A stretch of DNA of 64,000 bases, taken from positions 1,426,001 to 1,490,000 of the forward strand of contig NZ_JAGIOO010000001.1 in the NCBI RefSeq assembly GCF_017876755.1. The letters run 5' to 3'. The translations under genes and the position numbers were made by a program. Shown piece after piece: positions 1 to 64,000 of the stretch. Source of the DNA: Crossiella equi. Its GTDB lineage: Bacteria; Actinomycetota; Actinomycetes; Mycobacteriales; Pseudonocardiaceae. A model generated the notes under the pieces. It saw only the letters and a list, made by a program, of their open reading frames with translations, was not told where the DNA came from and made no database searches. Position 1 is the stretch's first letter. Every line of letters begins with the position of its first letter.

Positions 1-133
1 TGGTCGTCTCCAAAGTGGACGGCCGCACCGCCACCAGCTCGCCGGACAGCCAGAACTCGACCCGGTCCGGCGGGTGCGGCACGGGCAGGTTGACCAGCAG
101 GGCGGCGGCCACCCCCAGCAGAACGATCTTCAT
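1..133 (-). CDS. Hypothetical exported or membrane protein, N-terminal end only
   Basis: Reading leftward from an ATG at 131-133, an open frame runs off the window edge after 44 codons. It begins Met-Lys and continues with a hydrophobic stretch (IVLLGVAAALLV) that could be a signal peptide or membrane anchor, followed by a Pro-rich segment. It is divergent from the response regulator at 200, with 66 bp between the two starts. Too little is visible to assign a family; a role linked to the neighbouring two-component system is only a guess from position. Confidence 0.5.
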   Translation of the reverse strand, partial: MKIVLLGVAAALLVNLPVPHPPDRVEFWLSGELVAVRPSTLETT

Positions 134-199
134 GTCGGCCACCGTGCCGGGTCCTGATGAGAGTCCGGTGAGAACGGTGTCGCTACCATCGGCGGCGTC

Positions 200-868
200 A
201 TGCGGATTCTCGTGGTCGAGGACGACACCGCCGTGCGCACGGCGGTGGAGCTGGCGCTGGCCGGGGCCGGGCACGACGTGCGCGCGGTCGCCGACGGCGG
301 CCTGGCGCTGGCCGAGATCGCGGACTGGCGCCCGGACCTGGTGGTGCTGGACCTGCTGATGCCCTTCACCGACGGCCTCACGGTCTGCCGCAGGCTGCGC
401 TCGGCCGGTGACCCCACCCCGGTCCTGGTGCTCACCGCACGCGACTCGGTGGCCGACCGGATCGAGGGCCTGGACGCGGGCGCCGACGACTACCTGGTGA
501 AACCGTTCGACCTGCACGAGCTGCTGGCCCGCGTGCGCGCGCTGCTGCGGCGCGCCTACCCGGCCGACCCGGCGGTGCTGCGGCACGGTGACCTGGTGGT
601 CGACACCGGGGCGCACACGGTGCACCGGGGCGGTCGCGCCGTGCACCTGAGCCGCACCGAGTTCGCCCTGCTGGAGGTGCTCGCGCGGCACGCCGGGCAG
701 GTGCTCACGCGGGAGGCCATCATCGAGCACGTGTGGGGGCCCGGACTGTCCACGTCGAACTCGCTCGCGGTGTACATCCGCTATCTCCGGCGCAAGCTCG
801 AAGCCCCGGATGAGACACCGTTGGTGCACACCGTGCGCGGACTCGGTTATCGACTGGGTGACGCATGA
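200..868 (+). CDS. Two-component response regulator, OmpR/PhoB family
   Basis: A 222-aa DNA-binding response regulator that is phosphorylated by a partner kinase and then controls transcription. The receiver domain covers about residues 1-115: acidic pair Glu7-Asp8-Asp9, phospho-acceptor Asp51 in VVLDLLMP, Thr79 and the conserved Lys101 in LVKPFD. A winged-helix OmpR C-terminal domain follows from about residue 125, with RTEFALLEVLARHAGQVLTR and the final VRGLGYRL typical of the family. The gene overlaps the histidine kinase by 4 nt (ATGA), so the two are translationally coupled and very likely cognate. No clear Shine-Dalgarno precedes the ATG. The regulon cannot be told from sequence. Confidence 0.95.
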   Translation: MRILVVEDDTAVRTAVELALAGAGHDVRAVADGGLALAEIADWRPDLVVLDLLMPFTDGLTVCRRLRSAGDPTPVLVLTARDSVADRIEGLDAGADDYLVKPFDLHELLARVRALLRRAYPADPAVLRHGDLVVDTGAHTVHRGGRAVHLSRTEFALLEVLARHAGQVLTREAIIEHVWGPGLSTSNSLAVYIRYLRRKLEAPDETPLVHTVRGLGYRLGDA

Positions 869-2175
869 GGCGCGGCACGCCGTTGCACGCCAGAATCGCT
901 GTCACCGGCGCGGTGGCGGTCGCGCTGACGACCACGCTCATGGCCGTGGCCGCCTACCTGCTGGTCGCGCACGAGCTGCGCCGTAACACCGACCTCGGTC
1001 TCCAACGGGAGGTGACCAGACTGTCCCGTCTGTCCCCCACTGCCTGGATCCCCGCCGGACCCTGCGAGTACCTCACGGCGCCCGCCTGCGCGCAGAAGGT
1101 CAGCGCGGACGGGCACGTCACCGACGACGCCGGGCTGCCGGTCACCGACGAGACCCGCGCGGTGGCCGCCGGGCAGCGCAGGGCCTACTTCAGCCAGGCC
1201 ACGGTCGCCGGGCACCCGGTGCGCATGCTCACCTCCCCACTGGCCGACGGCCTGGCGGTCCAGGTGGCGGTGCGCACGGCCCGCACCGAGGAGAGCCTGG
1301 ACCGCGTCGGCCTGGCCCTGATCACCGCGGGCCTGCTGGGCGTGGCGGTCGCGGCGGCGGCCGGGTATTTCGTGGCGCGCACGGGAATGCGCCCAGTGCG
1401 CACGCTCACCGAGGCCGCGGAGGCGGTGGCGGCCAGCCGCGACCCGGGCCGCACCATCGAGGTGCGCGGCACCGACGAGCTGGCGCGCCTGTCCACCGGC
1501 TTCAACACGATGCTCGCCGAGCTGGACGAAGCCCTTGCCGCACAACGACAACTCGTCGCGGACGCCTCGCACGAGCTGCGCACGCCGTTGACCGGCCTGC
1601 GCACGAACCTGGACCTGCTGCGCACCCCGGGCCGGCTGACCCCGGCCCAGCGCGAGGCGGTCCTGGACACCCTGCACACCCAGGCAACCCAACTGACCAC
1701 CCTGGTCACCGACCTGATCGACCTTGCCCGAGGGGAAGAACCCGTGGAGGAGACCGACGACCTGCGGCTGGACCTCCTGGTCGAACACTGCGCGGGCGAA
1801 CTGGGCCGCCACTGGCCCTCGGTCGCCTTCCGCCTGGACCTGGACCCGGTGACGGTCAACGGCGAACCGGCCCGCCTGTCCCGCGCGGTGCGCAACCTGC
1901 TGGACAACGCGGCCAAGTTCAGCCCGCCGGGCGGCGTGGTCACGGTGACCACGCGGGGCCGCGAGCTGGCGGTGCGGGACACCGGGCCCGGGATCCCGGA
2001 GGAGGACCTGGAGCGGGTGTTCGAGCGGTTCTACCGGTCGCCGTCGGCGCGGTCGCTGCCCGGTTCCGGGCTCGGGCTGGCGATCGTCGGACAGGTGGCA
2101 CGCGGGCACGGTGCCGAGGTGCGGGCGGAACGCCCGTCGGGCGGCGGCACGGTGGTGCGGCTGCGGTTCCCCTGA
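865..2175 (+). CDS. Two-component sensor histidine kinase
   Basis: A 436-aa membrane kinase, the partner of the regulator just upstream. It has an N-terminal transmembrane helix (about 9-32), an extracytoplasmic sensor segment with two Cys residues, a second helix (about 150-172) and a HAMP linker. The HisKA dimerisation domain carries phospho-acceptor His236 in DASHELRTPL. The HATPase_c domain has an N box (NLLDNAAKF, about 345), a G1 box DTGPGIP (about 372-378) and a G2 box GSGLGLAI (about 400). All catalytic motifs are intact. The two sensor cysteines could respond to redox or form a disulphide, but the signal is unknown. The gene converges on the XRE-type regulator at 2228. Confidence 0.95.
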   Translation: MRRGTPLHARIAVTGAVAVALTTTLMAVAAYLLVAHELRRNTDLGLQREVTRLSRLSPTAWIPAGPCEYLTAPACAQKVSADGHVTDDAGLPVTDETRAVAAGQRRAYFSQATVAGHPVRMLTSPLADGLAVQVAVRTARTEESLDRVGLALITAGLLGVAVAAAAGYFVARTGMRPVRTLTEAAEAVAASRDPGRTIEVRGTDELARLSTGFNTMLAELDEALAAQRQLVADASHELRTPLTGLRTNLDLLRTPGRLTPAQREAVLDTLHTQATQLTTLVTDLIDLARGEEPVEETDDLRLDLLVEHCAGELGRHWPSVAFRLDLDPVTVNGEPARLSRAVRNLLDNAAKFSPPGGVVTVTTRGRELAVRDTGPGIPEEDLERVFERFYRSPSARSLPGSGLGLAIVGQVARGHGAEVRAERPSGGGTVVRLRFP

Positions 2176-2227
2176 GACGACGGTCCGCTCGGTACCGTCC
2201 CGCCAGCTGCGGTAACCACCGGCCGGG

Positions 2228-3046
2228 TCACAGCTCGGCGTACAGCTTCGCCAGCAGTTCGGCGCTCGCGCTGCCGGGCTCGGCGGTGAACATGGTCAGC
2301 CGCAGGTCATGCCCGGGCACGGTGAGCACGTGGCTGTCCAGCTCCACCCGCCCGAGCAGCTCGTGGTCCACCACCTTGCGCACCACCGGCCGCTCGCGCA
2401 CGTCGTGCGCCGACCAGGCCTCGGCGAAGCCCGGGCTGTGTGCGACGAAAGCCGCCACCAGACCGTCCAGGCCGGGCAGGCCGGGGTAGCGGCCGCTGGC
2501 CGCGCGGAGCTCTGCGGCGGTGCGGGCGGCGAAACCGCCCGCGTCCTGCTCAGGCTCGCCGCAGACGGTGCCGCCGAGCCGGAAGGAGAGCCGCACCAGG
2601 TTCCGGTCGGCCGGGGGCAGCTGGGCGAAGTCGACGAACAGGGCCACGGCCATCGCGTTCCAGGCCACGAAGTCCTGGGTCGGGTTCAGGACGTAGGCGG
2701 GGATCGGGCCCAGGCGGTCCACCAGCTGGCGCACCTCGTCCGGGACCGCCGTGGGCACCGGTTCCGGTGGTGGGGCGTGCCCGGCCAGGCGGGCCAGGTG
2801 GTCCAGCTCCGGGCCGCTCAGCCGCAGCGCGTTGCCCAGGGCGCGCACCACCTGGGGTGAGGGGTGCCTGGCCCGGGCCTGCTCCAGCCGCTCGTAGTAG
2901 CCCACCGTGACCCCGGCCAGCGCGGCCACCTCCTCGCGGCGCAGCCCCGGCGTGCGCGCGGAGGGGTCGCGGCGCAGGCCCACCTGGTCGGGGCGCAGCG
3001 ACTCGCGGCGGAGGCGGAGGAAGCGGGCCAGCTCGGAGGCAGTCAT
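2228..3046 (-). CDS. XRE-family regulator with MmyB-like ligand-binding domain
   Basis: A 272-aa helix-turn-helix regulator. Residues about 5-75 form an XRE-type HTH (LRREEVAALAGVTVGYYERLEQ). The rest matches the MmyB-like C-terminal domain found in many actinobacterial regulators of small redox genes, with the PAYVLNPTQDFVAWNAMA hallmark. The open frame extends 63 codons further upstream, but that part lies opposite the divergent gene at 3148 and has no start signal. The ATG at 3046, preceded by GGGCGGG, is therefore chosen; ATG at 3055 is an alternative. It is divergent from the SnoaL/NmrA pair by about 100 bp and probably controls it. Confidence 0.9.
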   Translation of the reverse strand: MTASELARFLRLRRESLRPDQVGLRRDPSARTPGLRREEVAALAGVTVGYYERLEQARARHPSPQVVRALGNALRLSGPELDHLARLAGHAPPPEPVPTAVPDEVRQLVDRLGPIPAYVLNPTQDFVAWNAMAVALFVDFAQLPPADRNLVRLSFRLGGTVCGEPEQDAGGFAARTAAELRAASGRYPGLPGLDGLVAAFVAHSPGFAEAWSAHDVRERPVVRKVVDHELLGRVELDSHVLTVPGHDLRLTMFTAEPGSASAELLAKLYAEL

Positions 3047-3147
3047 CCCGCCCATCGTGACAGGCCCCGCGACCGCGAGCCACGTACTGCCAGGAGGGGG
3101 CTCGGTGGGCCGTTCCGGAGCCGCGGCGGGCGGGTGAGGGTGGAGCC

Positions 3148-3588
3148 ATGACACGAACCCCGGAACAGACGGTGAACCTGATGCTGGCCCGGTTGCTGGC
3201 CAAGGACATGGACGGCGTGGCCGACCTGTGGGCACTCGAAGGCGTGGCCGAGTTCCCGTTCGCCGCGGCAGGCAGCCCGCCCGTGGTGCACGGCCGGGAG
3301 GCCATCCGGCAGTACCTCGCCAACTACCCCGAGCTCCTGGACGTGCGGGAGGTCCCGGCCAAGACCGTGCACCACACGACCGACCCGGACACGGTCGTCG
3401 TCGAGTTCACCGCCCAGGGCCTCACGGTCCGCACCGGCCAGCCGTACGAGCTGTCCTACATCGCCGTGGTCACCACGGCCGACGGCGAGATCACCCGCTA
3501 CCGCGACTACTGGAGCCCGGTAGCCGTGGCCGCCGCCCTGGGCGAGCTGCCCGCCCTGCTGACCGCACTCGCCGAGGAGTCCGCATGA
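3148..3588 (+). CDS. SnoaL-like / NTF2-fold protein
   Basis: A 146-aa small alpha+beta barrel protein of the nuclear transport factor 2 superfamily, with a SnoaL-like pattern (LADKDMDGVADLWALEGV type start, HGREAIRQYL, YRDYWSP near the end). Members are either enzymes or binding proteins of diverse function. GGTGGAG lies 5 nt before the ATG. It overlaps the next gene by 4 nt (ATGA), and the pair faces the MmyB-type regulator. That arrangement is common in actinomycetes for quinone or aldehyde stress genes. No substrate can be inferred. Confidence 0.85.
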   Translation: MTRTPEQTVNLMLARLLAKDMDGVADLWALEGVAEFPFAAAGSPPVVHGREAIRQYLANYPELLDVREVPAKTVHHTTDPDTVVVEFTAQGLTVRTGQPYELSYIAVVTTADGEITRYRDYWSPVAVAAALGELPALLTALAEESA

Positions 3589-4382
3589 CCACCATCTCCG
3601 TCATCGGCGCGACCGGCGGCACCGGCCGCCCGCTCACCGAGATGCTGCGCGCGGACGGCGTGGACGTGCGCGCCGCCAGCCGCTCCGGCGAGGTCCGCTT
3701 CGACTGGTACGACCCGGCCACACACGAGGCCGTGCTGACCGGTGCCGACGCGGTCTACCTGGTCGCCCCGCTGGCCGACCTCAACCCCATGCCGACGGTG
3801 GGCCCGTTCCTGGACCGCGCACGCGAGGTGGGCCTCAAGCGGCTGGTGCTGCTCGGCTCGCTGGCTGTGCTGCCGGACACCCCGACCGAGCTGGCCGACA
3901 CCGTGCGCGCCGAACCGGGCTGGACCGTGCTGCGCCCGTCGGCGTTCATGCGCAACCTGCTCGGCGCGCACCCGGTGGCCACCCGGCTGCGCGAGCGGGA
4001 CGAGCTGCTGTCCGCCAGCGGCGACGGCAAGCTGGGCTGGATCGACACCGAGGACATCGCGGCCGTGGCCCGGGTCCTGCTGCGGGCCGAGCAGGTCGAG
4101 GACGAGTACGCGCTGACCGGCCCGGAGGCCCTGGGCTTCCACGACCTGGCCCGGATCCTGCGCGAGCGGACCGGCCGCCCGGTCGAGGTGGCCGAGGTCG
4201 GGGTCGAGGAGCTGGCCGCGATCTTCCGCGCCACCGGCATGCCCGCCGACTACGCCGACCGCCTCGCCCGGTACAACGGGGCCATCCGGGAGGAGTCCGA
4301 GACCGTCACCGACACGGTGGCCGTCACGACCGGGCGCCCGCCTCGGTCTTTCGGGACGTTCGCGGAGTTGCATATGGTCTAG
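3585..4382 (+). CDS. NmrA-like NAD(P)-binding protein
   Basis: A 265-aa Rossmann-fold protein of the atypical SDR/NmrA family. The N-terminal dinucleotide motif is IGATGGTGRPL (about residues 6-16). The substrate side contains LRPSAFMRNLL and WIDTEDIAAVA, typical of NmrA-like and ergot-alkaloid AgnZ-like reductases. A longer upstream frame exists but overlaps the SnoaL gene, so the ATG in the 4-nt overlap is the natural start. It probably acts as an NAD(P)H-dependent reductase or redox sensor paired with the upstream SnoaL protein. Confidence 0.9.
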   Translation: MTTISVIGATGGTGRPLTEMLRADGVDVRAASRSGEVRFDWYDPATHEAVLTGADAVYLVAPLADLNPMPTVGPFLDRAREVGLKRLVLLGSLAVLPDTPTELADTVRAEPGWTVLRPSAFMRNLLGAHPVATRLRERDELLSASGDGKLGWIDTEDIAAVARVLLRAEQVEDEYALTGPEALGFHDLARILRERTGRPVEVAEVGVEELAAIFRATGMPADYADRLARYNGAIREESETVTDTVAVTTGRPPRSFGTFAELHMV

Positions 4383-4446
4383 GTCGACCACATCCCGCCC
4401 ATGTGGACTCTTGCCAGGTTTCCGACACAGTGAGAAAGATGTCCAC

Positions 4447-6378
4447 ATGTTCGTCAGACGACGTCATCTGGCGTGCGGGGCCGCGGTAGTGGTCCTGGGC
4501 GCGCTGCTCTCCCCGGTGTCCTCCGCCGCCGCCCCGGCGGGTCGGCAGGACGCGTTCACCGCCGCGGCGGCCGAGTTCGGCGTGCCCAGCGGCGTGCTCC
4601 TGGGGGTGTCCTACCTCCAGTCGCGGTGGGATGCCAACGCGGGTCAGCCCAGCCGGGGCGCGGGGTACGGGCCCCTGCACCTCACCGACGCCCGGGGTCT
4701 CGGCGTGGGTTCGGGCTCCCACCACGACGAGGGCCCCGAGGACCCGCGCGGGGACACCTCGCGGCCGCAGGAGCTGCCCGAGCCCGCGCCCGGCGTGGCC
4801 CCGGCCTCGTTGCAGACCCTGGACCTGGCCGCGCGGCTGACCGGCCTGTCCCCCGTCGCGCTGCGCACCGACCCGGCCGCCAACATCCGGGGCGGGGCCG
4901 CCGTGCTCGCCTCCTACCAGCGCGAGCTCGGCGGCGGCACCGCGGCCGGGGACTGGTACGGGGCGGTGGCCCGGTACAGCGGGGCCACCGACACCGCGAC
5001 CGCGCGCCGGTTCGCCGACCAGGTGTTCGAGCTGGTCCGCACCGGCACCCAGCGGCGCACCGACGATGGGCAGGAGGTGCGCCTGGCCGCCGACCCGTCC
5101 GTCCAACCGCGACAGTCGCAAGTGGACTCTCTGGGACTGCGCCGCACCAGCGACGCGGCCACCGAGTGCCCGCCGGAACTGGGCTGCGAGTGGATCCCGG
5201 CGCCGTACGAGCACTACGACCCGACCAAGCCGGGCAGCTACGGCAACCACGACCAGGCCAACCGCCCGACCGATCTGAAGATCAAGTACATCATCGTGCA
5301 CGACACCGAGGGCTACTACGACACCACGGTGCAGCTGGTGCGCAACGTCAAGCGCGCGGCCAGCTGGCAGTACACGCTGCGCTCCTCGGACGGGCACGTG
5401 GCCCAGCACATCAAGGCCGAGGACGTGGCCTGGCAGGCGGGCAACTGGTACGTCAACTCGCACTCGATCGGCCTGGAGCACGAGGGCTTCGCCGCCAAGG
5501 GCACCTGGTACACCGAGGCGATGTACCGCTCCTCGGCGCGCCTGGTGCGCTACCTGGCGGCCAAGTACGGCATCCCGCTGGACCGGGGCCACATCCTGGG
5601 CCACGACAACGTGCCGGGCACCGTCCCGGCGACCGTGCGCGGCATGCACTGGGACCCGGGCCCCTACTGGGACTGGAGCCACTACTTCAACCTGCTCGGC
5701 GCCCCGCTGGTGCCGACCGCCGGTCCGTACTCGGGGCTGGTCACGATCAAGCCGGACTTCGCCGCGAACCGGCCGCTGATGTACGGCTGCGACTCGGCCA
5801 AGCCCGCCGACCCGTGCCCGGCCAGGGGCACCACCTCGGTGTTCCTGCACACTGAACCGCGCGCGGACGCCCCCTTGGTCAAGGACCCCGGTCTGCGCCC
5901 GGACGGCGGCAACAGCACCCGCCACGTCAGCGACCACGGCGCACGCGTGGACACCGGCCAGACGTTCGCGGTGGCCGAGCGCCGGGGCGACTGGACCGCG
6001 ATCTGGTACCTGGGCCAGAAGTCCTGGTTCCTCAACCCGCGTGCCAAGCCCACCGCGCTCAACACCGCCGGGCTCGTGGTGACCCCGCGGCCGGGGCTCG
6101 CCTCGGTCCCGGTGTACGGCCGGGCCTACCCGGAGGCGGCGGCCTACGAGGGCACAGGCGTGCCGGTGCAGGACGTGCTGCCTTTGCAGTACTCGCTGAA
6201 CGCGGGCGAGCGGTACGCGCTGGCCGACCGGAACGTACCGACCGACTACTACTTCGCGCAGAACTGGGAGGGTCCGCGCACGGTCGTGCGGGGTGAGGAC
6301 ACCTACCTCCAGGTGTTCTTCGGGCACCGGGCGTTCTTCGTCAAGGCCGCGGACGTCCGGATCCAAGCGAGCTGGTGA
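4447..6378 (+). CDS. Secreted N-acetylmuramoyl-L-alanine amidase (Amidase_2/PGRP)
   Basis: A 643-aa exported peptidoglycan amidase that cleaves the MurNAc-L-Ala bond. The start chosen begins a basic plus hydrophobic signal peptide (MFVRRRHLACGAAVVVLGALL) with cleavage near SAAA. Residues about 30-200 form a helical region like that of the paralogue at 14763. The Amidase_2 domain is at about 280-415, with zinc ligands His285 (IIVHDTEG) and His401/Asp403 (MHWDPGPYW) and the catalytic-region GLEHEG. The C-terminal 210 residues may form SH3-like wall-binding modules. Unlike its paralogue it has no FG-GAP repeats. The zinc ligands are intact, so it is likely active. Confidence 0.9.
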   Translation: MFVRRRHLACGAAVVVLGALLSPVSSAAAPAGRQDAFTAAAAEFGVPSGVLLGVSYLQSRWDANAGQPSRGAGYGPLHLTDARGLGVGSGSHHDEGPEDPRGDTSRPQELPEPAPGVAPASLQTLDLAARLTGLSPVALRTDPAANIRGGAAVLASYQRELGGGTAAGDWYGAVARYSGATDTATARRFADQVFELVRTGTQRRTDDGQEVRLAADPSVQPRQSQVDSLGLRRTSDAATECPPELGCEWIPAPYEHYDPTKPGSYGNHDQANRPTDLKIKYIIVHDTEGYYDTTVQLVRNVKRAASWQYTLRSSDGHVAQHIKAEDVAWQAGNWYVNSHSIGLEHEGFAAKGTWYTEAMYRSSARLVRYLAAKYGIPLDRGHILGHDNVPGTVPATVRGMHWDPGPYWDWSHYFNLLGAPLVPTAGPYSGLVTIKPDFAANRPLMYGCDSAKPADPCPARGTTSVFLHTEPRADAPLVKDPGLRPDGGNSTRHVSDHGARVDTGQTFAVAERRGDWTAIWYLGQKSWFLNPRAKPTALNTAGLVVTPRPGLASVPVYGRAYPEAAAYEGTGVPVQDVLPLQYSLNAGERYALADRNVPTDYYFAQNWEGPRTVVRGEDTYLQVFFGHRAFFVKAADVRIQASW

Positions 6379-6521
6379 GCTGATCCCGGGCCAGGCGTGA
6401 GCCGCGTGGCCGCGCCGGTCTCCGGGCCGCTGGGCAGCGCCAGCCGCTCACCGCCGGGGCCTCGGCGTGGTCGGTGGACCGGCAGAACAGCTGGTCCCCG
6501 GCCTCGGCGGGGCCGCGTCAG

Positions 6522-7343
6522 CTACTCACCGTCCCGCTCACGGGGACTGGCCGTGGCCGAGGCCTTGGCCACCACCTCCCGGACCAACGCCAGCGTCTCG
6601 TCCGGGTGGTCCAGGTGCAGGCTGTGCGTGGACCCCGGCCAGCGCACCAGCTTCGCACCCAGTGCGATGGCCAGCCGGGCGTGCGCGATGCCCGCCGCGG
6701 TGCCGGGCTTGCGGTCGGCGGTGGCCACGGCCGAGGGCAGTGTGGGCAGGTCCTCCTCACGCAGCCCGGCCGACAGCTCGCCGAGCCCCCGCACGGCCTC
6801 GGTGAGCTGCTTGACGTCCATGTCCAGGATGCGGTTGTGGGCGGCCGCGCAGTCCGGCCGCAGGTCCAGCCGCCGGGCCTCGCGGGCCGCCGGGACCTTG
6901 ATCATCGCCTCCACCACGCGGCGGCCCAGCGGCCGGTCGGCGAGCTTGCCCATCCAGTGCATCGTGCGCTCCAGCTGGGCACAGCTGCGCGCGTCGTTGA
7001 TCAGCGTGGGATCCAGCAGCACCAGCCCGGCCACCAGGCGGGGGTGGTCGCGGGCCAGCAGCGTGGCCACCGCACCGCCGAGGCTCTGCCCCACCACGAC
7101 CACCGGCCCGAGGTCCAGGCGGGTGATCAGCCCGGCCAGGTGCGCGCTGGCCGCGGCGAGGCCACCGGCCGCGGGGGCCTGCCCGGTGCCGGGGCGGTCG
7201 TGCACGACCACCCGGCAGCCGGGGTCGGCGACGAGGCCCTCGACCAGCCCCGGGAAGAAGCCCTCGCAGCCCTCGGCCCCGCCGGGCAGCAGCAGCACGG
7301 GCGGTCCGCTGTCGCCGTGGACCCGGACTCCGTCGATCACCAT
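6522..7343 (-). CDS. Alpha/beta-fold hydrolase
   Basis: A 273-aa hydrolase with nucleophile Ser87 in the elbow GQSLGG, an oxyanion-region LLLPGG near residue 20 and a C-terminal His in the THSLHLDHP segment (about 250). No signal peptide is seen, so it is cytosolic. A strong SD (AAGGAG, 6 nt before the ATG) supports the start. It is divergent from the GntR regulator 46 bp away, and a perfect GntR-type operator lies between the two starts. Regulation of this hydrolase by that GntR protein is the likely arrangement. The substrate is unknown. Confidence 0.9.
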   Translation of the reverse strand: MVIDGVRVHGDSGPPVLLLPGGAEGCEGFFPGLVEGLVADPGCRVVVHDRPGTGQAPAAGGLAAASAHLAGLITRLDLGPVVVVGQSLGGAVATLLARDHPRLVAGLVLLDPTLINDARSCAQLERTMHWMGKLADRPLGRRVVEAMIKVPAAREARRLDLRPDCAAAHNRILDMDVKQLTEAVRGLGELSAGLREEDLPTLPSAVATADRKPGTAAGIAHARLAIALGAKLVRWPGSTHSLHLDHPDETLALVREVVAKASATASPRERDGE

Positions 7344-7362
7344 GGCGCTCCTTGGTCAGTCG

Positions 7363-7375
7363 ATTGTGGAACAAT
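7363..7375. promoter_or_regulatory. GntR/FadR-type operator between hydrolase and regulator
   Basis: A perfect inverted repeat ATTGT-GGA-ACAAT, which fits the FadR-subfamily consensus TNGTNNNACNA. It lies 19 bp before the hydrolase ATG and just upstream of the GntR start, so it could control both. Two similar sites occur downstream of the regulator gene. Confidence 0.7.
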
Positions 7376-7388
7376 TCAGGACGTGTCG

Positions 7389-8063
7389 GTGGAGGTAGTG
7401 GGGACCGCGCCCGAGCGGGTCGCCTCGGTGCTGCGGGACGAGCTGCTGGACGGCGCGCACCCGGTGGGCACCCGGTTCCGCGAGGAGGACCTGGCCAGCC
7501 GCTTCGACGTCGGCCGGAACACCGTCCGCGCGGCGTTGCGCCTGCTCGTCGAGCGCGGGCTGGTGGTGCACGAGCGCAACCGGGGCGCGCTGGTCCCGCC
7601 GCTGAGCAGGCAGCGCATCGACGAGGTCTTCGACTACCGCAAGCTGCTCGAACAGGGCGCGCTGCGCCTGGCCCTGGCCCGCGGCGCCGACCTGGGCCCG
7701 GTGCTGGCGGAGGTGGAGCGGCTGGAGGAGCTGGCGCGCCGCGAGCCTGGACCGTCCTGGAAGGACCTGACCAGCACGCACAGCGCGGTGCACCGGGCGA
7801 TCGTGGCCGCGGCGGGCAACCCGCACCTGCTGGCCGCCTACCAGCGCTGCGAGGACCAGGTGCGGCTGCTGCTGACCTTCGTCCGCCCGGACTTCGACGC
7901 CGCCCGGCTGGCCGAGGTGCACCGCGAGCTGGCCGAGAAGCTGCGACGCGGCGGCCCGGAGGCCGAGCAGGCGCTCACCGACGACATCGACCACACCGGC
8001 CGCGCGGCCCTGCTGGCCGCGCTCAACCGCGCCGAGGAGAGCGTGCGCCTGTTCGGGCACTGA
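7389..8063 (+). CDS. GntR-family (FadR/FCD) transcriptional regulator
   Basis: A 224-aa regulator with an N-terminal winged helix (about 10-70: VGRNTVRAALRLLVERGLVV) and a C-terminal all-helical FCD ligand-binding domain. The metal-binding style residues of the FCD domain include HSAVHRAIVAAAGN. The GTG at 7389 is preceded by AGGA at 7 nt; GTG at 7383 is an alternative. It is divergent from the alpha/beta hydrolase. The operator sites at 7363-7375 and 8117-8151 match its subfamily, so autoregulation is likely. Confidence 0.9.
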   Translation: MEVVGTAPERVASVLRDELLDGAHPVGTRFREEDLASRFDVGRNTVRAALRLLVERGLVVHERNRGALVPPLSRQRIDEVFDYRKLLEQGALRLALARGADLGPVLAEVERLEELARREPGPSWKDLTSTHSAVHRAIVAAAGNPHLLAAYQRCEDQVRLLLTFVRPDFDAARLAEVHRELAEKLRRGGPEAEQALTDDIDHTGRAALLAALNRAEESVRLFGH

Positions 8064-8116
8064 CCTCGCGTCGCCTGTTCGCCGTCCCACCAGTCAGTGA
8101 TACAGGTCCAGCACGG

Positions 8117-8151
8117 ATTGTGCCACAATTTGACTCAGATTGCGCCACAAC
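8117..8151. promoter_or_regulatory. Tandem pair of GntR-type operators downstream of the regulator gene
   Basis: Site one (8117-8129) is a perfect ATTGT-GCC-ACAAT. Site two (8139-8151) is ATTGC-GCC-ACAAC, two mismatches from the same pattern. They start 22 bp apart, about two helical turns. They sit between the 3' ends of the convergent GntR and LanC-like genes, where no promoter is expected. They may form a looping partner for the site at 7363, or mark a promoter lost with a deleted gene. Confidence 0.6.
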
Positions 8152-8167
8152 GTGTACGCGCAGGGGG

Positions 8168-9073
8168 TCAGGCCAGCAGCAGCGCCGCGTCCCACGGGAC
8201 CGGGGCCGTCCGGTCCGGGGTGGCCAGCACCAGGGCGATGCCCGCCGCGCCCTCCAGGAAGCCCGCGCGGTTGGCCACCGGCCGGAACTCCGCGTCCGGG
8301 TAGCGGAAGCCGAACGGCGCGGCCGGGTCGACGTGGGCCAGCACCCGCTCGGTCAGTCCGGGCAGGGCCGCCCGCAGGACCTCGTCGCCGCTGTCCCGCG
8401 CGATGCGGGCGGTGATGCGCAGGGCACCCGCGGCGCCGTGGCAGAGCGAGGCGTCGTGGAACTCCCAGGCGTCCCGGGCCAGCGCCGCCCGCATCGCGCG
8501 CACCGCCTGTTCGCCCCAGGCCGGTGCGCCGAGCGCGAGACCGGCCAGTTGCAGCGCCCGCACCACCCCCGGGCCGCCGTAACACCAGGCGGGCCGCGCG
8601 GGTGCGGGCCAGGGCAGGTAGTGCGGCCACAGCGGGCCGTGCTCGTCGGTGCCGGCCTGGGCCAGCAGGAACTCCGCCAGCCGGTGCAGCGCCTCGGCCT
8701 GTCCCGGTACCTCGGTCCCGGCGCGGGTGGCCAGGGCCAGCAGGCGGGCCAGCGCCTTGCGCGCGGCACCGGCCACGCTCGCGCGCAGGCCCCGGTAGTC
8801 CTCGTCGGTGCGCGCGGTGACCGCGGCGGCGTAGCCGATCGCCAGGTCCCCGGTGATCAGCCCGCCGCGCCCGGAGTCCGTGCGCTCCCGCACCGCGGCC
8901 GCCAGGTGCGCGTGCGCCCGCTCCCGGTACCCGGGCAGGCTGCCGTAGAAGACCGCGATGCCCGCGTAGCCCTCCACCAGCGAGGCCGCCTGCCAGTCCC
9001 CCGCCAGCGCGCGGACCTCCGCCGGGTCGGCCAGCCGGTCGGTGACCCAGCCGAGAACCTCGTGCGCGGTCAC
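8168..9073 (-). CDS. LanC-like lanthionine synthetase cyclase
   Basis: A 301-aa protein of the LanC family, which adds Cys thiols to dehydrated Ser/Thr to make lanthionine rings. Zinc ligands are Cys164 (WCYGGPG) and Cys211-His212 (CHGAAG), all present. It is shorter than typical LanC proteins of about 400 residues. The GTG start sits in a 4-nt GTGA overlap with an upstream fragment that matches the last part of a LanB-type dehydratase. No precursor peptide or complete dehydratase is in the window, so this looks like the tail of a decayed lanthipeptide operon, although the cyclase itself seems intact. Confidence 0.8.
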   Translation of the reverse strand: MTAHEVLGWVTDRLADPAEVRALAGDWQAASLVEGYAGIAVFYGSLPGYRERAHAHLAAAVRERTDSGRGGLITGDLAIGYAAAVTARTDEDYRGLRASVAGAARKALARLLALATRAGTEVPGQAEALHRLAEFLLAQAGTDEHGPLWPHYLPWPAPARPAWCYGGPGVVRALQLAGLALGAPAWGEQAVRAMRAALARDAWEFHDASLCHGAAGALRITARIARDSGDEVLRAALPGLTERVLAHVDPAAPFGFRYPDAEFRPVANRAGFLEGAAGIALVLATPDRTAPVPWDAALLLA

Positions 9074-9290
9074 CGGCCTGCCCGCCGACGGCCCTCGCGC
9101 ACCCGGGCCAGGCCCCGGCAGGCGGCCAGCACCGAACGCTCGGAGTCCGGGTCGATGCCGATCACCCGGTTGTGGTGCATGTGCAGCAGGCTGCTCAGCA
9201 CACCGTCCACAAGGGACGGTTCCTGGGCGTGCACGGCTGCGCCGTAGGTCCGCAGCGCCTCGGTCCAGGCAGCGGTGCTCGTCGAAGGCC
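9070..9290 (-). pseudogene. C-terminal remnant of a LanB-type/SpaB_C dehydratase
   Basis: The frame ending at 9070 encodes about 65 residues with the signature end of lantibiotic dehydratases and thiopeptide-type proteins: WTEALRTYGAAV, then LLHMHHNRVIGIDPDSER, then a short helix. Further 5' (toward 9377) the similarity stops and no credible start codon or SD is seen. The monooxygenase gene ends at 9378. The stop overlaps the LanC-like start, as in an operon. I infer that a deletion removed most of a LanB gene. The upstream limit given is approximate. Confidence 0.6.
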
Positions 9291-9377
9291 AGGCGGCCCA
9301 CCCCGGCGACTGTGGGCACACCGGCCGCTGCGCGTGCTGACCCTGGCGCTGACCGCGTGGAGCTGGCGCGTGCTGGG

Positions 9378-10910
9378 TCAGGCCAACCGCTTCTCCAACG
9401 CCGGGTCCTCCGCCGGGGACAGCGAGGCCAGCCGGGACAGCAGCCGCGGCGTCACGTCCCGGTAGGCGGCCGGGTTCACCGGGTTGAGCCAGTGCCGGAA
9501 GCGGGTGGCGCGGCCCAGGTTGAGGTCCAGGTCGTCGAGCATCTCGTCCACGTTGTGGATGGAGAACGGGATGATCTTGGTACCTCGGCAGCGGTGGCGA
9601 CTGGTGGCCTCGTCCATGAACGCCAGCTGCGCGGTGATCGCCGCCTGTTTGTCCACATCGGACACTTTCGGGGTGAGCCCGGCCAGGTCCGCCGCGATCC
9701 ACACCGCGGCCATCTCGGCGTTGAGGGGGCTGAAGAAGGAGGAGTTGTAGCCGTTGAAGTACAGGCCGGGCACGTCCACCGGCTGGATCTGCCGGTACAG
9801 CGCGAAGTTCCCGCGCTCGTCCAGCACCCGCGCCCGCACCGCCTCGGGCAGGAACGGCACGCCCTGGGTGTAGCCGGTGGCGCAGACGACCAGGTCGGCG
9901 GGCAGGCGCGTGCCGTTGGCCAGCTCGGCGTACGGCTTGCCGTCCAGGGCGGACAACCGCACGATCGTGGTGTCCTTGTGCACGGCGATGCGCCCGTCGG
10001 CGACCTGCTCGAAGAAGCCCTCGGTGACCAGCCCGATGGCGCCGCGCACGATGTCCTCCATGCTCCCGCGCGGCACCAGGTCCAGGCGCCCCAGGCCGAG
10101 CTGCCGCACGGACACCGGCCCGAGCGAGTTGAGCAGGCGCCGCCGCGGGCCGTCGCCGGGCCCGTGCAGGAACTTCTCGAACCCGCGCAGCCGGAGGTAC
10201 CGGAACAGCGCCTCCCCGAGGCGGGTGAGCAGCAGCAGCTTGAAGTTGAGCACCCCGGCGATGCGCCGCGGGATCTTCCACAGCAGCTGCCGGGCGACCA
10301 CCGACGTGCTGGCGGCCACCCCACTGGTGGCCACGGCGATATCGCAGGCGGTCTTGCCGTAGCCGACGACCAGGACGTGCTTGTCCCGGCCCTGCTCGAC
10401 CTCGTTGAACTCGCTGCCCGCGCACAGCCGTCCCCCGGCCGCGGTGAACTCGGCCAGCCCGGCGTACTCGGGCACCGAGGGCTCGCAGAAGACCCCGTTG
10501 GCCACGACCACGCGGTCGACGCGCTCGGTCCCGGCGGCCGTGGTCACCCGCCACCCGTCCCCGGCGGGCACCACGGAACTGACCTCGGTGTCCAGGCGGA
10601 GTAGGCGCTCCAACCCGAAGTGCGCGGCATACCCGGCGAGGTACTCCTGGATCTGCGCCCCGGTGGGCCACTCGGGGAAGTCGGCGGGCATGGGGTAGTC
10701 GGAGAGCGCGTACTGCTCCTTGGGACTCTGCGTGGTGACCCCGGGGTAACGCCGGGTCCGGCTCCACACCCCGCCCACATCGGGCGCCTTGTCGAACACG
10801 GTCACGAGGTGCCCGGCCTGGGTGAGCACCTTCGCGGTGCTCAGCCCGGCCACACCGGCCCCGATGACCGCGACCCGAGACCCCCTGGACGGCACAGCAC
10901 TGAGTGGCAC
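9378..10910 (-). CDS. Flavin-containing monooxygenase
   Basis: A 510-aa FAD/NADPH-dependent monooxygenase of the FMO/Baeyer-Villiger group. The FAD Rossmann motif is VIGAGVAGLS (about 15-24), and a second nucleotide-binding motif VVGYGKTACDIA lies near 180. The conserved CATGYTQG is near 345. Such enzymes hydroxylate N or S atoms or insert oxygen next to ketones. A GTG start with AAGGAG 6 nt upstream is convincing. It lies upstream of the LanB/LanC remnants on the same strand, so it may once have been a tailoring enzyme, but that is inference. The repeat array at 11019-11302 occupies its upstream region. Confidence 0.9.
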   Translation of the reverse strand: MPLSAVPSRGSRVAVIGAGVAGLSTAKVLTQAGHLVTVFDKAPDVGGVWSRTRRYPGVTTQSPKEQYALSDYPMPADFPEWPTGAQIQEYLAGYAAHFGLERLLRLDTEVSSVVPAGDGWRVTTAAGTERVDRVVVANGVFCEPSVPEYAGLAEFTAAGGRLCAGSEFNEVEQGRDKHVLVVGYGKTACDIAVATSGVAASTSVVARQLLWKIPRRIAGVLNFKLLLLTRLGEALFRYLRLRGFEKFLHGPGDGPRRRLLNSLGPVSVRQLGLGRLDLVPRGSMEDIVRGAIGLVTEGFFEQVADGRIAVHKDTTIVRLSALDGKPYAELANGTRLPADLVVCATGYTQGVPFLPEAVRARVLDERGNFALYRQIQPVDVPGLYFNGYNSSFFSPLNAEMAAVWIAADLAGLTPKVSDVDKQAAITAQLAFMDEATSRHRCRGTKIIPFSIHNVDEMLDDLDLNLGRATRFRHWLNPVNPAAYRDVTPRLLSRLASLSPAEDPALEKRLA

Positions 10911-11018
10911 GGCACGCTCCTTCCCTCACCTGGGAACACAGCGTGATCGCCCCGCCGTCCGGCAGCAACAACAGGGCCCGCTGAGCGGGACCCAACCAAC
11001 GCTGACAGCCCACCTGAC

Positions 11019-11150
11019 CGTGTTGGCCGATCGCGTACCCCGTGTTTGCCGCCCCAGTACCTCGTGTTGGCCGATCCCGTACGTCGTGTTGGCCCTCCCC
11101 GCACCCCGTGTTGGCCGATCGCGTATCCCGTGTTGGCTGGAACGGTCCCC
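11019..11150 (+). repeat. 22-nt tandem repeat block, six units (left block)
   Basis: Six units start at 11019, 11041, 11063, 11085, 11107 and 11129, exactly 22 nt apart. Each begins CGTGTTKGC(C/T). The second half is more variable, around GATCGCGTACCC. The period is not a multiple of three, so it is not coding, and there are no unique spacers. The same unit recurs in inverted orientation from 11193 to 11302. The block lies between the monooxygenase start (10910) and the end of the DUF4097 gene (11401). Confidence 0.85.
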
Positions 11151-11192
11151 CGCTTCGGCCAGCACCGAGCAGCCACCCCGACGGCTGGTACC

Positions 11193-11302
11193 AGCTGCGA
11201 TCTCGGCCAACACAACGCACTGATGCGGCCAACACGGGGTACGGGAACGACAAACACGGCGTGCGGGATAGGCCAACACGGGGTACCGGGTCGGCAAACA
11301 CG
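11193..11302 (-). repeat. 22-nt tandem repeat block, five units in inverted orientation (right block)
   Basis: Read on the minus strand, five units begin at 11302, 11280, 11258, 11236 and 11214 with the same YGTGTTKGYC core and exactly 22-nt spacing. Together with the left block they form an imperfect inverted repeat of about 284 bp around a 42-bp non-repeated centre (11151-11192). RNA from either strand could fold into a long hairpin. The pattern could also be a phased protein-binding array, since 22 nt is about two helical turns. Confidence 0.85.
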
Positions 11303-11400
11303 GCGAGCGGGTCGGGTTGGTTGGCCGGGGGACGGCCCCCTGCCGTCCCCCGGCCGGTGACCGGGACGCGTCCGCGACAGCGCGTCCCAGCGGGAACGGG

Positions 11401-12129
11401 TCAGGCGTAGCGCACGGTGACGTCGCCCGAGTCGCTGGTGGCCTTGATGGTGCGCGGGCTGCCCGGCTCCCGGGTGACGTCGACCCGCACCTCGCCGCTC
11501 GACGCCGTGGCCTCGACCTGGTACGACGCCGGGTCGCGGGGCACGGTGACGGTGATGGTGCCGCTGTCCGCCCGGGTGATCAGGCTGGTGGGCGCCTGGG
11601 TGAAGTCGGCCCGGATGTCGCCGGAGTCCGCGCTGAGCTCGGCCTTCGCCGACTGCGCGCCCGTCGCGGTGATCCGGCCCGAGTCGCTGTGCGCCCACAG
11701 CGCGGAGCGGGGGTTGGTGGCGGTGATATCGCCGCTGTCGGTGCTCAGCCGCAGGTCCCCGGTGAGGTCGGTGACCGTGACCTCGCCTGAGTCGGTGCGC
11801 GCCTCGACCGGCGTGCCCGCCGGGAGGCTGATCTCGTAGTCGACCGAGCAGTTGCAGCGGTCCTTGGCCGTGACGCGGAGCGCGTCACCCGACCACTCCT
11901 CGGTGTAGCCCGGCTTCGTGGTGGTCCAGTGCAGCCTGCGTGTGATGCGCACCTTGTCGTCCCCGCTGGCACGCAGCGTGATGTCGCCGCTGTCCAGGTC
12001 CAGGGTCAGCCGCGTGAGCCGCTGCGTGACGTCCTGCTGCTGGGTCTCCTGGTTGCGGCCGACCAGACCGCAGCCGGACAGCACCGCGGCGCAGGCCAGC
12101 AGGGCCGCCCAGGCTGTGAAGGTCCTCAT
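11401..12129 (-). CDS. DUF4097-type putative lipoprotein
   Basis: A 242-aa exported protein. The signal peptide ends in a lipobox LSGC, so it is probably anchored in the membrane. The mature part is a repetitive beta-helix-like fold: short strands with the recurring pattern (T/S)DSG(D/E)(I/V)T, about nine times. This is typical of the DUF4097/DUF2807 adhesin-like family. Two cysteines (CNC) occur near residue 95. The function of the family is unknown; members often sit near envelope-stress systems. The gene is alone on its strand here, with the repeat array beyond its stop. Confidence 0.85.
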   Translation of the reverse strand: MRTFTAWAALLACAAVLSGCGLVGRNQETQQQDVTQRLTRLTLDLDSGDITLRASGDDKVRITRRLHWTTTKPGYTEEWSGDALRVTAKDRCNCSVDYEISLPAGTPVEARTDSGEVTVTDLTGDLRLSTDSGDITATNPRSALWAHSDSGRITATGAQSAKAELSADSGDIRADFTQAPTSLITRADSGTITVTVPRDPASYQVEATASSGEVRVDVTREPGSPRTIKATSDSGDVTVRYA

Positions 12130-12184
12130 GGTGGGAAACGTTAGTGAGGGCGGCCCGGCCGGAGCGATGAGGTTGCCCCCACAG

Positions 12185-12212
12185 CCGGGGGTGGAGCTGT
12201 CCCCACCCCCGG
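12185..12212 (-). terminator. Hairpin after the PL6-like gene
   Basis: A perfect 10-bp stem CCGGGGGTGG/CCACCCCCGG with an 8-nt loop, 14 nt past the stop of the lyase gene. There is no U-tract, as is common for actinomycete terminators. Confidence 0.55.
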
Positions 12213-12226
12213 CCGGGTGAAACCGA

Positions 12227-13606
12227 TCAGGCGTTCGGGCCGACGTCGGACTTGGTCAGCGGCTTGCGGACCACCGAGCCGCCGAACTCGTCCGCGCCCA
12301 CGTCCAGCTTGCCCGACCGCGCGTGCGGGTCGAAGTCCGTGGTCACGTACGGGTAGTCGCCCACCCCGGCGTCGATGGCCGGGCTGCCCGAGGCCAGGCG
12401 GCGCAGGCCGTTGGCGTCGGTCACGAGCTTCGGGTCGACCGCCCGGTAACCACCGGAGGGCATGCCCGCCGAGGCCCCGAAGGCGATGTTGCCCTCGTAC
12501 CTCACCACCGAGCCCGAGTCCATGGTGACCAGCGAACCCGAGCTGCCGACAATGATGTTGTTGGCCAGCACGCAGTCCTTCGGCAGGAACTCCCCGCCGT
12601 CGCTGTCCACCACCGCGCTGGTGCCGATCAGCGTGTTGTAGGCGACGACGACCCGGTCCGGGCGGTCGTGGCCGGTGCTGGTCGGACCGCTGTCCGCCTC
12701 CGAGCCCTTGCCGAAGATCAGCGCCTTCGAGCCGGTGCTCGCCACGTAGTTGTTGATCACCTTGTGGTCGTTGCCGTGGAAGCGGATGCCGGTGGCCCCG
12801 AGCAGCAGGTTGCCCTCCACCAGGTTGCGGTGGCCGTGCCGCAGCACGATGTAGCCCTTGCTGTCCCGGATGGTGTTGTACCGGATCTTGTTGTCCGAGG
12901 CCTTGACCGAGATGGCCTCGGGGTCGCCGTTGGCGCGCTCGAACAGGTTGTACTCGATCTCCGCGTTGGCCGAGTACGACTGCTTGTGGCTGAAGCCGAG
13001 ACGGATCGACTCACCGCCGTTCGAGCCGGTGAAACCGTGGTTGTAGAAGTAGTTGTGGTGCACCTTCGTCCGCTTGGCCACGTTGTCGCTGGGCCCGGCG
13101 ATCTGCAGGAACACGCCCTGGCTGGTGCGGTTCTGGAAGGTGTTGTGGTCGACCTCCACGTCGTTGCCGTTCACCGTGAACCAGTTGCCGTCACTGGTGA
13201 GCTGCACGGTGTTGCGGGTGAACCGCACGTGGTGGGCCGAGGACGGGATGGACACCGAGCCCCCGTGCCGGAGGCTGAAGCCGCTCACCTCGACGTCGTG
13301 CAGACCGTCGGCGAAGGCGAACCCGGTGCTGCCCTTGATCTCGGCCTTGCCCGGGTTCGCGGCCACGACCCGGATCGGCGACCCGGACGTGCCGGAGCGC
13401 TTCACCTGGATCGCGCTGCTCGCGGTGTAGCTGCCGTCGGCCAGCTCGATGCGGTCTCCCGGGTTGGCCGAGTTCAGTGCGTTTTGCAGGGCGGACAGGC
13501 TGCTGACTCGGACCGTCCCCTCCGGACCCGCTGCGGCAGCGGGGACCGGGAGGAGGACCAGCGTGGTGGCGCACGCGGTCAGCAACACGGCGTTGTGTCG
13601 TTTCAT
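12227..13606 (-). CDS. Secreted polysaccharide lyase, PL6/chondroitinase-B-like
   Basis: A 459-aa exported right-handed beta-helix protein. A signal peptide of about 25 residues starts at MKRHNAVLL. The start is chosen by AGGAG upstream and by the signal peptide. The body has the many short Asn-rich rungs of parallel beta-helix lyases. The conserved Lys in ISVKASDN and Arg in IVLRHGHRN match the catalytic Lys/Arg pair of chondroitinase B and alginate lyases of family PL6. It ends with the common SPAIDAG segment. The likely substrate is an uronic-acid-containing polysaccharide, but the exact one is unknown. A hairpin terminator follows. Confidence 0.85.
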   Translation of the reverse strand: MKRHNAVLLTACATTLVLLPVPAAAAGPEGTVRVSSLSALQNALNSANPGDRIELADGSYTASSAIQVKRSGTSGSPIRVVAANPGKAEIKGSTGFAFADGLHDVEVSGFSLRHGGSVSIPSSAHHVRFTRNTVQLTSDGNWFTVNGNDVEVDHNTFQNRTSQGVFLQIAGPSDNVAKRTKVHHNYFYNHGFTGSNGGESIRLGFSHKQSYSANAEIEYNLFERANGDPEAISVKASDNKIRYNTIRDSKGYIVLRHGHRNLVEGNLLLGATGIRFHGNDHKVINNYVASTGSKALIFGKGSEADSGPTSTGHDRPDRVVVAYNTLIGTSAVVDSDGGEFLPKDCVLANNIIVGSSGSLVTMDSGSVVRYEGNIAFGASAGMPSGGYRAVDPKLVTDANGLRRLASGSPAIDAGVGDYPYVTTDFDPHARSGKLDVGADEFGGSVVRKPLTKSDVGPNA

Positions 13607-13684
13607 CGCCAACTTCTCCTGGGCGGTAGTCGGCGCGGCGGTGACGCCCAACCTAGGCAGTCATCCGATCTCTCGTCAAGAATC

Positions 13685-14749
13685 CTAACGAAGTCCCTGA
13701 ACCCGGTACTGCATCACGCGGTAGTTCTGGCGGTCGTACCACTGGCTGACCGCGATGTGCAGGTCACCGATCGTGGACCCCGGGAACACCCAGCCGCCGT
13801 ACGGGCTGGCCACCGCGTTGCCCTGCTCCTGGCCGGGCAGGGTGGGCACGATCATGGTCTGCTCGGGCGTGGCGAACAGGTTGGACGTGGGCAGCGGGAA
13901 GACCTGGGCGCGCATGTCCAGCGGCTGCATGTTCAGCCAGGTCAGGAGGTACTTCCCGTCGATCGCGCGGAAGCAGATCTCGCCCCAGCGGCGGGGCGCG
14001 GTGATCGTGGTCGGCGGCTGCCCCCAGGCCCAGCGGTTGTTCGCCCAGCCCCACGGCTCGTACGCCGAGGGCACGCCGAGCCGGTCCTGCCGCACGCGGT
14101 GCAGCAGCAGGCCCGAGGTGACGTCCCGGTTGAACACGGTGGAGAGCACGTAGCAGTAGCCGTCGTCGGCGACCGCGTAGGTCTTCTGCTGGAACTGCCC
14201 GCCATGGGCGTTCCCGGGCCACTGGCACAGGTACTCCCAGGTCTCGCCGTTGTCCCGGGAGCGCCAGAAGTCGCTGTGGTGGGTACGGTAGATGACCCCG
14301 CGCATGAGGTGCATGTACATCGTGCCGCCGATGGTGAAGACATCGGAGGGGATGGCCGTGGTGTGCCCGCCGCCGACCGGGTCGTGCGGTTCGGGCACCA
14401 GGCCGCGGGCGTGCGCCCCGCCGACGCTGCCGTCCACGCGCACGGTGGCCGGGTCGGCGCTGCGGGAGCGCAGGGCCACGGGCGCGCGCCAGTCCGGGCC
14501 GCCCACCCCGTCCCCGCTGAAGGTGTCGCCGCAGACCAGCAGCAGCGAGCCGTCGGGGCAGCGCACGGGGATGCCCAGGTCGGTCCACGGCGCGGCGAAG
14601 GCCCCGCTCTCGACGGGTCCGGTGAGGTTGCGGACCTTGTGGCCGGTGACGGCGAGCGGGCGGGCCTGTGCCGCGGCCCCGAGCAGAACGCCCGGGGCCG
14701 CGGCCAGACCCAGTCCCGCCGCGAGCACGGTGCGGCGGTTGATGGTCAT
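13685..14749 (-). CDS. DUF4185 domain secreted protein
   Basis: A 354-aa exported protein. The N terminus has a twin-arginine-like signal (NRRTVLAAGLGLAAAPG) with cleavage near AQA. The body matches DUF4185, a five-bladed propeller-like domain with PVRCPDGSLLLVCGDTFSG, SDFWRSRDNGETW and HGGQFQQKTYA features. Members occur near glycan-degrading and cell-wall enzymes. The start lies 13 nt beyond the stop of the amidase/FG-GAP gene on the same strand, so it is probably the last gene of a three-gene operon. The biochemical role is unknown. Confidence 0.8.
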   Translation of the reverse strand: MTINRRTVLAAGLGLAAAPGVLLGAAAQARPLAVTGHKVRNLTGPVESGAFAAPWTDLGIPVRCPDGSLLLVCGDTFSGDGVGGPDWRAPVALRSRSADPATVRVDGSVGGAHARGLVPEPHDPVGGGHTTAIPSDVFTIGGTMYMHLMRGVIYRTHHSDFWRSRDNGETWEYLCQWPGNAHGGQFQQKTYAVADDGYCYVLSTVFNRDVTSGLLLHRVRQDRLGVPSAYEPWGWANNRWAWGQPPTTITAPRRWGEICFRAIDGKYLLTWLNMQPLDMRAQVFPLPTSNLFATPEQTMIVPTLPGQEQGNAVASPYGGWVFPGSTIGDLHIAVSQWYDRQNYRVMQYRVQGLR

Positions 14750-14762
14750 GTCCGTCTCCTGG

Positions 14763-16760
14763 TCAGAGGGCTCGTTCGCCGGGCAGGCCGAAGAAGTCGT
14801 GCCACTTCGCCCCGCCGAGGAAACCGGTCCCGGTGGACAGCGCCACGTACACGTCGGCGCTGGCGGTGTGGGTGAAGGTGACGACGTCGGTCTTGCCGTC
14901 CCCGTTGAAGTCGCCGACGTAGGGGAACTCCCCGGCGATGCCGAAGAAGTCCTGCCACTTCACCGAGGTCCCGGTGAAGGCGTTGGTCTTGTTCGAGTTC
15001 GCCACGTAGACGTCCCCGTTGGCGTCGTTGGTGAACGTGGCGATGTCCGCGGCCCCGTCCCCGTTGAAGTCGCCCAGCCGGGGCGCCTCCCGGCCGACGG
15101 CGAAGAACTCGTGCCACAGCGCGGGCGCCCCGAACCCGGCCCCGCTGGAGAACGCGACGAGCACGTCGGCGCGGGTGTCCTGGGTGAACACCACGATGTC
15201 GTCCTTGCCGTCACCGTTCACGTCGGCCACGCCCGGCGACTCCCCGGCGATGCCGAAGTAGTCGTGCCACTTCGCGGAGGGGCCGAAGCCGGATCCGTTG
15301 GACAGCGCGACGTAGACGTCCCCGAGCTGGTTGCGGGTGAACACGACGATATCGTCCTTGCCGTCGCCGTTGACGTCCCCGATCGCGGGCACCTCCCCGC
15401 CCAGGGCGAAGAAGTCGTGCCACACCCGGGCCTGCCCGAACCCGGTCCCCGTGGACAGCGAGACCATCGCGTCCGCCCTGGAGCCGTGGGTGAAGGTGAT
15501 GATGTCGTCCTTGCCGTCCCCGTTGAAGTCACCGGTCAACGGCGTCTCCCCGGCCGGGGCGAAGAACTCGTGCCACTTCCCGGACGGCCCGAACCCGGTC
15601 CCGGTGGACAGCGAGACGTAGACGTCGCCGAGCGAGTTCTGGGTGAAGGCCACGATGTCGTCCCGCCCGTCGCCGTTGAAGTCGGCCGAGGAGCCGGTGA
15701 ACACGTTGGCCGCGCCGCCCCCGTTGACCAGCTGCATGTAGTGCGCCCAGTTCCAGTGTGGACCGGGGTCGGTGTGGTCGTTGCCGGGTACCTCGTTGTG
15801 CCCCACGATGTTCGCCCGGGTCTTGGCGATGCCGTACCGGTCGGCGAGGTGCCGGGTGAGTGCGGCCGAGGACCGGTACATGGCGTCGGTGAACCAGGAC
15901 GGGTTGTTGACGAACCCCTCGTGCTCGATCCCGACCGACCGCGGGTTCCAGGACCGGGCATGGTAGGCGGTGTCGCCCTCCCGCACGGTCTGGGTGACCT
16001 CGCCGTCGGAGGAGCGGATGACGTAGTGCGCGCTGACCTTGGAGGTGGGGTTCTGGAACCAGCTGATCGACCCCGCGTAGGAACCCTGGGTCACGTGGAT
16101 GACGATCTTGTCGATCCGCGCGGACCGCCCGGCGGCGTAGTTGTTGCCGTGCGCGGGCGCCCACCGCGCGGGCCCGTAGTCGGCGCTCAGCACCCCGATG
16201 TCCGGAGTGGACGGTCGGGAGACCTGGCGCGGTGGCACGCTGACCCGCTCCCCGGCGGGGGTGCGGGCGTCCAGCCCGGTGCGCAGCAGCTCGAACACGG
16301 TGTCCGCGTAGGAGCTCGCCACCCCCGGGTCGCTCGCCCCGGAGTAGGCGGCCACCACGGGGTACCAGGCGGCGAGCCGGGTGCGGTCACCGAGGCCGTG
16401 CGCGTCGGCGAGGGCCCGCAGCACGGCGACGCCGCCGCGGATGTTGGCGCGGTCGTCGGCCCGCAGCGAGGCGGTGGACTCCCCGGTCAGCTCGGCGGCC
16501 TGCTCCAGGGTCCGCCGGGTGGGGTTGCTGACCAGGTGCATGACCCCGAACCCGTTGGCCTGGCTGGGTTCGCCGGCGTGGCCGTCCAGGTGGGTCTCCC
16601 CGTACCCCACGGCGACCGCGAGGTCGCGGGGCACGTCGAACTCGGCGCAGGCCCGCCCGAACGCGGCGTCCATGCCGTCGGCGGGGGCGGCGTGGGCGTT
16701 GGCGGTCAAGGACAGGGCTAACGCGAAGGCGGCCGCGAACAGCCGCGCACCAGCACGCAT
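14763..16760 (-). CDS. Secreted N-acetylmuramoyl-L-alanine amidase with six FG-GAP repeats
   Basis: A 665-aa exported wall hydrolase. A signal peptide (ARLFAAAFALALSLTANA) is followed by a helical domain (about 28-170), then an Amidase_2 domain (about 195-335) with zinc-site motifs IVIHVTQG and DHTDPGPHW and the GIEHEGF segment. The C-terminal half is six 51-residue FG-GAP/VCBS-like repeats, each with a D(F/V)NGDGxxD calcium-binding loop, probably a small beta-propeller for wall or surface binding. GGGAGAG precedes the ATG. The upstream gene ends 11 nt away and shares nearly identical repeats. Confidence 0.9.
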   Translation of the reverse strand: MRAGARLFAAAFALALSLTANAHAAPADGMDAAFGRACAEFDVPRDLAVAVGYGETHLDGHAGEPSQANGFGVMHLVSNPTRRTLEQAAELTGESTASLRADDRANIRGGVAVLRALADAHGLGDRTRLAAWYPVVAAYSGASDPGVASSYADTVFELLRTGLDARTPAGERVSVPPRQVSRPSTPDIGVLSADYGPARWAPAHGNNYAAGRSARIDKIVIHVTQGSYAGSISWFQNPTSKVSAHYVIRSSDGEVTQTVREGDTAYHARSWNPRSVGIEHEGFVNNPSWFTDAMYRSSAALTRHLADRYGIAKTRANIVGHNEVPGNDHTDPGPHWNWAHYMQLVNGGGAANVFTGSSADFNGDGRDDIVAFTQNSLGDVYVSLSTGTGFGPSGKWHEFFAPAGETPLTGDFNGDGKDDIITFTHGSRADAMVSLSTGTGFGQARVWHDFFALGGEVPAIGDVNGDGKDDIVVFTRNQLGDVYVALSNGSGFGPSAKWHDYFGIAGESPGVADVNGDGKDDIVVFTQDTRADVLVAFSSGAGFGAPALWHEFFAVGREAPRLGDFNGDGAADIATFTNDANGDVYVANSNKTNAFTGTSVKWQDFFGIAGEFPYVGDFNGDGKTDVVTFTHTASADVYVALSTGTGFLGGAKWHDFFGLPGERAL

Positions 16761-16771
16761 GGGACTCTCCC

Positions 16772-18241
16772 TCAGAACGCGGTTTCGCCGGGCAGGCCGA
16801 AGAAGTCGTGCCACTTGCGCCCACCCAGGAACCCGGTCCCGGTGGACAGGCCGACGTGCACGTCGGCGGAGTCGGTGTGGGTGAACACGACGATGTCGTC
16901 GCGCCCGTCCCCGTTGAAGTCCCCGACGTAGGGGAACTCCCCGGCCAGCCCGAAGAAGTCACTCCACTTCACCGAGGTCCCGGTGAACGCGGTGGTCTTG
17001 TTCGAGGTCGCCACGTACACGTCGGCGGCGGCGTTCCCGGTGAACGTGGCGATGTCGGCGGCCCCGTCCCCGTTGAAGTCCCCGAGCCGGGCCGTCTCCC
17101 GGCCGACGGCGAAGAACTCGTGCCACAGCGCGGGCGCCCCGAACCCCGACCCGGTGGAGAGCGCGACGAGCACATCGGCGCGGGCACCGTGGGTGAAGGT
17201 GACGATGTCGGCCCGCCCGTCCCCGTTCACATCGGCCACCCCGGGGGTCTCCCCAGCGATGCCGAAGTACTCGTGCCACTTGGCAGAGGGCCCGAACCCG
17301 GATCCGTTGGACAGCGCGACATAGACGTCCCCGAGCGAGTCGCGGGTGAACACGACGATGTCATCGCGACCGTCCCCGTTGACATCCCCGACCGCGGGCA
17401 CCTCCCCGGCCAGGGCGAAGAAGTCGTGCCACTTCCCGGCCTGCCCGAACCCGGTCCCCGTGGACAGGGCCACGATGGCATCGGCGCGCGCCCCGTGGGT
17501 GAAGGTGATGATGTCGTCCTTGCCGTCCCCGTTGAAGTCACCGGTCAACGGCGTCTCCCCGGCCGGGGCGAAGAACTCGTGCCACTTCCCGGACGGCCCG
17601 AACCCATTGCCTGTGGACAACGAGACGTGGACGTCCCCGAGCGAGTTCTGGGTGAAAACCACGACGTCGTCGCGCCCATCCCCGTTGAAGTCGGCGGGCG
17701 ACCCGGTGTAGACCCCCATGAGCCGCCGGGCCTCATCGATCATGACCCGAGCCCGGCCCTCGGCCTGGTCGTACCGCTCGGGACAGCAGGACCGCTGCAC
17801 GCTCTGCGCGAGCTGCCCGGCGGTGTACCCGGGAAAACGCCCCTCATTGGCCTGCGCACCCTCGAAGAACTCGTGGGCGGCGTAGCTGACGTTGAGGATC
17901 TGCTGGGGCGTCCCCCACCCTTGGCTGGGACGCTGCTGGAACACTCCGAGGGAGTCCTTGTCCCCGCAGTCGAGGTTGTTCATGCGGGACTCGACCCACC
18001 CGGCCTCAAACCCGGCGAGCAGGACCTTCTCGGACACGGACCGGGCAAGCCCGACCCGGTGCACGATCTTCAACACCTCAAGGCTGTGCGTGGTGGGAAT
18101 GCTGGCGCAGGCAAGCAACCCAAACCCAGGCTCAGGAAGCGAAGCCAAACCCGGGGGCGAAGCCCCGGCGGAGGAACCAACCAGGCCGAACAGCGTGACG
18201 ACAGCCGCCACCACCGCTCCGCCCCGAAGACGGAAACGCAT
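16772..18241 (-). CDS. Secreted lysozyme-like protein with six FG-GAP repeats
   Basis: A 489-aa exported protein, first gene of the operon that continues with the FG-GAP amidase and DUF4185 genes. After the signal peptide, residues about 40-165 form a lysozyme-like/transglycosylase-type module (ESRMNNLDCGDKDSLGVFQQRPSQGW, then SVQRSCCPERYDQ) common in actinomycete peptidoglycan enzymes. Six 51-residue repeats with D(F/V)NGDG loops follow. They are almost the same as those of the next gene, including at the nucleotide level, which points to recent duplication or gene conversion. Both proteins probably act together on the wall. Confidence 0.85.
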   Translation of the reverse strand: MRFRLRGGAVVAAVVTLFGLVGSSAGASPPGLASLPEPGFGLLACASIPTTHSLEVLKIVHRVGLARSVSEKVLLAGFEAGWVESRMNNLDCGDKDSLGVFQQRPSQGWGTPQQILNVSYAAHEFFEGAQANEGRFPGYTAGQLAQSVQRSCCPERYDQAEGRARVMIDEARRLMGVYTGSPADFNGDGRDDVVVFTQNSLGDVHVSLSTGNGFGPSGKWHEFFAPAGETPLTGDFNGDGKDDIITFTHGARADAIVALSTGTGFGQAGKWHDFFALAGEVPAVGDVNGDGRDDIVVFTRDSLGDVYVALSNGSGFGPSAKWHEYFGIAGETPGVADVNGDGRADIVTFTHGARADVLVALSTGSGFGAPALWHEFFAVGRETARLGDFNGDGAADIATFTGNAAADVYVATSNKTTAFTGTSVKWSDFFGLAGEFPYVGDFNGDGRDDIVVFTHTDSADVHVGLSTGTGFLGGRKWHDFFGLPGETAF

Positions 18242-18551
18242 GCAGGGTTTCCTTCCGATGCAGGGAGACGAAAGGCACTACCTGTGACGCGCCCGGACCA
18301 CCCCCAGGTGATTTGTCACCGGTTGCACGTCTATACGGAAAAGGATTACCCGATGGAGTCTGCGGACCCGGACACTCCGGGTCAATCCTCCGTTTGTCTC
18401 CCCTGGGAGGCGGGGGCTTCTTGATCGAGAACCGAAGATCAAGAGACCGTCCTCGCCGGACGGGCACCGTACTGGAACGGCATCGAGGGCCGCGGATGAG
18501 TTGCCGTGCGGCGCGAGGCCGTGTTGGGCGTCCTGCGGCTGCGCGGAAGTC
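18242..18551. other. Intergenic leader of the FG-GAP operon; no gene seen
   Basis: No credible coding frame was found. On the minus strand this is the upstream region of the lysozyme-like gene. It holds a small hairpin (GGTGA-CAAA-TCACC near 18306-18319) and GGAAGGA 9 nt before the ATG. I looked for a ydaO-type c-di-AMP riboswitch, which often precedes such genes, and did not recognise one. Confidence 0.4.
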
Positions 18552-18618
18552 GGGGTGTGGTGGGGCTGTTCCCAGGGCCGGACATCGCCAGGCCCTGGGA
18601 ACAGCCCCACCACACCCC
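18552..18618. repeat. Perfect 28-bp inverted repeat, 11-nt loop
   Basis: The arms at 18552-18579 and 18591-18618 are exact reverse complements (core GGGCTGTTCCCAGGGCC). Six T follow 10 nt later on the plus strand. The flanks are also partly mirrored: CGGCTGCGC occurs on both sides in opposed orientation. The quinone oxidoreductase ends at 18680, so the hairpin lies in its 3' region. It may be a terminator, but the arm length and mirrored flanks resemble a REP/MITE-type element. Confidence 0.75.
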
Positions 18619-18679
18619 TCCACTCTCATTTTTTCGGCTGCTGCGCAGCCGAGAATCAAGAGACCCGGGGTGGGTGTGG

Positions 18680-19663
18680 CTAGAAGGTGATGACAACCCG
18701 CCCGGTGGTCTCCCCGCCCGCCAGTCGCTGCATCCCATCCGCGGCCTGCTCCAACGGCAGCCGCTCGCTCACCAACGGGCTGATCAGCCCCTGCTCCGCC
18801 AAAGCCGACAGCTCCAGGTGGGCCTCCCGGATCGACGCCGGGTCCTTCCCGACGTACAGCCCCCAGTGCAGTCCGAGCAACGAGTAGTTCTTCACCAGCG
18901 CGTGGTTGAGAGCAGCCGACGGGATCTCCCCGCTGGCGAACCCGACGATCACGATCCGCCCCTCGAAGGCGACCACCTTCGTCGAAGCCCGGAACGAGTC
19001 CCCGCCAACCGGGTCGTAGATGACATCCGCGCCCCGCCCGCCGGTGAACTCCTTCACCGTGGCGATCACGTCCTCGGACTTGCGGTCGATGACCAGGTCC
19101 GCCCCGAGCTGCTTGGCGACCTCGGCCTTCGCGGGTCCGCCCACAACCCCGATCACGGTGGCCCCGGCGGCCTTGCCGAGCTGAACGGCCGCGCTCCCGA
19201 CGCCACCGGCCGCCGCGTGCACGAGCAGCGTCTCGCCCTCGTCCAGCCCGGCCCGGCGGTGCAGGCCGAACCACCCGGTCTGGTAGGCGATGTGCAGGGA
19301 CGCCGCCTGGGCGTCGTCCAGGGACTCCGGGGCGGGCAGCACCTCGGCCGCGTTCACCGCCACCAGCTCGGCCAGCCCGCCGTGGGGCGGGGCCGGGGTC
19401 GCGATGACCCGGTCGCCGATCGCGTAGCCGCTCGCACCCTCACCCAGCGCGACGACCTCACCACACAGTTCGACACCCGGGGTGAATGGCAGTGGCGGGC
19501 GGACCTGGTACTGGCCTCGGCAGAGGAGGGCGTCCGGGAAGTTCAGGGCGGTTGCCTTGACCTTCAGCAACAGCTGGCCGGGGCCCGCCACCGGGTCGTC
19601 CACCTGGTCCAGCCGCAGCACGTCCTTCGGCTCCCCGAGCTCGTGCACCCGCCATGCCCGCAC
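18680..19663 (-). CDS. NADPH:quinone oxidoreductase (MDR family)
   Basis: A 327-aa zinc-independent medium-chain dehydrogenase/reductase. It has the N-terminal GroES-like fold (NFPDALLCRGQYQ, LPFTPGVELCGEVV) and the NADPH site HAAAGGVGSAAVQLGKAAGA (about 148-167). The zinc-binding Cys cluster is absent, as expected for quinone oxidoreductases of the QOR type. GGAGG 6 nt before the GTG start is strong. It is divergent from the nrdAB leader. It probably reduces quinones or enones in detoxification. Confidence 0.93.
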   Translation of the reverse strand: MRAWRVHELGEPKDVLRLDQVDDPVAGPGQLLLKVKATALNFPDALLCRGQYQVRPPLPFTPGVELCGEVVALGEGASGYAIGDRVIATPAPPHGGLAELVAVNAAEVLPAPESLDDAQAASLHIAYQTGWFGLHRRAGLDEGETLLVHAAAGGVGSAAVQLGKAAGATVIGVVGGPAKAEVAKQLGADLVIDRKSEDVIATVKEFTGGRGADVIYDPVGGDSFRASTKVVAFEGRIVIVGFASGEIPSAALNHALVKNYSLLGLHWGLYVGKDPASIREAHLELSALAEQGLISPLVSERLPLEQAADGMQRLAGGETTGRVVITF

Positions 19664-19748
19664 TACGCACCTCCACGCACCGTGATCACGTACTCCCCCA
19701 TCGTGTCATGTCGTTGCGACACGCGAAATGGCCCCATCTGGGGCTGAG

Positions 19749-19776
19749 TTGCGAGGGGCACCCCTACATGTAGTAT
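19749..19776 (+). promoter_or_regulatory. nrdAB promoter with candidate NrdR box
   Basis: A -35-like TTGCGA (19749-19754) is 16 bp from a -10-like TAGTAT (19771-19776). The 16-bp sequence CCCCTACATGTAGTAT at 19761-19776 overlaps the -10 and fits the NrdR-box pattern acaCwAtATaTwGtgt at most core positions. NrdR boxes usually come in pairs 31-32 bp apart. A weak second candidate lies at 19729-19744. Repression by NrdR is inferred. Confidence 0.6.
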
Positions 19777-19784
19777 CCCTCCCG

Positions 19785-19998
19785 CTGGAGGTTCACCGGG
19801 TCACCGCAGACCCGGTGAGGCAAGAGGGAACCCGGTGTGATTCCGGGACTGCCCCGCAGCGGTGAGTGGGAACGAACGCCGTCACCGGCCGAGCGATTCG
19901 CGCCGGTAGCAGCACTGGGCTCCACGGCCCGGGAAGCGACGGCAAGTAGGAACCCCGGGTCGATCCCCGGTGTGCCCATGAGTCCGAAGACCTGCCTT
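19785..19998 (+). ncRNA. Cobalamin (B12) riboswitch upstream of nrdAB
   Basis: Conserved cobalamin-aptamer segments appear in order: GAGGCAAGAGGGAACCCGGT, then GGGACTGCCCCGCAGCGGT, then an arm with GGGAAGCGACGGC, and finally AGTCCGAAGACCTGCC at 19981-19996. It begins at about the predicted transcription start. In Streptomyces, B12 riboswitches are known to shut off class Ia nrdAB when cobalamin can support the class II enzyme; the same logic is expected here. About 300 nt of leader follow before nrdA. Confidence 0.92.
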
Positions 19999-20149
19999 CA
20001 GCGGGTGCGCCGCCGGCGTGCCCGGTTCGCGGTCTCGTGGGAAGGCCGAGCGGACGACTCCGGGGCGCTTCGCCGTGCCCCCGTCGGCCCTCGCCTGCCT
20101 CTGACTCCGCGGCCCGTCCGTGCCGATCTCGCGAGGAGAGCCGACCAGC

Positions 20150-20191
20150 ATGAACGCATCGCCAGCGAGCCCGGCACTGCCCGTGGGTTAG
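20150..20191 (+). CDS. Possible 13-aa leader peptide in the nrdAB leader
   Basis: ATG to TAG encodes MNASPASPALPVG between the riboswitch and nrdA. GAGGAGAG lies upstream, but at a long spacing of about 12 nt. It could be part of the expression platform or simply chance; nothing proves translation. Confidence 0.25.
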   Translation: MNASPASPALPVG

Positions 20192-20302
20192 GCGCCCACC
20201 ACAGCTTCCCCGGCACGGTCCACCCGAACCCGCCACCCCGGGTCCCCGGGCGTCCCCTGCTGCCCTTTTCCGCCCAGCACAACGACTTTGGAGCAGTCCA
20301 CA

Positions 20303-23158
20303 GTGTCAGTGCACTCGCCAGACGCACCGGCGGCGACCACCCCCGGCGTGGTGACCGTGATCCGCCGCAACGGCGCGGTCTCCCCCTTCGACGCGGGCAA
20401 GATCTCGGCCGCGATGACCAAGGCCTTCCTCGCCGTGGAGGGCACCGACGCGGGCGCCTCCGCCCGGGTCCGCGAACAGATCACCGAGCTCACCGAGCAG
20501 GTCGAGCTCGCCCTGCTGCGGCACGCCGGTCCCGAGCGCCCGCTGCACATCGAGCAGATCCAGGACCAGGTCGAGCTCACCCTGATGCGCAACGAGCACC
20601 ACAAGGTCGCCCGCGCCTACGTGCTCTACCGCGAGGAGCACAGCAAGGCCCGCGCCGAGGCCACGCCCAAGCCGGAGGCGCCGAAGTTCTCCGTGCGCCA
20701 GGCCGACGGCACGCTCGCCCCGCTGGACACCGACCGGCTCGCCCTGGTCATCTCCGAGGCCTGCGCCGGACTCGAGGCCGTGGACGCCGACACCGTCGTG
20801 GCCGAGACGCTGCGCAACCTCTACAACGGCATCAGCGTCGCCGAGCTGAGCATCGCGCCGGTCATGGCCGCGCGCACCATGGTCGAGAACGACCCGAACT
20901 ACTCCTTCGTCAGCGCCCGCCTGCTGCTGGACAAGGCGCGCGGCGAGGCCCTGTCGTTCCTGGCCGGGGACACCCGCGAGGCCAGCCACGCGCAGATGAC
21001 CGAGCTCTACCCCACCTACTTCGCCGACTTCGTCCGGCGGGGTGTGGAGCTGGACCAGCTGGACGCCGAGCTGGCCAAGTTCGACCTGGAGCGCCTGGGC
21101 GCCGCACTGGTGGCCGACCGCGACCTGCAGTTCCAGTTCCTGGGCATGCAGACGCTCTACGACCGCTACCTGCTGCACAGCGACGAGGTCCGCTACGAGC
21201 TGCCGCAGGCGTTCTTCATGCGCGTGGCCATGGGCCTGGCGCTGCGCGAGGACGACCGCGAGGCGCGGGCGATCGAGTTCTACGACCTCATCTCCAGCTT
21301 CGACTTCATGTGCTCCACCCCGACGCTGTTCAACGCGGGCACCACCCGCTCGCAGCTGTCCTCCTGCTTCCTCACCACGGTCGGCGACGACCTGGAGGGC
21401 ATCTTCCACGGCATCAGCAACAACGCGCTGCTGTCGAAGTACGCGGGCGGCCTGGGCAACGACTGGACCCCGGTCCGCGGCATCGGCGCCCACATCAAGG
21501 GCACCAACGGCAAGTCCCAGGGCGTCGTGCCCTTCCTCAAGATCGCCAACGACACCGCGGTCGCGGTCAACCAGGGCGGCAAGCGCAAGGGCGCGGTCTG
21601 CGCCTACCTCGAGACCTGGCACATCGACGTCGAGGAGTTCCTCGACCTGCGCAAGAACACCGGTGACGACCGTCGCCGCACGCACGACATGAACACCGCG
21701 AACTGGGTGCCGGACGAGTTCCTGCGCCGCGTGCGCGCGGACCTGCCGTGGACCCTGTTCTCCCCGGACGAGGTCCCGGACCTGCACGACTCCTACGGCC
21801 AGGAGTTTTCCCGCAAGTACGCCGAGTACGAGGCGGCGGCCGACCGGGGCGAGATCCGCGTGTTCCGCCGCGTGCAGGCCAAGGACCTGTGGCGGCGCAT
21901 GCTGACCATGCTGTTCGAGACCGGGCACCCGTGGATCACGTTCAAGGACCCGTGCAACCTGCGCTCGCCGCAGCAGCACTCGGGTGTCGTGCACTCCTCG
22001 AACCTGTGCACCGAGATCACCCTGAACACCACGATCGACGAGGTCGCGGTGTGCAACCTGGGCTCGGTCAACCTGGCCCAGCACGTGACCGCCGACGGCA
22101 TCGACCACGCGCGCCTGGAGAAGACCGTGCGCACCGCGGTCCGCATGCTGGACAACGTGATCGACGTCAACTTCTACACCATCCCCGAGGCGCGCCGCTC
22201 CAACATGCGGCACCGCCCCGTGGGCCTGGGCCTGATGGGCTTCCAGGACGCGCTGTACACGCTGCGCCTGCCCATCTCCTCGCCCGGCGCGGTGGAGTTC
22301 GCCGACCGCAGCATGGAGGAGATCTCCTACTACGCGATCTCCGCCTCCGCCGAGCTCGCGGCCGAGCGCGGCCACTACGAGTCCTTCCCCGGCTCGCTGT
22401 GGAGCCAGGGCGTGCTGCCCATCGACTCCATCCAGATCCTGGCGGACAACCGCGGCGGCGACCTCGCCCTGGACCGCTCCGCCACCCTGGACTGGGAGAC
22501 CCTGCGCAAGCGTGTGGTCGAGGTCGGCATGCGCAACTCCAACGTGATGGCCATCGCGCCGACCGCGACGATCGCCAACATCACCGGCGTGAACCAGTCG
22601 ATCGAGCCGCTGTACCGCAACCTGTACGTGAAGTCGAACATGTCCGGCGACTTCACCGTGGTCAACCCGCAGCTGGTGCGCGAGCTCAAGGAGCGCGGCC
22701 TGTGGGACGAGGTCATGATCGGTGACCTCAAGTACTTCGACGGCAGCCTGGGCGCGATCGACCGCATCCCGGCGGAGGTCAAGTCGCTGTACGCCACGGC
22801 GTTCGAGATCGACAGCGAGTGGCTGATCGAGGCCGCGGCCCGCCGCCAGAAGTGGATCGACCAGGCGCAGTCGCTCAACCTCTACATCGCCAAGCCCAGC
22901 GGCAAGAAGCTGGACTCGCTGTACCAGCTGGCCTGGCTGCGCGGTCTGAAGACCACCTACTACCTGCGCTCGCAGTCGGCCACGCACGTGGAGAAGTCCA
23001 CGCTGCGCGGCACCGACGGCAAGCTCAACGCCGTCTCCCCGGTGATGACCGCCCCGGCGCCCGTCACCCCGGCCCCGGCCATCTCCCCCGCCGCCGCCCA
23101 GGCCGCCGAGGCGCTGGCCTGCTCCATCACCGACCCCGACTGCGAGGCCTGCCAGTGA
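20303..23158 (+). CDS. nrdA: Ribonucleoside-diphosphate reductase, alpha subunit (class Ia-type)
   Basis: A 951-aa large subunit that reduces ribonucleotides to deoxyribonucleotides. It has two N-terminal ATP-cone-like regulatory segments (about 15-115 and 120-215), then the catalytic barrel. The active-site Cys and Glu are in [11 protein letters not shown] (about 570), and [10 protein letters not shown] and [12 protein letters not shown] are conserved. The C terminus carries the redox tail DCEACQ that exchanges electrons with thioredoxin. GTG at 20303 is chosen because GGAG lies 9 nt upstream; TTG at 20288 is the outer alternative. It overlaps nrdB by 4 nt. Expression is probably set by the B12 riboswitch and NrdR. 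Confidence 0.97.
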
Positions 23159-24231
23159 CCGCGCTCGAACCCACCATCGACTCCACCGGGCTCGGGGAGA
23201 TCGACCGCTCCGGCGGCCGCGTCAGCGTCGACGACAAGGCGATGATCAACTGCCGCGCGGACGTCAACCAGCTGCTGCCGCTGAAGTACGGCTGGGCCTG
23301 GGACAAGTACCTGGCGGGCTGCAACAACCACTGGATGCCCACCGAGGTGTCCATGCAGGCCGACATCGCGCTGTGGAAGTCCCCGAACGGGCTGACCGAC
23401 GACGAGCGCCGGGCGATCAAGCGCAACCTGGGCTTCTTCGCCACCTCGGAGTCCCTGGTGGCCAACAACATCGTGCTCGCGGTGTACCGCCACCTGACCA
23501 ACCCGGAGTGCCGCCAGTACCTGCTGCGCCAGGCCTTCGAGGAGGCCGTGCACACCCACACCTTCCAGTACATCTGCGAGTCGCTCGGCCTGGACGAGGG
23601 CGAGCTGTTCAACATGTACCGCGAGGTGCCGTCCATCACGGACAAGGCGGCGTGGGCGCTGCGGTACACGCAGAACCTGGAGGACCCGGACTTCACCACC
23701 GGCACGCCGGAGAAGGACCAGGCCTTCCTGCGCGACCTCGTGGCCTTCTACGTGGTCTTCGAGGGCATGTGGTTCTACACCGGCTTCGCGCAGATCCTGT
23801 CACTGGGCCGCCGCAACAAGATGGTCGGCATCGCCGAGCAGTACCAGTACATCCTCCGGGACGAGTCGATCCACCTGAACTTCGGCATCGACGCGATCAA
23901 CCAGATCAAGATCGAGAACCCGCACCTGTGGACCGCGGAGTTCCAGGAGGAGATCCGCACCATGCTCCGCGAGGCGTGTGAGCTGGAGGTCGCCTACGGC
24001 CGCGACACCATGCCCAACGGCCTGCTGGGGCTCAACTCGGAGCTGTGCGAGCAGTACATGCACTTCATCACCAACCGGCGCTGCGTGCAGATCGGGCTCG
24101 CGCCGGTGTTCCCGGAGACGGAGAACCCGTTCCCGTGGATGTCGGAGATGATGGACCTGAAGAAGGAGAAGAACTTCTTCGAGACCCGGGTCATCGAGTA
24201 CCAGAGCGGCGCGGCACTCGACTGGGACTGA
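23155..24231 (+). CDS. nrdB: Ribonucleoside-diphosphate reductase, beta subunit
   Basis: A 358-aa R2 subunit that houses the diiron-tyrosyl radical. Carboxylate and His ligands are visible in [13 protein letters not shown] (with the likely radical Tyr), [10 protein letters not shown] and [10 protein letters not shown]. The C-terminal tail that docks in NrdA is present. The GTG start is inside a GTGA overlap with nrdA, so the two subunits are translationally coupled. No nrdS-type regulator follows; a strong terminator does. Confidence 0.97.
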
Positions 24232-24246
24232 TCCGCACCTGATGCG

Positions 24247-24281
24247 TTAATGGCGCGACCCTTCCGGGGTCGCGCCATTAA
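24247..24281 (+). terminator. nrdAB terminator hairpin
   Basis: A perfect 15-bp stem (TTAATGGCGCGACCC and its complement) with a 5-nt loop TTCCG, starting 15 nt after the nrdB stop. The arm ends TTAA supply a short U-rich tail. Confidence 0.85.
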
Positions 24282-24293
24282 CATCTCCGCGAT

Positions 24294-25007
24294 ATGAGCT
24301 CGAAACTCGTCGCGCTGACCTTCGACGCCCACGACCCCGAGGCGCTGGCCCGCTTCTGGGGCGGTCTGCTGGGCTGGGACCACATCGAGCGGACCGGCGA
24401 CGCCCGCACGGTGCTGCCCGCCGACGGCACCGGCTTTCGCCTGCACTTCGAGCCGTCCACCGAACCCAAGCGCGGCCCGAACCAGGCCCACTTCGACCTG
24501 ACCAGCAACCTGGCCAGCCAGGAGTCCACGGTGGCCAGGGCCCTGTCCCTGGGCGCGCGCCACATCGACGTGGGCCAGCTGCCCGAGGAAGGCCACGTGG
24601 TCCTGGCCGACCCGGACGGCAACGAGTTCTGCGTCATCCAGGAGGGCAACAACTTCCTCGCCGACACCGGCTTCATCGGCGCCCTGGCCTCGGACGGCAC
24701 CCAGGCGGTCGGCTACTTCTGGGCGGCGGCCCTGGACTGGCCCCTGGTGTGGGACCAGGACGAGGAGACCGCGATCCAGTCCCCGACCGGCGGCCCCAAG
24801 ATCACCTGGGGCGGCCCGCCGGTGGCCCCGAAACTCGGCAAGAACCGCCTGCACTTCGACCTGCGCGCCGACGGCGACCTGGACGCCGAGGTCGAACGGT
24901 TGCTCGGCCTCGGCGCCAAGCACCTGGACATCGGGCAGGGCGAGGTCGACTGGGTGGTGCTGGCCGACCCCGACGGCAACGAGTTCTGCGTGCTGCCGCC
25001 TGCCTGA
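24294..25007 (+). CDS. VOC-family protein with two glyoxalase-like domains
   Basis: A 237-aa protein made of two tandem vicinal-oxygen-chelate modules (about 1-118 and 125-237). Each ends in the repeated phrase LADPDGNEFCV, which supplies the last beta strand and a metal-ligand Glu. Members include bleomycin-resistance proteins, glyoxalases and dioxygenases. No substrate can be read from sequence. The start is 13 nt past the nrdAB terminator and lacks an obvious SD. Confidence 0.88.
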   Translation: MSSKLVALTFDAHDPEALARFWGGLLGWDHIERTGDARTVLPADGTGFRLHFEPSTEPKRGPNQAHFDLTSNLASQESTVARALSLGARHIDVGQLPEEGHVVLADPDGNEFCVIQEGNNFLADTGFIGALASDGTQAVGYFWAAALDWPLVWDQDEETAIQSPTGGPKITWGGPPVAPKLGKNRLHFDLRADGDLDAEVERLLGLGAKHLDIGQGEVDWVVLADPDGNEFCVLPPA

Positions 25008-25012
25008 CCCGG

Positions 25013-25753
25013 CTACCGCTCCGGCAGCCGGTACACCGACACGTGCGACCGGGAGTCGGCGGTGAACGCGCTCCCGTCCCAGTCCGCCCACCGCTCCTCC
25101 AGCCTGAACCCGCCGAGCCGGGCCATGAGGTCCAGCTCGGCGGGCCAGACGTAGCGGTGCGGCGTTCGGACGACCTCGGCGGCCCCGTCCCGCTCCCCGA
25201 AGCGGAAGTGGTGCGACACCACGCGCTGCCGCAGCACGTCGTAGGTGTCCAGCCCGACGTACCCGGGCTCGCTGTGCCACACGGTGGCCTCTCGCCCGGG
25301 CGGCAGTGCCCGCAGCTCGGGCACCCACAGCTCCACCACGAACCGACCGCCGGGCCGCAGGTGCCGGGCGGCGTTCCGGAAGCACTCGACCTGCTCGTCC
25401 TGGGAGAGCAGGTTGGCGATGGTGTTGTAGACGAGGTAGACCAGCGCGAACTCTCCGGGCGCGGTGGCCGTGGCCATGTCGCCCAGGACCACCGGGATGG
25501 CGGTCTCGTCGGCCTTGGTGCGCAGCCGGGCCACCATCGCCGGGGACAGCTCGATCCCGGCCACCGGCACCCCGCGCGCGGCCAGCGGCACGGCGACCCG
25601 GCCGGTGCCGATCGCGAACTCCAGTGCCCGGCCGTCCCCGGCGAGCCCGGCCAGGCGGTCCACCGCCGGGTCCAGGACGTCGGGGGCGAACATGCCGGTA
25701 CCGGGGGTGTCGTAGCGGGCGGCGATCTCGGGGGTCCAGATGTCGTCGGGCAC
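25013..25753 (-). CDS. Class I SAM-dependent methyltransferase
   Basis: A 246-aa small-molecule-type methyltransferase. The SAM-binding motif I is ALEFAIGTGRVAVPL (about 44-58), followed by motif II VAGIELSPAMV, an acidic GDMATA and the LVYLVYNTIANL strand. C-terminal strands are as in the Methyltransf_25 group. The GTG at 25753 is taken because homologous sequence starts about there (PDDIWTPEIAARYD). A further upstream start at 25822 would add 23 Pro/Arg-rich residues. It is convergent with the VOC gene. Confidence 0.87.
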   Translation of the reverse strand: MPDDIWTPEIAARYDTPGTGMFAPDVLDPAVDRLAGLAGDGRALEFAIGTGRVAVPLAARGVPVAGIELSPAMVARLRTKADETAIPVVLGDMATATAPGEFALVYLVYNTIANLLSQDEQVECFRNAARHLRPGGRFVVELWVPELRALPPGREATVWHSEPGYVGLDTYDVLRQRVVSHHFRFGERDGAAEVVRTPHRYVWPAELDLMARLGGFRLEERWADWDGSAFTADSRSHVSVYRLPER

Positions 25754-25853
25754 CTGGCCACGATCGCGGGGGCGGGCCGGGGTGTCCACCGGTTTTGCCG
25801 GGCAGCGGCCTGCCGCCCGCAACCCGGGGCCGCCCCACCACTAGCGTGTGATC

Positions 25854-26837
25854 ATGACCTGGGTAAGCCTCCGCCACGTCACCTGGTCCCTGGTGCCCGA
25901 CCTGCTCGGCGACCACCAGCTGGCCTTCTCCCGCGGCACGGGCAGCACCCGCCTGGACGTGGCGCTGGCGCACCTGGTGCGGGTGAACGCGCTCGCGACC
26001 CTGAGCCCGGCGCGGTTCGACAACCTGTTCGCCGAGACCCGGATCGTGCTGTCCTACCTGCGCACGCCCGCGTCCGGGCAGGTCAGCCTGCGCGAGGACG
26101 CCGTGCGGGGCAGTTCGCACCACATCCGGCAGTTCGTCGTGGAGTGCCTCGGCCTCGGTCTGCACGCCACCGCCGTCGGCGAGCCCCGCGTGCTGCCCAT
26201 CGGGCCCGACCGCGCCTACCGCAACCGGGGTGTGCGGCCCGACCTGCTGTTCGGCTGGCCAGGCAGCCGCCTCGCCGGGGAGGCCAAGGGGCGGGCCCGC
26301 TCCGCGCCCCGCACCGTGCTGGCCGAGCCCCGGCTGCGGCTGGAGACGCTGCTGGAGTGGTCCGCCCGGCACGACGACCACCCGTTCGTCATGACCTGGG
26401 CCTACGCCAACGACCTGGGCATCACCGTCGACCTGTACCGGCCCGCCGACGGGTCCGCCTGGTTCGACGCCAACACCGGCAAGGTGCGCTCCGACGTCTA
26501 CCGCGGTCCGGCCGTGGACGACTCGGCCGTCGGGCCGCTCGCCGAGGAGGCCGCGCAGCGGGTGCTGGAGGTCGAGCGGTACCTGTACGAGACGGCGCCG
26601 CCGACCGGGCACACCCTCCTCGGGCACCCGCTGCGCGGCGCGGACGCGGCCCTGGACCTGTTCGGCCTGGACAGCAGGCGGTTCGCGCTCGGGGTGCTCG
26701 GCGCGGAGCTGGACCCGGACGAGCGGGCCGCGCTCGAACGGTCACCGGAGGTATCCGTTTCGGGTCGGATCGCCCTTTTCCTGGCCACGGATGGTGGCGA
26801 TCCGTGGGCCGTACCGGTGGACTCGGGAGTGGCGTGA
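25854..26837 (+). CDS. Orphan protein with a PD-(D/E)XK nuclease-like motif
   Basis: A 327-aa protein that I do not recognise as a named family. The notable feature is GVRPDLLFGW followed by LAGEAKGRAR: Asp130, then Glu143-Ala-Lys145, the spacing and chemistry of a PD-(D/E)XK nuclease core. The C-terminal half has mixed strands and helices without other motifs. A -10-like TAGCGT ends 6 nt before the ATG, and there is no SD, so the mRNA may be leaderless; GTG at 25848 is the alternative start. It stands alone beside a methyltransferase. It could be a DNA-processing or defence enzyme, but this is inference. Confidence 0.7.
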   Translation: MTWVSLRHVTWSLVPDLLGDHQLAFSRGTGSTRLDVALAHLVRVNALATLSPARFDNLFAETRIVLSYLRTPASGQVSLREDAVRGSSHHIRQFVVECLGLGLHATAVGEPRVLPIGPDRAYRNRGVRPDLLFGWPGSRLAGEAKGRARSAPRTVLAEPRLRLETLLEWSARHDDHPFVMTWAYANDLGITVDLYRPADGSAWFDANTGKVRSDVYRGPAVDDSAVGPLAEEAAQRVLEVERYLYETAPPTGHTLLGHPLRGADAALDLFGLDSRRFALGVLGAELDPDERAALERSPEVSVSGRIALFLATDGGDPWAVPVDSGVA

Positions 26838-26943
26838 CGCGGGGAACGGTGTTCAATTCCGCCATACGCGGTTCAATTGTTTTGCACACGGCGTATGTAG
26901 GGGATGATGCGCCCGCGAGTGCGATGGGAACAAGGGGTCGTGC

Positions 26944-29064
26944 ATGGATGTGAACAGCCGCCCGGAGGGTGACCGCCGGTGGCTGGTCTACCTGCTCATC
27001 GGGCTCACCTTCGTCGGGATCTACTTCCTGATCCCCACCGACGACTCCGGGCGCATCGCCCGGTTCGTCGTCTACTGCCTCATCACGTCCTCGGCCGCGG
27101 TCGTCGCCCTGTGGGGAGTGCGGCGCAACCGCCCCCGCCCGGCACTCCCGTGGCTGCTCATCGCACTCGGCCAGGTCGTCTACGCGGTCGCCGACATCAG
27201 CTTCTACGTCGCCCACTACGTGCTGCGCGACCACAGCTACCCGAATGTCGCCGACATCTTCTACCTCGGCCACTACCCGCTGGTCGTGGCCGGGCTGGTC
27301 CTGCTCATCCGCATGCGCACCCCTGGCCGCGACACCCCGGGCATCCTGGACGCGGCGGTGCTGTCGGTGTCGGCGGGCATGATGTCCTGGCTGTACCTGA
27401 TCGGCCCGCGCGCCCAGCAGGACTCACCGCTGCTGGTCAAGGCCGCCTCGCTGGCCTACCCGATGATGGACCTGGCCATGCTCGCGGTGGCCCTCCGCCT
27501 GATCATGGGTGGCGGACGGCGCCCGGCCGCGTTCTGGCTGCTGTCCACCAACCTCATCGCGCTCTTCGCCGCCGACTCCATCTACGTGCTCCAGCAGCTG
27601 GACGGCACCTACGCGGCGGGCAACTTCCTCGACGCCATCTGGCTGGTGTCCAACCTGGCGCTGGGCGCGGCCGCCCTCAACCCGACCATGGCCCAGCTCG
27701 GCGACCGGTCCGAACAGGACACCGACACCGGGCCCAGCCTGGTGCGCATGGCCGTGCTGTCCGCGGCCGCGCTGCTCGCGCCGGTGGTGCTGTTCGTGCA
27801 GTCCAGCCACGACGACATGAGCGGCGTGCCGGTGATCGCGGTGGCCTGCGCGCTGCTGTTCGGGCTGACCATCGCGCGTCTGGCCGGGCTGGTCGCCACG
27901 CAGCGGCGGCTGGCCATCACCGACATGCTCACCGGCCTGTACACGCGCCGCTTCTTCGAGGCGCACCTGCCGCTGGAGATCGCGCGGGCCAAGCGCGGCG
28001 AGGGGCACCTGGCGGTGTTCATCGTCGACGTCGACCACTTCAAGTCCATCAACGACCGCTACGGCCACCCGGCCGGGGACAGCGTGCTGGTGGAGATCGC
28101 CCAGCGCCTGCGCGGCACCGCCCGCGCCGGGGACGTGGTGGCCCGCTACGGCGGCGAGGAGTTCGCGCTGCTGGTCCCGGACGCCGCGCCCAGCGAGCTG
28201 CCCGCGATCGCCGAGCGGCTGCGCCACTGCGTGGCCTCCAGCCCGATCACGGTCGGCGCCGACTCCTGGATCGCGGTCACGGTCTCGGTCGGCACCGCGA
28301 GCTACCCGATGCACGGCGAGGAGCCCTCCGCCCTGGTCGCGGTGGCCGACCGCGCGCTGTACGCGGCCAAGGAGCAGGGCCGGGACCGCATCGTGGTGGG
28401 CCGCATCCCGGAGTCCGCGCCGGGCCGGGTCGCCGACCACACCGCCATGGTCGACTACCTGCGGCACGTGGCCGACGAGGTGGACGCCCAGCTCGCGGGC
28501 CAGGAGCACAGCCGGGCGATCAGCCGCTGGGCGCGCGAGGTCGCCGAGGAGATGAGCCTGGGCCCGGAGGCGGCCCACCAGGCGGGCCTGGGCGGCCGCC
28601 TGCACGACATCGGCAAGATCGTGCTGCCCACCGAGGTGCTCACCAAACCGGGCCGCCTGGACGAGGCCGAGTGGGCACTGATGCGCCAGCACCCCGACCA
28701 CGGCTACCGCCTGGCGGCCATGGTCCCGGACTTCACCTCGATCGCCGAGATCATCCGCCAGCACCACGAACGCTACGACGGCACGGGCTATCCGCGGGGC
28801 CTGGCCGGTGACGCCATCCGCGTCGAGGCCCGCATCGTGGCCGTCTGCGACGCCTGGGCGGCGATGCTGTCCGACCGCCCGTACCAGCGCAGTCTGGGCG
28901 AGAAGCACGCGGTCGCGGAGCTGCGCGCGTGCAGCGGCTCGCAGTTCGACCCGGCGGTGGTGGACGCGTTCCTGAAGCTCCAGAAGCGCGGGGCGGTGGG
29001 CACGCTGCGCGCGATCCGCCCGGCCACCCGGCAGTCCCGGAACCAGAAGGCCCGCAAGGCCTAG
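26944..29064 (+). CDS. Membrane-bound GGDEF/HD-GYP c-di-GMP enzyme
   Basis: A 706-aa protein. The N-terminal 310 residues contain eight to ten predicted membrane helices. The GGDEF domain (about 325-485) has an intact GGEEF active site (about 403-407) with an RxxD inhibitory site (RAGD) five residues before it, so it should make c-di-GMP under product control. The C-terminal HD-GYP domain (about 500-690) has His554-Asp555 (HDIGKI) and HHERYDGTGYP (from His607), so it should hydrolyse c-di-GMP. AAGGGG 7 nt before the ATG supports the start. Both opposing active sites look intact. Confidence 0.93.
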   Translation: MDVNSRPEGDRRWLVYLLIGLTFVGIYFLIPTDDSGRIARFVVYCLITSSAAVVALWGVRRNRPRPALPWLLIALGQVVYAVADISFYVAHYVLRDHSYPNVADIFYLGHYPLVVAGLVLLIRMRTPGRDTPGILDAAVLSVSAGMMSWLYLIGPRAQQDSPLLVKAASLAYPMMDLAMLAVALRLIMGGGRRPAAFWLLSTNLIALFAADSIYVLQQLDGTYAAGNFLDAIWLVSNLALGAAALNPTMAQLGDRSEQDTDTGPSLVRMAVLSAAALLAPVVLFVQSSHDDMSGVPVIAVACALLFGLTIARLAGLVATQRRLAITDMLTGLYTRRFFEAHLPLEIARAKRGEGHLAVFIVDVDHFKSINDRYGHPAGDSVLVEIAQRLRGTARAGDVVARYGGEEFALLVPDAAPSELPAIAERLRHCVASSPITVGADSWIAVTVSVGTASYPMHGEEPSALVAVADRALYAAKEQGRDRIVVGRIPESAPGRVADHTAMVDYLRHVADEVDAQLAGQEHSRAISRWAREVAEEMSLGPEAAHQAGLGGRLHDIGKIVLPTEVLTKPGRLDEAEWALMRQHPDHGYRLAAMVPDFTSIAEIIRQHHERYDGTGYPRGLAGDAIRVEARIVAVCDAWAAMLSDRPYQRSLGEKHAVAELRACSGSQFDPAVVDAFLKLQKRGAVGTLRAIRPATRQSRNQKARKA

Positions 29065-29083
29065 GCCGACACGACCTGGCGGG

Positions 29084-29743
29084 TCAGGGCCACAGCAGCT
29101 GGCGGGTCCAGCCGCCCTCGGCCCGGGTGTAGCTGAGCCGCAGGTGGCGGCGGTCCTCCTCGCCCTGCCAGAACTCCACCTCGTCGGCCGCCAGCCGGAA
29201 GACCGTCCACTCCCGCGCCACCAGGTCCGGGTCGGCGCTCGCGCGGGCGGTCGCCTCGTCCAGAGCCCGGTCGCGTTCGGCCAGGTCGTGCAACGGCTGG
29301 CTCTGGTACCCCAGCAGGCCGCCACCGCGCGCACCGGCCGAGCGGGCCAGGAAGTCGGCCGCGCTCTCCCGCGCGGAGGCGGTCTCCACGCGGCCGCGCA
29401 CCCGGACCTGCCTGCCCAGCGCGGGCCAGTAGAAGGTCAGCGCCGCCCACGGCGTGTTGGCCAGCTCCTTGCCCTTGCGGCTGCCCGCGCCGGAGGCGAA
29501 GGCCCAGTGCCCGGCGTCCAGGTACTTCAGGATCAGCACCCGGGCCGACGGCCGCCCCGAGGGGTCGACCGTGGACAGCGTCATGGCGTGCGGTTCGACC
29601 ACACCCGCGGCCACCGCCTCGGCCAGCCAGCGCGCGAACAGCGCGTCCGGGTCGGCGGGGGCCCGGTCCGGGTCGAAGCCCGGCAGCGGGCCCGCCAGCG
29701 AGGGCAGGGCGCGCAGGTAGCGCGGGGAGAGCACGTCGTCCAC
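29084..29743 (-). CDS. pdxH: Pyridoxamine 5'-phosphate oxidase family protein, PdxH-like
   Basis: A 219-aa FMN-binding split-barrel enzyme that oxidises PNP/PMP to PLP. FMN/PLP-contact motifs are visible: MTLSTVDPSGRPSARVLILK, SRKGKELANTPWAALTFYW, RQVRVRGRVE and the C-terminal EFWQGEEDRRHLR. The extreme C terminus differs from the classic WxxxRLAP ending (here WTRQLLWP), so a related PNPOx-like activity is possible. The start is GTG. It is next to a TenA-like gene, a vitamin-cofactor neighbour. Confidence 0.85.
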   Translation of the reverse strand: MDDVLSPRYLRALPSLAGPLPGFDPDRAPADPDALFARWLAEAVAAGVVEPHAMTLSTVDPSGRPSARVLILKYLDAGHWAFASGAGSRKGKELANTPWAALTFYWPALGRQVRVRGRVETASARESAADFLARSAGARGGGLLGYQSQPLHDLAERDRALDEATARASADPDLVAREWTVFRLAADEVEFWQGEEDRRHLRLSYTRAEGGWTRQLLWP

Positions 29744-29761
29744 GTGCCCGACCGTACCCGC

Positions 29762-30418
29762 CTAGCCGAGGCCGTCGAGGGTGTTCCAGAAGGACAGCTC
29801 GTAGGCCTGCAACAGCCGCCCGTACCCGGCCGCGGCGTGCGTGGACTCCCCGCGCTCGAGCCCGGCCTGCACCGCCTCCAGCGCGAGCTCCAGCAGCTGC
29901 GGCGCGGGTTCGGCGAAGAAGTCGAAGAAGCCGCGCCCGCGCTCGTCGAAGCCGTAGTGGTCACCGAGTCCGGCCGAGACCCGCCCGCAGTACTCGCCCC
30001 AGGCACCGAAGTTCACGTTGAGCGCCAGGATGACCGAGGTGATGTCCCCGTTGAGCGCGAGCCAGGCCTGGTAGGCCGGGTAGGCCTGGCAGCCCGGCAT
30101 CGGCTGGTACTCCCGCAGCGCGGCCTCGTCCATCCCGGCCGCCTCCGCCAGGTGCACCACGCGCTCCAGCGCGATCCCCTCGCCCGCGGCCAGGGTCGAG
30201 AAGTACTGCTTCGCCGCCGGTGCCTCAGCGCGCGCCGCCAGGTGCAGGAGGCTGCGCCAGTCACTGCTGATGACCCGGTACTGCTCCCCGGCGAACGCGG
30301 CGAGCACCGAGACGGGGGCCGCTCCCTCGGCGATGCGGGGCACGAGGCGGTTCTCGCCCTCGGCGTGCCCCAGCGCCTCGCGGAGTTCGGCCAGCGTCTG
30401 CTGCGCGGTGGAAACCAT
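29762..30418 (-). CDS. TenA-like/thiaminase II-type protein
   Basis: A 218-aa all-helical protein of the TenA/PqqC heme-oxygenase-like fold. The pattern FAGEQYRVISSDWRSL, then LNGDITSVILALNVNFGAWGEYC and a closing YELSFWNTL matches the TenA group. Canonical TenA enzymes use a Cys near the middle; here a Cys occurs in GEYCG. Members salvage thiamine pyrimidines or act on other small amines. The ATG at 30418 is chosen; an upstream start would run into the promoter of the sigma factor. Confidence 0.78.
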   Translation of the reverse strand: MVSTAQQTLAELREALGHAEGENRLVPRIAEGAAPVSVLAAFAGEQYRVISSDWRSLLHLAARAEAPAAKQYFSTLAAGEGIALERVVHLAEAAGMDEAALREYQPMPGCQAYPAYQAWLALNGDITSVILALNVNFGAWGEYCGRVSAGLGDHYGFDERGRGFFDFFAEPAPQLLELALEAVQAGLERGESTHAAAGYGRLLQAYELSFWNTLDGLG

Positions 30419-30467
30419 TGGGGCAGCGTAGTCCCGGTTGTCGGTGGGGCGCGGTAGCTTGGCGCGC

Positions 30468-31457
30468 ATGCCGGAACCAGGCGTGCGCCAGTCAGCCGAA
30501 CCCGACCTGCTGAATGCCGCGCAACAGGACGACCAGGTCGCTTTCGGACAGCTCGTCGCGCCCCACCGCGCGGCCCTGTTCGGCTACTGCTACCGCCTGC
30601 TGGGCTCCACCCAGGACGCCGAGGACGCGGTGCAGGACACGTTGCTCAACGCCTGGCGCGGCATCGCGGGCTTCGAGGGCCGGGCCTCGGTGCGCACCTG
30701 GCTGCACCGCATCGCCACGAACCTGTGCCGCGACCGCGTCGCCGCCCGCCCGCGCCGCATCCTCACCTTCGACTACGGCCCCCCGGCACGCCCGGACGTC
30801 CGGATCGGCGAACGCGTCCTGGACCCGATCTGGCTGGAGCCCTGCCCGGACCCGGCCGGGCAGTACGAGCGCCGCGAGTCCCTGGAACTGGCGTTCCTGC
30901 TTGCGCTGCAACACCTCCCGGCCACCCAGCGGGCCGTCCTGGTGCTGCGCGAGGTGCTGGCCTTCACCGCTGCCGAGACCGCCGACGTCCTGGACACCAC
31001 GGTCCCCTCGGTCAACAGCGCCCTGCAACGCGCCCGCCGCACCCTGGCCGAACACACGGGAGAGCCTTCCCAGCAACAGGAACTGGCCACCCTCCCCGAC
31101 CGGGGCGCCCACCTGCTGACGGCCTTCCTGGACGCCCTGCACCGTGCCGACGTCGACGCCCTGGTCGACCTGCTCACCGAGGACGTCCGCTTCACCATGC
31201 CGCCCATGCCCTTCTGGTTCGACGGCCGCGCGGACGTCATCACCTTCCTGGTCGACGTGGTGGCGAAGGAGTCCTGGCGCCGCGTCCCCGTGCACGCCAA
31301 CGGCCAACTGGCCTTCGCCGCCTACCTGGACCGCGGCGAAGGCCACCGGCTGGTCGCGGTGGACGTGCTCACCGTGCGGGCCGGACGGATCCGCGGCATC
31401 ACCGGTTTCCTGGACAAGGCCACGCACGGGGTGTTCGGCCTGCCGCCCGCTACCTGA
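30468..31457 (+). CDS. ECF sigma factor with C-terminal SnoaL-like domain
   Basis: A 329-aa RNA polymerase sigma factor. Region 2 (AEDAVQDTLLNAWR, about 55-68, and RTWLHRIATNLCRDR) and region 4 (LPATQRAVLVLREVL, about 158-172, then VNSALQRARRTL) are complete. A SnoaL/NTF2-like domain (about 215-325) follows, as in SigJ/ECF41-related and SigX5-type factors, where it tunes sigma activity in place of an anti-sigma. It is divergent from the TenA-like gene. Its 3' end overlaps the end of the convergent septum-formation-like remnant, and its last bases are repeated 9 kb away beyond the Wadjet island. Confidence 0.92.
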   Translation: MPEPGVRQSAEPDLLNAAQQDDQVAFGQLVAPHRAALFGYCYRLLGSTQDAEDAVQDTLLNAWRGIAGFEGRASVRTWLHRIATNLCRDRVAARPRRILTFDYGPPARPDVRIGERVLDPIWLEPCPDPAGQYERRESLELAFLLALQHLPATQRAVLVLREVLAFTAAETADVLDTTVPSVNSALQRARRTLAEHTGEPSQQQELATLPDRGAHLLTAFLDALHRADVDALVDLLTEDVRFTMPPMPFWFDGRADVITFLVDVVAKESWRRVPVHANGQLAFAAYLDRGEGHRLVAVDVLTVRAGRIRGITGFLDKATHGVFGLPPAT

Positions 31458-31466
31458 GCAGCGACC
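31432..31466 (+). repeat. 35-bp direct repeat, left copy (island boundary)
   Basis: An exact copy of 40428-40462. It includes the last codons and stop of the sigma gene (TTCGGCCTGCCGCCCGCTAC) and the overlapping stop of the convergent remnant. The two copies bracket about 9.0 kb containing the whole Wadjet operon. Confidence 0.9.
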
Positions 31467-31610
31467 AGCTGCACGAACCGGCGCTGGCGGACACGATGCG
31501 GTGCACCGCCTTCCAGACCCGCTCTCGTCGGTCTCGGACAGGTCGGCGGGATTCGTGCTGCCCGCGACGATGTCAGGGCACCGGGCGTTGCCGCCGATGG
31601 TGGTTCCGGA
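31450..31610 (-). pseudogene. Degraded C-terminal copy of a septum-formation-like gene
   Basis: Read on the minus strand this region encodes RCPDIVAGSTNPADLSETDE, which aligns with RCPAIVAVSTDVAALSETDE of the copy at 40446-40951 (14 of 20 identical). It then loses about 30 codons and shifts frame before a shared SLLR-stop end. The copy is therefore broken. It lies directly against the sigma gene, in the same convergent layout as the right-hand copy. The 5' limit is approximate. Confidence 0.7.
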
Positions 31611-31619
31611 CAGCCCGCG

Positions 31620-31762
31620 CCATCGCCGATGGCGCACCGGCCAAGGCTGCCCCGCCGCGGGCGAAGGACCTCCGCACCGAACCGGGTTCACTCCGCCACC
31701 GGGCCGACGCTCTGGACCTGTTGGCCGGAATCAGCGACGAGCCGGTCGCCAACCAGCGCTGA
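31620..31762 (+). pseudogene. Probable 3' fragment of an unidentified gene at the left junction
   Basis: A plus-strand frame ending at 31762 with coding-like third positions encodes a short helical tail (RTEPGSLRHRADALDLL, then AGISDEPVANQR). No start is seen, and the frame loses coding character near 31620. It converges on jetC. I read it as the leftover 3' end of a gene cut at the island edge; the family is unknown. Confidence 0.35.
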
Positions 31763-31778
31763 CTCCAGTCCAGCCGGG

Positions 31779-34700
31779 CTACTCCTCCGCCACCAGATCC
31801 GCGCCGGTCCAGACGAAGCGGGCCGTGGTGACCGCGTCGTCGCCGCCGGTGATGAGCTGGTGGATCGCCACCCCGCTGAGTTCCGCGTAGGTGCACCACT
31901 CGTGATCCGACGTGAGCATCAGGTCGAGGTCCAATGCGGACAACAGGGCGAAGACCTGGCCCCGGTTGTTGCTGTCCACGCCGACGAACACCTCGTCGAG
32001 CAGGATGATCCGGGGCGCGGACGGCACGGCCTGGTAGTGGGCGGCCACCGCGGCGAACAGGGGGAGGTGCAGGGCGATCGCCTTCTCGCCACCGGAGAGC
32101 GCACCGTGCAGCTTCCTGGTGAGCAGCTGCCAGCCCGCGCCGTTGGCCCGGTCCACCTTCACCACGAACTGGTGCCAGGCGGTGTAGTCGAAGACCTGGG
32201 CGAGCTGCTGCTCCCAGCTGGTCGCCGTGTCGTCCGCACGTGCCTGCTCGATGCGCTCGCGGAAGAACCGGTGCAGGGACTCCCGGTCCGCCTCGGTCAG
32301 GTGCACCGGGTCCTTGAGCAGCAGGTCCCTCGCTGTCCTGGTCCCGGGTGGGAGATCGGCGGCCACCTGCCAGACGAGCTGCACCGCCACCTTCGACGCG
32401 GTGCGCACCCGTTCCAGGCGCGCGTTCATCGCGTCCACCAGCTCACCCGCGGCCCGGATGCGGGCGGCGAGGTGCCGCCTGGTGTCGCCGGTCAGGGTCT
32501 GGTCGAACAGCTGCCGTTCCCGCTCGGTGATGTCGTCTCGGCTCTGCTCGGCGTCGGCGCGCAGCACGGTCAGCAGTTCGGCCGCGCCCACCCGGACTCC
32601 GTCCACCACCGCGGTCAGCAGCTGGACGTCCTCGTCCGTTTCCAGGTCGAGGTCCGCACGGGCGCTCAGCGCGGTGCGGCACTCGTGCACGGACTCCGAC
32701 AACCGGTGCGCCGCGTCACCGAGGTTGGCCGGTGCGTGCGGCAGCGTGGGCCACGCCTGCACGACCAGGCGAGCGGTGTCCAGTGCGGCCCGCACGCCCT
32801 CGGAGGCGGCCAACAACCCCTGGAAGTGGGCGAGATCGGGGAGCTCGCTGTCCTCGGGCAAGGTGCTCGCGCACAGGTGCCGGAACCGGCGCGCCGCGAC
32901 GTCCCGGGTGCTGGCCGCCTCGTCCCGGGCCGCGACGTCGGAGCTCCGCCGTTGTCCGAGCGCACCGAGCTGTTCGGCGAGGGAGCTCACCTCGGCCCGT
33001 GCCCTGCGGAGGTTCCCGGAGATCGCGGTCAGGCGCTCGCGAGCCGTGGCCAGTTCCGCGAGCACCTCCTGGTATCCGACACCGACCGTGCTCTCCACGG
33101 CGGTCAGTCGCGACTCGCGGGCACGCAGTTCTCCCTTGGCAGCTGTCGCCTCCGCTTCCCGTTTGGCCGCGATCGCCTCGGACCGTGCCGCCTGGCGGGC
33201 CAGCGCCTCGGCGGTGGCCCGTGCGGTGACCAGGTCGCGGTGGGCCTCAAGCCACAGCTGTGCCTGCTCCTCGAACCGCTTCACGGCCTGGCCGAGCTTG
33301 TCCAGCCCCTCGCTCTCCGCGGGCACCCCGTGTTCGACGGCGGCGGCGCTCAGCTCCCGCTGGGCCGCGCCGACCTCCCGCTCCCGGTCGGCCAGCGCCT
33401 CGAGGCGTCTGCGTACCACGCCGTCCGCGGTGACCACCGCCAGTTCGGCGCGATCCAGCACCTCCTTGGCGGTTCGTACGCGGTCGTGGGGCGGGCAGGC
33501 CGCACGCTCGTCCCGCAACGCCGCCCGGCGGGCCTCGACCACGTCCCGGCGCTTGGCCAACGCGGCCAGTTCGAGATCGGTTTTCCCGATCTCGGTGCGG
33601 AGCAGCACGGCGCGGCGCTGCCTGGCCTGGGCCCGAGCCGCCGCACCGATGTGGGCGACGTGCGGTTTGCCCCAGCTGCCCCATGCCGTGGCCAGCCGCC
33701 AGCTGCCGTCCGCACCGATCGCTGCCGGGTGCGCGGCGGGTAGCCGCTCGGCGAAGGCGATACCGCCGAGCAACCGGGTCACCACCTCGGCGGCCACCGG
33801 GCTGTCCGGCTCCGGCTCCAGCACGGCCAGCAGCGAGCCAGCCGGGGCAGGTGAGACGGCGTCCGGTTCGGCGAAGACGTCGTGCCCGGCCACCACGCCG
33901 GTCGCGCCCACCCAGGCATCCAGCAGACCGGCGGCCTGCAAAGCGGCCTCCACGGCGGCCTGCGTGCCTTCCGGTACCCCGTCGACGAAGCGCACCAGTC
34001 GCCACAGCGGCGCACCGGCCAGGGCCGTGCGGTCGGTGGTCCGGGTGGCCGGTGCTTCGGGCGGCAGGTCCTGCTCCCCCTCGACCTGCGCCAGCTCCGC
34101 CACGAGCCCGTCTCGCCGGGCTCCCACCTCACGCTGCCCGGCCTCAGCGAGCAGGTCCTCGCGGAGCAGTTCGGCCTCCACCGGCGCGGCGAGGTCCGCC
34201 ACGTGCCGCAGCAGCCGGGCCTCGTCCTCGACGAACGCGCTGAGGCCGGTGGGCCGCAGTTCCCGGCAGGCCAGCGCCCACTCGCGCAGCTCGCCGGCGA
34301 ACCGTTCCATTTCCACCGCGTAGCCCTGCTCGGCGGTACCCTGGTCCGACTTCGCGGCGGCGCGTTCGGTGCGGGAGTGCTCCAGGTCCTGCTCGGCCTG
34401 CTCGCGCCGCCCCACCGCGTGGCCGTGCTTGGCCAGGGCCGCCCGCACCGCCTCGATCTGTTCGAGTCGCCCCCGGACCGCCGCGCGGAACAGCCTCCGG
34501 GCCGTCTCCGGTTCGGTGACCAGCAGGGCGGCCAGTTCCTCGTGCACGGCGCCCAACCCGGCCCTGGTCGCGGCCTGCCGGGTCTCCGCCGCTTGGGAGT
34601 CCGCCACAAGCTCTCGCCCGGCCGCTGCCTCGGTGGCCCTCGTGTGGGACTCCGTGTCCTCGTCGGCGTGGCCGCGTTGTACGGCCGCGTCCTTGACGAG

Positions 34701-35804
34701 ATCTGCGGCACGTTCACGGGCCTTGGCCACGGCCTGCCTCAGCCGGTCCAGCTCGCGGCCTTCCTTGTACTCATCGCTGTCGACCAGCCCTTGGATCTGT
34801 GCCCCGGTCTCCTCCTCCTGCCCCTCCAGGGTCTCGACCAGGGTTTCCGTCTCCTGCTTGGTCAGCACGACCTGGTCGTGTTCCTCGGCCGAGGCTCGCG
34901 CGGCGGCGGAGAGCCGGTCCAGCTCGGCGGTGGCCGAGGTCAGCGCGGCCGCCGCCGCGCGCAGCACCCGGCGGGCGTAGGTCCGCTGCCGCTGTGCGAG
35001 CTGGCGGGCCGCTTCGACCTCCGCGTCCAGACCGGCCAGCCGTTCCCGGTGCCGGTCCAGCCGTTCGAACCCCTCGGCCAGGTCGGCGACCTCGCCCTGG
35101 CCCAGCGGTGGCAGGGCTCGGGAGAGCAGTGTGGACAGCAGCGCCGGGTCCAGCCGTTGGGACAGCTTGGGCGTGCGCAGCTGGAGCAGTGCGGTGATCA
35201 GCGCGTCGTAGCGCTGTTCTGGCAATCCGGGGAAGAGCGCGGCGCGCACGGCGGCGCGGTAGTCGGTGGCGTTCGCGTGCACCGTTCCGCGCTCACCGAG
35301 AGCGGCCTCCAGTGCGGGCTTGGTCAGCGGCGCACCCGAGTCGTTGACCAGCAGCAGACCGTCCGGCTCGCCGATGCGGAGCTCGGTGGTGAAGTAGTCG
35401 GCGTGCACCCCGGTGGTGTGCGTGGTGGCCGCCAGCCGCACCCCGCAGCAGAACCACGTGCCCGGCTCCCCCGGCAGGTGGAACTCCAGCCAGGTGTAGC
35501 CGACCCGGGTGGTGCCGGAGGCCCCGTCCCCCATGAGGTTCCAGTGCATGGTTCGTTCGCTGGTACCGAAGGTGGACAGCCGGTTGGCGCGCAGGTTCGC
35601 GTCGAACAGGAAGGGCAGCAGCAGTTCCAGTGCCTTGGACTTGCCGGTCCCGTTCTCCCCGCGCAACAGCAGCCTGCCGTGGTGGAACTCGAACACCTCG
35701 TCGTAGTAGCGCCAGACGTTGAGGATGCCCGCCCGGGTCGGTACCCAGCGTGGCTGCCGACCGGGCTCCGGGGCCCGGTGCCGGGGCAGTTCGGTCACGG
35801 TCAC
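31779..35804 (-). CDS. jetC: Wadjet type II SMC-like ATPase JetC (TIGR02680)
   Basis: A 1341-aa MukB/SMC-like ATPase, the motor of the Wadjet anti-plasmid system that loops DNA and licenses cutting of small circular DNA. Walker A is GENGTGKS (Lys55), preceded by FHHGRLLLR. Long coiled-coil arms occupy about 270-1180. The C-terminal ABC signature is LSGGEKAIALHLPLF (about 1235), Walker B is IILLDEVFVGVD (about 1268), and the D-loop follows. All ATPase motifs are intact. The GTG start is in a GTGA overlap with jetB and is backed by AAGGAGGA. It is the last gene of the operon. Confidence 0.93.
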   Translation of the reverse strand: MTVTELPRHRAPEPGRQPRWVPTRAGILNVWRYYDEVFEFHHGRLLLRGENGTGKSKALELLLPFLFDANLRANRLSTFGTSERTMHWNLMGDGASGTTRVGYTWLEFHLPGEPGTWFCCGVRLAATTHTTGVHADYFTTELRIGEPDGLLLVNDSGAPLTKPALEAALGERGTVHANATDYRAAVRAALFPGLPEQRYDALITALLQLRTPKLSQRLDPALLSTLLSRALPPLGQGEVADLAEGFERLDRHRERLAGLDAEVEAARQLAQRQRTYARRVLRAAAAALTSATAELDRLSAAARASAEEHDQVVLTKQETETLVETLEGQEEETGAQIQGLVDSDEYKEGRELDRLRQAVAKARERAADLVKDAAVQRGHADEDTESHTRATEAAAGRELVADSQAAETRQAATRAGLGAVHEELAALLVTEPETARRLFRAAVRGRLEQIEAVRAALAKHGHAVGRREQAEQDLEHSRTERAAAKSDQGTAEQGYAVEMERFAGELREWALACRELRPTGLSAFVEDEARLLRHVADLAAPVEAELLREDLLAEAGQREVGARRDGLVAELAQVEGEQDLPPEAPATRTTDRTALAGAPLWRLVRFVDGVPEGTQAAVEAALQAAGLLDAWVGATGVVAGHDVFAEPDAVSPAPAGSLLAVLEPEPDSPVAAEVVTRLLGGIAFAERLPAAHPAAIGADGSWRLATAWGSWGKPHVAHIGAAARAQARQRRAVLLRTEIGKTDLELAALAKRRDVVEARRAALRDERAACPPHDRVRTAKEVLDRAELAVVTADGVVRRRLEALADREREVGAAQRELSAAAVEHGVPAESEGLDKLGQAVKRFEEQAQLWLEAHRDLVTARATAEALARQAARSEAIAAKREAEATAAKGELRARESRLTAVESTVGVGYQEVLAELATARERLTAISGNLRRARAEVSSLAEQLGALGQRRSSDVAARDEAASTRDVAARRFRHLCASTLPEDSELPDLAHFQGLLAASEGVRAALDTARLVVQAWPTLPHAPANLGDAAHRLSESVHECRTALSARADLDLETDEDVQLLTAVVDGVRVGAAELLTVLRADAEQSRDDITERERQLFDQTLTGDTRRHLAARIRAAGELVDAMNARLERVRTASKVAVQLVWQVAADLPPGTRTARDLLLKDPVHLTEADRESLHRFFRERIEQARADDTATSWEQQLAQVFDYTAWHQFVVKVDRANGAGWQLLTRKLHGALSGGEKAIALHLPLFAAVAAHYQAVPSAPRIILLDEVFVGVDSNNRGQVFALLSALDLDLMLTSDHEWCTYAELSGVAIHQLITGGDDAVTTARFVWTGADLVAEE

Positions 35805-37012
35805 CGGTTCTCCTCCTTGGTACCGATCGCGGTCACCGCGTACCTGGCCGCCGCGGGCAGCGGGGTCACCACTGCACCGTCGACCCGAATCAGCCCGAAC
35901 CCGCTCAGCACCGCCAGCGCGTCGACGACCAGCCCGGCCGCCCCACCCTCGCCCTGGTAGGCCTTGGCCCACGCGGGCTGGCTGTCCAGCAGCGCCCGCA
36001 TGGCCTGCTCCAGCTGCTCCCGGAGCATCGGCCCGGCCATGTGGTCCAGCAGGTGCAGGGCCGCAACCTTCGCGGTGCTGCCGTCGTCCGGGAAGCGGCT
36101 GTCCGTGGCGATGCCGTCCGGGTCGACGAACATCAGTCCCTCCCCGCGTTCCTCCAGCAGGAACCCGCCTTCCTCGGCGGCCCGGCGCAGCAGCTGCCTA
36201 CCGGTCGGCGACTGGAGGTAGGCGCGCTCGTCGGCGGTCAGGTCCTCGAGGTAGACCACCGGGTCGTCGACCAGTCTGCGGAAGACCGAGTGGCGCGACC
36301 ACAGGTTGCGCTGGACCTCTGATACCGAGGCGGCGCCGTAACGCCGTTCCCTGGACAGGTCGGACAGCAGCTCAGGAAATCGCGCGGGCACCTCCGTGAC
36401 GGGCACGGCGAGCTGGGACACCCCGTTGGGTGCGGCGAGCAGCCGCATGAGCAGGGCCGCGTCGACCCGGTACAACACCTTCGCCTCACTGGAGTCCACA
36501 TAGGACTCGGTGGCGCCGTCCACGACCTCCACCACACCGAGGGATTCCAGCAGGCGCAACGCGTCCACGAACGCGCGTCGCTCCTCCCGGACCGAGGTGG
36601 CGAACGGCGGGAGCACCGGATCGGCCGCGGCCGCGCGGGCGACCTGGTCGGCGAGCAGCCCGATGGTGGTCACCGGCCTGGTGAGCAGCTCGGCAGCAGC
36701 CAAGCAGAGCAGCACGTAGCGCCTGCGGTCGAACGGCGCGCTACCCGAGCGGCGGCGTCGCGGTGGCCTGCTGGCGTCGGTCATCACCCGGACCTTGGCC
36801 AGCCGCGCGTACCCCAGCCGCGGCTCCACCACCAGCGACCAGCCGCAGTAGTACTCGAACCACTTCGTGATCGGGTCCCGGCGGCGGCGCACCAGCTCGA
36901 AGGACTCCGGCGCCGACCGCTCGTGCAGGAGTGGGCTCGCCAGCAGGACGCGGATACCCCGCGCGACCTCCTCGCGTTCGGCGACCACCAGCTGGTTGGC
37001 GAGGTTGCTCAT
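35801..37012 (-). CDS. jetB: Wadjet type II protein JetB (TIGR02678, DUF2398)
   Basis: A 403-aa protein of the DUF2398/TIGR02678 family, the kite-like or MukE-like partner that binds the SMC subunit. Typical features are the N-terminal EREEVARGIRVLLASPLL, FEYYCGWSLVVEPRLGYARL, FDRRRYVLLCLAAAELL and the later YGAASVSEVQRNLW. No catalytic motif is expected. It starts in an ATGA overlap with jetA and ends in a GTGA overlap with jetC, so stoichiometry is probably set by coupling. Confidence 0.92.
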   Translation of the reverse strand: MSNLANQLVVAEREEVARGIRVLLASPLLHERSAPESFELVRRRRDPITKWFEYYCGWSLVVEPRLGYARLAKVRVMTDASRPPRRRRSGSAPFDRRRYVLLCLAAAELLTRPVTTIGLLADQVARAAAADPVLPPFATSVREERRAFVDALRLLESLGVVEVVDGATESYVDSSEAKVLYRVDAALLMRLLAAPNGVSQLAVPVTEVPARFPELLSDLSRERRYGAASVSEVQRNLWSRHSVFRRLVDDPVVYLEDLTADERAYLQSPTGRQLLRRAAEEGGFLLEERGEGLMFVDPDGIATDSRFPDDGSTAKVAALHLLDHMAGPMLREQLEQAMRALLDSQPAWAKAYQGEGGAAGLVVDALAVLSGFGLIRVDGAVVTPLPAAARYAVTAIGTKEENR

Positions 37013-38550
37013 TGCCGGTGCGCCCCCGCCCGCCTGGGCCGCCGATCACCGACGGCACGGATCTCGATCTCGTAGTCCGGCCCCGCGAACTCGCCCCTCG
37101 GCGTGGTCAGCCGGGCGACCGAACCGTCGGCCGGGTGACGCAGCAGAATCTCGATCTTCCCGTCCGCGGTGCTGCTCCGCCGGGCACCCGAGGCCGTCGG
37201 GCTGTTCGCCAGCGCCCGGCCGAGCAGTTCGAGCAGTCGCTCGAAAACGTTGTGGGGCAGGCGCGCGAAGCTGGACAGGCGTACCGGGCCGCCGGTGCCG
37301 AGCATGCTCCACGCGGCCTCGATCTCGGCACGCTCGGCCCGGGCCTGCTCGGCGCGTGCCGCCTTGAGCTCGCGAACATCACGCACCCGGCCGGTACGGC
37401 TGAACCGCTCGGTGCGGCCTGCGGTGCGCAGCAGCGCCGACACCTCGACCGGCGGGGCCTGCGCCCAGGTCGCGGACGAGCTCACCAGCTCCGGGTCCGG
37501 GTGGCCGAGGTGGGCGTGCCGCGCGGAGCCGAGCCCGAACACCGTCGCCCACAGCCGGTGCAGGTCCTCGTGCGTGGGCAGGACGGTGAACCACCTGGCC
37601 AGCTCGCGGAAGTCGGTCACCGCGCTGCTGGCCCGCCGCCGGGACTCGGTGATCCTGTCCAGCACCTGGAGCAGGGTGATGATCGCCCGTCGCGCCACGG
37701 CGTGCAGCTGGTCCACCCGGGGCCGGGTGCCGTCCGAGGGCAGGAACCACGCCCGCAACCCCTCCCACCGCGCCCGCCGCTGCGCCAACCAGGCGGTACC
37801 GGGATCGGCACCGCCGAGCCGCGGCAGCTCGGCACCGAGCAGCGCCCGGTGGTGCAGGCGGCCCACCCCGTGCTCCTCGGCCTGCCGGATCCGGCTCTCG
37901 ATGGCGTGGGTGCGCTGGTCCAGGTTGGTCAGGAACTCCTCCAGGTAGGCCACGGTGGCTGTCTTGACCTCGTGGAAGGTGGACAGCTCGGCACCTTCGG
38001 CACGCAGCAGGCGTTGGAGCTCACCGTTGAACTGCTTGGTGTTGTTCCGCAGTGCGTCGAGGTGGCCTTCCAGCTCCATCAGCGTGCTGTAGACCCGCCG
38101 GTCCGGCCCGTTGTCCTCCAGCAGCGCCACGAGATCGCCGAGGCGGTCGGAGATCGCGTCGAGCACCGCGGTCTGCAACGCGCCGGTGGAGGCGAGCACG
38201 GACACGGCGTGCAGCACCCCGGCGAAAGCGGCCTCACCCCGCCTGGTCAGCGAGTACTGGAGATTGCGTCGTTCGTACTCACCCGCCGTGCGGTAGTTCT
38301 CCGCGTGGTTCTGGATGACGTCGACGAGCTGCCATTCGTGCAGCTGCCTCAGCACGGCGGAGAGCAGCTCGTCGTCGAGGGCCTCGAGCCAGCCGACGGC
38401 GCGCAGCCTAGCGCGGACATCGTCCAGGCTCAGCGCTGTCTCCAACCGGTCGTTGGCCTCGCCGAAGGCGTGCAGCACCGCGACGTAGAGCCCCGCACGG
38501 TCACCGGTGGTGAACCGGAACATCTCCGGTGGGACGCGAATGGGTTCCAC
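37009..38550 (-). CDS. jetA: Wadjet type II protein JetA (TIGR02677, DUF2397)
   Basis: A 513-aa member of DUF2397/TIGR02677, the kleisin-like or MukF-like subunit that bridges the JetC heads. Recognisable parts are the N-terminal winged-helix region (ALDDELLSAVLRQLHEWQLVDV), the helical middle (LMELEGHLDALRNNTKQFN) and a second basic part with RWEGLRAWFLP. The start is GTG with GGGGGAG upstream. It follows jetD after 22 nt and overlaps jetB by 4 nt. Confidence 0.92.
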   Translation of the reverse strand: MEPIRVPPEMFRFTTGDRAGLYVAVLHAFGEANDRLETALSLDDVRARLRAVGWLEALDDELLSAVLRQLHEWQLVDVIQNHAENYRTAGEYERRNLQYSLTRRGEAAFAGVLHAVSVLASTGALQTAVLDAISDRLGDLVALLEDNGPDRRVYSTLMELEGHLDALRNNTKQFNGELQRLLRAEGAELSTFHEVKTATVAYLEEFLTNLDQRTHAIESRIRQAEEHGVGRLHHRALLGAELPRLGGADPGTAWLAQRRARWEGLRAWFLPSDGTRPRVDQLHAVARRAIITLLQVLDRITESRRRASSAVTDFRELARWFTVLPTHEDLHRLWATVFGLGSARHAHLGHPDPELVSSSATWAQAPPVEVSALLRTAGRTERFSRTGRVRDVRELKAARAEQARAERAEIEAAWSMLGTGGPVRLSSFARLPHNVFERLLELLGRALANSPTASGARRSSTADGKIEILLRHPADGSVARLTTPRGEFAGPDYEIEIRAVGDRRPRRAGAHRQ

Positions 38551-38572
38551 CTGGTAGTTCTCCCCCTTGGAC

Positions 38573-39715
38573 TCACCCGCACGAGTGATGTGCGGCCAGG
38601 TCGTCCAACAGCAGGTCTACCACACGTTCCTCGCTCACCGTGACATCCCGCTCGCGCAGGGCCGCGGCGAGACCGGCGTCCCACGGCGCCTCGGTGACCC
38701 GTCCGACCCCGAGGCCGGACGGTTGCCGGGCGAGTCCGGTGAGGTAGTCGGCGGTGGTCATCCGCCAGGGCCGAGCGCCGGTGCGGGAGAGCAGCAAGGC
38801 CGCGATGCGGATGCCCTCACCGTCGAAGTCGCCGTGGTAGCGCAGCTCGCAGCCAGCCGCAGCGAGCTGCCGCAACATCAGGATCCCGGCACTGCTGGGC
38901 CAGCCCGAGGTGCAGACCAGCGGCGGGCACCCGGTGCCGAACCTGGCGAGGGCGAGGGCGAGCACGCTCGGGTTCTCCACCACCCACACCACCTCCGGCA
39001 GGCCCACGGACCAGGCCGCGGCCCGCACCTGGGCGAGGGTCAGCGCGGCGGCGTGCCCCGCATCAGCGCACACCCGCAGCACCGTCCCCACCACGTCCGG
39101 CGCCGGCGGCCGCAGGCCCGCGACGAGCACCACCGAGGACAGGGCGTCGTCAGCGACCCCGGCCAGCTCCCACAGCCGACGGCGTGCGGCCGCGTCCACC
39201 GGCACCGGCAGCTCGTAGACCTCGGCCAGGGCACGCTGCACCAGCCCGGCACACCGGGTGCCATCGTCCAGCGCGTGCGGGTCGTGCAGCACCCGCTCGG
39301 CGAGCACCGGCAGCGGCACCCCGGCGGCGGGCAGCTCGGCGAGCACCCGAAGGGCCCGCTCGACCAGCTGGCTGGTGCGTTCGACCGAACCGTCGACCAG
39401 TCCGGCCCGCCGGGTGGCCTCGACCCAGGCGAGCAGCGCGGGCTGCGCGGCCACAACGGGATGCCGTTCGACCCGGGCCCAGAACGCGTCCCGCTCCGCG
39501 CCCGCCGCGGCCCGGTCCGCGGCCCGGTCGCCGATGGGCCCCACGAACCGGGCCACCGCCTGACGGAGGTCGATACCGGCGGCCTCGGTCAGGACCTGGT
39601 CGAGCTTCGCGACTGGGACCGTCACGACCTCGGGTGGCAGCCGGTCGAGTCCCAGCAGATCGGCGAGCGCGATGCGCTGTTCCTCCGTCAGGGGCCCGAC
39701 GCGGACCGACCGCAC
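38573..39715 (-). CDS. jetD: Wadjet type II nuclease JetD (TIGR02679, DUF3323/DUF2399)
   Basis: A 380-aa Toprim-type nuclease subunit that cuts trapped circular DNA. The Toprim Glu is in WVVENPSVL (about 246) and the DxD metal site in YHGDFDGEGI (about 294), so the active site is intact. The first usable canonical start is GTG at 39715. However, about 20 codons further upstream in the same frame read LSPALLPLWQAAHHRL, which matches the usual N terminus of this family. That stretch follows directly after the in-frame TGA of the preceding gene. Either a CTG at 39784 starts translation, or the annotated form lacks its N-terminal helix. Confidence 0.9.
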   Translation of the reverse strand: MRSVRVGPLTEEQRIALADLLGLDRLPPEVVTVPVAKLDQVLTEAAGIDLRQAVARFVGPIGDRAADRAAAGAERDAFWARVERHPVVAAQPALLAWVEATRRAGLVDGSVERTSQLVERALRVLAELPAAGVPLPVLAERVLHDPHALDDGTRCAGLVQRALAEVYELPVPVDAAARRRLWELAGVADDALSSVVLVAGLRPPAPDVVGTVLRVCADAGHAAALTLAQVRAAAWSVGLPEVVWVVENPSVLALALARFGTGCPPLVCTSGWPSSAGILMLRQLAAAGCELRYHGDFDGEGIRIAALLLSRTGARPWRMTTADYLTGLARQPSGLGVGRVTEAPWDAGLAAALRERDVTVSEERVVDLLLDDLAAHHSCG

Positions 39716-39790
39716 CGGCTGCCCAGAGGACAGCCGGTGGTGCGCGGCTTGCCAGAGCGGCAGAAGTGCGGGTGAGAGGTCCAGAGCGGG

Positions 39791-40294
39791 TCAGCCCCTA
39801 CCAGGGTTGACCAGGACCTGCTTGTCCCAGCGCAACGCGGGCTGCCGTGCCGGCTCCAGCCCGGTGGCCAGAGTGGCCAGCGCTTCCCGGGGGAAAACCG
39901 CTGCCGGAGTGCCGACGGTGGCCGACGGCTCCCCCATGCGGAGGTAGTCCTCAAGGAAGTCCCAGCCCCGGGCCGAGCGCCGCCCGCGGAGCGTGTGCGT
40001 GGGGTCATCCACTGTGGTCGCGGCGGCCCCCGCCATCCTGGGCAAGGCCTCCTGGGCCGCCTCGACCTGCCAGAACGGCATGGTGCCGTCGAGCGGCTCT
40101 TGGTCCAAGTGGACGAAGAACAGGTCGGCACGTGCGGCGGCGAGTGGCAGCATGATCCGTCCGGCGAGGCCGTCCTCGCCCGGCAGGCGCCACGTCTCCT
40201 CCGCATCGCGAACCCGGCATTCCAGGTACTGCGACATGGCTGGCGGTAGATCAGTCGTGGGATCGCGGTAGCTGTCCAGCGCGGTGCGGCTCAC
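39791..40294 (-). CDS. Unknown 167-aa protein, first gene of the Wadjet operon
   Basis: I do not recognise this family. The protein is soluble and acidic, with Asp/Glu-rich segments and no membrane helix or known catalytic motif. GGAGG 6 nt before the GTG is one of the best SD sequences in the island. The stop lies in the same frame as jetD, with 25 sense codons between the TGA and the jetD GTG. Standard type II Wadjet operons have four genes, so this is an extra. It could be a regulator, an accessory factor or a passenger. Confidence 0.7.
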   Translation of the reverse strand: MSRTALDSYRDPTTDLPPAMSQYLECRVRDAEETWRLPGEDGLAGRIMLPLAAARADLFFVHLDQEPLDGTMPFWQVEAAQEALPRMAGAAATTVDDPTHTLRGRRSARGWDFLEDYLRMGEPSATVGTPAAVFPREALATLATGLEPARQPALRWDKQVLVNPGRG

Positions 40295-40430
40295 TCCAGA
40301 CCTCCTTCGCCGATCGTGCCCAGGTTGTCAGCGTATTCCCGGTACCGACAGCTGGGGCTGGTCAGCCCGGATTCGGAGAGATCCACCCGCCCAGCGAGAG
40401 AGTCCTCCCCGCCCGGGTCACTCGGGTTGT
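40291..40430 (-). pseudogene. Truncated 3' fragment at the right island junction
   Basis: A minus-strand frame ending at 40291 reads SLAGRVDLSESGLTSPSCRY and then REYADNLGTIGEGGLE. Its stop overlaps the next gene's GTG (GTGA), as in a real operon. The frame has no start; upstream it runs straight into the 35-bp repeat and the septum-formation-like gene. I infer that its 5' part was lost at the junction. It could instead be chance coding in the leader. Confidence 0.45.
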
Positions 40431-40462
40431 TCGGCCTGCCGCCCGCTACCTGAGCAGCGACC
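40428..40462 (+). repeat. 35-bp direct repeat, right copy (island boundary)
   Basis: Identical to 31432-31466. Here only the last 24 bases of the sigma coding sequence are present, joined to unrelated sequence on the left, while the septum-formation-like gene continues to the right. This is the copy expected if an island entered, or recombined into, the sigma/septum-gene 3' junction. Confidence 0.9.
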
Positions 40463-40951
40463 GGTGCCAGGTGCCGGTGTCGTTGAGCACGATGCAGTGC
40501 ACGTCGCGGTGCCCGCGCTCCCAGCTCGTCCCGTCCTGGCCGAGGAAGAGGAGCTCGTCGGTCTCGGACAGGGCTGCCACGTCCGTGCTGACCGCCACGA
40601 TGGCGGGACACCGCTCCTTGGCCTTCGGGGTGACCGCCTCCATGTCGGCGGGCTGCTCGCGGTTCTCGGCGCGGTAGCTGCCCACGACCTGGGCGTTGTG
40701 CGGCTCGGTGCACGGAGTCAGCCGCATCGGCTGATCGTTCACCAGCACCGGCAGGTGGGCGAGGCGAGGCCCGGTCTGCGGACCCGGACCAGCACCACGA
40801 CGGCCACCACGAGCACGACCGGGATGAGCAGCGGGACGAGCCCGCCGATCCCGAGCCACAGCGCCCAGGCCGCCAGACGGGCGGTCCCCCGGTCCGGCTG
40901 GCCGTGCGCGCCGGAGCTGCTCGTCTCCACCTGGTCGTGCGTCTCCCCCAT
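40446..40951 (-). pseudogene. Septum-formation-family-like membrane protein, frameshifted
   Basis: The N-terminal part from ATG 40951 encodes a charged start and a membrane helix (LWLGIGGLVPLLIPVVLVVA), then runs to a stop at 40739. The C-terminal domain continues in another frame from about 40790, with LTPCTEPHNAQVVGSYRAEN, then ERCPAIVAV and HCIVLNDTGTWHRSLLR. The Cys-Glu-Pro-His motif is typical of the septum-formation (Septum_form) domain. The usual linker is missing, so an out-of-frame deletion near 40760 is likely. A sequencing error is possible. Confidence 0.65.
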
Positions 40952-41021
40952 GACCCCATCTCCCCCCAACGAGTGTCAGGAGGAGAAAAGGGCCTCGGGT
41001 GCTCCTGCGGGCGAATTCGGG

Positions 41022-42170
41022 CTACAGTCCCAGCTGCCGCGCGATGAGCATGCGCTGCACCTCGCTGGTGCCCTCGCCGATCTCCAGGATCTTCGCGTCG
41101 CGGTAGAAGCGGCCCACCGGGTACTCGTTCATGAAGCCGTACCCGCCGAAGACCTGGGTGGCGTCGCGGGCGTTGTCCATGGCCGCGTTGGAGGCCACGA
41201 GCTTGGCGATCGCGGCTTCCTTCTTGAAGGGTTCGCCGCGGAGCATGCGGGCGGCCGCGTGGTGGTAGGCCAGGCGGGCGGTGTGGGCCCGGGCCTCCAT
41301 GTCGGCGATCTTGAACTGGATGGCCTGGTACTCGCCGATCTTCTGGCCGAAGGCCTCGCGTTCGCCCGCGTAGCGGACCGACTCGTCCACGCAGCCCTGG
41401 GCCAGGCCGACCGACAGCGCCGCGATGGCGATGCGGCCCTCGTCCAGGGTCTGGAGGAACTGGGCGTAGCCCCGGCCCCGCTCGCCCAGCAGGTTCTCGG
41501 CCGGGACGCGGACGTCGTCGAAGGAGAGCTCGTGGGTGTCGCTGGCGTTCCAGCCGACCTTGGAGTACTTCTTCGCCACGGTGAAGCCCGGGGTGCCGGA
41601 GGGCACGATGATCGTGCTGATCTCCTTGCGGCCGTCCGGCTTCTTGCCCGTCACCGCCGCCACCGTGACAAAACCGGTGATGTCGGTGCCGGAGTTGGTG
41701 ATGAACGCCTTGCTGCCGTTGATCACCCACTCGTCGCCGTCCAGACGGGCCGTGGTGCGCATGCCCGAGGCGTCCGAACCGCTGCCCGGCTCGGTCAGGC
41801 CGAACGCGCCCAGCACCTCGCCCGAGCACAGCTGCGGCAGCCACTTCGCCTTCTGCTCCGGCGTGCCGAAGCGGTGCAGCGGCATCGCGCCGAGGGAGAC
41901 CCCGGCCTCCAGGGTGATCGCCACCGAGGAGTCCACGCGCGCCAGCTCCTCCAGGGACAGGCACAGCGCGAAGTAGTCACCGCCCATGCCGCCCTCGGAC
42001 TCCGGGAACGGCAGCCCGAACAAGCCCATCTGGCCCATCTTGCGCACCAGCGGGTACGGGAACTCGCAGTCCTCGTAGTACTGGCCGATCACCGGCGCGA
42101 CCTCGTCCCGGGCGAACTCGGCGACGGTCTTGCGGAGGGCCTCGTACTCCTCGCTCAGCTGCTCGAACAT
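41022..42170 (-). CDS. Acyl-CoA dehydrogenase
   Basis: A 382-aa FAD enzyme that introduces the alpha-beta double bond in acyl-CoA. FAD/substrate motifs are GAFGLTEPGSGSDASG (about 125-140), FITNSG, and the C-terminal FGGYGFMNEYPVGRFYRDAK and GEGTSEVQRMLIAR. It starts 1 nt after the stop of the biotin carboxylase gene. With the two carboxylase subunits upstream, the likely role is branched-chain (leucine-type) acyl-CoA degradation. The exact chain cannot be proved from sequence. Confidence 0.93.
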   Translation of the reverse strand: MFEQLSEEYEALRKTVAEFARDEVAPVIGQYYEDCEFPYPLVRKMGQMGLFGLPFPESEGGMGGDYFALCLSLEELARVDSSVAITLEAGVSLGAMPLHRFGTPEQKAKWLPQLCSGEVLGAFGLTEPGSGSDASGMRTTARLDGDEWVINGSKAFITNSGTDITGFVTVAAVTGKKPDGRKEISTIIVPSGTPGFTVAKKYSKVGWNASDTHELSFDDVRVPAENLLGERGRGYAQFLQTLDEGRIAIAALSVGLAQGCVDESVRYAGEREAFGQKIGEYQAIQFKIADMEARAHTARLAYHHAAARMLRGEPFKKEAAIAKLVASNAAMDNARDATQVFGGYGFMNEYPVGRFYRDAKILEIGEGTSEVQRMLIARQLGL

Positions 42171-42171
42171 C

Positions 42172-44166
42172 TCATCCCTCCTGGGGAGTCACGACGGCAA
42201 GTGCCTGGTCCAGGCCGACCTGTTGGCCGGGCTGCACCTTCAGTTCGGTGACGAGGCCGTCCACCGGGGCGGTGATGGTGTGCTCCATCTTCATGGCCTC
42301 GACGATGATCAGGGGCTGGCCCGCGGTGACGGGCTCGCCCTGGGAAACCTTCACGACCAGCACGGTGCCGGGCATCGGGCTGGTGACGGGGCCACCGCGT
42401 GCGCCCGGGGCGTCGTGCCGGGCGGCGGCCAGGCGTTCGGTCTCGGTGACCTGGTAGGTGTGCCCGCCCGAGGCCAGCCAGCTCATCTGTCCCTTGTGGA
42501 CGGAGGTGAACCGGCTCGTGCGGCCGCCGTAGGTCAGCGCCAGCTCCACCGCGCCGTCCGCGCCCACCACCGCGTGTGCGCTGGCGGGAACGGGGGCACC
42601 GGAGCCGATGACCACCTCGGCGGACCGGGCCCGCCCGCGCACCTTGACCTCGACCGGCTCCTGCCCGGCGACCTCCAGCTGCCAGGTGGTCCACGCGGCC
42701 TCGCCGACCCGCCAGCCGCCGGGGATGTCCCACGGGCTCGCCGCCCCCGTGGGCTCCAACGAACCCAGGCGTTCCAGGGCGACCGCCGCGTACACCTCCT
42801 CCGGCACCGCGTGCTCGACCAGGCCGTCCAGGCGCCGCTCCACCAGGCCAGTGTCCAGGCGCCCGGCCACCACGTCCTCGTCGGCGAGCAGGGCCAACAG
42901 GAACGGGATGTTCGTGGTGACCCCGAGCAGCACGGTCTCGCGCAGCGCCGCCCGCAGCTCGCGCAGCGCCTCCTCGCGGGTGGCGGCGTGCACGATGTAC
43001 TTGGCCAGCATGGGGTCGTAGTCGCTGCCCACGGTCAGGCCGGGCAGCAGCGCGGAGTCCACGCGCGAGCGGTGCGACGGCTCGCGCACCACGTGCAGCG
43101 TGCCGCCGGTGGGCAGGAAGCCGCGCGCCGGGTCCTCGGCGTACACGCGCACCTCGACCGAGTGCCCGGTCAGCGTGATGTCGTCCTGGGCCAGGGCGAG
43201 CTTCTCCCCCGCCGCCACGCGCAGCTGCCACTCCACCAGGTCCACGCCGGTGACCAGCTCGGTGACCGGGTGCTCGACCTGGAGCCGGGTGTTCATCTCC
43301 ATGAAGAAGAACTCGTCCGGGGCGTCCGCGGAGACGATGAACTCCACGGTGCCCGCGCCGGTGTAGCCGACCGAGCGCGCCGCCTCCACCGCCGAGGCGC
43401 CCATCCGGGCCCGGGTGGCCTCGTCCAGCAGCGGGGACGGGGCCTCCTCGACGATCTTCTGGTGCCGCCGCTGGAGGCTGCACTCGCGCTCACCGAGGTG
43501 CAGCACGGTGCCGTGCGCGTCGGCCAGCACCTGGATCTCGATGTGCCGGGGCCGCTGCACGAACCGCTCCAGCAGCAGCGTGTCGTCACCGAAGGAGTTG
43601 GCCGCCTCGCGCCGGGCTCCCGCGATGGCCTCGGCCAGCCCGGACGGCTCGGTGACCAGGCGCATGCCCTTGCCACCGCCACCGGCCGACGGCTTGAGCA
43701 GCACCGGGTAGCCGACCTCGCCCGCGGCCTCGATGAGGTCGGCGTCGGTCAGCCCGGGCTCGCTGCGGCCGGGCACCACGGGCACACCAGCGGCGGACAC
43801 GGTCTGCTTGGCGCGGATCTTGTCGCCCATGGCCTCGATGGCCGAGGGCGGCGGCCCGACGAACACCAGCCCGGCCGCGGCGCACGCGGCGGCGAAGGCG
43901 GTGTTCTCGGCGAGGAAGCCGTAACCGGGGTGCACGGCCTGCGCCCCGGTGTCGAGCGCGGCCTGGATGATCCGGTCGATGTTGAGGTAGCTCTCGCGCG
44001 CGGCCGCGGCGCCGATGTGCACGGCCACGTCGGCCTCGCGCACGTGCCGCGCGTCCCTGTCGGCCTCGCTGTACACCGCGACCGACCGGATGCCCATCCG
44101 CCGCAGCGTGCCGATGACACGCACCGCGATCTCGCCTCGGTTGGCGACCAGGACGGTGTCGAACAT
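42172..44166 (-). CDS. mccA: Biotin carboxylase/BCCP subunit of an acyl-CoA carboxylase (methylcrotonyl-CoA type)
   Basis: A 664-aa alpha subunit. The biotin carboxylase domain (about 1-445) has the start motif [14 protein letters not shown], the glycine-rich ATP loop [20 protein letters not shown] and [15 protein letters not shown] linker domain follows. The C-terminal biotinyl domain has the EAMKM attachment site with biotin on Lys626. The size and neighbours (carboxyltransferase upstream, acyl-CoA dehydrogenase downstream, TetR divergent) fit methylcrotonyl-CoA carboxylase of leucine catabolism; another acyl-CoA substrate is possible. Confidence 0.9.
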
Positions 44167-44177
44167 GGTCAACTGCC

Positions 44178-45785
44178 TCACATTCGGAAAACGCCGTAGC
44201 CGACAGGCTCGATCGGCGCGTTGGCGGCGGCGGAGAGGGCGAGCCCGAGCACGGTGCGGGTGTCGGCGGGGTCGATCACACCGTCGTCCCACAGCCGGGC
44301 GGTCGAGTAGTAGGGGTGGCCCTGGTCCTCGTACTGCGCGCGGATCGGCGCCTTGAACGCGTTCTCCTCCTCGGCGGGCCAGTCCTGGCCCTTGGCCTCG
44401 AACTGGTCGCGGCGCACGGTGGCCAGCACCGAGGCGGCCTGCTCGCCGCCCATCACCGAGATGCGCGCGTTGGGCCACATCCACAGGAACCGCGGCGAGT
44501 ACGCCCGGCCGCACATGGAGTAGTTGCCCGCGCCGAACGAGCCGCCGATGATCACGGTGAACTTGGGCACCCGCGCGGTGGCCACCGCGGTGACCATCTT
44601 CGCGCCGTGCTTGGCGATGCCGCCCGCCTCGTACTCATGGCCGACCATGAAGCCGGTGATGTTCTGGAGGAACACCAGCGGGGTCTTGCGCTGGTCGCAG
44701 AGCTGGATGAAGTGCGCGCCCTTGACCGCGGACTCGCCGAACAGGATGCCGTTGTTGGCGATGATGCCGACCGGGTGGCCGTGGATGCGGGCGAACCCGC
44801 ACACCAGGGTCTGGCCGTACTCGCGCTTGAACTCGTGGAACTTGCTGCCGTCGACCACACGCGCGATGACCTCGCGCACGTCGTAGGGGGTGCGGCTGTC
44901 CGGGGGCACCACGCCGTAGAGCTCGGCCGGGTCGGCCAGGGGCTCCTCGGTGGGCTCCACCCGCCACGGCACGGTCTCGCGCGGGCCGAGCGTGCTGACG
45001 ATGTCGCGCACGATCTGCAACGCGTGCGCGTCGTCCTCGGCCAGGTGGTCGGTGACGCCGGAGGTGCGCGAGTGCAGCTCGCCGCCGCCCAGCTCCTCGG
45101 CGGTGACCACCTCACCGGTGGCGGCTTTCACCAGCGGCGGGCCGCCGAGGAAGATCGTGCCCTGGTTGCGCACGATCACCGCCTCGTCGCTCATCGCCGG
45201 GACATAGGCGCCGCCCGCGGTGCAGGAGCCGAGCACGGCCGCGATCTGCGGGATGCCGCGCGCGGACATGGTGGCCTGGTTGTAGAAGATGCGCCCGAAG
45301 TGCTCGCGGTCCGGGAAGACCTCGTCCTGCTTGGGCAGGAACGCGCCGCCGGAGTCGACCAGGTAGATGCACGGCAGGTTGTTGTGCAGCGCCACCTCCT
45401 GGGCCCGGAGGTGCTTCTTGACCGTCATCGGGTAGTAGGTGCCGCCCTTGACCGTGGCGTCGTTGGCCACGATCACGCACTCGCGCCCGGACACCCGGCC
45501 GATGCCGGTGATGACACCCGCCGCCGGGGCCTCGCCGTCGTACATGCCGTGCGCGGCCAGGGGCGAGAGCTCCAGGAAGGGCGACCCCGGGTCGACCAGC
45601 GAGTCCACCCGGTCGCGCGGCAGCAGCTTGCCGCGTTCCACGTGCCGCTGGCGGGCCCGCTCGGGGCCGCCCAGGCGGGCGGCGGCGAGCTGGTCGCGCA
45701 GGTCGGCCGACAGTGCCGTGTGTTCCTCCACGGCTGCCTTGAAGCTCTCCGCGGTGGGATCCGCGGCGCTGCGCAGGACGTCCAT
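44178..45785 (-). CDS. mccB: Acyl-CoA carboxylase carboxyltransferase subunit (methylcrotonyl-CoA type)
   Basis: A 535-aa beta subunit that moves carboxyl from biotin to the acyl-CoA. Features typical of MCC-beta are [52 protein letters not shown] and [20 protein letters not shown]. It is the first gene of the operon; the biotin subunit follows after 11 nt. Its upstream region carries two strong palindromes that are probably bound by the divergent TetR protein. Confidence 0.92.
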
Positions 45786-45808
45786 GCGCCGGACTCTCCT
45801 CGTCGAAA

Positions 45809-45856
45809 GTTAACGGCCGTTAACAACGGTCCAGTCGTATGTTAACGCTCGCTAAC
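45809..45856. promoter_or_regulatory. Twin TetR-type operators
   Basis: 45809-45824 is a perfect 16-bp palindrome GTTAACGGCCGTTAAC. 45841-45856, GTTAACGCTCGCTAAC, is nearly the same palindrome. Their starts are 32 bp apart, about three turns, in the 84-bp gap between the carboxylase operon and the TetR gene. Joint control of both directions is likely. Confidence 0.85.
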
Positions 45857-45869
45857 CTCGGGCGCTAGT

Positions 45870-46478
45870 ATGACCCGCATGACGTCGAGTGCAGCCACCC
45901 GGCAGAGTGGGCAGACGCGCCGGGAGCAGATCCTGGCCGCGGCGGCGGAGCTGTTCGCCCGGCACGGCTTCCACGGGGTGGGCATCGACGACATCGGCTC
46001 GGCCGTGGGCATCAGCGGCCCGGGCGTCTACCGCCACTTCCGCAGCAAGGACGCCATGCTGGGCGAGATGCTGCTGGACATCAGCCAGAGCCTGCTGGAC
46101 GGCGGCAGCACGCGGGCGGCCCAAGCAGAGGATCCGGCGGCGGCCCTGGACGCCCTGATCGGCTGGCACCTGGACTTCGCCCTGGACAACCGCGCGCTGA
46201 TCACCGTGCACGAGCGCAACCTGGGCAACCTGGCCGAGGGCGACCGCCGCCAGGTCCGCGCCCTGCAGCGCCGCTACGTCGAGGTCTGGGTCCGGGTCAT
46301 CCGCCAGGCCGTCGGCGACCTGGACGAACCCGCCGCACGCGCGGCCGCGCACGCGGTGTTCGGCCTGCTCAACTCCACCCCGCACAGCGCCCACCTGGAC
46401 CGCTCGGCCATGGCCGGGCTGCTGCACCGCATGGCGCTGGCGGCGCTGACCACACCCGGGGCGATCGCCGGTTCGTAG
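45870..46478 (+). CDS. TetR-family repressor of the acyl-CoA carboxylase operon
   Basis: A 202-aa TetR regulator with an N-terminal HTH (REQILAAAAELFARHGFHGVG, then DIGSAVGISGPGVYRHFRSK) and a helical ligand domain. Starts at 45870 or 45879 are both possible. TAGTAT overlaps the first ATG and there is no SD, so a leaderless start is plausible. It is divergent from the carboxylase operon with two palindromic sites between them; the inducer is probably an acyl-CoA of the same pathway. Confidence 0.9.
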   Translation: MTRMTSSAATRQSGQTRREQILAAAAELFARHGFHGVGIDDIGSAVGISGPGVYRHFRSKDAMLGEMLLDISQSLLDGGSTRAAQAEDPAAALDALIGWHLDFALDNRALITVHERNLGNLAEGDRRQVRALQRRYVEVWVRVIRQAVGDLDEPAARAAAHAVFGLLNSTPHSAHLDRSAMAGLLHRMALAALTTPGAIAGS

Positions 46479-46487
46479 TCCGCTCAA

Positions 46488-46512
46488 GTAGAGGCCACAA
46501 ACTGTCCTCTAC
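46488..46512. promoter_or_regulatory. Inverted repeat upstream of the VOC gene
   Basis: GTAGAGG and CCTCTAC separated by 11 nt, starting 10 nt after the TetR stop. It could be an operator for the gene at 46582 or a weak terminator of the TetR gene; there is no U-tract. Confidence 0.4.
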
Positions 46513-46581
46513 CCCTGACATGGTGGCGTTGTCGCCAGAGACCTCCGGCGAGGAAGAACCACCTGTGAAGGACCGGACACC

Positions 46582-47049
46582 ATGTCGCTCAACACTGTCG
46601 CCCACCTGAACTTCCGCGGCCAGGCCAGGGAAGCCCTGGAGTTCTACCAGTCGGTCTTCGGCGGCCAGGCCGTCATCTCCACCTACGGCGACTTCGGCAT
46701 GCCCGCCGAGCTGCCCGGCGCCCAGAACGTGGTCTTCGGCCAGCTCGTGGCCGAGAACGGCTTCCGGGTCATGGCCTACGACGTGCCCGGCGAGCCCGCC
46801 CCGCGGCCCCAGGGCGAGCCCACCACGCGCCGGGAGAACGGCGTCACACTCACCACCGAGCCCTTCTTCCTCTCCGTGCGCGGCGAGTCCGTCGAGGAGG
46901 TCGCCGGGCACTGGAAGCTCCTGGCCGAGGGCGCGACGGTGATCGAGGACTTCGCCGCCTCGGCGTGGTCCCCCGGCTTCGGCATGCTCGCCGACCGGTT
47001 CGGCGTGACCTGGATCCTCGACGTCGCGGCCGACCACTCCCAGGCCTGA
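46582..47049 (+). CDS. PhnB-like VOC family protein
   Basis: A 155-aa glyoxalase-fold protein of the PhnB/DUF1338-like subgroup: HLNFRGQAREALEFYQSVFGG at the start, GFRVMAYDVPG in the middle and WSPGFGMLADRFGVTWILDV at the end, as in many actinomycete homologues. A single domain, probably dimeric. The activity of most such proteins is untested. A strong hairpin terminator follows directly. Confidence 0.88.
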   Translation: MSLNTVAHLNFRGQAREALEFYQSVFGGQAVISTYGDFGMPAELPGAQNVVFGQLVAENGFRVMAYDVPGEPAPRPQGEPTTRRENGVTLTTEPFFLSVRGESVEEVAGHWKLLAEGATVIEDFAASAWSPGFGMLADRFGVTWILDVAADHSQA

Positions 47050-47056
47050 GCACCGG

Positions 47057-47093
47057 CGCGCGGGGTGTCCCGATTGTGGCGGCACCCCGCGCG
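47057..47093 (+). terminator. Terminator after the PhnB-like gene
   Basis: An 11-bp perfect stem CGCGCGGGGTG/CACCCCGCGCG with a 15-nt loop, 7 nt after the stop. Confidence 0.7.
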
Positions 47094-47101
47094 AGGTGAT
47101 C

Positions 47102-47140
47102 ATCCTCGCAATTCGTAACGTAACGCGAATTCATGAGGAT
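47102..47140. promoter_or_regulatory. Nested dyad upstream of the transglutaminase promoter
   Basis: Two nested inverted pairs, ATCCTC...GAGGAT and AATTCG...CGAATT, surround TAACGTAACG. The dyad lies about 40 bp upstream of the -35 element. Such symmetry suggests an activator or repressor site; the protein is unknown. Confidence 0.5.
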
Positions 47141-47181
47141 AAGGGCAAACGTTGACGCGCCCGAGAGCCCGATCACATTCC

Positions 47182-47211
47182 TTGACCGCAATCGTTGTCG
47201 ATTCCTAGCGT
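47182..47211 (+). promoter_or_regulatory. Promoter of the transglutaminase gene
   Basis: -35 TTGACC (47182-47187), an 18-bp spacer and -10 TAGCGT (47206-47211). The predicted start of transcription falls on or next to the GTG at 47219, and no SD is present, so the mRNA is probably leaderless. Confidence 0.6.
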
Positions 47212-47218
47212 TTTCGAC

Positions 47219-48022
47219 GTGAGAAACTCCCTCGTCGCCAGGACCCTGACGGCCGCCACCCTTGGCCTGGGTCTGCTCCTTTCCGGCACCGCTGTCGCCA
47301 CCGCCGCGCCCGCGCCGAATTCCACCGCCGCTGTTTCCATTGTCGGTTTGCCGATCGCGCCGCCGCTGCGACCCGGGGTACCGTCCAAGACCTGGCAGGT
47401 CGCCGACTACGTGAAGGCCTGGGAGAAGTACCACGGCCGCCCCATGACCCAGGACGAGCGCGACAACCTGGCCCGGGGCTGCATCGGCGTGACCGTGGTC
47501 AACCTGGAGCGCCAGGACGTGGGCAACCCGCCGCTGGGGCTGTCGTTCGGGACGTTCGGCAAGGCCCTCGAGGTGCAGGCGGCCCTGAACGCGATCATCG
47601 CCGAGCGGCCCAGCCCCGCCGAGTACGCCGCCAGGGTGCGCGCGCACCCGCTGCTGGGCAAGCTCGACAACGTGCAGCGCGCGCTCCCCTCCGGCCTGGA
47701 CGCGAGCGAGCTGACCGCGGCTGTCTTTTCCAAGCGGTTCTACTCCAAGCAGAACCCGAACTGGTCGGAGGAGTACACCGAGAAGATGTACCGGCCGAAT
47801 GCGCGCGGCCAGGTCGACATGAGCACCTACCGTTATGCCGCTCGTCCCGGATATGTCAATTTCGACTACGGCTGGTACGACGAGAACACCCGGAACTGGT
47901 GGCACGCCAACCACGCCGAACCGGGCATGAAGGTCTACCAGTCGACCTTCGAATACTATTCCCGCGATTTGCTGGACTTCGACCGCCAGGTGTTCACCGT
48001 GGCATTCGCGAAGAAGATCTGA
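47219..48022 (+). CDS. Secreted microbial transglutaminase, compact form
   Basis: A 267-aa exported protein-glutamine gamma-glutamyltransferase that cross-links Gln and Lys side chains. It has a signal peptide (residues 1-35, ending near ATAAPA). The Streptomyces mobaraensis catalytic triad is matched by Cys88 (RGCIGVTVVN), Asp216 (YVNFDYGW) and His229 (NWWHANH). FSKRFYSKQ and the closing DFDRQVFTVAF also match. It is much shorter than the Streptomyces proenzyme of about 400 residues, with internal deletions and a short pro-region. GTG at 47219 is chosen from the promoter; TTG at 47195 is in frame. Its stop overlaps the next gene by one base (TGATG). Confidence 0.88.
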   Translation: MRNSLVARTLTAATLGLGLLLSGTAVATAAPAPNSTAAVSIVGLPIAPPLRPGVPSKTWQVADYVKAWEKYHGRPMTQDERDNLARGCIGVTVVNLERQDVGNPPLGLSFGTFGKALEVQAALNAIIAERPSPAEYAARVRAHPLLGKLDNVQRALPSGLDASELTAAVFSKRFYSKQNPNWSEEYTEKMYRPNARGQVDMSTYRYAARPGYVNFDYGWYDENTRNWWHANHAEPGMKVYQSTFEYYSRDLLDFDRQVFTVAFAKKI

Positions 48023-48297
48023 TGAACCTCGCCGACCGCCTCGACACCGTCGTGACCGTCACGGGCACCGCCGGGGACGCCCACGCGGGCGCGGTGGTCG
48101 TGCGTGACGGCGAGCCTCCGGTCTACGTGCTCGGACTGCCTACCTGGGGTGTGGTCAACGGCCAGCGTGTGCGGGTCACGGGCGTGGTGACCGCGCTGGG
48201 CGCACCGGGTACGCGGGCCGCACCCGTGCGGCACGGGCTGGACTCCCCGATGTTCGGCCTCCGCGATGTGGAGTGGCACACGCTCCCCGCCGGGTGA
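48022..48297 (+). CDS. Small protein coupled to the transglutaminase
   Basis: A 91-aa protein with no signal peptide or membrane helix, mostly beta strands with a Val/Gly-rich pattern (GQRVRVTGVV) that resembles a small OB-like barrel. I do not recognise the family. The ATG overlaps the transglutaminase stop (TGATG), so translation is tightly coupled. A role as cytosolic inhibitor or chaperone of the transglutaminase would fit the arrangement but is inference. Confidence 0.7.
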   Translation: MNLADRLDTVVTVTGTAGDAHAGAVVVRDGEPPVYVLGLPTWGVVNGQRVRVTGVVTALGAPGTRAAPVRHGLDSPMFGLRDVEWHTLPAG

Positions 48298-48300
48298 GGG

Positions 48301-48337
48301 GCGGGCGGGTGACCGGCGATCCCGGTCACCCGCCCGC
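48301..48337. terminator. Bidirectional terminator
   Basis: A perfect 16-bp stem (arms 48301-48316 and 48322-48337, GCGGGCGGGTGACCGG) with a 5-nt loop, between the convergent 91-aa gene and the GH16 gene. Confidence 0.85.
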
Positions 48338-48349
48338 TTGCGTGCGGGT

Positions 48350-50254
48350 TCAACGCCGTTGTTCCACCCGCACCCAGTCCACCTCGGTCCGGATCGTGGT
48401 GTCGCGCACGCGGTCCACACTGGACTGCGGCAGGCCCCAGTACGGCTGGGTGACCTTGTTGTGCCCGGCCGGGTAGGCGCCGCCGAGCGCGAAGTTCAGG
48501 ATCAGGTACTGGTTCTTGTCGAAGACCCACTGGCCGCGCACCGACTCCACGTAGTCGCGCGTGATCCGGTGGAACTCCCGGCCGTCCAGGGTGAAGGCGA
48601 TGTACTGCGGGGTCCACTCCGCGCCGTAGGTGTGCCACTGGTCGGCGCTGCCGCCGTTGGGGTAGTACTCGGTCTTGCCGATGTTGCCGTCCGCGGAGTA
48701 GCCCGGACCGTGCAGGGCGCCGCTGACCCAGTTGCCGTAGCCGATGTTCTCCATGATGTCGGTCTCGCCGGAGGCGGGCCAGGAGACGTTGGGGTTGTCC
48801 ACATCGCTGCCCAGCAACCAGAACGCGGGCCAGTAGCCGTCCCCGACGGGCAGGCGCATGCGCGCGGTGACCCGGCCGTAGGTGAAGTCGAACTTGGTGT
48901 TGGTGTCGATGCGGCCCGAGGTGAAGTCGAACTTGCCGCCGCCGGGCGCGGTGAACCCGGGCGAGTGCTTCGCGGTCAGGTGCAGCTGCCCGTCGCGCAC
49001 GGCGATGGTCTCGGGTGAGTCGACATAGGCCTGGGCCTCGCCGTTGACCGGGTTGAAGGTCGCCCCGGTGCGCTGCACCCGCCACTTGCCCCGGTCCAGA
49101 GCCGAGCCGTTGAAGTCCTCGAAGAACGTGGTCTGGTACGCCCCGCCGGGCGTGGTCGGTGCGGCCGGGTACTGGACGGAGCCGTCCCCACCGGTGCCCC
49201 ACACCTGGAACTCGTACAGGGAGTAGCCGAACTGCGCGGTGTGCGGCGCCGGGTTGTAGAAGGAGCGCCGCTCGATGCCGCGCATCCGCAGGTACCGCCC
49301 AGTGGCGCTGACGCTGACGCGGTCGATGCGCCCGGCCGCCTCCCCCGGGGGCTTGACGTCGGCGCGGCGCGCGGCGACCTCGGCGGCCGACGGCCGGTGG
49401 ACCTGGACCCAGTCGCGGTTGTTGGTCGAGACTTCCAGCGCGTAGTCCACCGCGTAGGCGGCCTGCCAGTACAGCTCGACGCGGTTCACCCGGGCCGAGG
49501 CACCCAGGTCCACGGTGATCGAGCGGTTGGCGCTCCAGTCACTGGACCACCGGCTGGTGTCATCACGCAGGTTCTCCGGGTACCCGCCGTCCACGGCGAA
49601 GGCGGGCGAGTTCCCCGCGTGCTGGTAGTAGTCGCTGAACACCGGGTGGTGCAGGGCCAGGTTGCGCTCGGTGGCCGCGGCGGGCGTGGGCACCCCGCCC
49701 TTGACCACGAACGAGAACAGCGAGTAGCCCCACGGCGTGGCGCGCTCGATCCCGCGCAGCCGGACGTACCGCCCGACCACCTCACGCGGGTGGGTGTGCA
49801 GGGTCTGCGTCCCGCCGCTCCCGGCGGTCTCGGTGTAGAACGGCCGCCAGTCGGCCCCGTTGCCGGAGACCTCCAACGCGAACCGCTTCCCGTAGGCGGC
49901 CTCCCACTGGAGCTGGACCTGGCTGATCCGGATGCTGGTCCCCAGGTCCACGCGGAACCAGGCGTCCTCGGCGTGGTTGCTGGACCACCGGGTGGCCCCG
50001 TTGCCGTCGACGGCCTTGTCGGGTCCGAAGTCGGCGTTCTCCGACCCGGACGCGGTGGCCGCGACGGGGTTGACGGCCTGCGCGGCAGCCGCCCAGTCCT
50101 TGTCCCAGCCGGGCTCGGGCGCGGCCGAGGCAACGGGCACGAACGCACTGGCCAGCACCAGCGCGGCCAGGGGCGGAACGAGCATTCGACGGGCACGGGC
50201 AGAAGCACTGCGGGCGGGGGCTGGGCGGATGCGGGCTCGGTGCAACGAACGCAT
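48350..50254 (-). CDS. Secreted GH16 beta-glucanase with two F5/8-type C domains
   Basis: A 634-aa exported glycoside hydrolase. It has a long basic signal peptide, two discoidin-like (F5/8 type C) carbohydrate-binding domains (about 60-190 and 195-345), then a GH16 catalytic domain (about 375-634). The retaining-enzyme motif ExDxxE is GETDIMENIG, with nucleophile Glu497 and acid/base Glu502. GYWPAFWLLG and WHTYGAEWTP are typical of laminarinase-type members. The ATG at 50254 is preceded by GAGGTGG; the frame extends further but into the promoter. Two LacI-type operators suggest sugar induction. Confidence 0.92.
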   Translation of the reverse strand: MRSLHRARIRPAPARSASARARRMLVPPLAALVLASAFVPVASAAPEPGWDKDWAAAAQAVNPVAATASGSENADFGPDKAVDGNGATRWSSNHAEDAWFRVDLGTSIRISQVQLQWEAAYGKRFALEVSGNGADWRPFYTETAGSGGTQTLHTHPREVVGRYVRLRGIERATPWGYSLFSFVVKGGVPTPAAATERNLALHHPVFSDYYQHAGNSPAFAVDGGYPENLRDDTSRWSSDWSANRSITVDLGASARVNRVELYWQAAYAVDYALEVSTNNRDWVQVHRPSAAEVAARRADVKPPGEAAGRIDRVSVSATGRYLRMRGIERRSFYNPAPHTAQFGYSLYEFQVWGTGGDGSVQYPAAPTTPGGAYQTTFFEDFNGSALDRGKWRVQRTGATFNPVNGEAQAYVDSPETIAVRDGQLHLTAKHSPGFTAPGGGKFDFTSGRIDTNTKFDFTYGRVTARMRLPVGDGYWPAFWLLGSDVDNPNVSWPASGETDIMENIGYGNWVSGALHGPGYSADGNIGKTEYYPNGGSADQWHTYGAEWTPQYIAFTLDGREFHRITRDYVESVRGQWVFDKNQYLILNFALGGAYPAGHNKVTQPYWGLPQSSVDRVRDTTIRTEVDWVRVEQRR

Positions 50255-50309
50255 GGATGCCACCTCGCAACTCAGGCGAACGACAGGGGTTCGTACCGCG
50301 GCGGCGGGT

Positions 50310-50321
50310 GAGAGCGCTCTC
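50310..50321. promoter_or_regulatory. LacI-family operator, promoter-proximal
   Basis: A perfect palindrome GAGAGCGCTCTC about 10 bp downstream of the predicted -10 of the GH16 promoter. It is the usual shape of CebR/LacI-type sites that silence glucanase genes until oligosaccharides appear. Confidence 0.8.
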
Positions 50322-50330
50322 CCGAGACTC

Positions 50331-50358
50331 ACTCTAGAACGATTTACCTCGCTGTCAA
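50331..50358 (-). promoter_or_regulatory. Promoter of the GH16 gene
   Basis: On the minus strand, -35 TTGACA (50358-50353), a 16-bp spacer and -10 TAGAGT (50336-50331). The consensus -35 is rare in this window. The LacI-type operators lie on both sides. Confidence 0.7.
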
Positions 50359-50397
50359 CCACACGTAATCAGGCGACACATGCCGGGACGGAACTGG

Positions 50398-50409
50398 GAG
50401 AGCGCTCTC
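50398..50409. promoter_or_regulatory. LacI-family operator, distal
   Basis: A second identical GAGAGCGCTCTC, 88 bp from the first centre to centre and upstream of the -35. The pair could be bridged by one tetramer. From 50410 to 50637 no gene is supported; the sequence is C-rich. Confidence 0.75.
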
Positions 50410-50637
50410 GGGCGGAGCCGGTGGCAGAGCGAAGCGAGGCCGGGCGTCGAAGCACGGCGCCAAGGCGGGGACCGGACACCGCAGCCACCCACTCCCCCGA
50501 CACGCCCCCGTCAAGGCCCGCCCGGCCCGCCAACCGGGCACCGCCACCGCACCACCCGGCCGTATCCCGCCCACTTCCCCAACGGGATACCCCAACCCCC
50601 TACCCCCGCCCGCCCGTGGCCAGCAGCCTCGATCCCC

Positions 50638-51069
50638 ATGCACACCACACTCCTCACCCTGACCACAGCCCTGGGCCTGCTCGCCCCCGAGCTCCACAAC
50701 GGCCCGATCCACGACGGTGCGGGCCTCTGCCTGCACGCCGCCGGAACCACCCCCGGCGACCCCGTGTTCACCCGACCGTGCGACGGCAGCGTGAACCAGT
50801 GGTGGAAGGAGAAACCCGATCCCGCCTTCCCCACCCTGCGCAGCTCGCTCAACGGCTCCTGCCTCGACCTCCAGGTCGAGAGCTGGGGAGAACACGCCGT
50901 GCTGCGGTCCTGCCAAGCGGTCCCCGGCATGCGGTTCACCCTCAACCCGGACGGCACGATCCGCAGCGGCGAGAACGGGTTCTGCCTCACCGTCAAGCGG
51001 CGTCAGCCCTTCGAGATGCCGTTCCGCGCGCCCTGTGACGGCGGGGCGCTCCAGCGGTGGCAGTGGTAG
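50638..51069 (+). CDS. Secreted ricin-type beta-trefoil lectin-like protein
   Basis: A 143-aa protein with a short hydrophobic signal (TLLTLTTALGLLAP). The rest looks like one beta-trefoil: repeated LCLHAAG/SCLDLQ/FCLTVK strands, paired Cys residues and QW-type ends (NQWWKE, LQRWQW). This pattern is that of ricin B-type carbohydrate-binding modules. It stands alone without a catalytic domain. No SD was found. It is divergent from GH16 and may share the region's sugar regulation. Confidence 0.75.
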   Translation: MHTTLLTLTTALGLLAPELHNGPIHDGAGLCLHAAGTTPGDPVFTRPCDGSVNQWWKEKPDPAFPTLRSSLNGSCLDLQVESWGEHAVLRSCQAVPGMRFTLNPDGTIRSGENGFCLTVKRRQPFEMPFRAPCDGGALQRWQW

Positions 51070-51130
51070 ATACCCGCCACCTCCGAGGGACCGGGCGCAA
51101 CCCCGCTCCCCCGGTCGGCGTCCTCCGATC

Positions 51131-52012
51131 ATGAAGTTCGCCGCTCTCCTGGCCGCCGCCGCGCTGCCACTCGTCCTGTCCACCCCGGCCCTGGCCGCAC
51201 CGGCCGACGAGCCCGAGCTGATCACCCAGGCGGTCACCCCGGCCGAGCGGGCCGCCGCCCTCGCGTACTGGACGCCCGAGCGCATGCGCGAGACCGGCAG
51301 CAGGTCCGAGGACCGCGCGGAGCGGGTGGCCACGAAGTGGGACAAGCCCGTGCCCGCCGGGGTGGGCAGGCTGTTCATCCGGCAGGAGTCCAAGCGGGAG
51401 CAGCCCTTCGACACCTGGTGCACCGCCACGGCCGTGCGCAGTGCCAACCGCGACACCCTGGTGACCGCCGCGCACTGCGTCTGGCCCGGCACCGACCGCT
51501 GGGAGCAGCCGATCCTGGCCACCAACCTGGTTTTTGTGCCCGGGTACGAGGCGGGCAAGCCGCCCCGGGCCGCCTTCGCCGCCCGCGCCTCGCTGCTGGC
51601 CAAGAGCTACACCACCAGCAGCGAGCCGGACGTGGCCATGGTCGTGCTGGACCCCGCCGACGGCAAGCACGTCAACGGCACCCGGCGCCTGGACTTCGGC
51701 CGCCAGGGCGACACCCCGGCGCAGGTCTTCGGCTACCCGGGGTCCAAGGCCGGGCTCGGGCAGTCGCTGTTCCGCTGCGACCTGACCGCCACGCCCACCA
51801 GCATCGGCCGGTGGCAGCTGCCCTGCGACATGGCCGGTGGCTCCAGCGGCGGCCCGTGGTTCGCGGGCGGCGAGAACGGCCCGGTCTTCTCGGTGACCAG
51901 CCGCGGCACGGTCGAGCTCGACGAGGAGACCGGTGAGATCTACACCAAGGACCTGGAAGGTGCCTCGCTGCGCGCGGCCAAGCCCCTCTACGAGCGCGCC
52001 GCCAGCCTGTGA
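51131..52012 (+). CDS. Secreted trypsin-like serine protease
   Basis: A 293-aa exported S1-type protease (trypsin-like, V8/glutamyl-like subgroup). It has a signal peptide MKFAALLAAAALPLVLSTPALA and a short pro-region. The catalytic His is in VTAAHCVW, Asp in SEPDVAMVVL and Ser in MAGGSSGGPW; two Cys pairs are visible. The start at 51131 begins the signal peptide; a longer frame overlaps the lectin gene. The substrate is unknown. Confidence 0.88.
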   Translation: MKFAALLAAAALPLVLSTPALAAPADEPELITQAVTPAERAAALAYWTPERMRETGSRSEDRAERVATKWDKPVPAGVGRLFIRQESKREQPFDTWCTATAVRSANRDTLVTAAHCVWPGTDRWEQPILATNLVFVPGYEAGKPPRAAFAARASLLAKSYTTSSEPDVAMVVLDPADGKHVNGTRRLDFGRQGDTPAQVFGYPGSKAGLGQSLFRCDLTATPTSIGRWQLPCDMAGGSSGGPWFAGGENGPVFSVTSRGTVELDEETGEIYTKDLEGASLRAAKPLYERAASL

Positions 52013-52042
52013 GTGTCGGGGCCCCGCCGTACGGTGGGGCCC

Positions 52043-52321
52043 ATGTGCCGGAACATCACGACTCTGCGGGGCCTGGCTCCCTCGGCGACGCCCGAGGAGA
52101 TCGAGGCAGCCGCACGCCAGTACGTCCGCAAGATCAGCGGGGTGGCCTCGCTCAGCGACGCCACCCGGGAGCCGTTCGAGCGCGCGGTGGCCGAGATCGC
52201 CGAGGTCACCGCGCGCCTGCTGGCCGAGCTGCCGGAGCGCCGCACACCCCCGCCCACGGTGCCGCCGCTGCGCCGCCCGGAGGTCCAGGCCCGGCTCGCG
52301 GCCAAGCAGGCCAAGGCCTGA
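52043..52321 (+). CDS. DUF2277 family protein
   Basis: A 92-aa cytosolic helical protein that begins MCRNITTLRGLAPSAT, the hallmark of DUF2277, with ARQYVRKISG in the middle and a Pro-rich then Lys-rich tail. The function is unknown, although it is widespread in actinobacteria. It starts 30 nt after the protease stop and ends at a bidirectional terminator. Confidence 0.88.
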   Translation: MCRNITTLRGLAPSATPEEIEAAARQYVRKISGVASLSDATREPFERAVAEIAEVTARLLAELPERRTPPPTVPPLRRPEVQARLAAKQAKA

Positions 52322-52334
52322 GCTCCGCATGACA

Positions 52335-52367
52335 GCGGCCCGGTCCCCCGCCGGGGAACCGGGCCGC
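52335..52367. terminator. Bidirectional terminator
   Basis: A stem GCGGCCCGGT/ACCGGGCCGC (10 bp) with inner CCCC/GGGG pairing, between the convergent DUF2277 and RND genes. Confidence 0.75.
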
Positions 52368-52380
52368 CGAGCCCAGCACG

Positions 52381-55300
52381 TCACTGCATGGTCGCGAACT
52401 CCTCGTCCGTGGCCCGCCGCTGCTGCCTGCGCTCCTTGGCGTTCTCCACCACGGTGTACAGCGTGGGCACGAGCAGCAGGGTCAGGATCGTCGAGGAGAC
52501 CAGGCCGCCGATCACCACGATCGCCAGCGGCTGGGAGATGAACCCGCCGCCGCCGGTCAGGCCCAGTGCCATCGGCACCAGGGCGAAGATGGTGGCCGCC
52601 GCGGTCATCACGATCGGGCGCAGGCGGTGCCGCCCGCCCTCGATGACCGCCTCCTGCACGCTCAGCCCGTCCCTGCGGTACTGGTTCATCAGGTCGATCA
52701 GCACGATCGCGTTGGTCACCACGATGCCGACCAGCATCAGCATGCCGATCAGGGCGGGCACACCCAGCGCCTTGCCGGTGATGAGCAGCAGGCCGATCGC
52801 GCCGGTGGCCGCGAACGGGATGGAGACCAGCAGGATCAGCGGCTGGATCAGGCTCTGGAACGTGGCCACCATGATCACGAACACGATCGCGATCGCCACC
52901 AGCAGCGCCAGGCCCAGGTCCGAGAAGGCCTTCTGCTGCTCCGCGCTCACACCGCCGATGGTGTAGCTGGCGCCGCCGGGCAGCGACAGACCGTCCAGCT
53001 TGGACCTCAGCTGCGTGGTCAGCTCGCCCAGGTTCTGGCCCACCGGGGTGGCCTTGATGGTCGCGCTGCGCGAGCCGTCGATGCGCTTGATCTGCACCGG
53101 CGCGTCGACCTGCTTGACCTCGGCGACGGTGCTCAGCGGCACCGGGCCGCCCGCGGTCAGCAGCGGGTAGGCCTTGATCTGGTTGATGTTCTGCGGTGCG
53201 ACCCCGCCGGAGAGCTGCACGTCCTGGCGCTTGCCGTCGATGGAGATCTGGCCGACGGTGGCACCGCGGAAGGCCTGCGCGAGCAGCTGGCCCACGGCCT
53301 GGTCGGTCAGGCCGAGCCGTCCGGCCGCCTCGCGGTTGAGGGTGACCTGCACGCGCGGGGCGCTGTCGCCGTAGTCGTTGGCCACGTCGGTGAGGCCGTT
53401 GATGCCCTGCACCGCCTCGGTGACCTGCTGGCTGGCCGTGCGCAGCGCGGTGGCGTCACCGGCCTGCACGTTGACCTCCAGGCTGGTGTTGCCCAGCCCG
53501 CCACCGCCGCCGCCACCCGCGCCGACGGTGACCTCACCCGCGTCGGCGAGGTCCTTGGTGCGCTCGCGCAGCTTGGCCTCCACCGCCGGGGTGTCGGTGC
53601 CGTCCTTGAGCGTGACGGAGAAGCTCGCGGTGTTCGCACCGCCGCCGCCCCCGCCGAACGCGGCGAAGCCGCCCGCCGAGCCGATGTTGACCTGGTAGGT
53701 CTGGACCTCGCTGGTGTCCTTGAGGATGTCCTCGACCTTCTGCGCGGCCCTGTCGGTGGCGTCCAGGCTGGTGCCGATGGGCAGCTTCTGCTGGAGCGCG
53801 ATGGTGTTCTGGCCGGAGGAGTCCAGGAAGTTGGTCTGCAGCTGCGGCACCAGCGCTAGCGTGCCGCCGAAGACCAGCAGCGCGGCGATGACGGTGAGCC
53901 AGCGGCGGCGGGTGACCCAGCGCAGGACCGGCACGTACATCCGCTGCATGAGGCCGCGGCGTTCCTTCTCCACCTGCGCCCGCAGCACCTCGCGGGCCTC
54001 TTCCTCGTCCTCGGGCAGCACGCTGGGCTTGAGGAACCAGTACGCCAGCACCGGGATGATCGTCAGCGACACCAGCAGCGAGGCCAGCAGCGCCACGGTG
54101 ACGGTGAGCGCGAACGGGGTGAACAGCTCGCCGACCATGCCGCCGGTGAAGGCGATCGGCAGGAACACCGCGACCGTGGTGAGCGTGGAGGAGGTGACCG
54201 CGCCCGCGACCTCCCGCACGCCGTCGATCACCGCCTCGTGCTTGTCCTCGCCGTAGCCGAGATGGCGTTTGATGTTCTCCAGCACCACGATCGAGTCGTC
54301 CACCACCCGGCCGACGGCGATGGTGAGCGCGCCCAGGGTGAGCATGTTCAGCGACAGGTCGCCGGTCCACAGCACGATCAGCGCGATCACCAGGGACAGC
54401 GGGATGGAGACCGCGGTGACCAGGGTGGAGCGGATGGAGAACAGGAAGATCAGGATCACGATGACGGCGAAGCCGAGGCCGAGCGCGCCCTCGGTGGTCA
54501 GGCCCTCGACCGACTTCTCCACGAACGGCGCCTGGTCGAAGACCACGTCCAGCTTGGCGTTGTCGCCGACGGACTTGGCCAGCTCGTCGAGCTTGCCGCG
54601 GACGGCGTGGGAGACGTCGACGGCGTTGCCGTCCGGGGCCAGGGTCACCGAGATGCCCAGGCTCTCCTTGCCGTTGGTGCGGGTCAGCGAGGTGGCCGCC
54701 GCCTCGCCCTCGGTGATGGTGGCGACGTCGCCGAGCTTGGCCGGGCGCGCGGCGCGGTTGGCCGCCCCGCCACCAGCGGCGCTCGGGGTGAGGTAGAGGT
54801 TCTTCAGGTCGTTGAGCGAGGTCAGCTGGGCGCCGACCTGCACGGACAGCGAGCGGTCGCCGTCGGTGATGGAGCCAGCGGGCAGGGAGATGCCGTTGGC
54901 GCGCAGGGCCTCGGCCACCGAGGTGGGCGCGAGCCCGGCGGCGGCGAGCTTGGCCTGGTCGGGCACGATCGTGACCAGCTGCTTGCGGGCACCGGTGACG
55001 GAGGCCTCGCGCACACCGGTCAGGCGCTGGAGCTCGGGCACCACGGAGCGGTCGAGCTTCTGCGCGAGGTCCTTGAGGTCGCCGTCGTCGGAGGCGGCCA
55101 GCACCACGGCGGGCAGCGCGTCGGTGGAGCCGACGACGACGTCCGGCTCGACGTCCTGCGGCAGCTGCTTGGCGATGCGGTTGAGCGCCTGCTGGATGTC
55201 GTTGACCGCGTCGCCGACCACCGTGCCGTACTGGAACTGCACCTGGACGGTCGAGGACCCCTCACGCGAGGTGGAGGTGACCTTCTCGACGCCGCTGATG

Positions 55301-55521
55301 CCGCGGACCGCGTTCTCGATGGGGATGCTCACCTGGTCTTCGACCAGCTCCGGGGACGAGCCCGGGTAGGCGGCGACCACCGCGGCGGCGGGGAACTCCA
55401 GCGAGGGCAGCAGCTCCTGTTTCAGGGACGGGATGGCGAACGCCCCGAATGCTGCCGCTACCACCGCGATCAACGCGATCAGCGCCCGGTTGGCGAGGCT
55501 CAGCCTGGCCAGCGAAGTCAT
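52381..55521 (-). CDS. RND-family efflux transporter permease
   Basis: A 1046-aa inner-membrane pump of the AcrB/HAE1 type, with about 12 helices. It has two large extracytoplasmic loops, the first (about 35-335) with PGSSPELVEDQV, the second with a Gly-rich insert near 640. The helix-4 motif GRVVDDSIVVLENI carries the proton-relay Asp pair. GGAG lies 8 nt before the ATG. No membrane-fusion or outer-membrane partner is adjacent, as usual in Gram-positive bacteria. It is divergent from a MarR regulator that probably represses it. Confidence 0.93.
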   Translation of the reverse strand: MTSLARLSLANRALIALIAVVAAAFGAFAIPSLKQELLPSLEFPAAAVVAAYPGSSPELVEDQVSIPIENAVRGISGVEKVTSTSREGSSTVQVQFQYGTVVGDAVNDIQQALNRIAKQLPQDVEPDVVVGSTDALPAVVLAASDDGDLKDLAQKLDRSVVPELQRLTGVREASVTGARKQLVTIVPDQAKLAAAGLAPTSVAEALRANGISLPAGSITDGDRSLSVQVGAQLTSLNDLKNLYLTPSAAGGGAANRAARPAKLGDVATITEGEAAATSLTRTNGKESLGISVTLAPDGNAVDVSHAVRGKLDELAKSVGDNAKLDVVFDQAPFVEKSVEGLTTEGALGLGFAVIVILIFLFSIRSTLVTAVSIPLSLVIALIVLWTGDLSLNMLTLGALTIAVGRVVDDSIVVLENIKRHLGYGEDKHEAVIDGVREVAGAVTSSTLTTVAVFLPIAFTGGMVGELFTPFALTVTVALLASLLVSLTIIPVLAYWFLKPSVLPEDEEEAREVLRAQVEKERRGLMQRMYVPVLRWVTRRRWLTVIAALLVFGGTLALVPQLQTNFLDSSGQNTIALQQKLPIGTSLDATDRAAQKVEDILKDTSEVQTYQVNIGSAGGFAAFGGGGGGANTASFSVTLKDGTDTPAVEAKLRERTKDLADAGEVTVGAGGGGGGGLGNTSLEVNVQAGDATALRTASQQVTEAVQGINGLTDVANDYGDSAPRVQVTLNREAAGRLGLTDQAVGQLLAQAFRGATVGQISIDGKRQDVQLSGGVAPQNINQIKAYPLLTAGGPVPLSTVAEVKQVDAPVQIKRIDGSRSATIKATPVGQNLGELTTQLRSKLDGLSLPGGASYTIGGVSAEQQKAFSDLGLALLVAIAIVFVIMVATFQSLIQPLILLVSIPFAATGAIGLLLITGKALGVPALIGMLMLVGIVVTNAIVLIDLMNQYRRDGLSVQEAVIEGGRHRLRPIVMTAAATIFALVPMALGLTGGGGFISQPLAIVVIGGLVSSTILTLLLVPTLYTVVENAKERRQQRRATDEEFATMQ

Positions 55522-55644
55522 GCTCGTCTCCAGGGGTCAGTTATTCTGCCTGATGCTAATAGTCTGCCTCACCCGAAGAGACTACCCGCGCTAAGGTCCC
55601 GTACCCGGAACGTGAACGTTGCATGCACAGCCCGAGGAGCAGAG

Positions 55645-56121
55645 TTGCCGGAGGAGTTGCCAGCAGACCGGGACGGGGTCATCGACGCGCTGATGGCGGC
55701 CCAGGGCCAGCTGCGGGCGCTGGCGGCCTCCGACCGTGACAACCCGCTGTTCTCGGTCAACCTCACCATGCAGCAGCTGCGCCTGTTGCTCGTGGTCACC
55801 ATGCAGGGCCCCCGCTCGAGCCAGGAGCTGACCCAGGACCTCAAGGTCAGCCCGGCCACCATGACCGGCCTGGTGGACCGGCTGGTGGCACACGGTTACG
55901 TCCGCCGACGTGAGGATCCCAACGACCGGCGCATCCGTCGCATCGAACCCACGAAAGAGGGACAAACCCTGATCGAACAGCTGGACGCCCAGGGCACGGC
56001 GAACTTCCGCCGCCTCCTGGACCGGCTGGACGATGAGGACCTGGCTGCCCTGGCAAGAGTCATCACCAGGCTGGTCACTCTGGCCCGCGAGGAGCGAGGA
56101 GCCCCCGGTGAACCTTCCTGA
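55645..56121 (+). CDS. MarR-family regulator
   Basis: A 158-aa regulator with a winged-helix core (SSQELTQDLKVSPATMTGLV, then DRLVAHGYVRRREDPNDRR) and flanking dimer helices. TTG at 55645 is chosen because GAGGAG lies 5 nt upstream; GTG at 55612 would add 11 residues. It is divergent from the RND pump and likely its local repressor, released by toxic compounds. The 123-bp gap has an AT-rich patch (55541-55561) that is a possible operator. The end overlaps the next gene by 14 nt. Confidence 0.88.
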   Translation: MPEELPADRDGVIDALMAAQGQLRALAASDRDNPLFSVNLTMQQLRLLLVVTMQGPRSSQELTQDLKVSPATMTGLVDRLVAHGYVRRREDPNDRRIRRIEPTKEGQTLIEQLDAQGTANFRRLLDRLDDEDLAALARVITRLVTLAREERGAPGEPS

Positions 56122-56737
56122 GCAGCTCTACCTGCTGGCCTGCGACGTCGAACGCGGGCGGGTCCCGGAGCGGGGCAAGCTCGGGCGGGTGCTGCGCGCG
56201 GCCGCCCTGACCGACCTGGTGCTGCGCGGCAGCCTCACCGATGACCACGGCCGCCCCTCGGTGCGCGGGGTGAAGCCGACCGGCGACCAGCTGCTGGACG
56301 GGCTGTGCGCCGAGATCAGCCGGGACAAGCCGCGCAAGTGGCAGGCCTGGGTGCAGCGCCGCCCCGGCCCGGCGCTGCGCGAGGTGCAGTCCGGCCTGGA
56401 ACGGGCCGGGGCGATCACGGTGCGCAGCCGCCGGGTGCTCGGCATCTTCCCCGGCACCGCGGTGACGGTGCACGACCCGGTGGCGCGGGAGGTGCTGCGG
56501 ACCCGGGTGCGCGCGGCGGTCCAGGAGGACGGCGCGCTGCCCCCGGCGGAAGCGGCCCTGGCCGCGCTGGCCGCGACCGGCGAGCTGAGGACCGTGCTGA
56601 CCGGCAGGGAACGCCGGGCCCGCAAGCAGCGGATCAGGGACCTGGCGGAGGTGGCCGGACCGGCGGGCCCCGCACTGCGCAAAGCGATCGAGGCGCTCAA
56701 GGCCGCGCACGCCGCCGCCCACTCCGGCGGCGAGTGA
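56108..56737 (+). CDS. GPP34/GOLPH3-family protein
   Basis: A 209-aa protein of the GPP34 family (LPEQLYLLACD at the start, then LVLRGSLTDDHGRP and later LGIFPGTAVTVHD). In eukaryotes GOLPH3 binds phosphoinositide; bacterial members are common in actinomycetes but lack a proven role. The GTG start overlaps the MarR gene and has GAGGAG upstream, so it is co-transcribed. Confidence 0.87.
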   Translation: MNLPEQLYLLACDVERGRVPERGKLGRVLRAAALTDLVLRGSLTDDHGRPSVRGVKPTGDQLLDGLCAEISRDKPRKWQAWVQRRPGPALREVQSGLERAGAITVRSRRVLGIFPGTAVTVHDPVAREVLRTRVRAAVQEDGALPPAEAALAALAATGELRTVLTGRERRARKQRIRDLAEVAGPAGPALRKAIEALKAAHAAAHSGGE

Positions 56738-56838
56738 TCCGTCACCCCGGTCCGGTGTTCCTGATGCCACCGGCGGAAGTCCCCGGCCCAACCGACCGGA
56801 CTTGACCTTGTGGTAACTGGAAGGCCCACCCTCGAACC

Positions 56839-57672
56839 ATGATTCCCATCAGCGAGTTCAGCCACCTCTGCCACCTCTCGCCGCAGACGTTGCGCTACTA
56901 CCACGCCGAGGGCCTGCTCGTGCCCAACGAGGTCGACGAGCAGACCGGCTACCGCTCCTACACCTTCGACCAGGTCGAACAGGCCATGCTCGTCACCGTG
57001 CTGCGCGGCACCGGGATGAGCGTGAAGGCCGTTCGCGCCGCGCTCGACGAGCCGGACACCGCGCGCGAGCTGCTCCGGCAGCACACCGAGGAGGTGCGTC
57101 GGCAGCGCGAGGCCCAGGACCACGCGATCAGCGACGCGCAGGCGCTGCTGGCGGTGTGGCCCGATCCGGTGCGGCGGCACGTACCCGCCATGACCGTGGT
57201 GTCCGGGGTGGTGCCCGGGCCGTCGGAGTGGCAGGGGCAGTACGACTGGGCGGAGGCCGATGCCGCCCTGGGCACGGCCGTTGAGGAGGTGGTGCGGGCG
57301 GTGCGGGCCGCGGGTGGCGAGGTGGCCGGGGCGCCGTGGCGGACCCCGGCGCTGGAGACGCGCGGCCAGCGCCAGGGCAACCTCACCACCGACGGGCCGC
57401 ACTGGCTGGTCAAGGTCCCGGTCACGACGGCGGACCTGCGGCTGCCCGGGGAGCTGGAGGTGCAGGAGTTCCCGGCCCGGGACGAGCTGGCCGTGTTCAT
57501 CCCCGGGCGCAGCTCCATGGCCAAGTACGGCACCGCGCTCGCCCGGCTGCTCGCCTTCCCGCTCACCGACGCCTACCCGGACGTCGCCCGGGTGCGCCAG
57601 GTCCTGCTCGCCGACGGGCTGGAGACCGCCGTGACGGTGTACCCGATGGACGAGCAGGACCTGGCTGGCTGA
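56839..57672 (+). CDS. MerR-family regulator with GyrI-like effector domain
   Basis: A 277-aa regulator. The N-terminal MerR HTH (residues 1-70: FSHLCHLSPQTLRYYHAEGLL) is followed by a helical linker and a C-terminal GyrI-like small-molecule-binding domain (about 120-277) as in BmrR/TipA-type multidrug sensors. The target gene is not obvious; autoregulation is likely. It converges on tex. Confidence 0.88.
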   Translation: MIPISEFSHLCHLSPQTLRYYHAEGLLVPNEVDEQTGYRSYTFDQVEQAMLVTVLRGTGMSVKAVRAALDEPDTARELLRQHTEEVRRQREAQDHAISDAQALLAVWPDPVRRHVPAMTVVSGVVPGPSEWQGQYDWAEADAALGTAVEEVVRAVRAAGGEVAGAPWRTPALETRGQRQGNLTTDGPHWLVKVPVTTADLRLPGELEVQEFPARDELAVFIPGRSSMAKYGTALARLLAFPLTDAYPDVARVRQVLLADGLETAVTVYPMDEQDLAG

Positions 57673-57682
57673 CCGGTCCGGG

Positions 57683-60070
57683 TCAGCGGCCGAGGCCCTT
57701 GTCCAGGCCCGCGCGGCGCAGGGCGTCGGCCATCGCGCCGCCCAGGCCGCCGCCACCCCCGGAGTCGCGGCGCTGACCGGCGCCGCCTCGCTGGCCGCCA
57801 GCGCGCTGGCCGCCGCCACCGCCGCCGCGGTTCCCCTGCGGACGCCCCCCGCCCCCACGCGAGTCCCGGTCCCGCGGCGCACCGCGCTCCGGCTCGTCCT
57901 CCAGTCGCAGTGTCAGCGAGATCCGCTTGCGCGCCGCGTCCACCTCAAGCACCTTCACCCGCACGATGTCCCCGGACTTCACCACGTCGCGCGGGTCCTT
58001 GACAAACGTGCGCGACATCGCCGAGACGTGCACCAGGCCGTCCTGGTGCACGCCGATGTCGACGAACGCGCCGAAGGCGGCCACGTTGGTGACCTGGCCT
58101 TCCAGCACCATGCCCGGCTGGAGGTCGGCGATCTTCTCCACGCCCTCCTTGAACACCGCGGTCTGGAACGCCGGGCGCGGGTCGCGGCCCGGCTTGTCCA
58201 GCTCCTTCAGGATGTCGGTGACCGTGGGCAGACCGACCGTCTCGTCGACGAACTCCTGCGGGCGCAGGGCGGTGAGCACCTTGGTGTTGCCGATGAGCTC
58301 CTTGAGCTCGACCTTGGCCGAGGTCAGGATGCGGCGGACCACCGGGTAGGACTCCGGGTGCACGCTGGAGGAGTCCAGGGGGTCGTCGCCGTCCGGGATG
58401 CGGAGGAAGCCCGCGCACTGCTCAAAGGCCTTCGGCCCCAGGCGGGCGACCTTCTTCAGTTCGTTGCGGGTGCGGAAGGGGCCGTTCTCGTCGCGGTGCA
58501 GCACGATGTTCTCGGCCAGGCCCTCGCCGATGCCCGAGACGCGCGTCAGCAGCGGCGCGGAGGCCGTGTTGACGTCCACGCCCACCGCGTTCACGCAGTC
58601 CTCGACCACCGCGTCCAGGGAACGGGAGAGCTTCACCTCGGAGAGGTCGTGCTGGTACTGGCCCACGCCGATCGACTTGGGGTCGATCTTGACCAGCTCG
58701 GCCAGGGGGTCCTGGAGGCGGCGGGCGATGCTCACCGCGCCGCGGATGGAGACGTCCAGGTCCGGGAGCTCGGCCGAGGCGTAGGCAGAGGCGGAGTAGA
58801 CCGAGGCGCCCGCTTCGCTGACCGTGGTCTTGGTCAGTTTGAGCTGCGGGAACTGCTTGATGAGGTCTGCTGCCAGCTTGTCCGTCTCGCGGGAGGCGGT
58901 GCCGTTGCCGATCGCGATCAGTTCGACCTTGTGCTTGTCGGCCAGGCGCGCCAGCACGGCCAGGGACTCGTCCCAGCGCTGCTGCGGCACGTGCGGGTAG
59001 ATCGTGGCGTGTTCGACGACCTTGCCCGTCGCGTCGACCACCGCGACCTTCACGCCGGTGCGGAAGCCCGGGTCCAGGCCCATCGTGGCGCGGGTGCCCG
59101 CCGGGGCCGCCAGCAACAGGTCGCGGAGGTTGGCCGCGAAGACGCGCACCGCCTCGTCCTCGGCGGCCTGGCGCAGGCGCATGCGCAGGTCGATGCCCAG
59201 GTGCACGAGGATCTTGGTGCGCCAGGCCCAGCGGACGGTGTCGGTGAGCCACTTGTCCGCCGGGCGGCCGCGGTCGTCGATGCCGAAGCGGCCCGCGATG
59301 GCCACCTCGAAGCGGCTGGGACCCGCCGGGGCGTCCTCGGCCAGCTCCTCCGGCTCCAGGGTGAGGTCGAGGACCTCCTCCTTCTCGCCGCGGAACATGG
59401 CCAGGATGCGGTGCGAGGGCAGCTTGGTGAACGGCTCGGCGAAGTCGAAGTAGTCGGCGAACTTGGCGCCGTCGGTGTCCTTGCCGTCCCGGACCTTGGC
59501 CACCAGGCGGCCCCGGGTCCACATCTCCTCGCGCAGCGAACCGATCAGGTCGGCGTCCTCGCCGAAGCGCTCGACCAGGATCGCGCGCGCCCCGTCCAGG
59601 GCGGCCTGCGCGTCCGCGACGCCCTTGTCCGCGTCGACGAACACGGCCGCGGCGGCCTTGGGGTCGGTCTCCGGGTTGTCCAGCAGACCGTCCGCGAGGG
59701 GCTCCAGGCCCGCCTCCCGGGCGATCTGGGCCTTGGTGCGGCGCTTCGGCTTGTACGGGAGGTAGATGTCCTCGAGCCGGGCCTTGGAGTCGGCGGCCAG
59801 GATCTGGGCTTCCAGGGCGTCGTCGAGCTTGCCCTGGCCGCGCACGGACTCCAGCACCGCGGCGCGGCGCTCCTCCAGCTCCCGGAGGTAGCGCAGTCGC
59901 TCCTCGAGCGTGCGCAGCTGCGCGTCGTCGAGGGTGCCGGTCACCTCCTTGCGGTACCGGGCGATGAACGGCACGGTGGCCCCGCCGTCGAGCAGCTCGA
60001 CCGCCGACCGCACCTGTCCTTCTCGTACGCCGAGCTCCTCGGCGATCCGCTGATGAATCGAGGTCGTCAC
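57683..60070 (-). CDS. tex: Tex-family RNA-binding transcription accessory protein
   Basis: A 795-aa cytosolic protein. Domains in order: Tex N-terminal helical part ([19 protein letters not shown]), YqgF-like RNase-H fold (about 325-450: [17 protein letters not shown] type motif), helix-hairpin-helix ([18 protein letters not shown], about 500) and an S1 RNA-binding domain (about 655-725: [20 protein letters not shown]). A Gly/Arg-rich tail follows. The start is GTG. It is a conserved housekeeping protein involved in transcription and RNA fitness. Confidence 0.95.
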
Positions 60071-60124
60071 GGGGACAGCCTGCCCGACGACGGATCCGGG
60101 CGGGACAACTACCCCCCGTGACGC

Positions 60125-60943
60125 CTACTCGAGAACCTCGCCAACGCGCCAGTAACCGGAGAAGAACACGCGCTTGCGATCCACCCCCAGGCCCTGCACC
60201 AAGTGCCGCCGCAGCCGTTTGACCAGGCCGCTCTCCCCCGCCAGCCACGCGTACGGCACCCCCTCGGGCAGCGGCGCGGCGGTCACCGCGGGCAGCAGCG
60301 CCTCGCCAGCCCGCTGGCCGGGTTGCCTGGGCAGCCAGTGCACCTCCACCTCACCGAGGCTGCGCACCTCCCGCGCGTCGGCGGCCTCGGGCAGCTCGGC
60401 GTAGACCACCGCGCGCTCACCCGGCCCCAGTGCGTCCACAATGGACATCATCGCGGGCAGCGCGGTCTCGTCACCGCACAGCAGGTAGTAGTCGGTGCCC
60501 TCGGGTGGGCAGAACTCGTTGCCCAGCACCGGGAAGTGGCGGGCGTCCGGGCCGCAGATGGCCACCGGGTCCCCCACCTCCGCGCGCAGCGCCCAGTAGG
60601 AGGCGGGCCCGGTGTCGCCGTGCAGCACGAACTCGACGTCGACCTCGCGCCGCTCCGGGTCGAAGCGGCGGATCGTGTAGGTGCGCATCGGCGGGCGCAC
60701 CGCCGGGTCCATCTCCAGGTAGGCCTGGTACCAGTCGCCACCGGCGGGCAGCACGAAGTCGGCGCGCTCCGGCCGGGGGAAGAAGATCTTGCAGCGCTGG
60801 TCGTTGCCGCCGGTGGCGAACCCGGTCAGCGCGGGTCCGGTGAAGGTGAACAGCCGCACGCTGGGGGTCAGCTGCCTGATCCGGCGGACGGTCACCTCGA
60901 AGATCGTGTACGGGCGGACCGCCGGAGACGCTTCGGTGCTCAC
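60125..60943 (-). CDS. Siderophore-interacting protein (FAD ferric-siderophore reductase)
   Basis: A 272-aa SIP-family flavin reductase that releases iron from siderophores in the cytosol. FAD is bound by MRTYTIRRFD (about 90-99), the NAD(P)H side has YYLLCGDETALPAM, and the C terminus ends FFSGYWRVGE. GTG at 60943 is taken; GTG at 60958 would add five residues. A near-perfect iron box lies just upstream, so the gene is probably repressed when iron is plentiful. Confidence 0.92.
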   Translation of the reverse strand: MSTEASPAVRPYTIFEVTVRRIRQLTPSVRLFTFTGPALTGFATGGNDQRCKIFFPRPERADFVLPAGGDWYQAYLEMDPAVRPPMRTYTIRRFDPERREVDVEFVLHGDTGPASYWALRAEVGDPVAICGPDARHFPVLGNEFCPPEGTDYYLLCGDETALPAMMSIVDALGPGERAVVYAELPEAADAREVRSLGEVEVHWLPRQPGQRAGEALLPAVTAAPLPEGVPYAWLAGESGLVKRLRRHLVQGLGVDRKRVFFSGYWRVGEVLE

Positions 60944-60959
60944 ACAACCCCCACTCACG

Positions 60960-60978
60960 CTTGGTTAGCCTAACCTTA
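60960..60978. promoter_or_regulatory. IdeR/DmdR iron box
   Basis: On the minus strand, TAAGGTTAGGCTAACCAAG, matching the consensus TTAGGTTAGSCTAACCTAA at 16 of 19 positions. It lies immediately upstream of the siderophore-interacting gene and opposite the start of the membrane-protein gene. Confidence 0.85.
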
Positions 60979-61031
60979 CCAAGATCACCTGTTTGAGGGC
61001 ACCCACGGGAGAATCCGTAGAATTCGATGAC

Positions 61032-61715
61032 ATGCAGTGGCGCCGTGGCGGGTGGGAACGGGAACAGCCCCCCACCCAAGTGATCAGCGAGCCCCCGACC
61101 AGGCGGAGCGAGACCCGGCGGATGACCGCGCCGAAGGTGCGCCCCGCCCTGGCCTACGACCTGGACTTCGGCGTGACCAGCGCGCGCTGGCTGCTCGTGG
61201 CGGGCGCGGTGTCCGGCCTGGGCACCATCGTCTGCGCCGCGGTCGTGGCCAACGGCGACGCCAAGGCCACCACCTGGGTGCTCCAGCTGCTGTTCTTCGC
61301 GCTGTTCATCTGGAGTGCGGCGGGCCTGCGCCGGGCACTGCGGGGCCGAGGCTTCGTGGCCACCGGCGACGCGCTGTCCTGGCGCAGCGACGGCACCGTG
61401 CACCGCGTCCCCTGGTCGGAGATCGGCGCGATCGGCATCGGCACGCTGCCCTGGCTCAACCACGCCAGCCTGGTGCACCCCGAGCAGCGCGAGTCCCTGG
61501 AGCTCTACCCCGCCGACCCGGCCTTCCCCGCGCGCTACCCGGCGCTGGACCCGTGGCGGGTGGAGGAGGAGCCGCCGGTGGCCGGGCTGCCCGGCACCCG
61601 CTACCGCTTCCCGTTCCCGCCGTTCACCCGCCTGCCCAAGCGGATCGAGCAGGCGGTGCAGGAGATCCAGCCCAAGCGCTGGCACGGCCGGTACGCCCGC
61701 CAGCACACGCAGTGA
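61032..61715 (+). CDS. Hypothetical membrane protein
   Basis: A 227-aa protein with a charged N terminus, two membrane helices (LLVAGAVSGLGTIVCAAVVA and TWVLQLLFFALFIWSAAGL) and a cytosolic C-terminal part with a PH-like strand pattern (ALSWRSDGTVHRVPWSEIGAI). No named family is recognised. The start is uncertain: ATG 61032 is used, with no clear SD. It is divergent from the iron-regulated reductase; iron control is possible but unproven. Confidence 0.7.
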   Translation: MQWRRGGWEREQPPTQVISEPPTRRSETRRMTAPKVRPALAYDLDFGVTSARWLLVAGAVSGLGTIVCAAVVANGDAKATTWVLQLLFFALFIWSAAGLRRALRGRGFVATGDALSWRSDGTVHRVPWSEIGAIGIGTLPWLNHASLVHPEQRESLELYPADPAFPARYPALDPWRVEEEPPVAGLPGTRYRFPFPPFTRLPKRIEQAVQEIQPKRWHGRYARQHTQ

Positions 61716-61833
61716 GAGCGCTGAGCACAATCCAGTGAACATCGCCCGAGCGCCCCACAGGGGGTGCTCGGGCGTTCTACTGTCAGTGGTAGCTGATCTT
61801 CGTTTTCCACCTCGCACAAGGCGGTGACGAACG

Positions 61834-62745
61834 GTGTACCTCGACAGTCGAGCCCTGGACGCGGCGGGCATCGACAACAAAGTCCTCCGCGAGTCCTACG
61901 AGTTCTGCAGACGTCTCCTGATCACCATGGACGGCCGGTCCTACTGGGCGGCCAACCTGTTGCTGCCCGCGCACAAGCGGCCCCACATGTGCGCTGTCTA
62001 CGGTCTTCTGCGCTACACCGACCAGATCCTGGACACCGGGCCGCCCGAGCAGCGCGCCCCCGAGTTCGAGACCTTCAGCGCCCGGCTGCTGGCCGACCTC
62101 CGATCGGGTGTCGGAGGTGACCCGATCGGTCGAGCCCTGGGCCACACCATGCGCACCTGGGGCATAGCCCTGGCTGATGTCGAGACCTTCCTCGACGGCA
62201 TGCGGATGGACCTGACCATCTCCGAGTACCAGACCTTCGCCGATCTGGAGCGCTACCTGGACGCGGTCGACGGCTCGATCGCCCGGCTCTCGCTGCCCAT
62301 CATGGAACCGCTCTCGCCGCTGGCCGTCGAGTGCACCACGGCCACCAGCAAGGCCGCCCAGATGACCAACTTCATCCGCGACATCGGCAAGGACTGGCGG
62401 CGGCTGGGCCGCTGCTACCTGCCGCTGGAGGACCTGGACCGCTTCGGCGTGACCAAGGCCGACCTCGGCGCGCCCACCACCAGCCCAGCCCTGCGGCGGC
62501 TGGTGCGCTTCGAGATCTCCCGGGCCCGGGAGATGTGGGCGCGGGGCATGGACGGGGTGGCGCACCTGGACCCGCGCGGCCGAGCGGCCGCCCGGCTTGC
62601 CTCCGCGCTGTACTCCGGCATCCTGGACGAGATCGAGCGCCGGGACCACGAGGTGCTCGACACCAGGGCCAAGGTGTCCACACGCCGGAAGGCGGCCCTG
62701 GTGCTGCGGGGCTACCTGTCCGCACCGAAACCGCAGGCGGCCTGA
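61834..62745 (+). CDS. Squalene/phytoene synthase family protein
   Basis: A 303-aa all-helical prenyl transferase that joins two prenyl diphosphates head to head. The first Asp motif is YTDQILD (about 68) and the second region is FIRDIGKDWRRLGRCYLP (about 184-201), so both metal sites are present. No carotenoid or hopanoid partner genes flank it. The product (phytoene, squalene or a related C30/C40 hydrocarbon) cannot be told. The start is GTG. Confidence 0.88.
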   Translation: MYLDSRALDAAGIDNKVLRESYEFCRRLLITMDGRSYWAANLLLPAHKRPHMCAVYGLLRYTDQILDTGPPEQRAPEFETFSARLLADLRSGVGGDPIGRALGHTMRTWGIALADVETFLDGMRMDLTISEYQTFADLERYLDAVDGSIARLSLPIMEPLSPLAVECTTATSKAAQMTNFIRDIGKDWRRLGRCYLPLEDLDRFGVTKADLGAPTTSPALRRLVRFEISRAREMWARGMDGVAHLDPRGRAAARLASALYSGILDEIERRDHEVLDTRAKVSTRRKAALVLRGYLSAPKPQAA

Positions 62746-62816
62746 ACTCACACCTTCTCATGAACCGCTCCGGCGTCCGGTTGCGGCGCCGGGGCGGTCG
62801 GCCAAGGGTCGGAGGC

Positions 62817-63401
62817 ATGGGTCATGCACGACGCATCGCGTCTCTGTCCGTTCCCGTTCTCGCGCTCTCCCTGCTCGGCACCCCGGCTCTCGCCGGACCG
62901 GCCGCAGCCCAGCTCACCTGTACCGCGGCGACCTTGGCCAGCGCGTCCACCGGCCTCACCATGGCCGGGGACCCCGCGGACGCGACGGTCGAGATCGAGT
63001 CCACCTACGCGGCCTGCTCCGACACCCGGCCGGACAACAAGCCCGACCACCGCATCATCGGCGCCAAGGTAGAGGCCCCGGAGCCGGGCTCGATCAAGGG
63101 CACCTGCGGCGAGTTCGAGGCCAAGGCGAAGCTGCGGTTCAGCTGGCTGCTCGCCGACGGCAGCGAGGGCCAGCCGACCACGCTGGAGATCACGCACGCC
63201 CAGAAGGGCGAGGAGGTCACCAGCCACGAGATCACCGCCGACGGCGGTGACCTGGACGACTGGGACGTGGAGATCGCCGCGGCCAACGCCAGCGAGATCA
63301 AGAGCCAGGTGGCGGGCGCCTGCACCTCCGAGGAGGGCATCAAGCGCATCGCTCCCCAGCTGTCGTTCAGCTTCAGCAACAACCCCTGGTCCCGGGGCTA
63401 G
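62817..63401 (+). CDS. Hypothetical secreted protein
   Basis: A 194-aa exported protein with signal peptide ASLSVPVLALSLLGTPALA. The mature part has three or four Cys residues and many acidic residues, predicted mostly beta. No family is recognised. AAGGG lies 8 nt before the ATG. A strong hairpin follows its stop. Confidence 0.75.
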   Translation: MGHARRIASLSVPVLALSLLGTPALAGPAAAQLTCTAATLASASTGLTMAGDPADATVEIESTYAACSDTRPDNKPDHRIIGAKVEAPEPGSIKGTCGEFEAKAKLRFSWLLADGSEGQPTTLEITHAQKGEEVTSHEITADGGDLDDWDVEIAAANASEIKSQVAGACTSEEGIKRIAPQLSFSFSNNPWSRG

Positions 63402-63419
63402 CCGAGGCTCCGCGGCACC

Positions 63420-63478
63420 AGGTCGTGTCCTGCGGGTCCCGCACGCGCTCTCCGGGCCAGATCCGCAGGACACGACCT
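63420..63478. terminator. Long-loop hairpin between convergent genes
   Basis: A 16-bp perfect stem (AGGTCGTGTCCTGCGG and its complement, 63463-63478) with a 27-nt loop. The right arm overlaps the stop codon of the dehydrogenase gene. Confidence 0.65.
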
Positions 63479-64000
63479 AGAAGGTCACCACCTGGCGAAC
63501 CGCCTCGCCGCTGGCCAGCCGGTCGAAGCCGAGGTTGAGCTCGGCCGGGGTCAGGCGGTGGCTGAGCAGCTTCTCCACCGGCAGCCGCCCGGCCGCGTGC
63601 AGGGCGATGAACCGGGGGATGTCGCGGGCCGGGACGCTGGAGCCCAGGTAGCTGCCGCGCAGCGTGCGCTCCTCGGCGATCAGGCTCAGCGCGGGCAGGG
63701 TCAGCTTGTGGTCGGGGTGCGGCAGGCCAACGGTGACCGTGGTTCCGCCCGGCCGGGTGGCGGCGTAAGCCTGTTCGAGCACGCGCACGCTGCCGGTGGT
63801 GTCGATGACCTTGTCCGCGCCGCCGCCGGTCAGCTCGCGCACCGCGGCCACCGCGTCCGCGCCGCCCGCCACGTCCTCGGTGGCGCCCAGCTCGCGGGCC
63901 AGGGCGCGCTTGGCGGGCACCAGGTCCACCGCGACGAGCTGGCCCGCGCCCGCGACCAGGGCACCGAGCACGGCGGCCAGGCCGACCCCGCCCAGGCCGA
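63477..64000 (-). CDS. Zinc-type alcohol dehydrogenase, C-terminal part (runs off the window)
   Basis: The last 174 residues of a medium-chain dehydrogenase. The nucleotide-binding GLGGVGLAAV is at the window edge, followed by VAVDLVPAKRALARELGATE (NAD-type Asp), KVIDTTGS and GGTTVTVGLP. The catalytic N-terminal half with zinc ligands lies outside the window. It resembles the class III/aryl-alcohol dehydrogenase group. Confidence 0.88.
   Translation of the reverse strand, partial: GLGGVGLAAVLGALVAGAGQLVAVDLVPAKRALARELGATEDVAGGADAVAAVRELTGGGADKVIDTTGSVRVLEQAYAATRPGGTTVTVGLPHPDHKLTLPALSLIAEERTLRGSYLGSSVPARDIPRFIALHAAGRLPVEKLLSHRLTPAELNLGFDRLASGEAVRQVVTF

Follow-up and report, generated by a model that had tools for sequence, protein, structure and literature searches.

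How did a Wadjet defence cassette come to lie between two copies of the same overlap of gene ends in the soil actinobacterium Crossiella equi? The window, the whole 64-kb stretch of DNA analysed, contains an exact 35-bp direct repeat, TGTTCGGCCTGCCGCCCGCTACCTGAGCAGCGACC, with copies at 31432-31466 and 40428-40462 (neither assigned a strand) that are 8,996 bp apart from start to start. A sequence-only reading had proposed this repeat, placed it at the ends of a sigma gene and a convergent gene, and seen broken gene pieces at both inner edges. A direct repeat search bore out the repeat and its spacing, and the other two claims also hold. The left copy is made up of the last 26 bp of a gene for an ECF-type sigma factor with a SnoaL-like C-terminal domain (30438-31457, forward strand; Sigma70_r2, Sigma70_r4_2, and SnoaL_2), its TGA stop at 31457, and 9 bp more. 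The right copy, from the exact repeat search, includes at 40446-40448 the TAG stop of a convergent Septum_form-like gene (40446-40969, reverse strand; PF13845, E 4.5e-9). The repeat is the overlapping 3' ends of these two genes.

Among the 25 listed of 36 exact direct repeats of at least 18 bp in the window, only two exceed 35 bp (113 and 51 bp), and both are within a paralogous repeat-protein gene pair at 14.7-17.6 kb. As a control, we drew 300 pairs of 800-bp stretches at random, spaced by 9 kb, and dropped those beyond the window end or touching 13.0-18.5 kb. Of the 235 pairs kept, 234 share an exact word of at most 15 bp; the remaining pair shares 35 bp and presumably fell on the focal repeat. 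The direct repeat around the segment is beyond chance; the conserved edges of the interval themselves share a 9-bp word only. Allowing up to three mismatches, the repeat pattern has two copies in the host and none in the other genus genomes (five with the host) or in 389 other family genomes (390 with the host), and the 35-bp core was not found in viral contigs. The two copies are identical at 35 of 35 positions in the core versus 25 of 40 immediately to its right, and to its left they lack significant similarity (score 12, with 1638 of 2000 shuffles equally high). At alignable sites the copies differ at 30 of 107. Uniform decay would be unlikely to leave 35 identities in a row (0.75^35 = 4e-5), a post hoc figure for a sequence with parts possibly under selection.

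Between the repeat copies, 31779-39715 holds a Wadjet type II cassette that looks intact, its four genes all present, adjacent, on the reverse strand and of one type by their best PADLOC matches. They code for an SMC-like JetC (31779-35972; JetC2, 1361 bits), a DUF2398 JetB (35801-37012; JetB2, E 1.4e-128), a DUF2397 JetA (37009-38550; JetA2, E 1.1e-263), and a Toprim-like JetD with DUF3323 and DUF2399 (38573-39715; JetD2, E 1.4e-130, profile positions 37-420 of 423). The true start of JetC is probably further in, because the start of the open reading frame overlaps JetB. JetC has GENGTGKS at 105, LSGGE at 1292, and IILLDE at 1322, which we take to be the Walker A, signature, and Walker B-like motifs of an ATPase, and the DFD at 296 of JetD is presumably an acidic Toprim-like motif. 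Wadjet type II restricts circular plasmid DNA. Judged from its sequence, this cassette is probably functional. The gene order D-A-B-C is found in all 15 other Wadjet loci examined, which were picked by hand, largely among the top-ranked of 105 further genomes that have a JetA match. As a Wadjet type II system, with matches to the PADLOC models that are nearly full-profile (JetD from position 37), the cassette itself is nothing notable; only its edges are unusual.

The closest JetA homologue, 80% identical, is encoded in another genus, as are all of the five best outside matches (77-80%). None of the four congeners has a JetA match at E<=1e-60, and JetA relatives are encoded on 17 plasmid records, the best at 67%. 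The cassette was probably acquired horizontally.

The left border of the interval is the sigma gene and the conserved right border is an acyl-CoA dehydrogenase gene (41022-42170, reverse strand), which begins 560 bp past the repeat. We compared one genome per species; the congeners are distant species, with an identity of about 83% in aligned blocks. The best sigma factor matches are 70-71% identical in all four, and the acyl-CoA dehydrogenase, with a best match of 95% identity, is encoded near the sigma match in each. The two genes are neighbours in all five genomes at five different spacings, and the segment between them is replaced in 4 of 4 congeners. Other cargo, which the sequence-only reading had suggested looking for, was found in every congener: their intervals (0.9-6.5 kb, with genes called by a simple codon-composition script and no trained gene finder) have other contents, different in all five genomes. 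That of G003 codes for an NB-ARC/TPR protein that PADLOC does not match, and those of G001, G002, and G004, judged without a PADLOC scan, look metabolic or transport-related. The interval genes of G002 (thioesterase, SfLAP, AI-2E, and GH15) have no match elsewhere in the window at E<=0.1. Septu genes are encoded across the sigma gene, outside the interval, in G002 and G004; among the five genomes, JetA was matched in the host only. The comparison supports acquisition into a variable interval.

Little spoke for the suggested reusable hotspot. Counting the focal one, 11 intervals within the 64 kb show a difference of 1 kb or more from at least one congener, and the congener versions of the interval are without an edge repeat, their longest shared words of 10-12 bp being at the chance level. 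Nor do 19 other intervals have an edge-shared word longer than 13 bp, in a test within 400 bp of the aligned-block ends that misses deeper repeats; the focal edge test giving 35 bp was centred on the known repeat, which on the right lies deeper inside.

The inner edges retain gene remnants. Next to the left copy is a decayed Septum_form-like C-terminal remnant (31467-31600, reverse strand), the frame of which stops at the sigma end and which has an internal 34-bp offset. With a score of 60 versus a maximum of 32 in 2000 shuffles, it is far above chance. Over both alignable stretches, differences from the right-hand gene are spread evenly by codon position (10, 9, and 11); in the nearer stretch alone (31524-31590), they lean to third positions (2, 5, and 8). 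A short open tail, possibly a gene fragment, follows (31601-31763, forward strand, no families); 3 of 119 other genomes have matches to it, none convincing (E 0.002-0.009), and family searches gave none. On the right are a PDC-M02B relic (39791-40294, reverse strand), with internal gaps and its C-terminal part absent, and a C-terminal PDC-M02A fragment (40291-40386, reverse strand). The relic has 167 codons, compared to 376, 382, and 385 in three homologues that were fetched. Over 23-38 residues, the fragment shares 65%, 57%, and 45% identity with the upstream frame of relatives (loci L172, L189, and L190), where PDC-M02A is the upstream partner of PDC-M02B. PDC-M02 is a PADLOC candidate pair, a name not met in the literature searched, and only a relic of it lies between the repeat copies. 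PDC-M02A is cut mid-gene near the right repeat and PDC-M02B ends early beside JetD, nested damage that suggests several events. The right-hand Septum_form-like gene is probably a frameshifted pseudogene, with its N-terminal membrane part (40739-40969) and C-terminal part (40446-40859) in different frames. As neither PDC-M02B nor a Septum_form-like gene was found (E<0.05) in the 15 Wadjet regions of 20 kb, they are not usual Wadjet partners.

The Septum_form-like gene does not belong to the conserved surroundings of the site. As an ancestral neighbour of the sigma gene it was rejected, with matches in few genomes: host included, 2 of 5 in the genus (1e-3), 4 of 297 in the family (1e-10), and 2 of 377 in the order (1e-12). 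Family matches outside the host are at most 43% identical, and the gene was not found at this site in the four congeners. Among 80 sigma-relative loci, only that of Actinokineospora sp. NBRC 105648 (L060, the same stretch as L152) has a Septum_form-like gene. It is about 4.5 kb from the sigma relative and divergent, not convergent, and was not taken as the same arrangement. The protein was found neither on plasmid records nor in viral contigs.

Insertion or recombination of an island without an integrase had also been proposed. In favour of this, JetA has no match at E<=1e-60 in the four congeners, their intervals have other contents, and no integrase was recognised among the searched genes and fragments of the 9 kb, with no recognisable relic at either end; the part that did not stand is the single sigma/Septum_form junction without the island, found in 0 of 390 family genomes. 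Neither donor DNA nor an empty junction was found in the family and order genomes, plasmid records, or viral contigs. A tRNA scan detected no tRNA in the 64-kb window, and attachment at a tRNA was rejected. A transposon with a short target-site duplication was likewise rejected because the repeated 35 bp are gene sequence, similarity continues on one side, and the searched genes and fragments of the 9 kb gave no recognisable transposase.

We tentatively favour, at slightly under an even chance, recombination at short identity without an integrase, followed by erosion, around the horizontally acquired cassette. Incoming DNA would have carried the end of a Septum_form-like gene and recombined with the resident one at the short identical core. 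The left side would then be resident sigma gene, core, and incoming remnant, and the right side incoming DNA, core, and resident gene. Deletions would later have eroded the edges, an older candidate defence operon (PDC-M02) included; the order of the core recombination and the arrival of the cassette is our inference. Consistent with such an exchange are the step in identity at the right edge of the core, the above-chance remnant, the lack of a JetA match in congeners, the third-position lean in 31524-31590, the five spacings between sigma and acyl-CoA dehydrogenase genes, and the type II matches with their motifs. Weighing against it are the lack of a donor or empty junction in the searches above and of a repeat in any congener interval, and an incoming sigma copy past the core is unsupported, as no significant similarity extends there. 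The even spread over codon positions suits decay in place at least equally well.

Such decay belongs to a less probable history, in which the sigma/Septum_form junction was duplicated in place by slippage or unequal exchange, PDC-M02 and later Wadjet arrived separately, and the left Septum_form copy decayed. The 34-bp offset and frame break in that copy and the nested PDC-M02 damage fit this account along with the even differences; the sharp step from 35/35 to 25/40 is hard to obtain by uniform decay. We consider unlikely a tyrosine-recombinase element with the 35 bp as its attachment core, overlapping gene 3' ends as its target, and an integrase lost or acting in trans. An exact core at gene ends with both stops kept, sharp edges, and a single pair in the genome would suit such an element, and in L152 the nearest Septum_form relative is about 1.4 kb from a putative tyrosine recombinase gene (by reading its product). 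Against this, no integrase was recognised in the 9 kb, the core has no perfect inverted segment of at least 5 bp, and in the 389 other family genomes and viral contigs it was found neither in other elements nor as an empty target. A decayed target gene body is also unexpected at an element's own end, and PDC-M02A is cut mid-gene near the edge. The specific form of this idea, in which a recombinase encoded elsewhere moves a defence cassette that lacks an integrase, with the 3'/3' overlap as attachment core and both gene ends left intact by insertion, seems very improbable to us. There is only a small chance that the repeat is incidental to cassette gain, with the interval simply belonging to the many differences of several kb that separate distant species. 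The 11 variable intervals, the 0 of 19 others with a long edge word, and the 9 bp shared by the conserved focal edges would agree with this, but the repeat closely brackets the cassette and both edge relics, and exact repeats this long otherwise occur only in one paralogous gene pair.

Overall, the locus gives the impression of common patchwork gene gain and not of a new mobile element, and as it stands is an ordinary, well-preserved case. It documents a Wadjet cassette standing alone in a genome, with no mobile element recognisable around it; the setting is an interval of variable content in which a short gene overlap is duplicated and another candidate defence operon survives as remnants. 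Should sister strains prove to have exchanged the segment core to core, the locus would offer a clean natural case of short repeats mediating the gain and loss of defence genes.

Repeat-flanked variable segments are of a known kind. According to Touzain et al. 2010 (PMC2884548), 10-18% of variable segments in three species are repeat-flanked, and homologous or illegitimate recombination is offered as speculation. From 66 to 94% of those repeats are shorter than 30 bp, for which replication slippage is preferred there, also a point against recombination at our locus. Only some of the loci there have a relative with one repeat copy and without the segment. Common to both is a segment that varies between genomes, lies between conserved genes, and has a short direct repeat around it. 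They compared strains and we species, our 35 bp are longer than most repeats there, and here the repeat is 560 bp inside the conserved right border with one copy running into a decayed homologue. An island in the E. coli pan-genome study (PMC10121019) needs ten or more genes, and its flanking genes have to be adjacent in one genome or more. Compared to the defence-island integration hotspots of that study, our locus has fewer genes, five genomes only, and an exact empty site that was not found; what the two share is a placement of defence genes between conserved neighbours where relatives have other contents.

An exact 35-bp direct repeat brackets the Wadjet type II cassette of the window at convergent gene ends, as the sequence-only reading had claimed. 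All 35 bases are identical between the copies (31432-31466 and 40428-40462), which lie 8,996 bp apart. The sigma gene (30438-31457, plus strand) terminates within the left copy and the convergent Septum_form-like gene (minus strand, stop codon at 40446-40448) within the right copy, and each copy also contains the corresponding end of the other gene. Among the exact direct repeats of the window it ranks third in length; both longer ones fall within one pair of paralogous repeat-protein genes. In 234 of 235 random pairs from the window the shared exact words were 15 bp or shorter, and at the edges of 19 other intervals the longest was at most 13 bp, so the repeat distinguishes the focal interval, the segment between the sigma gene and an acyl-CoA dehydrogenase gene. 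At the conserved edges of that interval the shared word is just 9 bp. Allowing up to three mismatches, no further copy of the 35-bp core was found in the host genome, four Crossiella congeners, or the rest of 390 family genomes.

The cassette (31779-39715) consists of four minus-strand genes transcribed in the order JetD, JetA, JetB, JetC. They fit the PADLOC models of Wadjet type II along almost the entire profile length and carry the expected motifs. The same gene order is present in the Wadjet loci of all 15 other family genomes compared, which were hand-picked, mostly from the top of a list of 105 in which JetA is matched. The sigma, Septum_form and PDC-M02B proteins had no match at E<0.05 in any of these 15 regions of 20 kb. 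Adjoining JetD is the relic of a second candidate defence operon, the PADLOC candidate system PDC-M02 (39791-40386). It retains 167 PDC-M02B-related codons versus 376, 382 and 385 in three fetched relatives, and a piece of the partner gene PDC-M02A lies ahead of it. The PDC-M02A fragment stops near the right repeat and PDC-M02B comes to an early end beside JetD, and therefore the region was probably shaped by more than one event. The system is a gene pair in two of the relatives (185 or 191 plus 382 or 385 codons); in the third the large gene has 376 codons, and where the small gene starts is less certain. An EQFSL stretch close to the start is shared by the small proteins. The name PDC-M02 was not found in the literature searched.

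These pieces are the broken genes that had been noticed at the right inner edge; those at the left proved to be a decayed stretch related to the Septum_form-like gene, as which the left copy runs on beyond the core. Its best stretch (67 bp, 78%, at a 34-bp offset relative to the core) scored 60 versus a maximum of 32 in 2000 shuffles. The similarity is confined to this right side, where the first 40 bp hold 15 differences; left of the core the copies have no significant similarity (1638 of 2000 shuffles reached the observed score). The codon immediately left of the core is CTC in the right copy and in the sigma genes of all four congeners and CAC in the sigma gene of the window, which may be a hint, suggestive only. 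Judging from its reading frames, the right-hand Septum_form-like gene is probably also broken, with the membrane and C-terminal parts in different frames. In the region L152:4198-12561 (apparently Actinokineospora sp. NBRC 105648), the closest Septum_form relative (43%) lies about 1.4 kb from a putative tyrosine recombinase gene, by our reading of its product; its distance to a sigma relative is about 4.5 kb.

The repeat may have had one of three histories. Recombination between diverged copies at the core, a short stretch of identity, would explain both the full identity within it and the immediate drop on the right. We prefer this history tentatively, at somewhat less than an even chance. 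Local duplication followed by decay is consistent with differences spread evenly over codon positions (10, 9 and 11 over both aligned stretches; 8, 4 and 3 beside the core and 2, 5 and 8 in the further stretch), but 35 unbroken identities then become unlikely. The sharp core could also be accounted for by site-specific integration with the integrase since lost; however, searches of the genes and fragments in the 9 kb recognised no integrase, the core turned up in no other user and is without inverted structure, and near the edge a gene is interrupted. According to PMC2884548, which covers three species, repeats flank 10-18% of the variable segments, and part of the variability is suggested to be due to recombination between repeats. 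The present case therefore belongs to a known kind, although the repeats described there are mostly <30 bp and that of the window is 35 bp.

In all four congeners the best sigma match (70-71% identical) neighbours the acyl-CoA dehydrogenase match (95%). Aligned blocks stand 9.6 kb apart in the window; in congeners G001 to G004 the spacing is 0.9, 6.5, 4.0 and 4.2 kb, respectively. Within this interval, G002 encodes a thioesterase-like protein, an SfLAP-family protein, an AI-2E transporter, a GH15 enzyme, a small membrane-like protein and, by our reading, two small lipoprotein-like genes, one without a Pfam match. By resemblance to these genes, G001 has the thioesterase-like frame and G004 the SfLAP, AI-2E and GH15 relatives with small uncertain frames. 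In G003 there are two proteins, one that belongs to no family and one of the NB-ARC/TPR type (707 aa, L023:7607-9730; no PADLOC match). JetA had no match in the four genomes at E<=1e-60, and the simple reading is that the cassette was gained in the lineage of the window. The acquisition part of the proposed insertion at a reusable junction held; the junction as a reusable site is unproven. The four congeners have other contents, and none is an exact empty site. G002 (L022:2077-4179) and G004 (L024:3992-4723) carry Septu type I genes on the opposite side of the sigma gene, between it and a TENA-like gene. Models of PtuA1 and PtuB1 matched in G002, and PtuB1 in G004, where the PtuB gene alone was tested; the window has merely 52-85 bp between aligned blocks at this position.

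The site is not very special. Within the 64 kb, 11 intervals including the focal one (10 after merging two neighbours) depart from one or more congeners by 1 kb or more. The focal interval exceeds all others of the window in length and in its number of length states; two further prominent variable segments, at 6.4-11.4 and 13.7-18.7 kb, span 5 kb each. The 5 kb at 6400-11400 are without an aligned counterpart there in any of the four congeners, whose gap is -11 to 188 bp. Two adjacent paralogous genes (14763-18241), with exact common stretches of up to 113 bp placed 2,009 bp apart, sit in a 5-kb segment of different length in all four. About 300 bp outside this pair, two perfectly matching 28-bp arms form an inverted repeat around an 11-bp loop (18552-18618), possibly a terminator or a hairpin of another kind.
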